Positions 1-64,000 of a stretch of DNA of 64,000 nt are shown in pieces. The stretch covers positions 124,001-188,000 of the forward strand of contig KV918777.1 in NCBI GenBank assembly GCA_002049455.2, given 5' to 3'. A program made the translations under genes and the position numbers. The first letter of the stretch is position 1; each line of letters starts with the position of its first letter. The notes beneath the pieces were generated by a model that was not told the origin of the DNA, did not search any database, and saw nothing but the letters and a program-made list of their open reading frames with translations. Source of the DNA: Porphyra umbilicalis (Eukaryota; Rhodophyta; Bangiophyceae; Bangiales; Bangiaceae).

Positions 1-2009
1 CCAAAGGGAGCGCTGCTCTCAGGTCTGTTTCTAAGTCGAAGCCCTGTGCAGGTGTGCCACGTGCTGACTCCTCGGTCTGAAGCACCACAGCGGACCGGAT
101 AACCCCATCGCCAATGGCTAACATCAATTTCCCAAAGGCCTCGAAAAGGCTGGCCTCCTCAGCCTGACCTGCGTCTGCCCTGGTCTTCACGCGCATATTT
201 GTCGTCAGTTGCATTCGCGTGAAGCGTGACCACATCAACGGTGACTTTCGAAGAGAAGCACGAATGATTTGTGCTATGGACCCCTTGGGTACCACTGCGG
301 GAACCTGACGGAAGTCTCCGCACACCAGCCATGTGATTTGCGACGCCACGTCTGGCCCCATCACATCCACAATGCTGCGGTCCACAGCTTCGAAGCAGTG
401 ACGATGTGCCATTGACGCCTCGTCCCAGACAATCAGTTTGGTCTTCTTCAGCATTTTTGCAACATCAGTGCTTTGCGTGAAGCCGCAGAACGAAGTCTGA
501 TTGATCTCGATGGGAATTTTGAAGCGGCTGTGCGCGGTGCGGCCAAGCGGCATGAGAGTTGCTGCAATTGCACTGGATGCAACCGCTAGCCCGATGTGAC
601 CGCTGCCTCTCGTGTAGTTCAAGAGAGTCTCCGCCAAATACGCCTTCCCAGCGCCACCAGGGGCGTCCAGAAAGAATAATCTCCCCATGGAGCCGTCGAT
701 TGACTCGCTCACTGCATCCCAAACAACTTTCTGGTCCGGCTGCAGTGTCGGCACACGGTGGGCCACTGCAGCGAGGAGCTCATCCCGATTTCCTGGAAGC
801 TGTTCTGCGAGCGCTTGCCCGCCAGCCCTCCTGGCTGGTGGAGGAGCTTCGCCGAGGACCTCCAGCGCCTCCCCGTCTTCTCCAACTCGGGCTGCCGGAA
901 TCAGAATCTGGTGGTCTTGAAGACAGCTGTTACGCGCTCTCATGTGCTTTTCAATATCGAGCAGCACAATGCGGCGCAGGTCGTCCTCGGTAGCGTCCAG
1001 GTCCAAGCCCTGTGCCTGCCGAGATGCCAATCTGTAGGTCATGTCTTCGGAGAGAGCGGTGTAGTGCTTTTGCAGCAAGTCGGGCACATCAGCCAAAGCA
1101 TTGAGAGCCACCACGGACGCGAACAGCTCCCGCAGAGCCGCCGGCATCTTCCACGAAGCCGCTTCCGTCAGTGTCTCATCCCAGACCGCATTGGTGGCCA
1201 GCATTTGCCTTGCTGCACATGCATCTTTGTATGTGGGATGCACGAAACCCTCGTACGTTCGAAGATCCACAAACGATCCAGGTCCCTTCACGCGGTAAAG
1301 AAGCAGCCGCATGTAATAAACATCGCCCATGGAGGGGTGGAGGCCAGGAACCCGGCCAATCATCGTTGGCGTATCTTCAGACGATCTCTGCACACCGCGC
1401 TGGCGGCGCCGCCACTTGCGCGTCTTGGTCTGCCAAGTAAAGTACCTGTGGATGTCCGCATATAAGAGGTCTGTCGTGGAGGGAGACTTTCCATCATCTG
1501 GCGCCTGCATCAAGGAGAAGAAGGCTGTGAGCTTTGTCTCCTTTGGTGCGGTTGCCGCAACACCTTCCACCTCTCCAGGCGCGAAGAACACGGGCTGCTG
1601 GTTCTCCAAGTGAACGGGCATCTTCATCACCGCAGGGTCACGAAAGATAACTGGATTGGACAGTCCCCTCCACACTGCTTCGCACTCAGCAATCCATCTG
1701 GCGTCCAGATACTCCTGTATTTCATCTCTGGGCTGCCGTCCGACCTCTTCGCCCCCTTCGTTGTCCCGAGTCGCTGCTACAACCGACACCATGGCCTTAT
1801 CCGGTCCCTTGTAAATATACTTGCAAATGTACTTGACAACAGCGACAGAGGAAACGATCTCCAGATCGATGTGGCAATCAAATTTCTCCAGAAGCAGCGG
1901 GGAGTAGGGCACAATCCACGAAATATCGATCTGCGACGCGCGATTGCCACGTGTGAAGGCCATGGACTCCCCTCCGTCCTGCGGCGAGCGCCTCCGGTAG
2001 TTTGGATAG
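1..2009 (-). pseudogene. Helitron Rep/helicase, C-terminal half (runs off left edge)
   Basis: One minus-strand frame stays open from about 2009 to base 1. In order it encodes the end of the Rep domain with the two-tyrosine motif VKYICKYIYKG (about 1806-1838), the Helitron linker (IHRYFTWQTKTRKWRRRQ, near 1430; MRLLLYRVKGPGSFVDL, near 1300) and a PIF1-family helicase: LQPDQKVVWDAV, a Walker A (DAPGGAGKAYL, near 660), a Walker B (LIVWDEASMAHR, near 440) and WLVCGDFRQVPAVVPKGS (near 320). Rep nicks and joins DNA for rolling-circle transposition and the helicase unwinds it. The Walker A has Ala where Thr/Ser is usual after Lys. The N-terminal half lies at 14100-15762; the two were one gene before element 1 inserted, and the reading frame matches exactly across the junction. 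Family identity is certain; activity is lost because of the split. Confidence 0.93.
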
Positions 2010-2659
2010 TGTAGTACCACAATCTAGGGGGTTACCTCAGAAGGAGGGAAGCAACGGCCGTCTCAGCCGCTCGCGCGACACCCGCTATGGGACTCGAGGT
2101 CCGGGAAGTCGGGCCGATCGAAACGCCAAGACATCGAGACACGGTTTACTTGCCGGCGACGCCGGTGCCTCCCACCGTCGTCGCCCTTCGTCCTAAAAGG
2201 GCGGAAACCGTCGCCCGGGCCCAATTTCCCCAAATGGGAATTGACCCGGGCCGTCACCAACCAATGCAGATAATTCCCTCCATGCATGTCAAGTCCCCCG
2301 AGGCGATCATTACAGACGAGGGGGAGAAACCGTCCCGCGCGCAACGCGCTGCACCCGCCGCGTGGCGCCCGGTCGGCCGTCGCCTGCCGCGCCCTCTCGG
2401 GCGCGCCAGCGCCCGCTCGGGCGCGCCAACCCGGCCTCCCGCGGGGCCCGCGTGCCGGGCGCGGCGGATCGGGTGCACTCCCTCAAGTGGCCCGAGCCGG
2501 GCAGCGGGGCCGCCCCCTCGCCCCTCCATCCCGCGTCGCCAACCCGTCGGCCGCCACCGCCGCTGGCGTCGCCCCCACGCGTCGGGGACCGACGTCCCCC
2601 GCCGTCGCCGTCGTCCCTGCGGTGGCCCCCTGGCGCCTAGGGGGCCCCGTAGTACTACA
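2010..2659 (-). repeat. Element 1 3' LTR
   Basis: This 650-bp LTR runs on the plus strand from TGTAGTACCACAATC to CGTAGTACTACA. It matches 13451-14099. It contains the conserved LTR stem-loop, with one mismatch relative to the 5' LTR copy. Confidence 0.95.
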
Positions 2660-2667
2660 TCCCCTTC
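2660..2667 (-). other. Element 1 polypurine tract
   Basis: Read on the minus strand this is GAAGGGGA directly abutting the TG of the 3' LTR, the position where plus-strand DNA synthesis is primed. It is short, so the assignment rests mainly on position. Confidence 0.55.
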
Positions 2668-4351
2668 GGCTGAGATGGAGCCGTCCCCGGCGACGCCTCC
2701 CGATAGACCCGTCGGGGCTCCGTCCTCCGCGCCCTTGGCGTGCCCGCCCCCGGTGGCCGCCGCCCCGGGGCCGGCGCCGGCGGCCGTCGCGCCGCCCGCG
2801 TCGGGACCGCCCGGGCGCCGCCCGACCGTCCCCGCCCGCCCGCCGGTGCCGCCGGGTATGCGGCTCCCGTACGACCCGAACGGCAGGGAGTGGCGGAAGC
2901 CGCCCCGCCCAGTGGGCGCCGCCGCCGCGACCAGCGCCGGGGCCGGGTCCGCGGCTTCCCCGGCGGCCGCCCCCGGCGGGGGTCCCGCGGTCGTGCCGGA
3001 GGAGCGACCGCCGTTGTTGGGGCAGTCGGCCCCCGAGTTCCCGCCGCACCCGGCGCCGCCCGACGTCCGAGCGTGGCTTGCCCCGCTGGGGCCGGCCGTG
3101 GCCTCGGCCGACTGGCCGCTCGTCAATGACGTCTTCCTCCCGGCTCATCCCCACGACGCCGGCGAGGCCGCTGCCGTGTGGCGGGCCTTCAAGGAGTTCG
3201 CCAAGGTGGCGGGGTACGGCACCCGGCCGGCGGCCGAGCGCGACTTCGCTTCCTTCGTCCGCTCCGTCGGGGACAGCGCGGCGTGGCTACGCTGCATGTT
3301 GCGTTGCAACCCGGGTCGGGTGCTCTTGGTCCCGCATCCCGCGGCCGAGCTCCCGTTAGTCGCCGGCGAGGAGGAGTACGCCTACCTCGAGGATTGGCAC
3401 TCCCGCCTTCGCCACCGCCCTGCGGTCCCGTTCGGTCACTCCTTGGCGCTCGCCAACTTCGGGGGCGTGGGCCCCCTGATCGCCTTGGCGTCGGTGGGCC
3501 CCGCGACCGCCCCGGCGGACTTGGCGTTGGAGGCCGCGCGCCGCGCGCGCGGCGAGCTCGTAAGCGCCCGACGGGCGGGGCACGGGGCCATCTTCCTGTC
3601 CGTCCGCTCCGGCATCGCCTTGACGCCGGCGCGTGCTCCCTTGCCGCCGGCAATGGCCACGCGGTGCGCAACGCCGCGGCTGCTGACGTACGAGTACCCG
3701 CCCGTCGTGCACCAGCAGCAGTCGCTGCTTCAGGCGTTCCCGTGCCACCCTATCCAGGGCACGGCCTACGTCATGCTGACGGCCGCCATCGTGTCGGGGT
3801 TGCTGCGTGCATACCGCGAGACGCACCGCGTCTTCGAGCCGTCGCCGTGCTACTACGACTTGACGCGGAAGTTCAAGGTCGACGACCTCGCGCCGGGCGA
3901 CAGCGGTGCCGCCGACGCCTTTGAGGAGTACGATGCCATCGTGAGGGCTGTGCCCTGGGCGGCAGTCCATGACCTGCTGCCCTACCACCACGACACCACT
4001 CGTCAAGCCCCCAGCACCCTGCTGCCCCACCAAGTGGGTACTGTGGCGGACGGCCGGTGCCACTACGTTCGCGACGTGAACGTCTTGCGGACGCCGCAGA
4101 CCCCGTTGGGGGTCATGCTCGCGGAGCCGCGGCTCGCGGACGTCGCCCCGCGGGCGTTGCCCGTGACGACGGAGCCTTGGGCGATACCGGCCGGCTTCAC
4201 TTCGCCCGATCCGGACGGCGTCCCGCCGTCGACGGAGGAGGCGGCCGCGTCGGCCGCGTACCGCGCGCGGAAGCGGCGCCACGCCGACATGGCGCGCGGC
4301 GGCCCGGCTCCGCCTGCACCCCACCACCCGGGGCCCTGGGACCCCGAGGGG

Positions 4352-4769
4352 TGTTGGACTGTGATGCTCGTCGCCGACTCCACTGGCGGTTCGCGGTTGG
4401 ACGATGGTCTGTGACCCTTATGGTACCCCACATGGTACATTTGCAAGACGTGGTCAAGTTGAACACATTTGTGTTGGGTCATCTTGGGGCGTTACTTTTG
4501 GCATGTTTTGGATTTGATCTTCGCTTTGCTCTAGTGGCTTTTGATTTGGTGAGTGATTCGATTTGGTGCGAGGGCGTGGGCGTCGGTGTGGGCGCGAGAG
4601 GGGGGAGCACTTGGGCCGGTGCGGACTATTTTAGAGGTGCTCTCGGTTGGGAGAGGCGGGCGATCCTGAGGACAACCAACAAAGCACGTTCGCACACACA
4701 CACACAAGCTCAAGCCACTCAACCACTTCACCGTGGTCCCCCAACCCCTATCCCCACTGCGTTACAACA
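4352..4769. repeat. Solo LTR (family B) inside the element 1 antisense gene
   Basis: This 418-bp TG...CA unit is flanked by a perfect 5-bp duplication, agggg, at 4347-4351 and 4770-4774. On the minus strand it begins TGTTGTAACGCAGTGG. A second copy in the other orientation lies at 57558-63780 (417 bp once its copia insertion is removed). It contains a CA microsatellite (4691-4707). No internal region is present, so it is a solo LTR left by recombination of a full element. Confidence 0.9.
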
Positions 4770-5342
4770 AGGGGGAGGAGGAGGAGGTCAGCGCCGGCGA
4801 CCCCGGGGGTCCCGACGCCTACTCCCGCGGCTTCTCCTCGTCGACCCGTGTCGGCAACGCCGAGTGGGGCCCGCGAGAGGCGGGCCGCGAGGACCGAGCC
4901 GGCACGGCTCATGGCGAGCGCTGGGACGCGACGTGGCGCGGCGACCGCGCCGACACTGCCGGTGACCGGCCCGGGCGCGGGTGGGCGTCCGAGTCGGGCG
5001 GCGGCGCCGCTGCCCCCCGTCGCAACCACGACGACCGCTGGGGGGACGGCGGCCACGGCCGCCGTGCCGACGTGCGGGACGACCGCCTGTGGTCGGCGGC
5101 CGGTCCGGGTGACGGCCGCGGCTGTATGGCCGACGGCCGTGACGAGCCCGCGTGGCCCTCCGACGGCGGCCAGGGCCGCGACGGCGCCGCTAGCGGCTGG
5201 GGCTACGGGCGGTCCGAGTACCGCCCCGCCGGCGAAGCCGCGGCGCCCGCCGGTCCGCGCCCCGCGCGTTGGGATGCCGCCTCCGCCAACGACGGCCCCG
5301 CCATGGCGCCGATGGAGCTCGGGGTTGCCGGTCCCATCATGA

Positions 5343-5428
5343 TGTTGGGATTCGAAAATTGTACCACTCAGCTACAGCCACAATACTGGTGTGAATGGTC
5401 CTGAGGAATTCAAACTTATAGTCCAACA
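5343..5428. repeat. 86-bp TG...CA insertion (very short solo LTR or TRIM remnant)
   Basis: The block begins TGTTGGGATTCG and ends TTATAGTCCAACA, with inverted ends. It is absent from the matching place in element 3 (near 35547). The flanks catga (5338-5342) and cgtga (5429-5433) look like a 5-bp duplication with one change. It is AT-richer than its host and shifts the frame of the antisense gene by one base. Confidence 0.7.
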
Positions 5429-5774
5429 CGTGACCCCCGTTCCGGGGCAACCGGACGTCGCTTACGATTGGTGGCTGTCCGCGTCGTGGACGCCCCCTAC
5501 CCCGGTGACGGCTACGGAGTGGCGGGACTCGCTGACGTCCGGGCAGGTTGTCGCCTTGTTCGGGTACGACCCGTCCATCAACTGGTCCGAGGTGGGGCCG
5601 TGCGAGATCACCGCCGCGATGGTCGAGTACGCCCGCATCGGGCTCGCCGCCGACGTCCCCCCCTGCCTGGAGCCCCCGCGGACGCGGGCGAAGCGGTTCC
5701 ACGCCGCCCTGCGGCGCGTCCTACGCAAGGCGGGTCGCCCCGTTCACGTATGGGAGCTTCGTCGTCGCGACTGA

Positions 5775-5985
5775 GGGCATCGCCCTGGCCCTGTAGGTGT
5801 GGCGCTTAGCCCGACGGCGTTCGGTCGTCTTCCGCCGTAGAATAAAGCCGTGGGCTTGTCCTTAGTCCCACTCAGCGTCCGCGGCCCGTTGTGGCCCCGC
5901 CACGTCTTGGCATAGTCCCTCAAAAACCCCAGAAAAACCCATCCCCCCCCCCCGCCGCGCCCGGCCACTGCGCCGACCCAAGGGG
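5775..5985. other. Convergent 3' region between the antisense gene and pol, element 1
   Basis: These 211 bases separate two genes that end head-on. An AATAAA at 5841-5846 on the plus strand is a likely poly(A) signal for the antisense gene. A run of 11 C (5943-5953, a G-run on the pol strand) lies just beyond the pol stop; element 3 has a 17-base run in the same place (36081-36097). Confidence 0.6.
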
Positions 5986-8900
5986 TCAGGCACGGATGTC
6001 CGGGGGCGGCGCGGCGGCGCCGCCCGAGGCGGCGCCGCCGTCGGGAGCCGAGGCTTGCGGGGCCGCCGGCGGCGGGTCGGCGGACGTGTGGGGCAGCCCC
6101 AGGCGCGCGGCGCGGCGCAGGTAGACGCGCAGCGTCTCGTGCGGGGCGTCCGCGGCGTCCATCCAGGTTGGCTGTGGGTATCCGGTCCAGTAGACCTGGA
6201 CCCGGAGGGTGCCGTCGGGCAGCGTCGCGTGGTCCGCGATGCGGTCCACGGCATACCGCTGGCCGTCGGCCTCCGCCCCGTGGAAGGAGCGCGCCGCCCG
6301 CAACGCGGGGTGTTGGGCAGGGGATTCGGCGGCCGTGCCCGAGGCGCGGACGACGTGCGCCACGTTCTCCCGTCGGTGCTCCCCGTCCACGTCCAGGAGG
6401 ACCGTCGGGCCGTCCGTGGAAACCACGCGATACGGTCCGCGGGCGACGTGCGTCAGTTTGCCGCCGGCGCCCTCCTCCTTGGCGTGGTCACGCAGCCACG
6501 CGCAGCCCCCCACGGCGAGCTTCTCCGCGCGCAGCGCGAGGCGCTTGTCGTGGTCGCGCTTGTAGCGCCCCTGCGTGGCCTTTAGCGTTGCCCGCATCTG
6601 CGGGATGAGCTGAACGAGGCGGGTCAGCAGGGAGGCTTGGGCGCGCTTCTCGGCGGCGGTGCCGCGTTGCGCCGTGATGGGGTACGCCCCGGACTTCGGG
6701 ATGTTCTTGAAAGCCCAGCTGGATACCCCCATGGGGTTGACCAGTTCCAGCGGGGCAACCCCGGTGCTACGGTGGGGGCGGCTGTTGTACGCCCGCGTCA
6801 GGGCCCCAAGGAGTTGGTCCCAGGACCGCGGATGCTCCGCCACGTAGTGGTTTAGGATTGTATGCATCGTGCGGTTGAACCGCTCCGTCTGCCCGTTCGT
6901 CTGCGGGTGTGACGGTGACGTCACCTTAGGCTCGATGGAGAGCAGGTTGCAAACCTGGCCCCAGAAGTGGCTGGTGAACTGGGGTCCCCCGTCCGAGAGC
7001 AGTCGGTCCGGCGGACCATAAGCGCCCACCCAGTAGTCCAGGACGGCCGAGGCGCAGTCCACCGCCGACGTACCGTCCATCGGGATGGCGCGCACCAGCT
7101 TGGTGAACCGATCGGTGATCACCAGGATGAATCGATGGCCTGCGGCCGTTCGGTCGAGGGGCCCGTAGAGGTCCACAGCAATGTCCTGGAAGGGCATGGT
7201 GGCGGGGAACAGGGTCAGGGGCGAGCGCCGTGCCAGCGGGCGCACGCGCTGCCGGGCACAGCTGTCGCATATCCTAACATAGGAGACGACGTCGGCCGCC
7301 ATCCCCACCCAGTAGTAGTACCGCCGCATCGCCGCATACATGCGGGATTCCCCGGGGTGCCCGGCGAGGGTCGCGTTGTGCTCCAGGTGGAGGACCTGCT
7401 CCTGCAAGGAGGTCGGGACCACCACCTGGTGGGCGCCATCGGGCGCCGCGCGTCGCCGGAGGACCCCATCGGGATCCTCGAAGAAAGGGATGCGCCGCCC
7501 GTCATTCAGGGCTTTGACGATCTCCTTGCAGTACCCGTCGTCGGCTTGGGCCGAGAGCACCGCGTCGCGGTTGATGCCACGGACCGCTGGGCCGCCAACG
7601 TAGTTGGCGGCGTCGAGCCCCCGGACCGTGTTGGCTCGCACAGCGAAGACAGGGACCGCGTCATCGAACGCGGTCTCATCGCTGGCCCCGGACTCCAGGC
7701 GAGAGATGCTGTCGGCCATGTAGTGTGTCATCCCCGGCTTGTAGGCGACGTCGAACTCCAACTCGCTGAGGCGAAGGCGCCAGCGCGCCAAGCGGGGATT
7801 CCTCGAACCCTCAATGTTGAGGATCCACCGTAGGCAGTCGTGGTCCGTGCGCACGAGGAAACGATCACCCTCGAGGTAGGGGCGGAGCTTGAGCGACGCC
7901 CAGACGACTGCCAGGCACTCATTCTCCGTGACCCCGTAGGGGAGCTCGTTCGTTGCCAGCCGCCGGCTGATGTACGCGACCGGCTTGAGTTTCCCGTCGT
8001 CTTGCTCTTGCAGCAGGGCGGCGCCCACCTGCGTCCCGCAGGCATCTACGTCGAGGACGTACTTCCGCCCGCGCCGCGGGAGTGCGAGGACCGGCGGTGT
8101 CGTGAGGGCCTCCTTGAGCCGGTCGAACGCCTGCTGCTGCAATGGCGTGGCAGGGGGCACCAGGACGGGGGCCGTGGACCCCATGAGGTCCGTCAATGGC
8201 GCTGCCATCCTTGCGAAGTTCGGCACGAACCGGCGGAAGACGTTGCACATCCCCACGAAGCTTCGCACTTGCGTGCGGGTCGTTGGGAAGTGCGCCTCGC
8301 GCAAGGCGCGCGTGTGCGCGTCCATCACACCGAGCCGGCCCGGCTTGATTTCATGCCCGAGGTACTCCACGGTCTTCCGAAAGAACCGGCACTTGGGCAG
8401 GCGGAGTGTCACTCCCGCGTCGCGAAGCAGGCGCAGAACGCGGTCGACGTGGCCGACGTGCTCCTCCCCCGTCTTGGAGTACACGATGACATCGTCGAGG
8501 TAGATAAGGCAGCTTTGCCACTTCACTCCGGAGAGGATGATGTCCAGCGCCCGCTGGAACGTGGCCGGGGCGTTCGTTAGGCCGAACGGCATCCGTTTGT
8601 ACTGGTACGCGCCTTCGTGGCACACGAAAGCCGTCTTCTCCCGATCTTCGGGTGCGATGGCAACCTGCCAGTAGCCGGCGTTGCAATCCAACGTCGAGAA
8701 GATGGTCGCCTCACCGAGGCTGTCGATGCATTCGTCCATCCGGGGCAGGGGGTACGAATCCTTCTTGGTGACGACGTTCAGCAGTCGATAATCGACGCAG
8801 AAGCGGAGGGTGCCATCCTTTTTGGGGACGAGCACGACCGGGAAGCCCCACTCCGACGACGTCGGTTCGATGACGTCCGCCTCCAGCTGCCGCTTGACCT

Positions 8901-10535
8901 AGGCCGTCTCGGCCTCCCGCGCCGTGTGCCCCGCACGGCACGGTGCGAAGCGGACGGGCCGGGCGCCGGCGTTGAGGTCGATGCGGTGCTGGGTGGCTTT
9001 GATGACGCCGAGCGCCTGGCCCGTCCACATCGCCTTGAGCTGGTCCAGCATGCGGCGGATCCGGGTGTGCAGCGTCGGGTCGACGTCCGGCAGGTCCACG
9101 TCCTCCACTTGCGGGGGGGACGCGGGTGGCGCCGCGTTCGCCAGGGCACATTCTTCGCCCGGGTCCCGGGGTCGCGCGGGGGTCGCAGCCGCACCGCCTG
9201 AGGCCGTCGCTGGGTCCGGGCTCCGCCCCGGCGCGGGGTCGACTCCGGTGCTTGACACCGCCGCCACGACGCCTTCGGCGGCTGTGGCCGGCGGAAAGGC
9301 CGGGGCGGCCGGTGTACCGGGAGGTGCCCCGGGGGGCACCTGTACGACCCCTGTCGTCAGCAGCTCGACGTAGCCGACGTTGGCCTTCTGCCGGAGGATG
9401 ACCTCGCGCGCGCCAAAGTTGGTCACGATGACCGGGAAAGATAGCCCCGGCACGATATCGTGTACGCCGTTGGCGATGGTGACCCCATGCGTTGTGAAGA
9501 GGCGCGAGGCGCCGAACACCTGACCCAGGCCGCCCCACATGGTCCGCACCCAGACGACCGTGGCCGCCGACGGCGGAAGCCGCGTCTTGTGCGTCGCACG
9601 GAGGACGCAGGAGACGCCCATCGAGCGGTCGCCATCGTCCAACGGTCCCCGTAGGATCGCCGTGACGGACCCGTCCGTCCAACGGATGGACCTATCCTGA
9701 GGCAGGATGGCGTGGGCGTTGTCGTCGATGAACGTGCAGCCCAAGATGACCGGGACCGACAGGTCGTCGACGACGAGGAAGATGACCGGGACGATCCGTG
9801 CGCCCGTCTGGAGCCACAGCGTGACGGTCCCGCTAGTGCGTAACCGTGCGTTGTTGGCGTCTCGCAGACGTACCTGTTCCTCTTCCTTAGAGGTGACCAC
9901 CTGGCGGAGCCATTCAGGGGCGAGGGCGTCCCGGCGGACCAAGTTGGGGCCCGCCCCCGTGTCGACGACGACGCGGAACGCGCGGAGGGACAGCTTGTCC
10001 AGCCCCAGAGAGGCCACGATGCGGTAGTTATGCAGGCTGAAGAGCAGCACTTCCCCGTTCCGGGGCGGGGTACCCGGCGCGTGCGTGATGTCCGCGACGG
10101 CGGCGGCGTGCCGGACGAAGCGGGTACGTTCGCGCCGGGCGCGTCCCCCGAGGCGCCGCCGGGGCCCTGGCCCGGTGCGCGCCCCGTTGGCGGGTAGGTC
10201 CGCTGGGATACCATCCCCGCCACCCCACGGCCGGGGGTCGGAGTGGCCCAGGGCCAGTACCGACGCGGCGACCGGCGGAGACGAAGGGACGGCCTCAGCG
10301 GCCACCGGCGTCGCCGGGACGGGGCAGTGGTCCGGCTCGTCCGCCGTCGCGTGGCTGACCCCCCCGGGCCGCGCGAGGATGCGGGGGCAGAAGGCGGGCG
10401 CCGGCGGGAATCCCGCAGCGGCCCGCCGCTTGCGTACCTGGCGCAGGCGGGTCGCCGTGATGTAGCAGTGCCGGTGTGCCTTGAGACGGACGACGTCCGT
10501 GGGCAGCTCACTAAGGGGGCTGCCCCTTACTCGTT
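5986..10535 (-). pseudogene. pol: Element 1 pol polyprotein (PR-RT-RH-IN-chromodomain), one in-frame TAG
   Basis: Pol is read in the -1 frame relative to gag, from the frameshift site near 10533. Domains in order are: retropepsin (VVVDTGAGPN, near 9955), reverse transcriptase (FCVDYRLLN; catalytic YLDD at 8491-8502), RNase H (VLDVDACGT, near 8050; RTDHDCLRWI, near 7840), integrase with an HHCC zinc-binding region (LEHNATLAGHPGE; CDSCA) and the core (DIAVDLYGP; LSDGGPQF; GQTERFNRTM), and a C-terminal chromodomain (YAVDRIADH; YWTGYPQPTW). A TAG at 8899-8901 stands where element 2 has a Glu codon, just before the reverse transcriptase. It is otherwise full length (about 1515 codons) with no frameshift. 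The stop codon at 5986-5988 is TGA. Confidence 0.93.
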
Positions 10536-10539
10536 TCCC
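10501..10539 (-). promoter_or_regulatory. Programmed -1 frameshift signal, gag-pol of element 1
   Basis: On the minus strand the gag frame contains G GGA AAC (plus-strand 10533-10539), an X XXY YYZ heptamer. A 7-nt spacer holds the gag stop (TAA, 10527-10529), and a stem-loop follows with arms GGGCAGC and GCTGCCC (10519-10525 and 10501-10507). Pol lies in the -1 frame. Element 2 has the same arrangement. Confidence 0.8.
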
Positions 10540-13301
10540 TTGGCGTGGCAGGTGTGGCCGTTCCCATGACTCGCGCCGTCGGCGCCCGCGATCCACTCCT
10601 CGGAGGAGCTCTCCCCCTCGTCGCTCGCTACGTCCGGGTACGCCCGGTCATCCGTTTCCACGGCGTGGACGAAGGCGGCCGTGCCCGGCGGGACGGTCCC
10701 ATGGTTGGCGCCGGTCGGCGGTACCGGTGGAACCGGCGGTCCCGTGCCCAGGGGCAGGGGTGCCGGCGGAGCCGGTCCCCGCCCGTTACGGTGTGCCGCG
10801 ACTGCTTCGCGCAGCGCGCGCCCGTGGGCCCGCACCTCGGGGGACTGGGCGGGGCACTCCCACACCCAGTGCCCCAGGTGGCCACAGAACGAGCACGCCC
10901 CCCGCCGACGTGGCGGGGGCCCCGCCTCGGGTGCCCCACTCCATCCGCCGCCACGCGGTGGAGGCGCCCCGCCTCGGGGAAACCGCGGGGGGCGATCCGA
11001 GTGCGGGAAGACGGTTCCCGGCCGTGGAGGCACCGGGGTGCCCGGCGCCAGGGTACCGCGCCCACGCCCCGCCCCCGTATGCACGGGGTACAACTCTGGG
11101 CGCCCGCCCCACGCGGGCTGCTGTTGCCAGCCCGACGCGTGCGGGAGGCTGTCCACCGGTAGTACCGGGACGTCGCCCGAGGATCCATACTCAACGGGCG
11201 TCCCCGACGCGGCCAACACCGCGGACCACTCGGCCCGCTCCGCCTCGATCCCGTAGTCCGTGACGGACAGAGCAGCCGCGGCCGAGGCGGCTCCCACCGG
11301 GAGAGCGACGGATGCTGCCGGCCGGGCCCGACGGGCCTCCCGTTCTTCGCCGCCGACCGACCGGGAGGCGCTCCCCTTGGGCTTGGCTTGGAGCTTGACC
11401 CCCCGGGCCTCCCGGGTAGCTGCTCCCGTCTTGGCAAGGAACTTGCGCAGCTTGGGGAAGGTCCGGCCCTGGGTATTGAAGCTCCACCCCAGGGCCCGGA
11501 CTTCCCGTCCAACGCCCTTGAGTAGGATACTCTTCAGCTCGGCCTCTTGTAGGACCGAGCCCAAGGCACGGTTAGCATCGAGGATGCGGTTCGCAAACTC
11601 GTGTTCGTCTTCCGACTTCTCTTGGGATGCTTGCATGAGGGCCTAGAGGTGGTTCACCAGGTCGTCCCCGTCGAGGTACTCGTTGAGTAGGGCGTGGACC
11701 GCGCGCTTGTACGTGAGCTGCCGCGAGGCGTGGGTGTCCTTGGCGCGCTGGAGCACGCCGAGCACCTCGCTCGTGACGAAGTACTGCAGCAGTGTCACTG
11801 CCGTACCCTCGTTCAGCCCGCTGCCGTCGCATGCCGTCTGAAAGTTCCCAAGGAACGCCACCAACCCCAACGGGGTATCGCCCGCAAACTGCCGCGAGGT
11901 GTGCATCAAGGCCTTGACGTCCGCGCGGATACCGCGGATGGAATTGCCTCGCGGGAGGTGTAGGCGGCCCCCTCGCTGTGCGAGTCGGTACCGTTCCGGC
12001 GACAGGAGGCCCTTGAAGCGGGGGTCGACCACCGTGTCCTCCCGCTGTTCCCGCCGGAAGGCGCGCAGCGCCTCTTGAACCAGGGCCCGGTGTGGCCGCT
12101 TGTCGGCAGCCCGTGCCCGCCGTCGGCGGCGCGTTGCTCCGGGGTCACTGCCGGTGGCGGAGGAAGAGGTCGAGCCGTCGCTGCTGTCCGTCGACTCCGC
12201 CCGACTGGCGGCGGATGACGAGCTTGACGGACTGTCGTCGCTCTCGGTCGACGAGGGGGGCCCCGACGAGGGGGGCGACGGCGCCCGTCGGGCGTGGCGC
12301 CGCCGTCGGTGGCCCTTCGAGGGGGCGGCCTTCAGGTGTCGGCGCTCGGCGCCCCGCCGGGACCGAGACCGCGCAGGGCGCGCGCCCGACGATGCAGTCA
12401 CCGTCAAGGCGGCCCCGGTCCGGGTTGTGCCCCCCGTCCGGGTACGCTCCCTGGACGTGCCTGACCCGGGTTCCGGGGGTGCCGGTCCCCCCGCGCTCGC
12501 GGTTCCGGGGGAAGGGCCCTGGGCCGCCGCCAAGGCCAGGGCCACGGCCGCGCCCCGCCCCGGGACCGGGGTCCCGTCCGATGCCGCGGTCGACGCTTCC
12601 TCCGCGGCGTCGCGGAACATCTGAGCCAAGTGGCGCAGGTGCCCGGGGTCGGCCACCGACCGAGGTGGTCCTGGGGCCGCGGCTCCGCCGATCCCCTGCA
12701 GGCTGGGCCCCGACCCGCCCGTCGCCGACGGCGCGTCCAGGGACCAGTGGTCCCGGGTGGTCCTCTGCCACCGGGCCCGGGCCACCTCCTCCGGGGTGAC
12801 CCCGAACGCCCGCTGTAATTCCCGGCGCTGCCGGTCGTCCTCCTCGAGCGGCAGCGCGTCCATTGGTCGACGCGGCTCCCGGCTCGCGGGGGTCCCGCCA
12901 ACTAAAGTTCCCGAGGAACCGCCCACCGCGTCCACTCGGGGAGGGCCAAAGGGCGGCGCCCCATCCAGGCGCTGCCCGTCCAGGGGGGAAGGGTGAACCC
13001 CCGCACCCCCTGCCTGGGGCCCCATCAGCGTGGACGTCCGTCCCGCGCCGGGAGGAGGACGAGCCCCGGTGGTCGGCGTGCGGCCGGGGTCCTCGGGCGG
13101 GGAGTTCGACTCACCCGCCACCGTACCGCCGCCGCCAACCGGGACCGCCCTTCCACCCCCCACGGGGGCCACGGCGCCCAAGGCCGGTGTTGCCCCGGGG
13201 TCTCCCGCCGGTGGCGCGTCCGTCACCCGGCTGGTGCCAGGCATCTCAAACGGAGGAGCGCCCCCGTCAAGCGGGGACGGTGAGGAAGATCCGCCAGCCA
13301 T
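10527..13301 (-). pseudogene. gag: Element 1 gag, one in-frame TAG
   Basis: This encodes the structural Gag protein that forms the particle and binds element RNA. The start chosen is the ATG at 13301 (MAGGSSSPSPLDGG); an upstream in-frame ATG at 13361 is possible. The first part is Pro/Ser/Arg-rich and probably disordered. A capsid-like helical part follows (QREDTVVDPRFKGLLSPERY, near 12030; LLQYFVTSEVLGVLQRA, near 11780), then a CCHC zinc knuckle (CSFCGHLGHWVWEC, near 10890) and an acidic tail. A TAG at 11643-11645 interrupts the capsid part (about 553 codons before it, 371 after); both halves stay in one frame and align to the unbroken gag of element 2. The gene ends at the TAA inside the frameshift signal. 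Confidence 0.88.
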
Positions 13302-13429
13302 GGAAGCGGGGCCCGCGTATCGATCGGATGTCCTCCTGTCACCGCACCGCAATACAACCAACGAGGGTCCCCCGATTCTTGGTACCGAAAGAGGTGTCGA
13401 TCCGCGACGCGCACAGTGTGCGTACCGCG

Positions 13430-13448
13430 GGTCTCACCCGGAGCGCCA
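13430..13448 (-). other. Element 1 primer-binding site
   Basis: Two bases inside the 5' LTR the minus strand reads TGGCGCTCCGGGTGAGACC, starting with the TGG that pairs with a tRNA 3' CCA. The same 19 bases occur at 43051-43069 in element 2. I did not identify the tRNA. Confidence 0.85.
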
Positions 13449-13450
13449 AA

Positions 13451-14099
13451 TGTAGTACCACAATCTAGGGGGTTACCTCAGAAGGAGGGAAGTAACGGCC
13501 GTCTCAGCCGCTCGCGCGACACCCGCTATGGGACTCGAGGTCCGGGAAGTCGGGCCGATCGAAACGCCAAGACATCGAGACACGGTTTACTTGCCGGCGA
13601 CGACGGTGCCTCCCACCGTCGTCGCCCTTCGTCCTAAAAGGGCGGAAACCGTCGCCCGGGCCCAATTTCCCCAAGTGGGAATTGACCCGGGCCGTCACCA
13701 ACCAATGCAGATAATTCCCTCCATGCATGTCAAGTCCCCCGAGGCGATCATTACAGACGAGGGGGAGAAACCGTCCCGCGCGCAACGCGCTGCACCCGCC
13801 GCGTGGCGCCCGGTCGGCCGTCGCCTGCCGCGCCCTCTCGGGCGCGCCAGCGCTTGCTCGGGCGCGCCAACCCGGCCTCCCGCGGGGCCCGCGTGCCGGC
13901 GCGGCGGATCGGGTGCGCTCCCTCAAGTGGCCCGAGCCGGGCAGCGGGGCCGCCCCCTCGCCCCGCCATCCCGCGTCGCCAACCCGTCGGCCACCACCGC
14001 CGCTGGCGTCGCCCCCACGCGTCGGGGACCGACGTCCCCCGCCGTCGCCGTCGTCCCCGCGGTGGCCCCCTGACGCCTAGGGGGCCCCGTAGTACTACA
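13451..14099 (-). repeat. Element 1 5' LTR
   Basis: This 649-bp LTR is the partner of 2010-2659. It holds a perfect 13-bp stem with a 5-nt loop (13596-13626) that is also present in element 2. The 5-bp duplication gatag follows at 14100-14104. Confidence 0.95.
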
Positions 14100-15762
14100 G
14101 ATAGGTGTCCTCGGTGGCCGTTGTGGCCGATGCGAGGTCCTTGGGAAACTTTTCGGAGCAGCTACCATCCATACCCATGCACGGCGAAGCTACGTTGTGG
14201 GATCCGCATGGCCCATGCACCATGTGCTTCAGCACTTTAGCACGCAGTGATGGGCTGTCGCTCTCTTTTGGGATCTCGGCGCGGATGAACTTGTCGTACG
14301 CATCTGCCGTCTGAGGCACATCTTGCCGGCGCAGGATGACCAGCCAGTGAGCGTGCGGCAGGCCACGCTTCTGGAACTCAATGGTCATCACGAATGCCAG
14401 ACAATAGCCAAACACATTGTCCTCCTTGATCATTTTGATCAGCTCTTTCAGCTTCATTTTGAAAACGCGTGTGATGAAATCTGGGCGATCGTTCGGCGTC
14501 TGGTTCGGCAGCAGTGCATCCTGAATCTCTTTCCACTAAGGATTGCAGGTGAATGTCCCGAAGAGGGCTGGCTTGCCAAAGGCACGTACGACAGCCATGG
14601 AGTCCGCAAAGTTTTCAGCCATGTACCTCGGGCTCGCAACATGCGATGCGTGCAAGAGGACTCCTTTTCCGATCCGCCCCGTTGCGGCCGAGCCATCCCT
14701 GACAGCTTCCACCACGCGACTATACATTTCATACCGTAGGCTTTTCTGGTTTAGCCGCTGCCAGAGCAGGCGGGCGTGCTCGACTTTGATAAATTGATCG
14801 ACCACATATTCACCCCAAAGCCGCTTGCAGCGCTGTAGGTAGGCGAACTGGCCCTCCCGAGTGAACAGATGATACGCCATGAAGTCGAGCAGACTCACTT
14901 TCTTGCCTCCCCGGGTTTTTCGAATCCCATCATGCCATCCATCGGTGCCCAGTGGGAAAAGCAGAGGAAACCGTGTCGGATCAAACCAAGAGTTCATAAA
15001 GCTCACCTTGCGCAGGATTCCTTGCGGAGCGGCCCCTTCAGGTGGCGCGCGAACCATGAGGACAACATCCCGCTTGAGCTCCCCGGAATGTCCCGTACCT
15101 TGCGGCATCGACGGCACATCCAAATCACTCTGAGGCACAACGGCGGCCACCTCTCCGTTGGTACTCGCCGCATCGTTGTACACGCGGACGTGACATCCCG
15201 CTGGAACAGCATTCGCGTGCACAACGACACGAAGGCTGGGAGCAGGTCTGCCGGTGGTAGCTTCAATCTCCTGCACGCGCTCGCGAGCCGTGAGAAACTG
15301 CTTCACCAGGTTGTTTTCCCTCAAGAGCATGCCATAGAGCATTTGAACGGCGTCAAAGAGCCCCCGCGAGGTCGTATCCAGTTCACTCACAGGGATGCGG
15401 CCAAATCCCAATTGGCCACCTCTCCCTTGAGCAACAGCACGGCACACAGCGGCCAACCGCTCGCCGTTCTCCTCAGAATCCAAGAAGTACGCTTGAAGGA
15501 AAGAGGCTTCGCGCCCTTCAGCTGCAAGGAGGGGGCCAGCGTAGTGAGTGAGCTTTCCATGTAGGCGCACGGCGGGCTCCCAGCCGCTTCCTCCAGGAAG
15601 CGGCGGGGGTGATTTTCCCTGGGAAGAAGTCAGGGCCATGGCATTGTTCAAGAGTCGAAAATTATTTGCCATTGTTCTGCCTTGTGCGGTCTCCCCCAGT
15701 GCCCATGCCCGCAGCGGCTCGGGAGGATCAGGGAACGCCGGAAGGTCCCCGCGCAAGTGCAT
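14100..15762 (-). pseudogene. Helitron Rep/helicase, N-terminal half, one in-frame TAG
   Basis: This is the upstream part of the Helitron protein whose C-terminal half is at 1-2009. It begins with the Helitron N-terminal region (LRGDLPAFPDPPEPL; NNFRLLNNAMALTSS; YFLDSEENGERLAAVC; ENNLVKQFLTARERVQEIE; SWFDPTRFPLLFPLGTDGW). The Rep nuclease follows with the HUH-type histidine motif GLPHAHWLVIL (His-Ala-His at 14347-14355). A TAG at 14536-14538 stands where the family normally has Lys or similar (after FTCNP, before WKEIQDALLPNQT); otherwise the frame is open to 14100. The codon split at 14100 resumes at 2004 in the same frame. An earlier start may exist: the frame is closed by a stop upstream of an A-run at 15763-15769, and the ATG at 15762 may only be the first Met in what remains. 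Confidence 0.92.
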
Positions 15763-15916
15763 AAAAAAAGGCCGCCCGCTTGCCTACGGCGCGAGTACCA
15801 GGCTCGTTGTGCCTGCCCCCCCCTCTCCCATCACCCACAAACCCCCCACTTTTGGCAAGCAGACTTGCCCCCCCCCCCCCCCCCCCCTGACGACTCCCTC
15901 CCCTCTGCGGATCGAT
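15763..15916. other. Homopolymer-rich spacer
   Basis: This holds a C-run near 15870-15888 and an A-run at 15763-15769. No gene or Helitron end was recognised. Confidence 0.5.
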
Positions 15917-16450
15917 ATGCGCCGGTCTCTATCAGAGGTCCACCGCGTCTTGTCGGAGCTAGAACGGCTCCGCAAGCGGCGTCGGGTGTGGGGCGCCGGC
16001 CGCATTGGCGCCCGGATGAGCGCGGCCGAGGAGGCCGTGCTCCGCGCGGAGGAATTGGACTACCGCGAGGGGGGCGACAACTACAGACACTGGGACTACT
16101 TTTGGACGAACGTCTTTATTGGGGATTTCGTGTCAATTGACCCCCTCAGCTACGTCGTGCTCGGGTCCTACGGGGAGTCGTTCGCTCGGTGGGCTGACCA
16201 GCGGGCATTGGGCGAGCTCATCGAGCTCCACACCAACCCCCCCAAGATCGTCATGATGGCGGACCAGGAGTGGGAGCTGAACCACCACCTTTGGGACGAA
16301 GAGGTGGGGCCCACTGACCCCATCACGCATTTCTTTTTTTTTGTGTATGAGGGCGGTGCGCGTTGCATGTCGGAGATGGAGCGAGAGGAGCGTGAAGAGG
16401 CGGTCATGACTTACGACACGCACCACCCCGGTGGTCCGGGCGGTCAGTGA
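15917..16450 (+). CDS. Hypothetical 177-aa protein
   Basis: The ATG at 15917 opens a 177-codon frame ending at 16450. The composition is unlike the GC-driven shadow frames nearby: charged, Trp/Tyr/Phe-rich, with a basic helix near the N-terminus (LSELERLRKRRRVWG), an aromatic middle (NYRHWDYFWTNVFIGDFVS) and an acidic end (MEREEREEAVMTYD). The frame is open further upstream to 15548, but that part overlaps the Helitron gene on the other strand and a poly-Pro run, so the internal ATG is preferred. No family is recognised. It could be a host gene, a fragment captured by the Helitron, or a chance frame. It faces away from the Helitron gene. Confidence 0.4.
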   Translation: MRRSLSEVHRVLSELERLRKRRRVWGAGRIGARMSAAEEAVLRAEELDYREGGDNYRHWDYFWTNVFIGDFVSIDPLSYVVLGSYGESFARWADQRALGELIELHTNPPKIVMMADQEWELNHHLWDEEVGPTDPITHFFFFVYEGGARCMSEMEREEREEAVMTYDTHHPGGPGGQ

Positions 16451-17230
16451 GTAGCTCGTCGTAGTTAGTTTTCTGTTGTCATTCGTCTGAAAAAGCGTCA
16501 ATTGTTGGGTACATAATTCTGCCATAGGGGCTGGAATTCCGACCGATCTGCACTTCATGTGCACGCCGTGTCATGAATTTCTCAAATACGCGTGAACACT
16601 GGCCCCTGCCTGCCTGGAATCGGGTGTGAAAAACTGACACTGTTGAACGATCAGCAATCCGGGGTGGTCGCGGACGGACAAAGTAGCCTACAAGCGTCTT
16701 TAAGAGAGTAGAAACACAGTCCACACATCGGAACGGCGCGCAATGACTGAAAGCTTGCGAGTTGGTGGTTCTTTCAATAGCGAAACATTCGGCATTGGGT
16801 GTGATGACTTCCGTCTCTGGCGGGCTTGAACATACGTCGCCGCCAGAGGTTTTAATGCGTGAGATCCACCTTCAGTGGTGTGGATGAAAGAAAGAGGAAA
16901 CAGCGTAAATTTACCTTGACAAGTATTTTTCTGAAACTGCCGTCAGCGTGTTGCACAGCGAGGCATCTGGACGACTTATTGCACCCTCGCGCACAGTCTT
17001 GCCGCCTCCTGGCAAGGGCCACCCCACCACCAGCACGGCAGACATTGCGCGCCACCGAAGACGTACAGTTGCCACCCTGCTGCTTCTTCCAGTACCCCTT
17101 CTCGGCGCCCTGCCCCCCCCTGCTGGTGGCCGCGATCTGCCCGACGTCTCCCCTGTCGTCGGCATCCCGCGTGCCGGCAGGGCCCCTACCTGCCACCGGC
17201 CAACCTGCGCGTCGGCCAGCCCCTCGTCCG
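16451..17230. other. Intergenic, no gene seen
   Basis: The DNA has more mixed composition than its surroundings. A 9-bp inverted repeat (CTCTGGCGG and CCGCCAGAG, 16816-16824 and 16841-16849) is the only structure noticed. It may include the 3' end of the hAT element, but no terminal inverted repeat was found. Confidence 0.5.
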
Positions 17231-17830
17231 CCGCCGGCACCCACGCGGGTGTCGGCCTTCACACCGCCCGTCATCAGTCAACCCGCCATCGTTTTCTTAC
17301 CCCTCTCCTTCCATCGGCCACACGGCGGTCTTAAGCGAGCCCCCCGCCCGCCGTCAGCCACGCCGCCGTCGTCGGCTTCCCCCCCACCCGTCGTCAGCCA
17401 CCCTTCGCTCGTGAGCGTGCCCCCGCCCGCCGTCGGCCACCCCGCAGTCGTCGGTCTCCCCCCCGCCCGCACTCGGCCGCCCCGCGGTCGTCATCGTGCT
17501 CCCCGTCCGCCGTCGGCCACCCCGCAGTCGTCGGTCTCCCCCCCACCCTCTCTCGGCCGCCCCGCGGTCGTCATCGTGCTCTTCGTCCGCCGTCGGCCAC
17601 CCCGCGGTCGTCGGCTTCCCCCCCGCCCACTCTCAGCCGCCCCGCGGTCGCTTCTGCACCCCCCGCTCGCTGTCGGCCACCCCTCGGCCGTCGGCTTGCC
17701 CCCTGGCGGCCGTCGGCCGCCACGCGGTCTTTGGCGTGCCATCCACCCGCCGCTGGCGACCCCACTGGTATTGGCCTGCCCCCTGCCCTCCGTCTGTCGC
17801 CCGGCGGTCGTTGGCCTGCCTGCCGCGTAC
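17231..17830. repeat. 40-bp tandem minisatellite, about 15 units
   Basis: A diverged 40-bp unit with a core like cgtcggccaccccgcagtcg recurs at exact 40-bp steps (for example 17391, 17431, 17471, 17511, 17551, 17591, 17631, 17671, 17711). Neighbouring units alternate between CGGCCAC and CGGCCGC types, giving an 80-bp higher order in the centre. Forty is not a multiple of three, so it is not coding. It abuts the 3' end of the hAT transposase and could be its subterminal repeat region (inference). Confidence 0.85.
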
Positions 17831-17892
17831 GATCAGCTGACCTACGCATTTCGTCGTCGGCGGTGTGCTTCCGTGTTGGTGGAGATTCTCCT

Positions 17893-19881
17893 TTACGTCA
17901 GCCGTGGCGCTCCCCCATCTTTAAGAATGGTGGGCGCCACATCTCCATCATCGACGCCCTCAGCAGCAGGCGCCCCTCCTGCAGGTGCACCGCCCGCCCC
18001 CGCGTCCGCAACCGCGGCAGCCACCGCCACACGCACAAAACCCACCACCTCCTTCTCTGTCCTGGATCGCTGGTACATGGCCACCGCATTAACCCGGTTG
18101 AGCTGCCTCGAGTTGAAGGCCACAGACCACTGCCGGTCGACGCGGGCGTCGTGCGTCCTGTTGCGGGTGCGGGACAACACGACGCCGAGGGTCTTAAAGG
18201 AGCGCTCCGAGCCCGCAGAGGAGCATGCGAGCGACAGCAGCCGGGTGGCCAACACCTGAAGCGTGGGCCACGAGTCACCATACAGCCGCCACCACGTGGC
18301 GTCGTGAAGAGGGGATCCGTCAACGCCCGCCGCGAAGTCCACACGGGTGATGTACCCGCCCAGGTCTCCAATAATCGCGTTGCGAAACGCCACGTCTTCG
18401 CCGGCTAGCCGCTCGATGGCGGCGTCACGGTGCCCCGCCAGTGTCCAAGTCCCCCACAGCGCCTCGTCGTCGGCGTGTCGGCACGGGGCAAAGAGTGGAT
18501 CGAGGTAAAACGCAAGGACAACGTGCTGGTCACCAAAGGAGGAGAATCGTGCGTGAACGCGGTCCACCAAGTAGCTGCGGGTGCTCTCGGGTAGCTCGGG
18601 AAAAGCGGTGCGCAGCGCCACCACAAACCCAGACAGTAAACCCACCACTGCCGAGAGAGGGGATGCGTCTGCTTCCAAAGACGCAGACATACGGAACAAC
18701 ATCCGCAACACCGGGGCGGCGACAGCCGCCGACGAGGCGGGAGCAGCTTGGTCCACTGCCAAGAAAACGCTGTTGGGCACATCGAAGCCGGTGTGGTTGT
18801 GCCAATTTGCCGCTAACACCCGGCGAGAAGCCTCCAAATTACTCAAACACGAGCGTATGACTATGCTCTGTCCGACCCACCTCGTAAGGCTAAATGACTT
18901 GGGCGACTCGATAAGCACCCCGGCAAGCCGCTGCACGGCTTTGTCATTGGTCAACGAGCTGCGAGCCCGCGTGGACCGGCGGAAAAAGACGCTCCAGGTG
19001 ACGGCAGACTTTATGTTCAGCTGTAAAGCCGACTGCTTGCTGACATCCTTGGCCAACAGGTTCAGGACATGAGCCGAACAGCCTTACGCAATGATGGAGA
19101 GGCCGCTCTCTACCGCCTTGTTGCGCATCAGCACCATGTTGCTCGCGTTGTCCGTCACCGTCGCCCAAGAAGGGAAGCCCAGCAGAGCATCCAAACGGGC
19201 GCTGGGGATGGCGCGGCCACGGAGAAGAGCCGACACGGGCTGCGGTTCCATTAGCGACTGGGGCAGGGAAGACACGAGCCCGTTCAACAGGTTCTCGGGG
19301 GTAGACGGGTTCACTCCCAGCCGGAAGACTAACATAGTGAAGGGAACTGGAGCGCAAGCAATTAAGTTGTAGGCTCCTCTGGAGTTGGCGTCGGTGATGT
19401 CGTCGCACGTCAAAGTCCGGCCGTGATGGGCGGCCACCACCGCCAGAACCTGGGCGAAAACCCAATCAAACACCGGTTGCAGGAGCGAGCCCCCGACAGC
19501 GCGACGGTCCCCCGGCCCAGAGAACCGCCCGCCTGAGATGAACAGGAAGAAGAAACGCCAGCGGGGGTTGTCAAACGTTCCAAACGCCAGGCCGGACTGA
19601 AACATCAGCGCCGCGCACTGCTCTGCCCACGTGGCAATCTCTGCGCATGAGGGAGGCGGCACATCGTCCGATAGGCGACGGGGTGACAAGTCGGCGGTGA
19701 GACCGGGCCACGTGTGCTTGGCTAGCGGACAGGCGAGCAGATGAGCTGTAGCCCGGGTGATGTTAGCCGCGCGCGCGCGGTAGGAGCAGCCCGGCGCCGC
19801 GCATGACAACCGCAGCCGTCCGTTGACCTCCGTGGTCGCCAGGAACCTCCACGCCGGAGCCCGGTGCGCATGTACAGGCAT
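17893..19881 (-). pseudogene. hAT-family transposase, one in-frame TAA
   Basis: A cut-and-paste DNA transposase in one frame of 663 codons from the ATG at 19881. It begins with a BED-like zinc finger (CAAPGCSYRARAA...HLLAC, near 19770), then hAT core segments (FQSGLAFGTFDNPRWRFF; VTDNASNM, which matches the conserved hAT catalytic region). The C-terminal dimerisation domain is clear (WWRLYGDSWPTLQVLA; LLSLACSSAGSERSFKTLG; RTRNRTHDARVDRQWSVAFN). A TAA at 19084-19086 falls just before GCSAHVLNLLAKD, where the family usually has Tyr before Gly-Cys, so one base change made the stop. The tail after 18010 is Ala/Gly-rich. Terminal inverted repeats and the 8-bp duplication were not found. Confidence 0.9.
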
Positions 19882-20735
19882 TGTGTAGCCAACAGTGGGG
19901 CACGATACCGGGCGACGGGGGGGGTTGGGTGAGAAAAAAATGTACAAGTGCGGGGGAACGAGGAGAGGAAGAAGGGCACTGGCCGACGTTGAAAACAGTG
20001 GTAGGTTGATGCGTGGGCGGCATCTGGGGGTGTCGGAAGCCGCAACCTCGAGGACCACAAGGTGCGACCGGCCACTGGGATCACAACGGAGGAGGCGAAT
20101 CTCGGCGTGCGCATGCGCGGAAGCGCCCGCAGCGCGAAGGGGAATAAGGTAGCCAAGGGGACGCCCCGCGTGCCCCTGCTGGCCGATATCTGAGGCTGAA
20201 AGTGGTCTGTCCGCGCCCAGGCACAGCCGTAAATGGCCTAGGATGCGCCTGAGGGCCGATGGGGGAGGTCGAGCCGTGCCTGTGTGCTCGAAGCACAGCC
20301 ACAAGAGTCCGATACGCCTCCAGCACACCCGGATCTCTCTCCCGAGAGCCACACACGTGGCTGCAATCTTAATTTACGGCGTGACGCTCCCAGGACCCTT
20401 CCAGCGCGACACAGGAAAGTTTCCGAAAATTGCACGACGTGGCTGCAATTTGCACATCTCTACCAACGACGCCTTGTGCACCTCAAACAGAGCACTCCTG
20501 GACCACAAGAGCCCATTTTTTACCCCTGGAAAAAAGCAGCGAAAAGTACGTGGCTGGATCGCTGCAGTTCGGCGTTCACGTAGTCCTTATGGAGTGATTC
20601 CGAGCGGAGCGTCTTGCTCCACTGGGATCGCGGACAAGAGGTCACCCCGACGCATCCCGGAGCCCCGTAGTGGGCGTGTGGGTCGACTTCTCTGGCAAGG
20701 TAGACAAAGAGGTGTGATCAGCACATCTGCAGATG
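19882..20735. other. hAT 5' flank, no gene seen
   Basis: The motif acgtggctgcaat recurs (near 20355 and 20438, with a weaker copy near 20550), as expected of subterminal transposase-binding repeats. No terminal inverted repeat could be matched to the other side. Confidence 0.4.
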
Positions 20736-20781
20736 CCTCAGGCTATAGAGCATCTCGGCTGAGATGCTCCATAGCCCGAGG
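20736..20781 (-). other. Near-perfect 21-bp-arm hairpin
   Basis: The arms at 20736-20756 and 20761-20781 pair around the loop ggct. On the plus strand 19 of 21 pairs match. The two exceptions are A-C oppositions, which become U-G wobble pairs if the minus strand is transcribed, so all 21 positions would pair in that RNA. No function is assigned. Confidence 0.6.
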
Positions 20782-22150
20782 TTCGTGGTCGCGTTGTCCT
20801 GTGCGGGGTTTTCAGGGCTACCCATCGCCCCCCGCACCCCCCGGCCTCGAAGCCATCACAGCGCAACTCTGTACCAGTGCCGTAGGTACCAGCACAGCCT
20901 TACGCATCATATATTCATCCAGCTGATAGACCCTGCCCCCCCCTGCAGCCATCCCCTCCCCTCCCACCCGCTTCCCTTTCCTCCCCATGCGTTCACCCTC
21001 CGTGCCATCAGCTGTCCTCGGCCTGCAGTCTTCCCCCCCCCCCCTCCCTCCTGCTCTGTCCTGACCCCCTGCTCACATGCTGGTTTCAGCAACCCTCTGT
21101 GTCTCCCGAAGCTACCAGAGGTCCTCCAACAACTCATGTGCCCCTCCTCTGCGAAGCGTCCTGTGCTGCATGCGCTCCTTGCGCGGTCCACAAGCACCTT
21201 CGTGTGGTGGAAGGCAACACCAGGATGGAAGTCGGGGCTCCCAGATGGTCAAACTCTCCGTTCTCGAAGCATCATTGCTCCAAGTGCGATTCCGACCCGT
21301 TCTTGTATAAGAAATCATTGTGTCAGGCGCAGCACGGCCGGGTGACAACGGCGGCTGCAGCGGGCCCACTGTCTGTCCGTCCGTGCTGGTCGAAGACGAG
21401 GAGCTTGCCCTGCTGGATGAGAATCGCTACACACACCCTGCCGACGAGTTTATAAAATTAGTAACTACATAATGCTAAAAAAGAACTTTGCCCGCCGTCC
21501 AATCAAGTCTGCCCCTGTCTTCCCCGATATCTTGGATGCACCTTTCCGCACCGGAACTATTCGTCACTATTTTCGAACTCATCACAAAAATTATATACAC
21601 TGAAAACCTATCGGGATGAAGTTTGATAAATAAGCATGCTAGGAATTAATGGGGGCTACTATTGTTTCGACGTTTGTTTTGACCACGTGTGGCCCCTTTG
21701 TGGGCCATTCCAGGCCCTATTCATAGCTTTTCTGGGTCTTATTCAAGCATGTTTCCGCGTCCCCAACACATGGAGAGGGGGCCCTCGTCGCTGGCACCTG
21801 CGTTGCAGGCCCAGCCCCTCTAACCCACGACACTGACGCTCCCCTTGTCACTTCGCCTGCACGCCGCGCCCTGCCGCTGGCAGCAGGTGTAGGGCGCCAC
21901 GTCGTAACGACACTTCAGGCAGTCCCGGCCAATGCCGGTCAAGCCGTCGAGCCCCACGCTGTTGTCCACCTCTATGGTCACGGCACAAGCCGAAGTCGCA
22001 ACCGTTGCCGGCGCCCGACGGGAAGGACGCTGACGGCTGGCTGGTCGGCTCGTCGGGCGGGGGCAGCCCTGCGGGTGGCTGCCCCGACGGGATGTTGCGT
22101 GGCTGTTGCGCACATTGCTCGTGTTTTTGTTGATGTGGCCATTGCGCTGC
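20782..22150. other. Intergenic, no gene seen
   Basis: Pyrimidine-rich runs occur at 20930-21070, and an AT-richer stretch at 21460-21660. The open frames here lack recognisable motifs and show no coding contrast with the other frames. Confidence 0.5.
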
Positions 22151-24450
22151 TGCCATGTTCGTCGTGATTGTTCGCCAGAGGCGTGAGCGATGGTGGCGGC
22201 GCCGAAGCTTTCGCCGCCGTGGGGGGCGGAGTTCCCGCAGGGGAGGGCAGCGGCGGCGGCGGTGGCAGAGGCGGTGTCGGCGGCACCGGGATGGCGCATG
22301 GCCTCTTGGTGCAGCGCTCAACGGTCGCCCCCCCAAGCAGCCGATCAACTTGCCATAGCAGCCGCTGCCCCTTCGCTCGACCGTGGCGTCAACAGCCGCT
22401 CATGGACAACCCGTTGACCGCTTCCACGCGGTCGCCGCTCCCGCCGCTGCGTCACCACTTCCTGTGCGTGGGGTGGCCACCGCCGGCATGCCGCTGGCCG
22501 CAACGCCGCCCGTGGCCGCAACGACCGACTCCCCTGGTTCTGTAACAGTCACCCGTCTCGACCGCGGCGGCGGTATGGGGGACCGCCGTGCCATTGCCGC
22601 GGCACCCGGTCACGTGCGTGGGAGCGCGCGTGAGGCGGCGGGCGGGTCACCGCCGTGTGCGTGCGCCGCGGGCGAGTGACGGCGGGGACGGCCCGCCACG
22701 CATTGAAGCGGCGATGGGTGGTCGTGCGGTCGGCCAGTCGCCGCAGATGGTGGTGGGGGTGTGGGGTGCTGTGTTTGCGGGCGTGCTGTGTTGGCGGCCG
22801 ATGCGCAGTGGAAGCGGTTTCTCCCGACCGCCGGCTGCGGCCGTGTCGCAGTTCCCGCCGCCGCTACCGGCGCAGCGGCGGCGGTGTCGAGATCCCGCTC
22901 AAACAAGCAGTCGCGCCGGGCAGCTGCCCACTGGGGGTGCGCCCATATCACAAGACGATGATGGCGGCAGGCGGTGACACAAGCCACGCCCCAGTTATTG
23001 CCGGCGGCTGTCAGCACCGCCGGCGGGCGGTCGGCCGCGCGCACGACCCCACCCCTCCCTACAGGCATTTTAAAAGCGGCCGTCTTTGGGCCGTGTGCGC
23101 GGCGCCTGCCCCTTCACCCCCTCTCCGCCACCGCGCGTGCCACGGGCAGAGCCGCCCGGCCTCCCCGCTCTGGCCGGCCGCTGGCGCCATCACCGCCTGA
23201 CTGCCCTGGCGCCGTCCACGGGCGGCCGCCGCCGGCGCGGGCGTCGCGTCTCGCGTCGGTGGCGGCGGCGGCGACAGCAGAACGGCGGGTCGACACACCG
23301 CGCCTCATCGACGCTCCGCCTTCCCGGTGCGGCGCGCAATGGACGGGCCGGACGGTGTGAGTGTGTTGCGCCGCCATTCCCTGCTGGCGGTAACATGGAA
23401 CACGGAGACCGCCGTGCCGCCGGCGCTGCGCGCTGCGACGTCGGCGCGGGGGGAGGCGCGGCGGCAGTGCGGGCGGCGGTGGAGGATGCCGGCCGCGCCG
23501 CGGCAGGTCGGCGCTACGCGCCTGGGGGGGGGGCTCGCCCGCCGCTACGGCGCCGCCGACGCGCGCCGCCGGCCGAGCAGCCGCGCTGCTCGCGGTGGGT
23601 GCTCGCCGCGCGAGCGCCCGGCGGCGGACCGTTGCCGCCGCCATTCCGGCGCACGCGGCCTTTTTCGGGCGTGTGCGGGCGTGTCTGGGGCTGTTGTGGG
23701 AAGCTTGTGGGGCCGCGTCGGTGGCCGCGCGCCTGTGGGGCGTTTGTGGGGACCTGGTGGGGCTGCCGCGCGCCGCGCGCGCTGCGGCGCCATCTGTCCG
23801 CGCGCCGCCGCTTCCGCCGCCGCCGCCGCCGACCACGGTACGCCGCTCGACGGCTGTGCGGCGAGCACCTACAGCCGCCGCTGCTGCCAGTCGGCCGGCG
23901 ACGCGCGTCGGCGGCGCGGTGGTGGCAGGCGCTCCCCCTCCCCAAGCGCGTGCGCCGCCGACCCGCGGCGGTGGGGTCGCTGTCCCTCTCCCCCCCCCTG
24001 CCTGCGGTGCCTCGGCGCCTCTGCCGACGCCACCTCCACGGTGCGCAGCAGTCACCGTGCGTGCTTGTCACTGCCGGCCGGGTGTGGCGGCTGTGCGCGC
24101 TCGCCCGCCGCCCGGTTGGTCCGCGACGCGCCCTGTGGAGCGGAAGGGCGGAGCAGCGGGGGGGGCGCGACGCGTCGAGCCGCCGTGCGGTTGCCGGTCC
24201 CGCCGCCTCCACCGTGCGTTGCCGCGGCGCCCACTGGTGGCGGCCGGCTGTGGACGGCGCCGAAGCGGCGGGACGGTGGTGGCGGCGGCGGCGGCGGCCG
24301 GCGGGCAGAGGGCGCTGCGGCGCGCGCGGGGCGCGGCCGCCGACGCAGCCCGCAAGAGTCGTGTGGGTCGCGACGGCGGCGGTGGTCGGCGGCGCGTGGT
24401 GTGTCTCGCGAGTTCTGGCGGGCTGAAGCGGGACGGCTCACGAGCCGTTT
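22151..24450. repeat. GC-extreme tract rich in GCC/GGC-type triplets
   Basis: About 2.3 kb of imperfect cgc, gcc and ggc triplet-like sequence, densest from 23100 to 24400. Long frames are open on both strands at once, which indicates composition rather than coding. A similar tract sits at 60360-61612 inside the copia element. No gene is called. Confidence 0.6.
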
Positions 24451-27400
24451 TGATGGAAACATTTGGGCGTGACACCTTCGCACTTTTGAGCGCCACTGGA
24501 CAGTGGGGTTGGTCAAGTAGGGTCAATGCCGACTTGTTGAGCAACTCCGAGTGCATAGATCGACCAGCGCAGCGCGGGGGCATGCGTGTCGCGGCAGCGC
24601 GCTCTGCTGCACCCACCCCCCGCATGCGTCTGTGAGCTTTGCCGCAGGCGCCTCGCGTCCTGCCCCGCCCTCCGTATGCATCTTCCCAGCCCCCTTGTCT
24701 GCCTCGGTAAGGCAGCGTACCTACCTCTCCACTATTTTCGTTGCCCTTCCCCGCCTGTGTGAATTCTCCTTGCCGCCTTGTGCGTGACCACCTACTCGCC
24801 ATTCCCTACATTCCCCACTCTTGACCCCCCCCACACCGCAGGCCTCCTTTACCGGTGATGGCTTGGTTTTGACATGCCTTGATGCAGGCGCCGTTGCCGC
24901 GTCGGCGCTGGCGGTGGCATGCATCTCGGCTGTCGCCGTCGCCGACTGTCCTCGAGCTCGCAGCTGCCGTCTCCCCGGCGCTCGCCGACGCCTTACCTGC
25001 TGTCGTGCGCGTGGCGCGCCTCGTCAGTCGGCGCCGCCATCGTCGCGACGCCCAGCGTGGTGATGCGCGTGACATGCCGCCTTCACGTGCCCATTGCGGA
25101 GTGTTGGCACTCCCGTCACGCGCGCTTTGCGTCGGCGGCGGTGGCAGCCACGGCGCGCACTAAGGACGCCCACACCCTATGCTCGTGCGCTGATGGCACC
25201 CTCGCCGGTTGCCACTTTACGGGGACTGGAGGGCGGTCGGCTGGTTCATGGCGGTATGGCCGACCGAGCGGGGGGCGTGCGGACGGACGCTCTCGTTGTG
25301 GTGGCCGTCCTGAGGCTGTCGCGCGCCCACCGTCGAATGGTGTATGTGATGGTGCGGCGCCATGAGGGCCATGTCGGCGGCGAGGACGTGTTAGCAACAA
25401 GGGAGGCGCCAAAGGCGGATGACGCGCTGCTGCAATACGCGCAGCACGCGACGGGCGGGCGGAATGCGGTCGTTGTGACGGCGGTGGCTGTGCAGTGGAC
25501 TCGCGGCGAGGTCGCCGCCAGCGACGCCGGCCCGGCCGAGGTCTTCTCGTCGTCGGTGCTGCTCGTACTCGTTGGGCGCGTGCGGGAGGTGATTGTGGTG
25601 CTCGCCGCTTACACCGTGACACGCGCGCGCAGTTGTGAGCTAGGCGGTCGACGTGCATGGCCGGCACGCTGCCGCACGATTGGCGCCCGCCGCCGGCGTC
25701 CTCTAAAAAAAGGTGCGTATTTTCGAGCCTTCGTTGCTCTTCGAGTCCGCTGTCGGGGTGGCGCACAGGGTCGTGGGGATGGCGGCGCTCAAGGTTCTCG
25801 GCGTGAGCAGCATGGTCGACCTGTGCTCCCATTGGCAGTCGACGTGGGACAGGGTGGTGAAGATGCTCCGCGGTCGCTGGTGCATGAGCCGCCGCGCGCG
25901 GCGGACGTGGAGCGGGCGGTGGCGGTCGAGGCGCCCGGCCTGTTTGATCTCGACACCCTCCTGTTTGGGTAGGACGTGCTCGCCGCCCGTACCGTTGCAT
26001 ATGGACAGTTCCTGCTCGCCAACTGTGGTGCTGCGGCGGATGCGCACGTGGTCGAAGCGACAGACGGGGTGCTGTCAGCGGTCAAGAGCGAGACGGTCGC
26101 GATGGAGGCGATGGGGATGGCGGTTGCTATGTGGCTGGGATAGCGACGCCAAGATCTGCCACCGGCACTCCTCAAACGGGTAGACCGCTTCGTCGTCGAG
26201 CGGCGCCGTCGCCAAATTGCTGCGGGCGCGACTGTCGCGCAACCGTCGTTGCCAGTTTCCGTGACGAGTGCCGACTCGGTTGACTGCGTCGTCAACTCGG
26301 AGGGGCGGCTGCGGGCAGTCGTCTCCCGCCTGGCGGCGCATCCTCGCCATTTGTATGGCGTCTGCGTTCACGCGGCGGTTGGAGGAACTGGCGCGCATCT
26401 GCGACACCATGGCGGCCATCCGCGTGTTGTCCAACGCAGTGGTGGTGCTGCTGGTGGGTTCGGCTGACTCGCGGTTGGGCACCCCCAGCAACTCCCCAAC
26501 GCCATTGTCGGCGACCATGAACGACATGTTCCAATCGTCGCAACACATTTTTTTCTGTCGTGCGTCGGCCGTCGGCGACACCACCGACGCGCTGTCGGTG
26601 ATCGTTGCGCATGCGCACCTCATCCTCGCGGCGGACGTGGTGCCCTTTCCCCATGAGCGCTTGTCAAGCAAGCCGCTGCAGAGCCTCGTCTTGCCGACGC
26701 TTGGCACGGCGCAGACGCCCCTGGGCTTGTTGCCTCTTTCTTTGGACGTCGCTCACCCGGTCACCTCCCCGACGTTGTCGAGTTGGCGCCCCTCGGTGAC
26801 GACATGAGCGCCATGAGCTCTACCCTCCCCTGTGCACAGAATATGATCGCCAACGCGTCGCACGTGAGCACCTCGTCCACCACCCCAAACCTCTCCTCAA
26901 GAAGAAGTTGTGCGACGGCGCCGACTGCCTCGTGGGGGATGTCGACTCGGGTGCCGCGCGCTGGTGACGACGCTGGTATCGCCCGTCGCCCGGCGCGTCG
27001 CGGGCATCTTTTCGCCAACCGTCTGTACGCTGTCAGTTGTAGCGATCAAGGACCGAGACAGAACGAGCTTGGCCCTGCCACTGCCGGACGTGGTGTTGGT
27101 TGTGCTCGAGCACGCCGTCAAGGTAAGCCTCATCGATACGGCCTTGGATGCTCTGGTGCGGGGGTGGGGAGCAGACTGCGGACAAGTTGGGGGCGACTGT
27201 GTGTGGCGGCTGCGGCGACAGCGGGCTCAATGCCATTGGGTTGGCCGTTCGTAAGCGGGGCGCACACACGGTTGCTGCCTTCTTCGGCGGGCATTCCAAA
27301 ACAGTGTGCTCGACCTGCTTTTGTGCCTCTCGTAGACGGCGGGGCTGGTGAACAACGACAAGTTGGCTGAGGTGGTGGCGGCGGTGAATGGAGCAGTTTG

Positions 27401-28867
27401 TCGATCGAAGGTGGAGGACCAGAAGGTGAGGTGGCAATCGTGACCGACCCCAACGTGTGCGAGTGGTCTTTTGGGTGTGTGATGATTGTGGGCGGACGAG
27501 GTGTGCGGACACTTGTGATATAGTGCAGCGCAGTCACCGGCGGATTCGCGATTGCCGTTTTACGGGTGCGACCGACATAACGTAGTGCCGGGGTCCCTCG
27601 ATCGCTCTCCCCTCGTGCGTCTATATTGATGTTGCACATGGCATTTTGCACGCATCCACGAAGCGCAGCGCGGGGAGAGGGAGCAGTCACTCTTCTCGAA
27701 TCAAAAAAGCAGCGCAAAAAAAAGGAGTACGTGTGGGCGAATCTTCGTGGCGGCAGTGACCGGGGAGGGTGGTACGCCGCAGGCGCAATCCGTGGGCCAC
27801 CCCTATCCGCAGGCCGGGACACGGCCCCCAACAGGGACGTCCCGCGCTCCGCGGATAAGGACGGCACACGGATTGCGCCTGCGGCGCGCCATCCACCCCG
27901 CGCCTGCACCACCAAGACGCATCCTGGTGTTCGGCCCACAGCGTGTAGAGGTGTCGATGCTCGTCTTGGTCCCGGGCGCCGCACCGTCCGCCTCGCCGAA
28001 TGCACCACCGTGGGCGAATTGGGGTGTCACGAGGGGCTGGCAGGCTCCGCGTGCCAATCAGAAGGCGTCCGCGTGGGGGCGGGCCAGGCTCTGGAATCTC
28101 GTCCGTGGGGCCGCGGGAGCCACACTCGCCGCCTCGGGCGCACGCATGCGTGCGGTTCGAGTTCGGTCAGAGCCGTCCCGCAACAGCCCGCGCTGTGCAG
28201 CGACCTCGTCGCCTGCCGCCGCCGTCACCGCTCCTGGCGCCGCGACCGCCGCGTGTTCGCGGATCCGCACCCCCCCCCCCCTCCCCACCCCCGCGCTGGA
28301 CGTAGCTCTCGCCCCTCTCACCCTCCCGCCCCTGCCCGTCGCCCCGCAGTTTCTGCAGCCCCAGATCTGGTCGGTACAGTGTTGCTTTACCCCCCCTTCT
28401 TCCGCCCCACGTGTGCTCCCTCTTTCACCCTCTGAGGCTTGAGCAGTGCGAGTGGGCTTCATCGCCGCCGTGCCCGCACTGTGTCCTTCTGGAACTTGTT
28501 GCCTCGTTGCTCGATTGCGGCACCGGTCCCTGGTCATCCTAGTGCCACCGCGGCGTCGTTGTTTTTCTCGGTGCGTTCGGTGAGACTGTGTAAAACCGTC
28601 CCTCGCTTCCCTTCCCTGCCCGAGTGTCTTGCGTCGTCCTAGCGCCATCTTTTTTCTCTTCATCTGCCAATGTGCGAGAGCCACGTCGCCGTGTCATCGT
28701 TCTTCGCGGCCATCTAACTTGCAGTGCTGCATGTTTGTACCGTCTGCCTACCACATGCCGTGTCTCCTCTGCCCTCTCACCCGCTGTACTGTGCTGACCA
28801 CCTGGTCCCTGCCACGCACCTGCCGCTTGGTTCCCTTCTGCTGTTCTTGTCGCAGCCCACCGTCGGC
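24451..28867. other. No recognisable gene
   Basis: Several frames of 60-300 codons overlap on both strands, none with a known motif. A few stretches (26270-26800 and 27030-27510) are less biased and could be decayed coding sequence of an old transposon. Nothing specific can be supported. Confidence 0.4.
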
Positions 28868-29704
28868 ATGCCTGCGCGCAAGCGCGTGCGCTCGCCACGG
28901 CCGCCGTCCCGGCGTGACGCGGCTCGCCGTGGAGCAGAGCCGCACCCCTCTGTGGCGACTTCGCCGCGCTGGCAAGGCAGCGCCGCAGTCTTGAGCGGGC
29001 CCGACGCCGGCACCCAGTCCGTCGTTTCTCAATTCCACGCAGACATGGAGTCGATGGGGTGGAAGGTGTGCGCCATAGAAGTAGCCCGCCTGTTCGTGTT
29101 GAGTGATCTGCCTACTGGTGGCACTCGTGACTACCCCGTGCCCCCCTCAATGAGCGCGGCTGCCGTCGGCGGTGGCGGCGACGACGATGATGAAGACGAT
29201 GTCGAGGAGTCTGATGAGGACGAGGAGGTTGATGAGGAAGACGACGAGCAGGATGATGAGGACGAGGAAGAGGACGACGACGACAACGACGAAGGGGCCG
29301 CCGTCGGCGGCCTCGCGATTGCAGCTCAACCAGTCGGCGGCGGCCACGCAAATGGTGAAGGCCGCATCGATCACACTGATCTCACGGATCGCGATGCCGA
29401 CGGTCGCGTTGACTGCGACTGTCAACCGCTGGACATCGCGCCGATCGATGATTCGGACAATGTGGCGCGCGAGGCGCTGCCGGCCGTCTACTTCTACGGC
29501 GCTGCGTCCCCTGTGCTTGGGACCGATCTGGACGGTGACATTCACCTGGAGATGGGAGACACAGGCTTGTGTCGTCCTGCCGGTCGCGGTGGCGTGGGCG
29601 AGCCAGCAAAGGACGAAAGCTGCTTCGGTAATTCGCGCAGCTGCACTGTCTGTACGACGGTGAGCGTGTCCCCGGGTGTCGGCCAGTCTTCCAGCGAGAA
29701 GTAA
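28868..29704 (+). CDS. Hypothetical protein with long acidic tract
   Basis: The internal ATG at 28868 begins a basic, nuclear-signal-like N-terminus (MPARKRVRSPRPPSRRDAAR), followed by a segment with Trp and hydrophobic residues (ESMGWKVCAIEVARLFVLSD). An Asp/Glu run of about 40 residues (29181-29300), Asp-rich sequence (HTDLTDRDADGRVDCDC) and a Cys-containing tail complete the 278-codon frame. The frame is open further upstream to 28724. The acidic run comes from gac/gat/gag triplets and may be a repeat expansion. Such tracts occur in nuclear chaperone-like proteins, but no domain is recognised. It could be a real nuclear protein or a chance frame. Confidence 0.35.
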   Translation: MPARKRVRSPRPPSRRDAARRGAEPHPSVATSPRWQGSAAVLSGPDAGTQSVVSQFHADMESMGWKVCAIEVARLFVLSDLPTGGTRDYPVPPSMSAAAVGGGGDDDDEDDVEESDEDEEVDEEDDEQDDEDEEEDDDDNDEGAAVGGLAIAAQPVGGGHANGEGRIDHTDLTDRDADGRVDCDCQPLDIAPIDDSDNVAREALPAVYFYGAASPVLGTDLDGDIHLEMGDTGLCRPAGRGGVGEPAKDESCFGNSRSCTVCTTVSVSPGVGQSSSEK

Positions 29705-31562
29705 TGCTCGGAACCAATAGATTACCGGCATTTCTATACCTCGCTGGACAATTGTTGGTGTGGTCATACGTCACGTGTTCCGTTATACGGCTCAAGATAC
29801 CACAATGGCTGGTCGCTGATGTATCGTGCGTGTATCTCGACTGCGTTCGAGGCGGCTGCCATGTCGACGACTCCGGCTCAAGACTCAACCTCACTTGCTG
29901 AAGCGCCATGCCGTGGTAAACGAGGACGCTCATTCGCACATCGCCAAGTGCTCTCAGAAGCCGTACGAGGCTCGTACATGGGACGATCGATCGGAAGCCG
30001 AGATCCTACTGCGTGCCATCTCAGACCACCGATCCGCTTCACAACGACACAAGGCGGATGGAACTCGAATTACCGACCGAGCAGACCGCTGCGTCCCACA
30101 TTCACCATGGGGCCTGAAAATACCTCGGCATGAGTCATAGACGCTCACAGCGGCGGATAGCACAGAATACTAAGTAGTATAGAAGGTTTTGCCTCTCATG
30201 TAGAGTTTAGGGAGCTCCGTCTGCCGCGATTTCTTTCTCAGTGCGATGTCGGTAGGTAAGAGCTCCATGCAAACCATTTGCGCGGCCAATCAGTGCTCCC
30301 GAACGACTGCATGGTACGCTACAGGTTGCAGCTGTCATGAAGGCAATCGCCCCCTATGTCGCTTCCATGTACGTTCCTGGAAGAATGACTCACTTCAGGG
30401 ACGCAGGCGGCATGGTTGGACCTCGCAATGCAAGTCAGAGTCAGGTAAGCGTGGTACCACCAGCGGGCGTGCTGGAGTGCGAAGGACGAAGCAGTCTTCA
30501 CGACAAGTCAAGCGGGTGCTTCCATGGAAGGCACGGTCCAGAGAACAATTCGTCGCTCGAGCCCTGGGTCACGTGGTGCATGAATTAGTTGCCGGCCACG
30601 ATGGTGCCACAAGCAGTCATCGCCTTTCGTCCGTAGACAGAAGGAAGCAGTCGCGCGGGTCAGCAGTCAATGCCTGGCTCTACTCCGCGCTGCCTAATCC
30701 GTCAGCGTGGGACCAGTCATTTGTTCGTCTACAATGCGATGCTACCAATCTCGGGGCATGTGCGCCGGCATCAGATCTCGAAGAATTGGGTGCGAGGGGC
30801 CCGGCGCGGGCCGAGCTGAAGAGGGCGCGGAGCAAGCTCCACGAGCAGGGGACGGCGCCTCATCGATCAATGGGCGGGGGGGGGCACCTGTCGCGGTCGC
30901 CCAACAAATGTGAATTCTGCAGATTTTGCGGAGCCGGGCGAGGCGCTGACGGCGGCTCGAATCGTGGCGCGCGCCACGGCTCGCGAGGGACCGCCCCGCA
31001 CAGGTTTGCACGTCAGTGGCGGGCGCTGGCAACTCCGGCGTTGCATGATGACGGGGCTTGTGTGTGGGATCGGCTCAGCAATGAATTGGTGGCGGACTGA
31101 CGCCGCTTGGTGATCACTGGCGTTATGTGTTGCTCTTAGTGGTGCCCGGGTTGACGCTTTACTCCGCCATCAGGCGGCACCAACCAAAGCGCTCCCATTA
31201 GCTCAGCCACCAAGCGCTGTTCAATCAGCTACCCCCGCTATAGATGCTGTAGCCCGCCCCTCCACCCGCCCCCACGTGGCTTCCGCTAAAGGCTGTGCAT
31301 CCACTTTCTTTCTTACGGGGACGTTAGCTATTTCACTCTCCAACGCGCCGGCCTACACTCCGTCTACTGTTCGTGGCCGTCCAGGCCCTGCGGCGTCGGA
31401 TTCGGGGTTGGCCTCCATGCCAAATGTGTGCGTTGAGACGCTCCCACCCTCCCTCCCCCCCCATCTCCCATGGAACCGCTGCACCGGTGTTCTCGGCGTC
31501 CCTGGAGCCAAGCAGTCCTCCCGCGTCGACTTGTGGGTGTCCGGGATGGCGCTTCCACGCAA
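29705..31562. other. Intergenic, no gene seen
   Basis: The sequence has more balanced composition than the transposons around it. Frames are short and overlapping and lack motifs. Confidence 0.5.
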
Positions 31563-31910
31563 CCGAAGGACGTACTAGAGCTGATTCTGGCGAAGTGGGA
31601 TGCTGTGTCTCCCGGCACTTTTTCCCATTTCTGGGAAAATGAGTGCATCCTTCCGTTGCGGAAGGTGGCGCGCCTAATCGCCGAGGTTGTGGAGTACCGC
31701 ACCTCGATTTTTTCCATCGCTGTTGACCCCGGAGAAATAGTCAACATGATTGGTACGTGTGCTGTATCTCAAGAGATAATTGGGGAGGGGAGCTCTACAG
31801 AGAAGCAGCTGGTAGTTGAAGAATGGTTGGGTCTGGACGAAGACATGCATGCCATTGAACGGACCGTGGATTATGAGTGTTCCACTGAGCGAGCATCCGG
31901 ACGCGACTAG
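31563..31910 (+). pseudogene. pogo/Tigger-like (DDE_1) transposase C-terminal remnant
   Basis: The frame ending at 31910 contains VLELILAKWDAVSPGTFSHFW followed at once by ENECILPL. This resembles the end of pogo/Tigger transposases, where a Trp, a Val-(S/T)-Pro-x-Thr segment and a Cys-Trp-Arg-Lys...Ile-Leu-Pro element occur in the same order. The rest (IVNMIGTCAVSQEIIGEGSS and an acidic tail) is less typical. The catalytic core is not present upstream. It could be a short fragment or a coincidental match. Confidence 0.4.
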
Positions 31911-32623
31911 AAAGACGAATAAATGGTGTGTATATTCGGAAGTGGGAGCGTTGACCTGAGGCAGTTTTGGAAACTCCTCGGAGACAAGCGCTGCAGCGTG
32001 GCCTCGCAAGGAGAAGGGAATACGGACGTCGGATAGCGTGGGCTTCACACCGACAATAATACATGCCAGTGTACACACTGAAATGCCGGAACACCCCAGA
32101 GCACATATCTAACCTGCTGAGCACACACCCCCCGACACACAGTAGCGCGTTCGCAGACCGCTCTAGAATCACCTCATGTCCTCAAGGCTCTCGAAGATCA
32201 CAGCACCATGTCTTGCTCGGAAATGTGGGCGCTTCAACGTGACAACAACTGTGCTCTCCTCAGCAGCGCATTGTCCAGTCCCGCGTACCTGCTGGATCCA
32301 TCGGGCGTGGCAAAGACTGGGACCAACGAGAAAGGGGACTTCAAAGAGGAACCAAACGAAGCAAGGAACGACTTAATAGCAGATTTGAACACATTGTTCA
32401 TTGAATGGTCACACCCGCGGTCGCCACGAAAAGACTCACGACGAACCCAGAAAGAAAGACACAGCAGCATCTCCACTCTCTGACAGACAACGTACACAAC
32501 ATATGTCACATTTTGAAAATCACGCGCCGCCAGGGTGACGACGCGCACAGTGCCTTCGACGCGGCGGCAACGCGAGGAACGGCCGACATACGGGCCGGGA
32601 CAAGGCGCAGCATATGAGAAGAT
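31911..32623. other. Intergenic, left flank of element 3
   Basis: No gene seen. The last five bases, aagat (32619-32623), should be the target duplication of element 3; its partner is expected beyond the right edge. Confidence 0.5.
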
Positions 32624-33223
32624 TGTAGTACCAAAATCCAAGGGGTTACCTCAACAGGAGGGAAGCAACGGCCATCTCAGCCGCTCGCGCGACGCCCGCT
32701 ATGGGACTCGAGGTCCGGGAAGTAGGGCCGATCGAAGCGCCAGGACAATGAGACACGGTTTACTTGCCGGCGACGACGGTGCCTCCCACCATCATCGATG
32801 TTCGTCCTGAAGGGGCGAAAACCGTCGCCCGGACCCAATGTCTCCTAATGGGAATTGGCCAAGGCCGTCGCCAACCAATGCAGATGATTCCCTTCATGCA
32901 TATCAAGGCCCCTCAAGCGATCATTACAAGTCGAGGGGGAGTGACCGTCCCGCGCGCAGCGCGTTGCACCCACGGCGTGGCGCCCAGTCAGCCGTCGCAT
33001 GCCGCGCGCTCTCTGCCGCGACAAGCAGGCCCCGCTGCGGGGCCTCCGTGCCGCGGCGGGGTGGGTAAGGGAAGCTCCTCGGTCGCCTTGGGTCAGGGAG
33101 CGGGGACGCCGCCGTCACCCCTGCCCCTGCGTTGTCGTTCCCCCCGCCGGTTGCCGCGTCCCCCGGCGCCTCCGGCGCCCGCACGGCGGCCCCCTCTCGC
33201 TACGGGGGTCCCACAGTACTACG
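32624..33223 (-). repeat. Element 3 3' LTR
   Basis: This 600-bp LTR begins TGTAGTACCAAAATCC and is alignable along its length to the element 1 LTR with many differences. It ends ...AGTACTACG, where element 1 has ...AGTACTACA. Confidence 0.85.
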
Positions 33224-33238
33224 TCCCCTTCAGCAAAG

Positions 33239-35940
33239 ATGGAGCCATTCCCGGCGACCACCCCTATTGGCAGCTCAGTATGTCGCCCGCCACGGCACCG
33301 GAGCGCCAGGACGCCTCCGTCGCCTCGTCGGGTACTGGGTCGGTTACCGTCATGCCGGCAACGCCGGGGCCGGCAGGGCATCTTCCGGCCGTACCCGCCC
33401 GCCCGGCGGAGCCGCCGGGCATGCGGTTGCCGTACGACCCGAACGGCCGGGAGTGGCGGAAGCCGCCCCGCCCAGCGGGCCTCGTTGCCGCGGCGAGGGT
33501 CGGGGGCGGGGACGCCGCACCTCCTGGGCCCGTACCTGGCTCGGACCTCGCTTCGTCTTTGATCGGAAGCCCCGCTGTCGTGCCGGTGGAAAGTCGCCTA
33601 ATGCTGGGGCAGGACGCCCTGGCGCTCCCGCCACGTCCTGTGGCGCCCGCTGTCCGGGAGTGGCTCGCCCTGCTGGGGGCAGCAGTGGCCACGGCCCACT
33701 AGACGCTCTACAGAGACTTCTTTCGCCCTGCCCATACTCACGCTGCTGGCGAGGCGTTAGCCGTGTGGCGGTCCTTTCGGGAGATCCCCAAGGCGGCGGT
33801 GTACGGCGCCCAGCCGGCGGCCGAGCGCGACCTCGCGTCCTTCGTCCACTCCGTCGGTGATAGCGTGAGGTGATTGCGCTGCATGTTGCGGGGAAACCTG
33901 GAGCGGGTGCTCTTGGTTCCGCACCCCTCGGCCGAGCTGCCGTTCGTCGCCGGCGACGAGAAGTACGCCTACCACAATGTTCGGCACTCTCGCATTCGTC
34001 GTCGCGCCGCGGTCCTATTCGGCCCCTCCTCGTCCCTCGTGGAATTCGGGGGTGTGGGCCCCCTGATCACCCTGGCCCCGGCGGGCCAGGCGACGGCCGC
34101 GGCGGACTTGGCGTTGAAGGCCGCGCGGCGCGCCCGCGGAGAGCTTGAGAGCGCCCGCCGGGCGGGGCGAGGGTCCTTCTTCGTGCCCGTCTGTTCCGAC
34201 ATTGCCTTGACGCCGGCGCGTGCTCCCTTGCCGCTGGCGGTTATCACGCGGTGCGCGACGCCGTGGCTGCTATGAAAACCCGCCCGTGGTGCACCAGCAG
34301 CACTCCCTGCTCCAGGCATCTCCTTTCCACCCCATCCAGGACACGGCCAATGTCATGATGACAACCGCCGTTGTGTCGGAGCTGCTGCGTGCTTACCGCG
34401 AGATGCATCGCTTCTTCGATCCATCGCCGTGCTACTACGCCCTGACGGAGAAGGTCTCGGTCGACGACCTCGCGCTGGGCGACCGCGCCGTCGCCCACGC
34501 CTCGGAGGAGTACGACGTTATCGCGAAGGCAGTGACCTGGGCGGCCGTCCACAACCGGCTGCCGTACCACCACGAACCCACCCGCCAAGCCCCGATCACT
34601 CTGCTTTCCAACTAAAAGGGTACTATGACTGCCGGTGCCTTTGAGTCCGTGTTGTGAGCGGCCGCGGTCGTGGCGAGCCCCGCTGGGGGTGAAGCTGGCG
34701 GAGCCGCAGCTCGCTATCGTCGCCCCGCGGATGTTGCCCATAACGACGGAGCCCTTGGCGATGCCGGCCGGTTTCCAATCGTCCGACCCGGATGCTGTTC
34801 CGCCGTCGGCGGAGAAGGCGGCCGCGTCGGCCCCTTACCGCGCGCGAAAGCGTCGTCACGCCAAGATGGCGCGCAGCGGTCCGTCCCGGTCTGAGCTCCA
34901 CGCTTCTGGGTCACAGACCGTCGCATCTCCGGTCTGCGGCCGGCGTGGTCGCCGTTTCCGCGTCGGGGTCGCCCGCCGGTGACCCGGAGTCCCATGAGCC
35001 CAAAGGGGACGAGAAGGAGGCAAGTGTCGGGGACCCCTGGGGTCCTGCCGTCAGCCTCTGTGGCTCCACCACGTCGACCCTTGCCGATAACGCCGAGTGT
35101 GGCCCCCGCACGCCACCTCGCGAGAAGGGGGCCTGCGTGGCTCGCGACAGGCGCTGGGACACGTCGTGGCGCGACGACCACTTCGGCGCTGCCGGCGACG
35201 GGTCCGGTGGCAGCTGGGCGCCCGAGTCACGCAGCGTGGCCGCTCCCTACCGCCCCGACCACTACGATCGCAGGGGGGCTGGGTACAGACGCCACGCCGA
35301 CGTACGGGGTGACCACGCCTGGTCGGCCGCCGTTCCGGGCGACGGTGGTGTGTATGCGGCCGCCGGCCATGGTGGACCAGCTTAGTCTTTTGCCGGTGCC
35401 CAGGCCCGCAATGGCGGTGCCAGCGGCGAGCTCTCTTGGCGTTCGGAGCACCGACCCGCCGATTCGTGGCCCGCGCGCGGAGCTGCCGGTACCGCCAGCG
35501 ACGGTAGCGCCATGGCGCCGATGGAGCTGAGGGTCGCCGGCCCTGTCGCGACCCCCGTCCCAGGGAAGCCGAACGTTGCCTGCAATAGGTGATTGTCCGC
35601 TTCGTGCACGTTTTCCACCCTGGTGACGGCCTCGGAGTGGCGGCACTCCCTCACGTAGGAACAGGTCGTCGCCCTGTTCGGGTACGACTCGTGTATCATT
35701 TTGACCGTGGTGGGTCCCTGTGAGGTCACCACCGCCCTGGTCGAGTACGCCCGCATCGGGCTCGCCGGCTTCGTCCCGCCGTGCGTCGAGTCCCCGCGCA
35801 CGCAGGCGAAGCGGTTCCACGCCGCTCTGCGGCGCGTCCTGCGTCAAACGAGCCGCCCCGTTCACGTGTCGGAGTACCGCAGCCTCGACTCAGGGCTTCG
35901 CCCTGACCCCATAGGCGCCGCGCTCGTTCCGACTTTGTGA
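33239..35940 (+). pseudogene. Antisense accessory gene remnant, element 3
   Basis: This is homologous to 2675-5774 and lacks both insertions found there. It keeps the ATG near the LTR (33239), the PPGMRLPYDPNGREWRKPP motif (near 33415), RRAGRGSFFVPV (near 34160), VTWAAVHNRLPYHH (near 34530) and the C-terminal EYARIGLAGFVPPCVESP (near 35740). GYDPSINW has decayed to GYDSCIIL. Several frameshifts and stops (for example TAG near 33701 and TGA near 33871) break it. It proves the gene's position and length in a second element. Confidence 0.8.
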
Positions 35941-35979
35941 AGTTGTCGTCCGTCGTGCCATAAAGCCACAGGCTTTCTT

Positions 35980-37292
35980 CTATTGTTTCCGAGGGTATCT
36001 GCTGCCTGCTGTAGGGCTGCCGCCCCTTGTCCGCCTGTGCGGGTCTCTCGTCGGTCCCACGACCCCACGATCCCAACCCGCCCCCCCCCCCCCCCCCGCA
36101 GGGCTCAACCGCCGTGCCGAACGAAGGAGTCCGACGCGGACGACCAGGAGCGGCGCAGCGGCGATGCCGGCAGCGGCGCCGACGCTGGGCTTCGCGTCGC
36201 TCGGGGCCGGCGTCGGCGGGTCATCGGACGTGTGAAGCAACCACGGGCGCGCGTCGCGGCGCAGATAATCGAACTGTGGCTCGTGTGGAGCGTCTCTGGC
36301 GTCCGTCCAGGTGGGTTGCGGGTATCCGGTCCTGTACACGTGGACCCGGAGGGTTCCGTCGGGCAGCGTCGCGTGGTCCGCGATCAGGTCCACGGCAAAC
36401 CGCTGGCCGTCGGCCTCTGCCTTGTGGAAGGAGCAAGACTCCCGCAGAGCGTAGTGCTGTGCGGGATACTCGGCGGCCGCGCCAGAGGCGCGGACAACAT
36501 GGGCGACGTTTTCGCGGCCGTGCTCGCCATCCACGTCCAGGAGGACTATGAGGCCGTCCGTGGTTATCACACGATCAGGACTGCGGGCGACATGCGTCAG
36601 CTTACAGCGGGCGTCCTCCTCCTGGTCGTTGTAGCGCAGTCACGAGCAGCCTGCCAACTTGTGCCTCTCCGCACGCGGCGCGAGGAGCTTGGCATTGTCG
36701 TGCTTGTAGCGCCCTTGAGGAGGCTCAAGCGTAGCCCGCTTTCGCGGGATGACCTGTACCAGCCGGCTTAGCAGGGCAGCTTAGGCCCGCTTCTCGGCTG
36801 CGGTGCCGCACTGCGCAGTCAGGGGGTACGACCCGGTCTCCAGGACGTCCTTGAAGGCCCAGCTCGCAACTTTCATGGGGTTAATGAGCTCCAACGGGGC
36901 GACTTCGGTGTTCCGGTGCGGGTGGTTATTGTGCGCCAGCGTCAGGGCCCCGAGGAGCTGGTCTCACGACTGCGGATGCTCGGCCACGTAGTGGTTGAGG
37001 ATCGTATGCTCAGTGCGGCTGAACTGCTCCGTTTGCCCATTCGTCAGCGGGTGTGACGGTGACGTCACCCTCGGCTCGATGGAGAGCAGGTTGCAAGCCT
37101 GGCCACAGAAGTGGTTGGTATACTGGGTCCCTCGTCCGAAAGCACCCGGTCCGGCGGACCATAGGCGGCCACGCAGTAGTCCAGGACGACCGAGGAGCAG
37201 TACATCGCTGACGCACCGTCCATCGGGATGGCACGCACCAGCTTGGTGAATCTACCGGTGATCACCAGGATGAGCCGGTGGCCGGCGGCCGT
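35980..37292 (-). pseudogene. Element 3 pol remnant: integrase and chromodomain
   Basis: The minus-strand frames match element 1 pol. The chromodomain reads FAVDLIADHATLPDGTL and YRTGYPQPTW (near 36350), and the integrase core reads ITGRFTKLVRAIPMDG (near 37220) and YGPPDRVLSDEG (near 37150). Stops and frameshifts are frequent. A 17-base C-run (36081-36097) follows the pol end, as in element 1. Confidence 0.85.
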
Positions 37293-38941
37293 CATTGCAG
37301 AGTCAGAGAGTCGGAAAAAATACTGCAAAGGGAAAAAAGAACGTGTGTTATTGTGGTGCACTAGCCGAACACTCAACGCGCAAAGAGGACTCCGTCCCGC
37401 AAAATAAAAGAGTCATAACTCAAGGCAAGTCACCATCCGCGACATCGCTGCCAGTAGTGCCACAGGAAGCATCCCACTCGTTGTCGCCCGAAGCGCTAGC
37501 GGCCGCAATCTGCGGCCGCGGCGACACGAAGAGCCCTGCCTCCGGGACGGAGTCCCCGCCCGCCGTGAATGGGCATGCTTGGTCTGCAGCCAGTTCAAGC
37601 CGCGCGTCTTCATCCGCATGACAGATGCAACACCAGCCGAAGCCGCAGCGCGGCAGGCAACGGCCGCGCTGGCGACCGCAGCTGGTGATGCGCCGGCACA
37701 CGGCGACGCATGGAAACCGCCACTGGGAAATGGTGCCGACGGAAGCAATGCGGCCGCACATCGCGGCCGCGCCGGGTGCCGGGGACTCGACCGTACGGCC
37801 CGTGGTCGACGCCAACGTGGCCGCTTCGCGGCCGTTCACAGCCGCAACGCCGGGCGTAGCGGGCGCTCCGCCAGACCCAGGAGACGCGGCCGTACCGACA
37901 CATGCAGAATCCGCACAGGCAGGCGATGCTGCCGCACCTGGAGCCCCACCTGCGGCCGCAGCCGTCGTCGCCTCAGCGGCCGCAGTAGTGGCCGCAGAGG
38001 TGCCCAATATATACAGCGCCGTCGTTGTCAAGAGGGACGGGAGGTGTGACTACGCTGCTTTGGCCTTGCGCAGTCTCGCACTGGACAGCAGCAGGGTGTG
38101 TCCGGCGGGATGCATATTAACAGCGCGTCTGACCAATGAGCATGTGGATCGCTGACACGAAAATCGAATGTGGCCGCACGATTCTGCCGCTCAGCGACGG
38201 GCGCTATCGTACGTGGTCCCTGCCGGGTCTCGGCAGACTCGCAAGCCCGGCCACCCGACCGCCGCAGGCGGCCGCGTGGGAGCCCGCCCTGCGTCATGCT
38301 GACTGGCGGACACCACGCGGCCGCCTCACAGGCGCTTCAGAACAGAATTCTCCAGTGTCGATCGAGGCGAAAGCGCCACCAGACTGCACGCACGCCGTAC
38401 GTCTGCCTGCTGAACGGACCAACGAGAGAGCTTCAAATTACTGCTCTCGGTCGCGAGATGAGGCAGCACCGCCAGATGATGCGAGATACTGCCAACGTGT
38501 CTCCGACCTTTGTGCGTTTGACCTCTTCGTGTCTACTCGATCGCAAGAAGTTGCAGCCATTTGAAGCCTATCGCGCTGCGTGTCTCACTTGACCGTCTAA
38601 TGTGCTGTCGATTGGGGTCCGGATCAGCGTAATCGCGAGGTCGAGCGATGGCCTGTTTGCTTGAAATTTAGCACTGGACTGTCGGAATGTGGACATCTCA
38701 CGGGAAAGTCGCTCGCAGGCTCCAGTTCGCAGGTCGACAACCCAGCAACGTCACCTTGTCCGTTTCCCATACACTGCGATCTGCCGACAGAAGAAAACAA
38801 GTACTCTCGATCCGAGCGGAGCGGGTTCACAGAGCCTGCGCCTATCGCTGCCGAATTGCTTTTGGCCACTCATAGGCGCACAAGTTGCGCTCTTAAACGG
38901 TTCGTAGATCGTTCGCAACCGACGTTGCTGGGTATGCTCTT
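37293..38941. mobile_element. Unidentified 1.65-kb insertion in element 3 with clustered GCGGCCGC
   Basis: The match to element 1 pol stops at 37292 and resumes near 38942, with about 35 bp of pol missing. The inserted DNA is less GC-rich and carries no recognisable protein. It holds eight perfect GCGGCCGC octamers between 37499 and 38324. No terminal repeat or target duplication was found, so its class is unknown. Confidence 0.6.
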
Positions 38942-40219
38942 ATGTTTTGGAAGGGCATCGTGGCGTGGAAAAGGGTGAGGGGCGACCACCGTGCTAGGGG
39001 GCGCACCCGCTGCCGGGAACAGCTGTCGCATTTCCTCATACGGGAGACGACATCGTCTCCATGCCCAACAGGCAGTAATATCGCCGCATTGCCGCATACA
39101 TACGGGACTCGCTGAGGCGCCCCGCGAGGGCCGCGTCTTGCTTTGAGTGGAGGACATGCTCCTGCATGGAGGCCGGGACCACAAGTCGGTGCGCACCGTC
39201 GGGTGCCGCGCGTCGGCGGAGGAGCCTGTCGGGGTTCTCGAAGAACGGGATGCACCTGCCGGCGTTCAGGGACTTGACAATTTTCTCGCTGTACCCATCG
39301 CCGGCTTGGGCCGAGAGCAACGCTTCGCGGTCTATGCCGCGGACCATGGGGCCGCCTACGTAGTTGGCGGCGTCGAACCCCCGCACCGTATTGTCTCGCA
39401 CGGCGAAGACGGGGACAGCGTCGTCGAACGCCGTCTCATCGCTGCCCCCAGACTCCAGGCAAGAGGTACTGTCCGCCATTTAGTGCGCCATTCCCGGCTT
39501 TTCGGCAACGTCAAACGCCAAGTTGCTCAGGCGCAAGCGCCAGCATGCCAGGCGAGGGCTCCCTGAACTCTCAAAATTTAGGATCCACCGGAAGGTATCC
39601 GTGGTCCGTGCGCACGAGGAAGCGGTCACTCTCAAGGTAGGGGCGAAGCTTAAGCGACGCCCAGACGACCGCCAGGAACTCCTTCTCCGTGACCCCGGAA
39701 GGGCGCACGTTCGCCGCCAGCCACCGGCTGATCAAAGTGACCGGCTGGAGCTTTCCATCATTCTGCTCCGGCTGCAAGGCGGCACCCACCTTCGTCCCGC
39801 AGGCGTCCACGTCAAGGACATAGTTCAGCCCGCGTCGCGGGAGGTCGAAGACAGGTGGGATGGTGTGTGCCTTCTTGAGCCGCTCGAACACCTGCTTCTG
39901 CAGTGATGTGGCGGGAAGCACGAGGACAGGGGCCGTAGCCACCATGAGGTCCGTCAATGGCGCCGCCATCCGTGCGAAGTTCGGCACGAACCGGCGGAAG
40001 ACGTTGCACATCCCCACGAAGCTCCTCTCTTGCGTGCGGGTCGTGGGGATGAGCGCCTCGCGCAGTGCACGCGTGTGCGCGTCCATCACGTAGAGCCGGA
40101 CGGGCTGATTTCTTGCCGGAGGTACTCCACGGTCACACGAAAGAACCGGCACTTGCGCAGGCGGAGTGTCACTCCCGCGTCGCGCAGTAGGCGCAGGACG
40201 CGGTCGACATGGCCGACAT
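38942..40219 (-). pseudogene. Element 3 pol remnant: integrase zinc region, RNase H, part of RT
   Basis: The order is that of element 1. SKQDAALAGRLSESRMYAAM (near 39110) is a decayed integrase zinc region, followed by RNase H (YVLDVDACGTKVGAAL, near 39810; RTDHGYL, near 39600) and RT connection sequence (VRSFVGMCNVFRRFVPNFAR in element 1, ERSFVGMCNVFRRFVPNFAR here, near 40000). It ends at 40219 where element 4 inserted; the YLDD part is not in the window. Multiple frameshifts are present. Confidence 0.85.
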
Positions 40220-40814
40220 TGTAGCGGCTCTAGGCACCAATACGCTGGCTCGTCGTCTTGCCGAAGTGATCTCGTGATCAGCTCGGTCCGTCGAAGGAAC
40301 TGCCCCGGAAATCGACTCACAGCCCAGCAGTTCCCCAACGGGAGGAGATGATCACGACAGAGCCCCGGGAGGAATCTTAGTCCAAAGCACTGTTGGTTTT
40401 ATCAAGCAGCAACGGGGAAGGCGTCCCCACTGTCAATAAACCCCTTCCCGACCCGAACGCCGGCGGCCAAAGTAGCCGCCCCAAATGCGCCAAACAGATA
40501 AATCCCTCCAAAGCGAAAAGTTCAAACAATTAGTGAGGGGGTTGGGACAACCACTGTGGAAAAGCCCCGCCCCCGACCGAATCCGATCTCTTGGAGATCT
40601 GGTCAGGTCATTCCCTGGCTTGTCCGAATCGGGATATTTTGGGACGCCCCCCGGGGGTGTGCTGTCCACAGCTGTGGGGCCACGCCCCTTCCAACCGTGG
40701 GACCCCCGACTGCCATACAACCCCCTCGTTGCGTGACTTGGCGTACCTGCCCGTCCCGCGACGACTCCTGAGGAGGGGGGTGCGGCCCGGCGCCCTGGCC
40801 GGGTGCCGGCAACA
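40220..40814 (-). repeat. Putative element 4 3' LTR
   Basis: It starts TGTAGCGGCTC at the exact point where element 3 stops and ends ...GCCGGCAACA. An almost pure C-tract (40815-40837) that would be the polypurine tract on the minus strand follows. The length, 595 bp, matches the other LTRs here. The partner LTR is off the window, so the inner boundary is inferred. Confidence 0.6.
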
Positions 40815-40837
40815 ACCGCCACCCCCCCCCCCCCCCC
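40815..40837 (-). other. Putative element 4 polypurine tract
   Basis: On the minus strand this is a run of 16 G followed by TGGCGGT, directly next to the proposed LTR edge. Confidence 0.5.
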
Positions 40838-42340
40838 GGTCCTCGCCCCAGAGGGGTTGTCGAGGTCGGTCCGCGGACTGGATCGGGCCCACGCCGCGCC
40901 CGCATGGCATGGCGCACGGCCCGTGCCGGTGTCCCGCGGCCTAAACTCCCACCGTGACGCACGCGGGCCCTATCCACGCCCCCCGTGGGTCCACACGCAC
41001 ACCCCGGTCTCACCCCCTCCACCACGTGCAACTCCGCGGCTGCTTCACACCACCCCGCAACGAAACCCATCCGCGTTGGTTGCGACGCGGTGTTCGCCGA
41101 CTCGTTCCTCCTCCCACCCCACGACGTGCCGTCCATCCCCCCCACGTGGTGCCCGTCGCTTCTTTCCTCTTGCTTCTGTCGGCCCTAGGGGGTTCCCGCC
41201 CCCCCCTCCTCCACCACGCGGTTGCCCCCACCACCCTTGTCGGACCGAGTAACCGGCGGCCGCCCGACTACAAAGTGTCCGCGTCTGCGTCGTCCTCCGC
41301 GATGGCCGACAAGAAGATGAGATGACATCCTCCACCGCCGTGGGCCCCCTACCCGTGTTGTCCGACCCGTCGACGATCACGCCGGCGTGGGAGCGCGAGG
41401 AGGCCTGCATGGGCGTAGCGGACACGCTGGCCCACGCGACGTTCCGGGGCATCGACTCGGTGCGCCCTGCCAAGCCGTTCGCCAAGCAGATTGTGGCCAT
41501 GCCGCAAGCCCTCGTACCGTCCCTATATGGCCGAGCTTCGTCAATCACTGTGGTGCGGCGCAGCCGCGACGTGTGAAACCGCCGTTCGTACCTTGGCTTC
41601 ATGGATGACGCCTTCGCGTACCCACCGTTGGTGCCGACCTTTGCCTACATCGTGACGTCTTCCCCGTTCATCAGGGCGTCCGACTAGATCTTGAAAAGAG
41701 CGGGGTTCTTGAGTTGTTCCACGGCGACCCGCTCGCGCTTGTACTTTTCGACTCCCGCGTGGTGGTACGAGGTGGAGGTCCCGTACGGCAGCATGGCGGA
41801 ACTCCCGAGGGTCCACGAGTACACGGTGGACGACCTCCACGCGGGCCGGCATACCCCATCGGCCATCTTCCGTAGCGAGTGGGCCCGCCGCGAGGCGCCG
41901 CTGAACAACGGGGGGATGAAACACGACGGGAGAGAGGAGACTACTTCACGGGGTTGTAGTAGCTGAGAGTGTAGGGGATGATGTTGCGTCGACGGTGCCG
42001 GTCGGCACGTCAACGACCAGTAAACCCCGCGTAGGGCATTTGCGTACCCCTCACGAGAGCGTTCCATGTACCCCAAACCGAACTACCATCCCACCTTGCG
42101 TTCCGCCACCCGACAGATCCGCACGGGTCATCCGTCATGATCCGCCCCCCCTCGGGACACATCCACGATGCCCGATCGATTTGACCCGACTCCACGGCCA
42201 CGAAGAGGGCCACCATCCCGCCGCGCGACAGTGATGGTCACGACCGCGGCCACGTGGCCCCTACCGCAACACGTGGCGTCGGTCGAAAACCTGCCTCGAT
42301 TCGAAACTTGAAGAGCACGTGTCCCCGCGCGGGAATTCCT
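40838..42340 (+). other. Element 4 region between LTR and pol; possible decayed antisense gene
   Basis: By position this matches the antisense-gene region of elements 1-3. A Pro-rich plus-strand frame starts just inside the LTR edge (40803-41252). Further plus-strand stretches look coding (ITPAWEREEACMGVADTLAH, near 41380; ELPRVHEYTVDDLHAGRHTP, near 41800) but in different frames with stops. No GYDPxxNW motif was found, so homology to the other antisense genes is not shown. Confidence 0.35.
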
Positions 42341-42460
42341 TTAGACGAGAAAGTCGACTACCGACCTGGCTTCTTCGACTCGTAGGCCCACATGCCGCTT
42401 GTACTGGTGTACCTTGCGTAAGACGAGCCGGCTTGTTAACTCGAGGGTGTCCTTCTCGGG
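42341..42460 (-). pseudogene. Element 4 pol, C-terminal end
   Basis: The frame EKDTLELTSRLVLRKVHQYKR continues to a TAA at 42341-42343. It is the end of the chromodomain whose first part (LRLWTHWWGYHP) lies at 56445 on the far side of element 2. Confidence 0.75.
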
Positions 42461-43048
42461 TGTAGCACCACCGGGATGGGGGTGGTGCTGGGAACCCCCG
42501 GCGGGGGCCGGGCGGGCGTGGCCTGCGCGTGGCAAGCAGCGGGGCGGGCGGCACGGCCGCCACGCCCCCGCGGGTGGCGCCCCGGCGCCGACTGGGCAGC
42601 TGTCGGGGGCGCGGGCACCCGGGCCACGCACGAACGGCCACCAGGGCGTCGCTGGGCGGGGCGGTTATGTGGCGCGCGCGCGCCGCCGCGTGGCCACGCC
42701 AGAGGCCGCCACGTCAGGCGGTGGCGCCCGGTCCCGATTCCCCCTCGTCTCTACTTCTCGCATTGGGGGACTTGTCTTGCATTGTACTTAGTGATATTGG
42801 TTGGTCGGCGGCGCGGGCCAATTCCCATTAGGGGAATTGGGCCCCCGCAACGGTTTCCGCCCTTATTAGGACGAAGGGCGACGACGGTGGGAGGCACCGT
42901 CGTCGCCGGCAAGTAAACCGTGCCTTTTGTCTTGTACCTTTGGCGGCCCCTCTCCCCGGATCGGGTGATCCTATAGGGGGCACGTTCTTGGGACGGCAGC
43001 GGTGGGATACTTCCCTCTTCGGGCCCGTGGCTACGGGGTTGTGCTACA
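42461..43048 (+). repeat. Element 2 5' LTR
   Basis: This 588-bp LTR runs from TGTAGCACCACCGGG to GTTGTGCTACA. A perfect stem-loop lies at 42877-42907 (13-bp arms, loop ggagg), and a second inverted repeat, CCAATTCCC and GGGAATTGG, near 42818-42840. Open frames within the LTR are not genes. Confidence 0.96.
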
Positions 43049-43050
43049 TT

Positions 43051-43069
43051 TGGCGCTCCGGGTGAGACC
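43051..43069 (+). other. Element 2 primer-binding site
   Basis: TGGCGCTCCGGGTGAGACC lies two bases after the LTR and is identical to the site of element 1. Confidence 0.88.
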
Positions 43070-43169
43070 ATTGGTCCACGCCCGGTCGCACGACCCCCGG
43101 CCCCGATCTCGAGGTTGTACCGGTTCGTTGGAGGATCACCTCACGGTACGCGTCGCGGCCCCCGGGGCC

Positions 43170-45587
43170 ATGGACCGCGTCGCTTCCTCTTCTTCTTCCT
43201 CTTCTGTCGCCGGGGGCGCTCCCCGGGCGGTCGTGAGCGACGGCGACGTCGGCGCGGCCACCGGGGCCCGGATGGACGGACGGGGCGGGCTGCCCTCCTT
43301 GCCAGACCTCATCGCCCTGGGGCGAGGGGGCCCGGCGGCGTCCACGGCGGGCGGTGGTTCGGTGGCGACGGTGCACGGCACGTCGCCCTTTGACCCCGAC
43401 CACTCGCATCCCGCGGCGACCGACCGAGCCGTCGCTTCAGATCAGGGGCTGACGGGGATGGCATCCCAACGGGGCCCGGGGGGGCCCGCGAACACCCCCC
43501 GGGACCTGGCGCGTCGGAGCGGCGTTTTCGCCCCGCCGCGGCGGCGGGACGCAGATGCGATCCGTCCCCCCCCGTCGTCTGCCGCGCGCCGACGGGCGGA
43601 CGCAGATGCGACGGAGCTGGATACGACGGAGGTGGAGGAGACGTTCTCCGCGTGGGCGGCGGCGCGCACTGAGCGCCGTCGCGAGGCCTCGCCGCCAACG
43701 GACGGCAGCGCAGCCCAGATGGGGACCCGACCGGGACGCCGTGGGCGCTCCGTGCGCGGGTCGCGGCGATCGGGCGGACGCCGCCCCGAGACGGTCGCCG
43801 ACACGACCGAGTCGCAGCTGCTCATGACCGAGATGCGACAGGAGCTTGGGGAGCTCCGCCGCCTGCGGGACCAGATCGTCGAGACGGCCTCCTCGGCAGC
43901 TGTGCCCGACGCGCCGCCCGGGCCGACTCGCTCGGCCCCGCGGGCGGGGCCGAGCGCGTCAACCCGGTCGGCGGCGCCCGCGCCCGGCTGGGCCACGTCC
44001 CCGGCGGGCGGCGTCCATGCGGGGGCCCAGTCTTCCGACAGTGGGGCGGATTCGGAAGAGACGGCCGCGCCGGCGGCGTCGATGGCGGAATTCCGCGAGT
44101 CTATCGTGGGCGAGGCGGTCCGGCGCCTGCGGCGCGACCAGCGGTTGGAGCGGGTCACGGACCCCAGGTTTGTGCCCCTGTTCAAGACGGACTCATACCG
44201 CCTGTACGACCGCACGCCCGGGTTCTCGCGCACGCAGCGGGCGCAACAGCGGTATAACCGGCGGGACCTCAAGGAAATGATGCTCGCGGAGGACCGGCGT
44301 TGGGACGCCAAGGATCGCGTGAGCGTCGTCAACTTCCTGCGGAAGCTCAAGAACTCCTGCGACGCCCTCGGCGTGGCCGAAGGGGCCGCGGTGTACCTGC
44401 TTCAGTGGCTGGTCTCCGAGCCCGTCATGGTGGTCATCCGCCGCGTGGTGCCGATGGGCAGCGACACGGCGGCGGTGGCCGCGCAGCCCAAGTTCAAGCA
44501 CATCATCCGTGAACTGCTGGAGGAGTACCTCGACGAGGACGTCCTCTCCGACCGCCTCCGCGAGCTGCAGTACGCCAAGCAGCACGCGTGGGAGACCGAG
44601 GGGCAGTTCGGGGACCGCATCGTGGCGTTGAACGCCGCCCTCGGGGCCCTCTTGGACGGCAAGGAGCTCAAGGCGGTGCTGGTGCAAGGGGTCTCCGAGT
44701 CCCTTCGGGCCGCCGCACGGCAGTACAACACGGCTGGGCGGTCGTTCACAAAATTGAAGGCCTACCTCGATCGGGAAGGGAAGTCTTCCCGGGCCCTGCA
44801 CAAGGTGAAGTTGGCACCAAAGCCACCGGCACGGAACCGGCCGTCGTTGACCCCGCGGAGCAAGGCACCCGCGTCCAAGGCCCTCGGGGGCGCCTCCCAG
44901 GCCGATGGCGACGTGGCCACGGTCGATGCGACCGCCACACATTGGGATTGGCAGGCGGCACAGGCCGCCCTGGCCGCACCCGAGGGAGAGAGCTCCGTGG
45001 CCTTCGTCGCCGGCACCGGAAGCCCAGCCTCGTCGGGTTGGGGCCCGACCCAGGCTCCCCGAGCGGGGTACCGCCGCAGGACGGAGTTCGCGTCACCATT
45101 GACGCGGGGGCCAGGTCCCGCCGCTTCCGGCGCCGCCGTGTCCCGGCTAGGCGCAGCAGTCCCCTTCCCGGGACGCCCCCACGTGGCGTATAGCCATGCC
45201 GGGCGGGACCCCGCTCACCCGCGCGGGTACCCCGCTGGTGGCCCTACGCGCCGTCGGGGGGCTTGCGTCGTGTGCTACGACCAGGGGCACTGGGCGGAGC
45301 AGTGCCCCATAATGACCCCGGAGCATCACGAGCGGGCGCGTAACGCGCGGGAAGCGGTCCGGCGGGCGCGGTCGCCGGGGGCTGCCGGCGCAGCCGCCCT
45401 GACTGCGCAGGCGGCCGCCACGGGGGTGCACGTCATCCACGAGGTGGAACGCAACCCGGGGGCCTACGAGACCGACGACGGGACGACGACGGAGGAGGAA
45501 AGGCGTCAGTTGACCCAAGACGGGTCGGAAGGTGAAGCCGACGAGGCGGCGGATGCCGCCGATGACGAGGCCCAGGGAAATGCCTAA
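43170..45587 (+). CDS. gag: Element 2 gag
   Basis: Gag polyprotein of 805 aa from the ATG at 43170 (MDRVASSSSSSSVAGG). The frame is open upstream through the primer-binding site without an ATG before the LTR, so this start is natural. The first 300 residues are disordered, with Ser/Ala/Arg-rich sequence. The capsid-like helical part runs from about residue 305 (MAEFRESIVGEAVRRLRRDQ; DPRFVPLFKTDSYRLYDRT; FLRKLKNSCDALGVAEGAAV). The CCHC knuckle CVVCYDQGHWAEQC is at about residue 699, and the tail is acidic (GTTTEEERRQLTQDGSEGE). No stop interrupts it, unlike the element 1 copy. It ends with TAA inside the frameshift signal; ribosomes that slip make Gag-Pol. Confidence 0.92.
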   Translation: MDRVASSSSSSSVAGGAPRAVVSDGDVGAATGARMDGRGGLPSLPDLIALGRGGPAASTAGGGSVATVHGTSPFDPDHSHPAATDRAVASDQGLTGMASQRGPGGPANTPRDLARRSGVFAPPRRRDADAIRPPPSSAARRRADADATELDTTEVEETFSAWAAARTERRREASPPTDGSAAQMGTRPGRRGRSVRGSRRSGGRRPETVADTTESQLLMTEMRQELGELRRLRDQIVETASSAAVPDAPPGPTRSAPRAGPSASTRSAAPAPGWATSPAGGVHAGAQSSDSGADSEETAAPAASMAEFRESIVGEAVRRLRRDQRLERVTDPRFVPLFKTDSYRLYDRTPGFSRTQRAQQRYNRRDLKEMMLAEDRRWDAKDRVSVVNFLRKLKNSCDALGVAEGAAVYLLQWLVSEPVMVVIRRVVPMGSDTAAVAAQPKFKHIIRELLEEYLDEDVLSDRLRELQYAKQHAWETEGQFGDRIVALNAALGALLDGKELKAVLVQGVSESLRAAARQYNTAGRSFTKLKAYLDREGKSSRALHKVKLAPKPPARNRPSLTPRSKAPASKALGGASQADGDVATVDATATHWDWQAAQAALAAPEGESSVAFVAGTGSPASSGWGPTQAPRAGYRRRTEFASPLTRGPGPAASGAAVSRLGAAVPFPGRPHVAYSHAGRDPAHPRGYPAGGPTRRRGACVVCYDQGHWAEQCPIMTPEHHERARNAREAVRRARSPGAAGAAALTAQAAATGVHVIHEVERNPGAYETDDGTTTEEERRQLTQDGSEGEADEAADAADDEAQGNA

Positions 45588-45613
45588 GGGGCAGCCTCTT
45601 ACGTGGGCTGCCC
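45575..45613 (+). promoter_or_regulatory. Programmed -1 frameshift signal, gag-pol of element 2
   Basis: Slippery G GGA AAT (45575-45581) is in the gag frame. A 7-nt spacer containing the gag TAA (45585-45587) follows, then a stem with arms GGGCAGCC (45589-45596) and GGCTGCCC (45606-45613). Pol is open in the -1 frame from this point. It is conserved with element 1. Confidence 0.82.
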
Positions 45614-48600
45614 ACCGATGCCGTTCGCCTCAAACCCGCGCGCCGACCGGCCTACATCACGGCGGCCAGGCAGCGCGCCCTTTGGCGTTGTGGACGGGGC
45701 GTCCGGCCATTGCCGGCCTTTCGGCCCCGCATCCTGCCCCGCCCGACCGGTCCCGCAGCGGACAGTGACGCTGCGACCGTCGGCGTCGAGGGGCCAGCCC
45801 CAGTCACCGCGCCACCCGCCAAGCCGGCACCCGCGACCGACGACGCCGAGATCCTGCTCGGGACGCTGCACAACTACAAGATCACGGCATCCCTGGGACG
45901 CCGGGCGTCCAACATGATCGCGACCTCCGTGGTCGTCGACACCGGAGCAGGCGCCAGCGTCATCCGACCGGAGGTCCTCCCCGACGGATGGGACGCGGCA
46001 ATCACGCCGCACCCGCCCGGCGCCGGGCTCCGGCTGCGCGACGCAAACGGGAATCAGCTAGTGACCTCGGGAACGATTTCCCTGCTTTTCCGGGCGGGAG
46101 GTCTGTGCGTGCCCTGCACCTTCCATGTGGTCGCCAGCCTCTCCGTCCCCGTCCTGCTGGGATGCGACTTCCTGGACGCGCAGGCCCATGCCATCCTGCC
46201 GTCGGACCAAGCGGTGCGGCGGCGGGATGGGACGGCGTCCGCGATCGTTCGGGGTCCCAATGACAAGATTGACCGCCGTGCCACGGCGTCCCGCGTCCTG
46301 CGGCTCGCATACAAGACGCAGTTGGCGCCACGGTCGGCGACGATCGCTTGGGTGCGCACCCCGTGGGGTGGCCTAGGGCAGGTCTTCGGGGCATCCCGGT
46401 TGATGACCATGTACCGGGCGACGGTCGCCAACGGGGTCCACGAGATTCTGCCCGACATCGCCTTCCCGGTCGTGATCTCGAACTTCGGGGACTGCGAGGT
46501 AACCCTCCGCCCAAAGACGGCCATTGGCCGAGTCGAGGTGCTCACGACCGGCGTCATCGCCTTGCCCGCGCGCCCGTCGGCCGACGGGGGAGGTTCGGTG
46601 CGGGTCGACGTGCCGGCGCGCGACCCATCCTTCTGTGCCCCCCGCCCGGCCGACGCGGGGGCCGCGGCAGAACTTGCCCCGACGGCAGCCGTGGACGGGG
46701 CCCTGCTGGTGGCGGAACCCCCCACAGGACAGGGCCGCCTTGAGGGGGACTCCCCCGAGGAGGCGCCCGAGCCTCCGGCACCGAACCCTCCGCGCGTGGC
46801 GGATGTCCCGCTGCCCGAGGCCCCGCCGCACCTCCACGAGCGGATCCGGGCGGTGCTCCGCCGGCACGAGGCGATGTGGTCAGGCCAAGCCCTGCGCGCG
46901 ATCAAGGCCACGAGGCATCACATCGAGCTCACCCCGGGGGCCAAGCCCGTTCGCGTCCCGCCCCGGCGGGCCGGGCCCAAGGCGCGAGAGGCGGAGGCGG
47001 CGGAAGTTGAACGCCAACTGGCGGCCGACGTGATCGAGCCGACGTCCTCCGAGTGGGGCTTCCCCGTGGTCCTGGTCCCTAAGAAGGATGGGACACTCCG
47101 GTTCTGCGTGGACTACCGCTTGCTGAATGCGGTATCCAAGCGCGCCTCCTACCCGCTGCCGCGCATGGATGAGTGCATCGACAGCCTCGGGGAGGCCAAA
47201 GTCTTCTCCACCCTGGACTGCAACGCCGGGTACTGGAAAGTCCTGATCGCCGATGGCGACCGGGAGAAGACGGCCTTCGTCTGCCACAAGGGGGCCTACC
47301 ACTACAAGCGGATGCCTTTCGGGCTGACGAACGCGCCCGCGACATTCCAGTGGGCGTTAGACATCATCCTGTCCGGCTTCAAGTGGCAAAGCTGCCTGGT
47401 ATACCTCGACGACGTCATCGTCTACTCCAAAACACAGGAGGCGCATGTCCAGCACTTGGACGAGGTCCTGGGGCTCCTACGGGCCGCGGGGGTCACCCTC
47501 AAGCTGCCCAAGTGCCGCTTCTTCCGGACGACGGTGGAGTACCTCGGCCACGAGATCACTCCCGGCCGCCTCGGCGTGTTGCAGGCCCACACCAAGGCCC
47601 TCCGGGAGGCGGCGTTCCCAACGACGCGCACTCAGGTGCGGAGCTTCATCGGCATGTGCAATGTCTTCCGACGGTTCGTCCCGAACTTCGCGCGGATCGC
47701 CACCCCCCTGACGGACCTCATGGGCTCGACCGCCCCGGTCACGGTGCCGCCACCGACGCCGGAGCAGCTGGTCGCCTTCGAGGAGCTGAAGCGCCGGCTG
47801 ACGCAGCCTCCTGTTCTCGCCCTCCCACGCGCCGGTCACAAGTATGTGTTGGACGTAGACGCGTGCGGGACGCAAGTAGGCGCAGCCCTGCTACAGGAGC
47901 AGCAGGAAGGCGGGCTCCGCCCCGTCGCCTACATCAGCCGCGTCCTCGAAGGCGCAGAACGCCACTTCGGTGTAACCGAGAAGGAGTGCCTCGCCGTCGT
48001 GTGGGCCTCCCTCAAGTTGAGAGCCTACCTGGAGGGCGACCGGTTCTTGGTCCGGACGGACCACGACTGCCTCAGGTGGCTCCTCAACATCGACGGGACG
48101 GCGCACGGGCGCCTCGCTCGCTGGCGCATGCGCCTTAATGAGCTCGCCTTCGACATCGCGTACAAGCCCGGCCAAACCCATTGGCTCGCCGACGGGATGT
48201 CCCGGCTGGTCACGTCGGGCACCGACCACTCGGCTGACGACACGGACCTCCCCGTCTTCGCCGTGACCCGGGCAGAGACAGCCCGGGGCCTGGAGACCGC
48301 CAACTACGTATCCGGGCCGACCACGCGCGCCATTGATAAGGGCGAGGTGGCCACGGCACAAGGGGAGGATCCCCTGTGTCGTAAGGTCGTGGAGGCGCTT
48401 AACGCTGGTCGGGCCGTGCCGTTCTTCGAGGACAGTGATGGCCTCGTGTGCTGGCGTGCCACCCACGACGGGGTGGCCCAGATTGTCGTACCGGTGCCCC
48501 TGCGGGAGCGTGTTCTGCGGTTGGAACATGAGACCACGTTGGCGGGACACCCGGGGGAGTCCCGAATGTATGCGGCCATGCGGCGGTATTTCTACTGGCC

Positions 48601-49948
48601 CGGGATGGCGGCGGACGTCGTCCTCCACGTCCGCAACTGCGCAAGCTGTGCCCGCGGTCGCGTCCGGCCGCTTCGGGCGGCAGCCGCCTTGCAGCTCTTC
48701 CCAGCCACGCTGCCCTTCCAGGACATCGCCACGGACCTGTTCGGGCCGCTGGCCAAGACGGCCGCCGGCAACGAGTACATCATGGTCATCACTGACCGGT
48801 TCTCCAAGCTGGTACGCGCCATCCCGATGGGTCAGATACGCGCGGTGGACTGCGCCTCCGTCCTCCTGGACTATTGGATCGGGGCCTACGGGCCCCCGGA
48901 CCGGGTCCTGTCGGACGGCGGCCCCCAGTTCACCGCGCAGTTTTGGCACCAGGTGTGCAACCAATTGTCCGTCGAGGCCAAGGTGACCACACCGTCGCGA
49001 CCGCAGACGAACGGGCAAGGTGAGCGGTTCAACCGCACGATGGGCCGCATCCTCGACCACTACGTCGCCGAGCACCCCACTACGTGGGATCAGCTCCTCC
49101 CGGCGCTCACGTTGGCGTACAACACGCAGCCGCATGCGGCGACCAAGGTCGCTCCGTTCGAGCTCGTCAACCCACTGGGCGTGGCCAGCTGGTCCATCAA
49201 GGACCTGACGCGGAGGAGCCGGTACCCGGCGACGGCGCAACGGGGCACCCACGCCGAGAAGAAGGAGCAGGCTGCCTTCCTGACGCGCTTGGTGCGCCTG
49301 ATCCCGCGGATCCGGGAGGCCCTCGCGGCAGCGCAGCAGCGGTACAAGCGCAACCACGATGCACGCATCCGACCCCAACCGACTGGGCTGGAAGTCGGCG
49401 GGTTCGCCTTCAAACGGCATCATGACTACAAGGGGAGTAAGCTTGGCCACCGGGCCCAAGGCCCCTTTCGCGTCGTCCGCATCGAGGGGCCCACCGCCGT
49501 GCTCGACATCAAAGGCGAGCACCGACGGGAAAACATTGTGCACCTGGTGCGCGCCCCGTCAGGACCCCCGGCCGAGCCGGCCCTACACCCCTCATTGGAT
49601 GCCACGGTCCGGCCCCACGGGCCTAGCCCCGATGGGCACACGTATCACATCGACCAGATCCTGGACCATGCCGACGGCGAGGACGGCCGCCTCTTGGTCA
49701 AGATGACGTGGACCGGATACGAAGAGGCCACGTGGGAGGACGCCTCCGTCGCACCCCACGAAACCCTGCGGCTGTACCTGCGCCGCGCGAGCCGCCGGGG
49801 CCTCCTCCACACGGCGGCGGACCGGCCCCCGGGCGTGACCGGGGACAATGACGCGGCCGCCGCAACGGGGGCCGCGCCCTCACCCTCGGCCGCGGCGGAG
49901 CCCGGGGCCCCGGCGGGCCCCGAGCCGCCGGTCGGCCCGCTTGCTTAG
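45582..49948 (+). CDS. pol: Element 2 pol polyprotein (PR-RT-RH-IN-chromodomain)
   Basis: One uninterrupted frame of about 1455 codons, entered by -1 frameshifting; there is no ATG near its beginning. The N-terminal stretch (GLPTDAVRLK; ITAARQRA) is shared with element 1. Domains are: retropepsin VVVDTGAGAS (Asp at about 45938), reverse transcriptase (FCVDYRLLN; YLDD at 47402-47413), RNase H (YVLDVDACGTQVGAALLQ, near 47840; TEKECLAVVWASLKLRAYL; RTDHDCLRWL, near 48055), and integrase with zinc-binding LEHETTLAGHPGE and CASCARGR (48520-48660). The core follows (DIATDLFGP, SDGGPQFT, GQGERFNRTM, 48720-49045), and then a chromodomain (YHIDQILDH; TWTGYEEATWEDA, near 49640-49745) that may steer integration to marked chromatin. 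The Ala/Pro-rich tail ends with TAG. All catalytic acids are present. Confidence 0.95.
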
Positions 49949-50149
49949 CGGACGCGCCCCGGAGTCGGCCCGCGCCGGGCATGCGCACCCCAGCATCGGC
50001 ACACGGACGGTGCGCACAACGGACGTCCCGCCAGTGCGGGGGTGCCCCGAGGTCGGCACACGCCGGGTGCGTACGGGGGGGGGCGTAGCGCCAATGGACC
50101 CACACCCCGGGGTCCACGCTCGACACGCTCGACAAAGACTCGGCACAGG

Positions 50150-51830
50150 GCGTGACGCTCGTGGGGCTACGCCCCGAAGCCGACGCGCGACGGGGACGCG
50201 GCGGGGGGGGGGCGTCTCGCCGTTGCGGCGGCGCCCCCACGGCGTCGTGGCGCCTGTCGTGACGAAGGGCGTATCGCCATCTAGGCGGCGCCCCCACGGC
50301 GTCGGGGCGCCTATCGTGACGGAGGGCGTCGCGCCACTGAGGCGACGCCCCGCACGGCGTCATGGTGCCCACCGTGCCGGAGGGCGTAGCGCCAGTGGGG
50401 CGACACCCCGAGGTCGACGCGCGACGGGGACGCGGCGGCGGGCGTCTCGCCATTGGGGCGGCGGCCCCGCGGCGTCATGGCACCCGTCGTGACGGAAAGC
50501 GTCCACCACTGCAACGACGTCCCGGAGGCGACGCGCGACAGGGACGCCGCGAAGGTCGTATCGCCATTGGGGCGGCGCCCCCACGGCGTCGTGGCGCCTC
50601 TCGTGACGAAGGGCGTGTCGCCACTGGGGCGACGCCCCGAAGGCGACGCGCGACGGGGACGCCGCGGCGGGCGTATCGCCATTGGGGCGGCGCCCCCACG
50701 GCGTCGTGGCGCCCGTCGTAACGAAGGGCGGACCGCCATTGGGGCGGCGCCCCCACGGCGTCGTGGCGCCCGTCGCGGCACAGGGCGTATCGCCATCGGG
50801 GCGGCGCCCCCACGGCGTCGTGGCGCCCGTCGCGGCACAGGGCGTATCGCCACTGGGGCGGCGCCCCGCAGTCGTCGCGCGACGGGGACGCAACGGAGGG
50901 CGCATCGCCATTGGGGCGGCGCCCCACGGCGTCGTGGCGCCTCTCGTAACAAAGGGCGTATCGCCACTGGGGCGACGCCCCGAAGGCGACGCGCGACGGG
51001 AACGCCGCGGTGGGCGTATCGCAATTGGGGCGGCGCCCCCACCGCGTCGTGGCGCCCGTCGTCCCGAAGGGCGGACCGCCGTTGGGGCGACGCCCCCACG
51101 ACGAAGGGCATGTCGCCACTGGGGCGACGCCCCGAAGGCGACGCGCGACGGGGACGCCGCGGCGGGCGTACCGCCATTGAGGCGGCGCCCTCACGGCGGC
51201 GTGGCGCCCGTCGCGGCACAGGGCGTATCGCCACTGGGGCGGCGCCCCGCAGTCGCCGCGCGACGGGGACGCAACGGAGGGCGTATCGCCATTGGGGCGG
51301 CGCCCCACGGCGTCTTGGCGCCTCTCGTAACAAAGGGCGTGTCGCCACTGGGGCGACGCCCCGAAGGCGACACGCGACGGGAACGCCGCGGTGGGCGTAT
51401 CGCAATTGGGGCGGCGCCCCCACGGCGTCGTGGCGCCCGTCGTCCCGAAGGGCGGACCGCCGTTGGGGCGACGCCCCCACGACGAAGGGCGTGTCGCCAC
51501 TGGGGCGACGCCCCGACGGCGACGCGCGACGGGGACGCCGCGGCGGGCGTATCGCCGTTGGGGCGGCGCCCCCACGGCGTCGTGACGCCCGTCGTAACGA
51601 AGGGCGGACCGCCATTGGGGCGGCGCCCCCACGGCGGCGTGGCGCCTGTCGTGACAAAGGGCGTAGCGCCACTGGGGCGACGCCCCGGAGTCGACGCACG
51701 ACGGGGACGCGGCGGCGGGCGTATCGCCATTGGGGCCGCGCCCCCACGGCGTCGTGGCGCCCGTCGAGGCTAAGGGCGTGTCGCCAGTGGGGCGGCGCCC
51801 CCGGTTCGACACGCGCCGGGTGCGCCGCGG
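50150..51830. repeat. Tandem array of 57-58-bp units between pol and the antisense gene
   Basis: About 29 units lie between the two convergent genes. Measured steps at GGGGC are 57, 58, 57 and 57 bp (50569, 50626, 50684, 50741, 50798). Two unit types mix: one continues ccccacggcgtcgtggcgcc, the other ccccgaaggcgacgcgcga. Each unit carries the near-palindrome GGGGCGnCGCCCC. Long frames are open on both strands; these are a consequence of the repeat, and no protein is called. A diverged beginning is visible from about 49990. Confidence 0.9.
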
Positions 51831-51832
51831 CG

Positions 51833-51940
51833 GGCCCCGCCAACGGTCCCACGGCCCCGCGGGCGTAACCGGATTTATTCCCGCAGTGGCGGGCCCCGCC
51901 GGCGGTCACACGGCCCCGCGGGCCCAACCGGATTTATTCC
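51833..51940 (-). terminator. Duplicated poly(A)-signal region of the element 2 antisense gene
   Basis: Two copies of a roughly 50-bp segment (about 51833-51881 and 51892-51940) each contain tttatt on the plus strand, which is AATAAA on the minus strand (51874-51879 and 51933-51938). The second begins only a few bases after the antisense gene's stop. Confidence 0.65.
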
Positions 51941-54900
51941 CTACGGCGCGCCTCGGTACCTCCTACGGGTCGGCGTAGGCGGGGCCACCACTGGGACCCC
52001 GCCATTTCGCAGCTGGGCGCGCACCGCCTGGTTCAGGCGCGCCGCGTGCCACGTTGGGCTCGCGGCCAGCGAGCCCTTCACCTGGCGCGCGGCCCGGCTG
52101 TACTCCAGCAGGGCCCACCCCACCATCGCATCCGTCACCTGGCCCCAGTTCACCACCGGGTCGTACCCCCACTCGGCCCACACGGCCCCGCGGAGGTCGC
52201 CCGGTCGGGGCGGGCCCGCCTGCTTGGTGTGCGCCGGCCCCGTCAGGTAGTACGCCGACACGGTGGCGTCCTGCTCGCCGGGCCCCCGGCTCTCACGCTC
52301 CGCGGCTACGTCCCGCCCGCTGGTCCGCGCCGCGACGCGCCGCCCGGCCGGGCCGTCGTCCCGCCCCCGCCGTTGCCCGACCGCCGGCGCCCCGTCCTCC
52401 TCGCCCGCGGCGTTGCCGCTCCCGCCGTCGGGGCCTCGCTGCGTCTCGGCCGGGGGGGGGGTTGTTCGGGGGCGGGTTGTTCGGGGGCCGCCCGCGACGG
52501 GGTGCCGGAGGGCGGGTCCCCCGTCGGCGGAGCGTCCGGCGCGGCCCCAAGCGGCGCGGGGTCGGGCGGCCCCACCACCGCAACGGCGGACGCGGTAGCC
52601 GCCCGCGACGGGGTACCGGAGGGAGGGTCCCCCGTCGGCGGAGCGTCCGGCGCGGCCCCAAGCGGCGCGGGGTCGGGCGACCCCACCACCGCAACGGCGG
52701 ACGCGGTAACCCGACGCGGGGGCGCTACGGCCGCCGCCGTGGCGGGGAGTCCCGCCGCGGCTCCTAGCCGCGCGGGCACCAACGCCGACGGCGGCGCGGA
52801 AGACGGCCGGGACGGCCGCGAGGGCCCCGCCCGTGGCATTGTCGGGTCGGGCGCGTCACCCCGCTCGGCGGCCACCGCCACAGCTCCCCGAGCCGGGGAC
52901 GGCGGCGCCGCATCCGACAAGGCCACGGGCGGTACGACCGGGGCCACGGCGGCAACAGCGGGTGCCACGAAACGCCCGGGGACCGGCGGCACCGGCGGGG
53001 GTGGGGCGGGCGCGGGCGGCCGACGGGGCGACATCGGCGGCGCCTCGCGCCCGCCACGGCGCGGCGACGGGTGGGGGGACCAAGCGGGGGTAAGCTCCCG
53101 ACGCGGTGGTGTCGGCGGGCCCTCCCCACCGCCGCCGCGCGGGTAACCACGCCCGTCGTGGCGCGGCGCCGGCGGCGAGACCCACCTGCGGTCCCCACCG
53201 CCGCGGCCACCGCCATGCCCGTGACGGGGTGCACCGTCCCGGCCCCCCTCGGGCCCGTAACCACCAGCCCCTCGGTCCCACACGCCGGCCTGGCCGCCCC
53301 CGCGGTAGTCACCGCCGGGGTAGTCGTCCCCGCGGTCGTCACCGCCGCGGTAGCCGCCGCCAGGGTAGTCATACCCGCGGCCGTCCCCGCCGCGTTCGCC
53401 GCCACCACGGTACTCGTACCCGCGGTCAGCACCGCCTCGGTACCCGCCGCCGTGGCGGTCGTACCCGCGGTCGTCGCGGTATCCGCCGCCGCGGTCCTCG
53501 CCCCCGACGCGGTTACCGCCGCGGCCGCAGCCGTCGCCGCGGTACTCGCCGGCGTAATCGCCACCGCGGTCGTCACCGCCGCGATGCCCGCCGCTGCCGT
53601 GGTAGTCCCGACCGTGGTAGCCCCGGTCGTCGGACGGGCCGCCAGTACGGCGGTCCCCGCACGCCCACTCACCGCGGTCGGCGGGAGCCGGGCCCCATCC
53701 GGCATCCGCACGGGGGTAGCCCCCGGCGCCCGACGACCAACCACCGCGGCCGCCGCCGCCCGGTTGCCAACCGCCGCCGGGGCGCTGGTTGCCGGCCCCT
53801 TGGCCGCCGTGACCGCCCGCGCCGCCGACGGCCGGGTAGGCGCGGCCCCCGGGGTCCCCGGCGGGCGCTGGTGGACTCCACCCCGCCGCCACGTCGGCAG
53901 TGGTGGGGTACCGTCGGCCCCCACCCTGGTCGGCACCGCCACGACCGCCGGGCGGCGCGGCGCCACCCGCCTCCGACGGACCACCGGCGCTGCCCCCTTG
54001 GCCAACACTGCCCCCTTGGGGCTCCGACCGCGGAGACCGCGGCGACCCGACCCCGTCCACCCCAGGGGGTTTGGCGGACGCTGCCGGGTGCGTGGCACCG
54101 TACCCATCCCCGCCGATATCCACGTAGTGGAACTGCGGGGGCAAGTCCGCCTCGAGGGCAGCCTCCGTACACCCCAACCCGGTGGCCGAGGACGCGCAGG
54201 GCGTCACGCCCACCCAGTGGCGCTCGGCGCTCATCATCGTGCCTCGGTGCGCGTAGAGGATGGTGGGGGGTTCCTTCCCCGGCGTCGAGTAGGGGAGGCG
54301 CTGGCGCACGAGACGCCACGGGACATGCGGCCACGCCGCCATGATGAGGCGCAGCGTCGTGGCCCGCCGGTTGTCCCCCTGAGCGAGGGTCACCGGCCCG
54401 AAGCGGGTGAGCGCCCACGTCGCCAAAGGCGGGGGCCGGAACAAGCGGCGGTCCCGCTTGTAGGCAGCGAGCACGGCGCTCACCATGGCGCACGCTGCCG
54501 CGAGCCGCGCCACGCCAAGGAGGGGGTCCCTCGTCGCCGTCGTGAGGCGGTGCGCAAGATGGGTGAAGACCCGCGGCAGGAACCAGGGGAGCAGCCGCGG
54601 CGCGGCGAACACGGTGTCCCAGTCGGACGGGGCCGAGGGGAGGAGGAACGTGCGGTTGGCGGACTCGCGCAGCGGCAGGCGCATCGCGCCATGGCCCGCG
54701 CGGGCCACCGGAGCAAGCCGCCCCATCATGCGGGCGTCCCGCTCGTTGGCCCAGTCGTCCCCGGGGACCGGCACGGAGGTGAGGAGGGGCTCACGCCCCA
54801 CCCAAAACTCCAACCCGACGCTCACGTCCCCACACGTCGTCGCCCGCAGCTTCGGCAGCTGGCGCTGCAGCGCCACCAACCACGCGAACCCCGCCGCGCC

Positions 54901-55819
54901 GTCGACGCAGAACATCTCCGTGACGTCCGGCATGGGCTCCGGCAGAATCACGGCGTCCTCGTTCACCCGTAGAAGGCGGCGGAAGTACTCGGCGGCGAGC
55001 GGGTGGTCGACGGCGGCCAACGACTTCAAGACGTTCGGCGCCGCGGACGCCGCCAGGTACCCGCCCGCCTCGCCGACGGCGAGCATGCGGGTCCACGCCG
55101 TGTCGATGGCCGCCGCGTCGTAGGGCCCCGGCATGGCGCCCCCGGACGCAACCCGCACCGTCGGCCAAGGGCCCTCGCCGTCGACGTCGCAGGCGTCCGC
55201 GACCTCGATCGGCAACCCGACGGGAAGCGGATCCGGGGCCGCCGGCGGCGGTAGCACGACCGCCGTGGGGACCGGGTCCCGCAGTCCCGGGGGTAGCGTC
55301 CGCGGCGGCCGCGGCGTCGGCCGCAGATGGTCCCGGTCGGGGACCCGGGCCCATGTCGCGGTCCGAAGGAGGTTCTCCGCAAGTGCCGAGCGCGACCGAC
55401 CCCCGGACGTCGCCGACGGCGTGGCCGGCGCGGCCCGGCCCGCCGTCGCAAGGGCCCCGCCCCGGCAGCCGGCCGCCTCCACGTCCGGCGGCCGCCGCCG
55501 CCACGGACGACGCCCCACCGCCGGCCGCCCCGCCGGGCGCCTCCGCCGCCGCGGCGCCTCCCGGCACGGGGGGGGGTGACGGCGAGCGCGACAGCGACGG
55601 CGCCTCCTCCGTCGCCGAGCGGGGGCACGGCCCCGCCATGCTCGACGTCCGCCGGGCCCCGGCACCCGCCGCCTCCACCGCCGCTGCGGCAGCCCCCAGC
55701 ACTGGGAGCCCGCCGGTGGCCGCGCCGGCCGATGCCGCCGGCGCCACGATCGTGGCTCGGGCGCGCCGCCCCGTCGTCGCTCGCGTCACGGGTCCCGCGG
55801 GTCGGACGGACCCCGCCAT
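51941..55819 (-). CDS. Antisense accessory gene (aORF) of element 2
   Basis: This gene runs opposite to gag-pol, between the repeat array and the 3' LTR. The main frame (about 52306-55460 as coding) has a conserved block matching the element 1 gene: VARAGHGAMRLPLRES, AAPRLLPWFLP, LAAYKRDRRLFRPPP, VPWRLVRQRLPYST (54290-54720). A long Gly/Arg/Asp/Tyr-rich segment (53150-53700, RGG-like) follows. The C-terminal domain with AEWGYDPVVNWGQVTDA and WALLEYSRAA (51990-52200) is in another frame; the switch falls near a 10-base G-run at 52451-52460. A probable start is the ATG at 55819, 38 bases inside the LTR, in a frame that changes near 55440-55580 (another G-run). Either the homopolymer lengths are wrong in this assembly, introns exist, or the gene is broken. 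No known family is recognised. Confidence 0.7.
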
Positions 55820-55844
55820 TGACCGCCGGGGACGGCGGTCGCTC

Positions 55845-55856
55845 GGCAGGGGGTGA
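55845..55856 (+). other. Element 2 polypurine tract
   Basis: The sequence ggcagggggtga directly precedes the 3' LTR at 55857. Confidence 0.7.
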
Positions 55857-56444
55857 TGTAGCACCACCGGGATGGGGGTGGTGCTGGGAACCCCCGGCGG
55901 GGGCCGGGCGGGCGTGGCCTGCGCGTGGCAAGCAGCGGGGCGGGCGGCACGGCCGCCACGCCCCCGCGGGTGGCGCCCCGGCGCCGACTGGGCAGCTGTC
56001 GGGGGCGCGGGCACCCGGGCCACGCACGAACGGCCACCAGGGCGTCGCTGGGCGGGGCGGTTATGTGGCGCGCGCGCGCCGCCGCGTGGCCACGCCAGAG
56101 GCCGCCACGTCAGGCGGTGGCGCCCGGTCCCGATTCCCCCTCGTCTCTACTTCTCGCATTGGGGGACTTGTCTTGCATTGTACTTAGTGATATTGGTTGG
56201 TCGGCGGCGCGGGCCAATTCCCATTAGGGGAATTGGGCCCCCGCAACGGTTTCCGCCCTTTTTAGGACGAAGGGCGACGACGGTGGGAGGCACCGTCGTC
56301 GCCGGCAAGTAAACCGTGCCTTTTGTCTTGTACCTTTGGCGGCCCCTCTTCCCGGATCGGGTGATCCTATAGGGGGCACGTTCTTGGGACGGCAGCGGTG
56401 GGATACTTCCCTCTTCGGGCCCGTGGCTACGGGGTTGTGCTACA
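55857..56444 (+). repeat. Element 2 3' LTR
   Basis: This 588-bp LTR equals 42461-43048 except for two substitutions by eye (near 56263 and 56350). The duplication tcggg follows. Confidence 0.96.
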
Positions 56445-57557
56445 TCGGGGTGATACCCCCACCAGTGGGTCCACAGCCGTAGCTTGCCGTCATCCGCGAA
56501 TTCATGGCCCTCGAAGGCCTCCCAGCCAAACTCCTTGCCCGTGTGTTGATGGCCCTCTGGGACTACGATATCTTGGGGTACCCCTAGCTTCTGCAGGAGC
56601 GTCTGCGGATCCCCCGGCGGGCCTGGAGCCTCCGTCACGTGGTCGCTGCTCACCATCTCCGGGTACCCAGCGATGTCCAACGAGATTTTGCCTTCTCCGC
56701 GGGACAACACCTTGTGCGGTCCGGCCGTGCGGGTCCCGAGCTTGTACTTGGTCCGCGTGTTGCCATCCACGAACACCCAGTCCCCCGCGTGACGTCCTTG
56801 TTGACCAGCCGCACGCGGGCGTCGTAGTTCCTCTTGTACCGCCGCTCTGCCAGCGTGAGGGACCGCCGTACCTTGTGGATCAGGTTACGCAACCGCGTCC
56901 GGATGACCTCGCGGATGGTTCGTGGGCTGCCGTCTATCTCCTCGGGTGTAAAGGAGCCTACCACTAGTTCCACAGAGAGGCTCCGTACGCGCTCGGGTGT
57001 GACAAGCTCGAGGGGCGCCACCCCGGTGCTCTACTGCGGCCGACTGTTGTAGGCCAGCGTCAGCATCGACACGAGCTCATTTTATCGGTCTCAGTGTTCC
57101 TCGATGGACGTCCGAAGCTGCCCCACGATGGTCCGGTTGTACCGTTCCACATGGCCGTTCTTATGCGGGTGATACATTATGGAGTACCGGTTGGAAATAC
57201 AGAGGAGCGAGCAGACTCCTTGGAAGAACGTGGAGCGGAACTGGGGGCCATCGTCGGATGACACCGTCGCTTGGGGTCCGTACGCCGCCAACCAGGGGTC
57301 CAAAAAGGCTGCCGCGAAGGTTTGCGCGTCGATCCGCTGGAGGGGGATGGCTCGCGTCATCTTGGAGAAGCGATTCACGATGACCAACAGGTGTTCATTC
57401 CCCGACGCCGTCGGGGGGAGGGGCCCGAGCAGGTCCATACACAAATCCGTCAGCGGTTCCGTTGGGGAAACGTCTTGAGGTTGATCGTCTTGCGTTGCTT
57501 GCCGACGCGGTTCCTTGCGCTTTGACTGCAGTTTTCCACGAAGGCGTAGACGTCCAC
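56445..57557 (-). pseudogene. Element 4 pol remnant: integrase core to chromodomain
   Basis: Read leftward: zinc-region end (VDVYAFVENCSQSARNRVGK, near 57530), integrase core (DLCMDLLGPLPPTASGN, near 57420; VNRFSKMTRAIPLQRIDA; SSDDGPQFRSTFF, near 57245; NGHVERYNRTI, near 57140), connecting part (RRSLTLAERRYKRNYDARV, near 56830) and chromodomain start (LRLWTHWWGYHP, near 56460). A stop near 57090 and frameshifts near 56760 and 57470 break it. The core lineage differs from elements 1-3. The right end is cut by the family B solo LTR. Confidence 0.88.
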
Positions 57558-57832
57558 TGTTGAAGCGTAGTGGGGATTGGGGATGGGGGACCACGGTGGA
57601 GTGGTTGAGTGGCTTGAGCTTGTGTGTGCTTGTGCGAACGTGCTTTGTTAGTTGACCTCCGGTTCGCCCATTTCTTCCAACCGAGAGCACCTCTCAAATA
57701 GTCCTCACCGGCCCAAGTGCTCCCTTCTCTCGCCCCCACACCGACGCCCACGCCCTCACACCAAATCGAACCACTCACCAAATCAAAAGCTACCAGAGCA
57801 AAGCGAAGATCAAATCCAAAAATGCCAAGAGT

Positions 57833-57909
57833 TGTTGAACTGGTGATGTTCAGCTTCCGAGGCCAGTCACACCGGTCATGTGGCGTAATTGGTTTTTGAC
57901 CTCTCCACA
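57833..57909 (+). repeat. Copia 5' LTR, 77 bp
   Basis: It begins TGTTGAACTGG and ends CTCTCCACA. It aligns base for base to 63558-63633 with a few changes. It is much shorter than usual copia LTRs. The next bases (ggttgtgggcctag) would be the primer-binding site; the tRNA is not recognised. Confidence 0.75.
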
Positions 57910-58066
57910 GGTTGTGGGCCTAGTGTCGCTGGTGGTAATCGTCGTCTTCCGCTCTATTATTTTGCGGTACGGCGCTCGTTGTGCTGCTGTGTGTTCCGGC
58001 GTCAAGCAGGCGGACTTGGCCTCCCACGTCGTCAGTGTCGCGCCTTCGGGCGCCGTTGTCATCGTC

Positions 58067-59690
58067 ATGTCGGAGTACGGGCGCTGCGGTGGCCTCGCTT
58101 CGCGCAGCTGGACGACGACTACAAGGTCTGGGCTGTGTCCTGCCGTGCACAGCTCGTCATGAAGGTCTGGTCTGCGGTAGTGACGGACCGCCCCGCGTCC
58201 GGGAGTGATTCCAAAGGCAACTGGGTGGCGGACGCGTGGGACATCATGAACAAGTCGGCGTTGGCGACCATCCAGATGTCGGTCAGGCCGGTCCATCTCA
58301 TTCGGTGACGGCGGTCAGTACGGCCAAGGTCGCGTGGGTCGCGCTCAAGGATATCTTTGAGGCGCGTGACAACGCACGGCTGCTGCAGCTCATGCGCGAG
58401 CGTCGCAACCTCAAGAAGGAGGGCGACGAGAACATCATCAAGAACACGTCGCGCGCCAAGGGCCTCCGCCAAGAACTCGCCATGCTGGGCAACCAGGTGG
58501 ACGAGAACTCACTCGAGCTGCAGATCCTGTCGGTTCTTTCAGCAGAGTATGACCTGATCAAGAACGTCCTGGAGAACATGAACGGGAAGAGAAACCTCGC
58601 CGACGTGAGCGCCAAGCTGCTTACGGTGGAGCAGCGAGAAAGCCGATTGCGGTCGTCGTCGACGACTGGCGTCAAGTCGCAAGCGTTTGCGGCATCGGCT
58701 GCCAAGAAGCCGTGGAACAAGAAGACGGTCGTGTGCTACTTCTGCAACAAGAAGGGGCATATGAAGCGCGACTGCCTCAAGAAGAAGGCCGACGACGCCA
58801 AGGACAACAAGAAGCCGAACGGCGGGCCTTGGGATGGTGGCGGGGGCGGTGGTGCACCTCCTTGTGCCGCATTGGCCTACGCCTCGTCGACAGGCCAGGC
58901 CAGGGAGCACAGGACTCCCGAGAGCACCAGTTTGATGTCGACCTGGGTGCCGGACTCCAGCGCGACCAACCATATGGCCGCCGGGGACAAAGGCTTCACC
59001 GTCAAGACGTCGGGGAGCGGGGCCAAGGTCACTCTGGATGACGGTCACAAGGTGTCATTTGAGGGAACGGATACGTCTCCATGGACGTGGGGGCCAGCAA
59101 CAGCAAGGTACGAATGGTCCTCGGTGAGGCCATGCTCGTGCCAGACCTGACAGACAATCTGTTGTCTGTGCGTGCGGTCGACAGCCGCGGCGGATTGGTG
59201 GTGTTTGTCGGAGACGCCTGCTACATTCTCAGCGATGCAGAGGCGGTACTCTCAAGCGGAGTGATGAGCAACGCGTCTGTCATCGCTTCGGTCAACGAGT
59301 TCGAGAACTACGTGCTCAAGGTGACGCCGGTCAAGGCGTTGGCAAGCGCTGCCTCCAAACGCATGGACGGCGAGGCGGAGCTGTGGCACCGCGGGTTCAA
59401 AAACTTGGGTTTCGAGAACCTCAAGCGAGTAGTCGGGATGGTCGACGCGATTCCAGCGTCTGTGACGGACGCCGAGCGCATTCTTGGTACGATTTGCGTC
59501 CCGTGTGTTGACGGCCAGATGGGGCGTTCCCCGCACCATCGCTCCATTACAACGAGCACCGAATGCGCGTTGGTTCACACCGACGTGGATGGGCCCTTTA
59601 CAGGATCGTTGGGCGGTTCAGTATACTTCATGACGATGATGGAGGACTCTACTGGCTTGATCACGGTGACGCCAATCAAAAGTAAAGGTA
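58067..59690 (+). pseudogene. Copia gag, protease and integrase N-terminal part
   Basis: From the ATG at 58067 the frames give, in order, a copia-type Gag (FAQLDDDYKVWAVSCRAQLV; ARLLQLMRERRNLKKEGDEN; LLTVEQRESRLRS), a CCHC knuckle (CYFCNKKGHMKRDC, near 58735) and a protease segment (WVPDSSATNHM, near 58948, with Ser where Gly is usual in DSGA). The GAG-pre-integrase domain (LWHRGFKNLGFENLKRVVGM, near 59380) and the start of the integrase core (HTDVDGPFTGSLGGSVYF, near 59577) follow. Single-base frameshifts near 58100, 58300 and 59070 break it. The core stops after VTPIKSK near 59685. Confidence 0.88.
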
Positions 59691-59959
59691 ATGCGAGACC
59701 GGGCGGCCGAGATGCTCACCCTGAGCAACCCGGGGCATGTTATCCCACTCCTCGAGGCGTTTGGAACGTCCAACTCCACGCCCAACAAGACGCCAATGGT
59801 CGTCGGCGGTTCTGCCATCGCGCTTCTATGGGTTCTTTCAAGCGATTTGAGGGCGACACAGTGTGGTGCCCCATCGAAACCGCAGCCTTCGACTTGGAAT
59901 GGCTGGTCGGGGATCTGGCGACACAATTATTCGCTTCGGATGGCATGTCCAACGGCTAA
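59691..59959 (+). pseudogene. Copia reverse transcriptase C-terminal scrap
   Basis: The frame contains VIPLLEAFGTSNSTPNKTPM, which fits the segment ending the copia reverse transcriptase (family pattern: Leu-Leu...Phe-Gly-Met...Thr-Pro-Met). It is joined directly to the integrase beginning, so a deletion removed most of the integrase and the polymerase. The rest of the stretch is out of frame. Confidence 0.55.
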
Positions 59960-61612
59960 GACAACGAAAATCAAGCTGACACGGCCAAGTCCCAGGCTTG
60001 TGTATCACTGAATTGATGCAATTTCACGAATTCAGGAGGGACCTCGCCCTTGGTGCACTCAGGCGAGATGACTGTCAGCACGGAATGGTGAGGACAGCAG
60101 CAGACCGGCGTCCGCCGTCTATCATAGCAAGCGTGCCGGTGAATTCTGCCTCTGATTGGCTGGTGCCGCACTGCGATGACAGTATCAGAGGGACTCTGAC
60201 ACTGACCGTGTTTTTGCCCTGCGGCGAGGTGCGCTGAGACGATTTTCATTGGATAAGAGCCATGTCCTCATTGTTCTGCTCGTTTACCATTGTGTTTTCA
60301 GCAATATGATTGATTGGCGGTGACACCTTCTACCATAAATGCCCCCAGACCACTTGGGGGGGCGGGAGAGGCTCCAACCGCCACCACCGGCGGCCGCGAA
60401 GGGCACCCCTGGCGGCCGGTGGCCATCCCTCGCCCCCGCCGCCCGTGCGGTGGCCGCGGCTCAGAGTGCCGGCACGGTCCGCCGCCGGCTGCGATGAGGC
60501 GGCAAGTAGCGGCGGCGGCAAGGAGCAGGATCGCGTCCGCGGCCTCCCGCCGCGGGGGGGCCGGGGGGGGCGGACGTGCGGGGGGGGTGCGCTGTGTCGG
60601 CGGCGGCGGCTGCAAGCTGTGGCGGTGTCGGTCGTTGCGGCGGCGTCGGTCGCCGCCGCCACGCGTCGTCGCCGCCGCCGCCAATGCACAAGGCTGCGGC
60701 GGCAGCAAGGGGCGGCGGTGATGTCGCGGTCGTCGGCCGCGGCTGCCGCGCTGTTGGCGCGGGGCGGGGGGCGGACGTGCTGGGGAGGTGCGCTGTGTCT
60801 GCGTCGGCGGCGGCAAGCCGCGGCGGCGGGAGGCGAAAGCGACGAAAAGGGGCGGCGCCGCGGCGGCTGCCGCGGATTCCGCGCCCGCAGGCGACAGGCA
60901 CCCCGCGCGGGGCGGCACCGTGGCAGCCGACGGGGGCAGGGACTCGGCGGCCACGACTCGGCGACGGTGCCTCGGCGCGGCCGGCCGGCGTCGGGCGACG
61001 GCGGGGCGACGGCGGCGGTGGCCGGCGGCAAGGTGGCGGGCTGCACCGGCGGTGGGGCGGTGGCGGGTGGCGCCGCCCCAACAAGTCCCCCTGAGCCCCC
61101 CTGGGGCCTGAGGGCCGCGGCCGCGCGCGAGGCGGCCGCGCGGCGACGCGGCCGCCGCCGACTCGCGGTGGGAGCGGCGGCGGCCGTCGCGGTCGGCCCG
61201 CCGGCGGCCGCCGTCGGCGCCGCCCGCCGACGCGCCCGTGGCGGCAGACGCGGCAGAGGCCCCGCCGGCGGGTGTTGGCGCGGCCGCGCCAGCGGCCGAC
61301 GCGCCCGCCGCGCCGCCGCCGCCGCCGAAGGCCACCGCGGCGTCGCCCGACGGGTCGGCGGCGCTGGCGGGGGGGCAGGCCGCACCGGCGGCGGGCGCGG
61401 GCCGCCCCGCGGCGCCGTTGCCCGCGTCGCCGCCGCTGCGGCGGCGGCTGCCCGTGGCCAAGGCGCCGCCGACGACGGCACAGGCGGTGGCCGACGGGCA
61501 CGCGGCGGCGGGGCTTGTCGTGGCGGGCGGCGGCGGCGGCGGCGTTGGAGCGGCGGCCGACGGGGGCGGCGGTGGCGGCGGCGGCGGCGGCGGCGCGGCG
61601 GCAGACGGCGGC
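59960..61612. other. Foreign DNA inside the copia element, mostly GC-extreme triplet tract
   Basis: Positions 59960-60350 are ordinary, AT-richer sequence with no gene. From about 60360 to 61612 the DNA is imperfect ggc/gcg/cgc triplet repeat, like 22151-24450. A 641-codon frame runs through into the RNase H only because stops are rare in this composition. It replaces the reverse transcriptase region. Confidence 0.65.
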
Positions 61613-62235
61613 GGCGCGGCCAGTCGACGGTGGCGACGTCGACGGCTGAGGCAGAGTACGTGGCCGCCGCGATGGCGACCAAGGAGGCCCTTTGGCTCCG
61701 AAAGCTTTTATCGGCGCTTGGCGTTGACGGCGGTGCCGTTGCCATGGGGAAAGACAACCAGGCGTGCCTGGCGCTCGTCAATAACCCCGAGGCAACAGGG
61801 CGCACAAAGCACGTGGACGTCACGTACCATATGGTGCGCGATCACGTGGCGCGTGGTGACGTGACCCTCTACTTCCTGCCGAGCGCTGAGATGCCCGCGG
61901 ACGGGCTCACCAAGGCGCTGCCGGGGCCGGCGTTCAAGGCCTTCCGTGACGCAGCTGGCATCGGGCCCGAGTTCGCACGGCGGCGGGAGCGCTTGAGCCG
62001 GACCCAGCGTGCTAAGGCGCATCGTCGCACTGCCCGGCTTTGGGCGCTAAAGGGCTTTAGCGCATACGGCTGGGCGGGCCCGAGCGCCGATTTCAAAATT
62101 TCGGGCCCGAATGTCGCGTCCTGGAAGATCGTTCCGGGACCGACACGTGGCGCTGTTGCGACACGTGGCGCTGTTGCAACACGTGGCGTTGTTGCAACAC
62201 GTGGTGTCGGTGCAACACGTTGCGATGGGGCTTAA
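61613..62235 (+). pseudogene. Copia RNase H C-terminal domain
   Basis: The sequence begins at QSTVATSTAEAEYVAAAMAT, the copia RNase H hallmark (Ser-Thr-Ala-Glu-Ala-Glu-Tyr), and continues ALWLRKLLSALGV, KDNQACLALVNNPEATGRTK, HVDVTYHMVRDHV, and MPADGLTKALP, the usual end of copia polyproteins. No frameshift occurs here. After LTKALP a C-terminal extension follows that ends in hexapeptide repeats of ATRGVV type. The upstream catalytic Asp region is missing. Confidence 0.88.
62146..62220 (+). repeat. 18-bp tandem repeat in the RNase H extension
   Basis: Four to five units of acacgtggcgctgttgca type, encoding TRGAVA or TRGVVA. Confidence 0.8.
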
Positions 62236-62257
62236 GTGCCTTGGGCCCTCTTTCGGT

Positions 62258-62935
62258 GGTGCCCGACGGACCGGATGTGGGCGTACGGGCACCCGGACGG
62301 GTGGGGCGTGGTCGGGGCACCTGCCCGGACCCTTCTGGGTCCAATCCGCGGTCTGTTGAAGAACCGAGTTTTGGAGGGGGTCTGAAGGGCTTCAGCGCCG
62401 CCGCGAGAACCGTCATTGTGGGAGTGGTGCCCGATGGACCGGATGGGGTCCTACGGGCACCAGGGAGGCCCGGAGGTGCCTCTGGCATCCTCGCGGGCCT
62501 GTTTTGGCCCCATCGGAGGTCGTTTGAAAACCGATTTCTGGACATTGGGGCTGAAGGGCTTTAGACCCCCGGCCAGAACGGTCACTGTGAAGGTAGTGCC
62601 CGATGGACCGGATGGTGTCCTACGGGCACCAGGGAGGCCCGGAGGTGCCTCTGGCATCCTCGCGGGCCTGTTTTGGCCCCATCGGAGGTCGTTTGAAAAC
62701 CGATTTCTGGACATTGGGGCTGAAGGGCTTTAGACCCCCGGCCAGAATGGTCACTGTGAAGGTAGTGCCCGATGGACCGGATGGTGTCCTACGGGCACCA
62801 GGCAGGCCCGGAAGTGCCTCTGGCATTCTCACGGGTCTGCTTTGGCCCCATCGGTGGTCCGTTGAAAAACCGACCTCTGGACATTTGGCTAAAGGGCTTC
62901 AGACCCCTCTGCATGAAGGGGGTCTAAATCTCTTT
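62258..62935. repeat. 169-bp tandem repeat, four copies
   Basis: Units begin at GTGCCCGATGGACCGG at 62427, 62596 and 62765, with a diverged first unit from 62258. The middle copies are almost identical. They lie in the copia 3' untranslated region. Confidence 0.88.
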
Positions 62936-63550
62936 AGACCCCTCGGTCAGATCGTCCCCGGAGAGCCTTGCATGGACTTTCGATGACGGGAATTTGACCG
63001 GGTGGCTGCAAATATCCCTGGGGTACTGGAGGGAGTGTAAAGTGTGCTTCCGCAGTCCCCCAGGGACAATTGGCTCTTGCGTCAGTCGTAAGTCTTTGTA
63101 TATGTGTGATGACACTGCATGTACTAGTTTGCAGATCTTTCAGCGGGGAACTCATTAGGGGTTGAGCTCTGGGGGAGATTTGTGTCGGGAGCGGCGCCTG
63201 GAGTGTGAGGTTGTGGGCTTCCTCCGGACGTGCGGGAGCTGCCCTGGGAGGCGCCGTGCGGGCCTTGTCGGCCGCGCCATTGCGGGTGCCTGGGAAGGCC
63301 CTGCGGCTGAGGCGGCCTGGGGGATATCAGGCACGACTTCGCAGGCCTGGAAACGCCGTGCATAGTAAAGCAACGCACCCACTCAACATCATCGACTTCA
63401 CAGGTTTTGGGCCCTGCTCGCGCTGGATTTAGTTCTGAGAGGTCGTGGGTTCGAGATTCGCCACGTCTGCGCCCTCAAAGAGGGAAGGACGAATTTGCAG
63501 GAGAGGCAATTTCGAATCGTGGGTCAGACGAGCCTGGCCCTGAGGAGCTC
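62936..63550. other. Copia 3' untranslated region
   Basis: No gene seen. It leads to a purine run next to the 3' LTR. Confidence 0.5.
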
Positions 63551-63557
63551 GGGGGAG

Positions 63558-63633
63558 TGTTGAACTGGTGATGTTCAGCTCCCCAGGCCAGTCACACCGG
63601 TTATGTGGCGTATTTGTTTTTGACCTTTCAAGA
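63558..63633 (+). repeat. Copia 3' LTR, 76 bp
   Basis: Partner of 57833-57909; preceded by gggggag (63551-63557). Confidence 0.75.
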
Positions 63634-63780
63634 AGCGTATCGCCCCTAGATGACCCAACACGAATGTGTGGAACTTGACCACGTCTTGCAAATGTACTAT
63701 GTGGCGTACCATAGGGGTCACCGACCATCATCCATCCGCGAACCGCCAGTGGAGTCGACGACGACCATCACAGTCCATCA

Positions 63781-64000
63781 TCCGCCACCATCGACTCCCA
63801 ATGAAACCACCATCGCATCGACATGTCCATCGTGTTCGCCCCCGGGTGCCAGGATTGCGGCGGATAGTGTTCCCGCATCATCGCCCCGTACCGCATGTGG
63901 GTCGGCCCGTAGACTTGCGCGGCCCCGTCCAACGGCGCCGTGCGCACAAACAGGTCGCTCGGGTCCTCGCGGAACCGAGACTTGCCGTTGCCGCCCATCG
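63781..64000 (-). pseudogene. Element 4 pol: integrase zinc-binding region
   Basis: The minus frame from the window edge reads FREDPSDLFVRTAPLDGAAQ, MRYGAMMREHYPPQSWHPGA and RWWFHWESMVA, the HHCC region of a gypsy integrase. It continues at 57557 (VDVYAFVENC) once the solo LTR is removed. No stop is seen in the part visible. Confidence 0.75.

What the first reader, a model, noticed from the sequence alone, without database searches (positions are those of the whole stretch)
2675..5774. Convergent antisense gene is a real, conserved component of these Ty3/gypsy elements
Seen: deleting the two dated insertions (423 and 91 bp) from element 1 restores one open frame of exactly 862 codons (stop included) opposite to gag-pol. 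A homologous, decayed copy sits at the same place in element 3 (33239-35940), and a divergent one in element 2 (51941-55819). Shared short motifs, in order, are RAGHGA, ATPRLL/AAPRLL, a RxFxPxP...LTR segment, VPW..V...LPY, then GYDPxxNWxxV at the C-terminus. Conservation of motifs between families that differ in LTR sequence argues for selection. Known: some plant Tat/Ogre elements carry antisense ORFs. Inference: this is an independent accessory protein, perhaps RNA-binding because of its Gly/Arg-rich middle.
Basis: partly seen in the sequence, partly recalled or inferred. Interest (0 to 1): 0.88.

Follow-up and report, generated by a model that had tools for sequence, protein, structure and literature searches.

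The report
Antisense gene in algal Ty3 retrotransposons
One group of jumping genes in this alga-like genome carries an extra protein-coding gene on the opposite strand, kept by natural selection and apparently read from the element's own terminal repeat, but its protein resembles nothing described in the libraries searched and its job is still unknown.

Summary
Opposite to gag-pol, between pol and the 3' LTR of element 1 (window 2675-5774), lies a real protein gene. Two repeated insertions interrupt it here (418 bp and about 86-88 bp). Nine of 40 E1-like loci read carry it uninterrupted at 856-861 aa. A divergent homologue sits in element 2 and a decayed one in element 3. Strand and frame are shown by substitution patterns: the N/S ratio is about half the neutral expectation in this frame only, apart from a stop-riddled mirror frame. 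The gene goes with one Ty3 clade: 65 of 81 RT rows have it downstream and antisense within 10 kb, against 0 of 63 other Ty3 RT rows of the same capped list. It diverges about as fast as Gag (30% against 34-35%; pol 70%). The start codon lies 15 nt (E1) or 37 nt (E2) from the LTR, so transcription probably starts inside the LTR. No Pfam, NCBIfam or PDB relative was found; structure models are mostly weak. Antisense genes at this place are known in plants (Grande, Retand) and one is reported for REM1, but this protein is not of those types by the tests made. 'RNA-binding' is unproven.

The parts
2675..4351 (+). E1 antisense gene, first part: Pro-rich N-terminus and conserved core (core about 3035-4297)
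   Evidence: 98% to the uninterrupted natural ORF of L010; open frame
4352..4769 (.). 418-bp repeated LTR-like insertion with a 5-bp target duplication, interrupting the gene
   Evidence: absent from L010 and P0002
4770..5342 (+). E1 antisense gene, second part: Gly/Ala/Arg/Asp-rich low-complexity middle
5343..5430 (.). second, small repeated insertion (about 86-88 bp plus imperfect short duplication)
   Evidence: the same 86-bp unit in L064
5431..5774 (+). E1 antisense gene, third part: C-terminal helical domain with GYDPSINWSEV and a basic tail; stop at 5772-5774
2010..2659 (.). E1 3' LTR (gag-pol is on the minus strand); inferred to hold the antisense promoter
   Evidence: 98.3% to 13451-14099; ends 15 nt before the ATG
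13451..14099 (.). E1 5' LTR; 5-bp target duplication outside both LTRs
10527..13433 (-). E1 gag region (two open pieces, zinc-knuckle-like motif in the second)
   Evidence: weak zinc-knuckle match below cut-off
5986..10647 (-). E1 protease-RT-RNaseH-INT region (two open pieces), ending 211 nt from the antisense stop (convergent)
   Evidence: RT, RNase H, INT by Pfam; protease region by similarity to E2 pol
51941..55819 (-).
43002..49948 (+). E2 gag (43002-45587) and pol (45710-49948), convergent to the antisense gene
42461..43049 (.). E2 5' LTR
   Evidence: 99.7% to 55857-56445
55857..56445 (.). E2 3' LTR
33274..35889 (+). E3 decayed antisense gene (pieces 33274-34272, 34271-34636, 34665-34910, 35548-35889)
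   Evidence: 60-68% protein identity to E1, stops and frameshifts

Best explanation
An accessory protein gene of one Ty3/gypsy clade, placed tail-to-tail with gag-pol between pol and the 3' LTR. Shown: it is protein-coding on this strand and frame, under purifying selection, and tied to this clade. Inferred: its mRNA starts inside the 3' LTR, used as an antisense promoter, because the ATG lies only 15-37 nt from the LTR edge. Inferred, less sure: the protein (Pro-rich tail, helical core, low-complexity Gly-rich linker, small helical C-terminal domain with a basic end) acts on the element's own RNA, particle or nuclear phase, as a regulatory accessory protein like those proposed for Grande GENE23 and retroviral antisense proteins. 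Coding and selection: about 0.97. LTR-driven antisense transcript: about 0.75. Nuclear or RNP regulatory role: about 0.45; the confidence field is for the whole statement.
For: 128 matches to a 200-aa core piece in the own genome, E1-like (57-100%) and E2-like (29-39%). Uninterrupted ORFs of 861 aa in seven loci, 860 in L029 and 856 in L027, of 40 E1-like loci (20 best matches including the window copy, 20 picked further down the list). Context-preserving null: N/S ratio 0.44-0.59 of expectation in 8 of 8 E1-family pairs tested (0-2 of 300 replicates as low) and 0.38-0.70 in 28 of 28 E2-family pairs (0 of 100 each); pairs share sequences and are not independent. Frame test in 3 pairs: frame +0 at 0.50-0.55 with 0 of 200 replicates as low; the only other low frame is the third-position mirror, which holds 12-22 stops. 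By region (four pairs, all against L029): N-terminus 1.05, core 0.44, middle 0.62, C-terminus 0.56. Clade link: 65 of 81 RT rows against 0 of 63. ATG next to the LTR in both families. Four consecutive K/R residues at the end of the core in 22 of the 29 proteins (of 54 fetched) where the region could be read.
Against: No RNA or protein data were at hand. In 66 raw pairwise comparisons, six pairs of very young copies have dN/dS of 1.49-2.62 (five or fewer synonymous changes each), as expected for decay after insertion but no sign of constraint. The N-terminal 120 residues look neutral. The basic stretch is missing from E2 relatives L056, L057 and L058, and L051, L052 and L066 have basic runs only elsewhere, so nuclear targeting is not a shared feature by this sign. 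Fourteen of 81 RT rows have no antisense partner downstream within 16 kb, and 2-3 have a match downstream on the same strand. Structure models are weak (mean pLDDT 50 and 44).
Confidence: 0.5

Rival explanations
1. A structural or particle protein: a second, Gag-like or Env-like component co-packaged with Gag, made from the antisense mRNA.
For: It diverges between E1 and E2 like Gag (30% against 34-35%), far more than pol (70%); large, Pro-rich, with a low-complexity linker.
Against: No profile similarity to the elements' Gag (hhalign probability 0.1%, only two gag rows). Membrane segments were not tested. Fast divergence also fits any interaction-driven protein.
Confidence: 0.2
2. A counter-defence protein that blocks host silencing of the element.
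For: Accessory, clade-bound, fast-diverging; convergent transcription would itself make double-stranded RNA, a reason to carry such a protein (inference).
Against: No match to any relevant Pfam family, so no known suppressor domain was seen. No direct test.
Confidence: 0.15
3. No protein function: the antisense RNA is what matters and the ORF is a by-product of GC-rich sequence.
For: Long chance ORFs abound in this GC-rich stretch.
Against: Frame-specific constraint, constraint confined to some domains, and 30% protein identity over 312 aa between families.
Confidence: 0.03
4. A captured host gene carried by transduction.
For: Such capture is discussed for LTR elements (passages of PMC7264820).
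Against: Present in two divergent families and at 65 of 81 RT rows of the clade. Matches lying away from elements were not sorted out one by one, so a host relative is not excluded.
Confidence: 0.1

Closest known systems
Antisense aORFs of plant Grande, RIRE2, Retand and PvRetro13 (aORF-3R), in Retand mostly with TRP28 (PF04195)
   Same: Gypsy elements; ORF between pol and 3' LTR, antisense to gag-pol, kept in most copies; tandem repeats can lie in the same region (passages of PMC7264820 and PMC11963269)
   Different: No TRP28 match in any of 53 members scanned; the host is a photosynthetic eukaryote with an alga-like genome (species not identified); gene23 of Grande is reported to be driven by a promoter in its upstream region (passage), whereas here the ATG abuts the LTR
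REM1 of Chlamydomonas reinhardtii (reverse-frame ORF)
   Same: Ty3/gypsy with a reverse-frame ORF, in an alga
   Different: [quoted passage not shown] Here pol has its own integrase and the antisense protein has no chromodomain match. The REM1 paper itself was not held; its ORF3p with PHD finger is recalled.
HTLV-1 HBZ and other retroviral antisense proteins
   Same: Antisense gene read from a promoter in the 3' LTR (as cited in PMC7264820 and PMC11963269, passages)
   Different: HBZ is a bZIP protein (recalled); no bZIP match here; LTR promoter activity is only inferred here

Membership tests
Antisense accessory ORF between pol and 3' LTR (aORF-3R kind) | Position between pol and 3' LTR | tested here: met
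   E1 and E2 anatomy
Antisense accessory ORF between pol and 3' LTR (aORF-3R kind) | Antisense to gag-pol and kept in most copies | tested here: met
   65 of 81 clade RT rows with a downstream opposite-strand match within 10 kb; 0 of 63 other RT rows
Antisense accessory ORF between pol and 3' LTR (aORF-3R kind) | Transcribed antisense | not testable with these tools
   no RNA data
Retand-type antisense protein | TRP28 domain (PF04195) | tested here: not met
   Pfam scan of 53 members, E up to 1: no such match; only two chance families, one member each
REM1 reverse-ORF type | chromodomain or GPY/F in the antisense ORF | tested here: not met
   no Pfam match at E up to 0.1 in the E1 (2675-4413, 4670-5404) and E2 pieces and none of that kind at E up to 1 in 53 members; a very divergent chromodomain could be missed
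Gag paralogue | profile similarity to Gag | tested here: inconclusive
   hhalign probability 0.1% but only two gag rows
Env-like protein | signal peptide and transmembrane segments | not tested
   no such predictor was run
AAA+ lid-like fold of the C-terminal domain | structural match | tested here: inconclusive
   [not shown]

The most novel reading that the evidence does not exclude
A Ty3 clade of algae has a second, LTR-driven antisense transcription unit that makes a large protein of a so far undescribed family, evolving at Gag-like speed because it interacts with Gag, RNA or host defence: an antisense 'third gene' as integral to the element as gag and pol.
Probability: 0.35. Interest if true: 0.72.

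Novelty: new variant of a known kind. Interest (0 to 1): 0.52.

Why it matters
Antisense accessory ORFs in LTR retrotransposons are, in the reviews seen here, of undetermined function (passages). This case gives frame-specific evidence of selection, several uninterrupted natural copies, and two families far enough apart (30% identity) to show which domains matter. It extends the phenomenon to an alga-like genome with a protein of another type, which suggests that antisense third genes arise repeatedly. The closeness of ATG and LTR makes a clear prediction (bidirectional LTR) that RNA-seq could test.

Tried and rejected
Introns: the 423- and 91-bp inserts were first considered as introns. Rejected, because they are flanked by short duplications, are absent from natural copies, and recur elsewhere in the genome.

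Chimeric elements: C153 copies seemed to pair a 77-79% RT with a 95-99% antisense core. At DNA level the RT is 97.5-98.0% to E1, so this was an effect of frameshifts.

Wider homologues: three protein searches gave 54 proteins (P0001-P0054), all from JGI or ENA contigs without names; only the best about 8,000 candidates of each search were scored, so absence elsewhere is not shown.

Host: ten matches to the light-harvesting family point to a photosynthetic eukaryote; the species was not identified (paper search did not help).

Print: searches for this gene family or for algal antisense ORFs (only the top 5-20 papers of each list were seen) showed no description of this protein in titles or abstract starts; most subscription papers are not held. 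Of the four papers opened, only passages found by terms were seen (PMC11963269, PMC7264820, PMC2774666, PMC12477816).

Full report
What was checked. The finding says that element 1 (E1) of the window carries, opposite to gag-pol, an 862-codon gene interrupted by two insertions, with relatives in elements 2 and 3. I tested this without rejoining anything. E1 has LTRs at 2010-2659 and 13451-14099 (98.3% identical, 5-bp target duplication) and gag-pol on the minus strand, with RT, RNase H and integrase in 8898-5986. Against an uninterrupted natural copy (L010) the window gene aligns in three gap-free blocks, 2675-4351, 4770-5342 and 5431-5774, at about 98%. The spacers are a 418-bp LTR-like repeat with a 5-bp duplication and a small repeat of about 86-88 bp. 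Both recur elsewhere in the fetched sequence, so they are insertions, not introns. The sizes and the 862 codons are right.

Is it more than chance? The stretch is GC-rich (about 70-80% in most 2-kb bins of E1 and of the E2 gene) and full of long ORFs on both strands, so length proves nothing. Three tests do. First, homologues: a 200-aa core piece has 128 matches in the own 83.8-Mb genome. Of 40 E1-like loci read (L009-L048; the 20 best matches, L009 being the window copy, and 20 picked further down the list), nine keep the whole frame: 861 aa in seven, 860 in L029, 856 in L027; a tenth (L015) runs past the stop. Of 20 E2-like loci (two cut by contig ends) one, L057, keeps a frame of 1248 aa up to the C-terminal motif. 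Second, constraint: with substitutions re-placed at random in the same trinucleotide contexts, the observed nonsynonymous/synonymous ratio is 0.44-0.59 of expectation in 8 E1-family pairs and 0.38-0.70 in 28 E2-family pairs; 0-2 of 300 and 0 of 100 replicates were as low (pairs share sequences). Third, frame: in three pairs only frame +0 (0.50-0.55) and its third-position mirror on the other strand (0.55-0.58, with 12-22 stops) are low; the other four frames are at 1.05-1.64. Results against: six of 66 raw pairs, all very young, have dN/dS 1.49-2.62 on five or fewer synonymous changes, and the first 120 residues look neutral (1.05).

Who carries it. RT matches of the genome to E1 fall in two groups with a gap: 81 rows at 77% identity or more and 63 at 62% or less (144 of 145 rows used). 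Within 10 kb, 65 of the 81 have an antisense-gene match downstream on the opposite strand (67 within 16 kb) and 2 have one on the same strand; of the 63 others none has one downstream, and one has an upstream match. Fourteen of the 81 have none within 16 kb; some are partial RT matches or near a contig end, and a more divergent version was not excluded. So this looks like a clade feature, not a general property of Ty3 elements here.

Anatomy. Protein of E1 relatives (numbering of L010): Pro-rich N-terminus (1-120), conserved core (about 121-520), Gly/Ala/Arg/Asp-rich middle (521-748, net charge -5) and C-terminal domain (749-861) with the GYDPxxNWxxV motif; constraint is 1.05, 0.44, 0.62 and 0.56 in that order. 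The core and C-terminal domains are shared with E2 (30% over 312 aa, 39% over 69 aa). Between E1 and E2, pol is 70% identical, the protease region 46%, gag 34-35% and the antisense core 30%: the gene changes at about Gag's pace. The ATG lies 15 nt from the LTR edge in E1 and 37 nt in E2. Upstream in-frame reading into the LTR differs between copies (L010 and L042 against L029 and the window), so the ATG at 2675 is the likely start and the promoter is probably in the LTR; that is inference. In E2 the gap between pol and the antisense stop holds 57-bp tandem repeats, as reported for many Retand elements (passages of PMC11963269).

What it is not, or not shown to be. In 53 members scanned against Pfam at E<=1 only two chance families turned up, one member each; no NCBIfam, no PDB relative by profile, no Foldseek match. 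TRP28 (Retand type) and chromodomain (REM1 type) are not found. REM1 is described in a paper passage as having a truncated integrase in reverse frame with GPY/F module and chromodomain (PMC2774666); the original paper was not held. Gag paralogy is not supported by a thin profile comparison. The RNA-binding idea rests on composition alone.

How it most likely works. Shown: coding, selected, clade-bound, convergent. Inferred: an antisense mRNA begins in the 3' LTR and encodes an accessory protein that serves the element's own RNA, particle or nuclear phase. A run of four basic residues at the end of the core in 22 of 29 E1-like proteins fits nuclear entry, but is missing from E2 relatives L056, L057 and L058. 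I give the regulatory or RNP role about 0.45, a particle protein 0.2 and counter-defence 0.15.

Verdict. A real antisense gene and, as far as the searches reach, a new protein family, of a kind already known (antisense accessory ORF between pol and 3' LTR).

Noticed in passing
window 50150-51860: 57-bp tandem repeats (18 copies listed) between E2 pol and its antisense gene; long ORFs on both strands there may be chance, as 57 is a multiple of 3.
   Followed up: partly
window 57558-57832 and 63637-63777 (minus): Two pieces of the 418-bp LTR-like repeat that also interrupts the E1 gene, about 5.8 kb apart, at about 90% identity.
   Followed up: partly
window 14536-15762 (minus): Helitron helicase-like N-terminal domain (PF14214, E 3e-22) beside E1.
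   Followed up: no
window 58236-59959 (plus): Copia-type gag with zinc knuckle and a weak GAG-pre-integrase piece.
   Followed up: no
window 56453-57462 (minus): Integrase-region relative of E1 pol at 25-40% identity: a further Ty3 family next to E2.
   Followed up: no
window 17225-17863 and 62378-62884: A 40-bp tandem array and a 169-bp triple tandem repeat.
   Followed up: no
window 6118-6255 (minus): Near the C-terminus of E1 pol a stretch reads like a divergent chromodomain by eye (recalled pattern), but Pfam does not call it.
   Followed up: no
own genome C110:212776, C229:58331, C155:69952, C16:105613, C131:45054: C-terminal-domain matches in the expected place and strand beside RT copies for which no core match was listed: the core may be lost or too divergent there.
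   Followed up: partly
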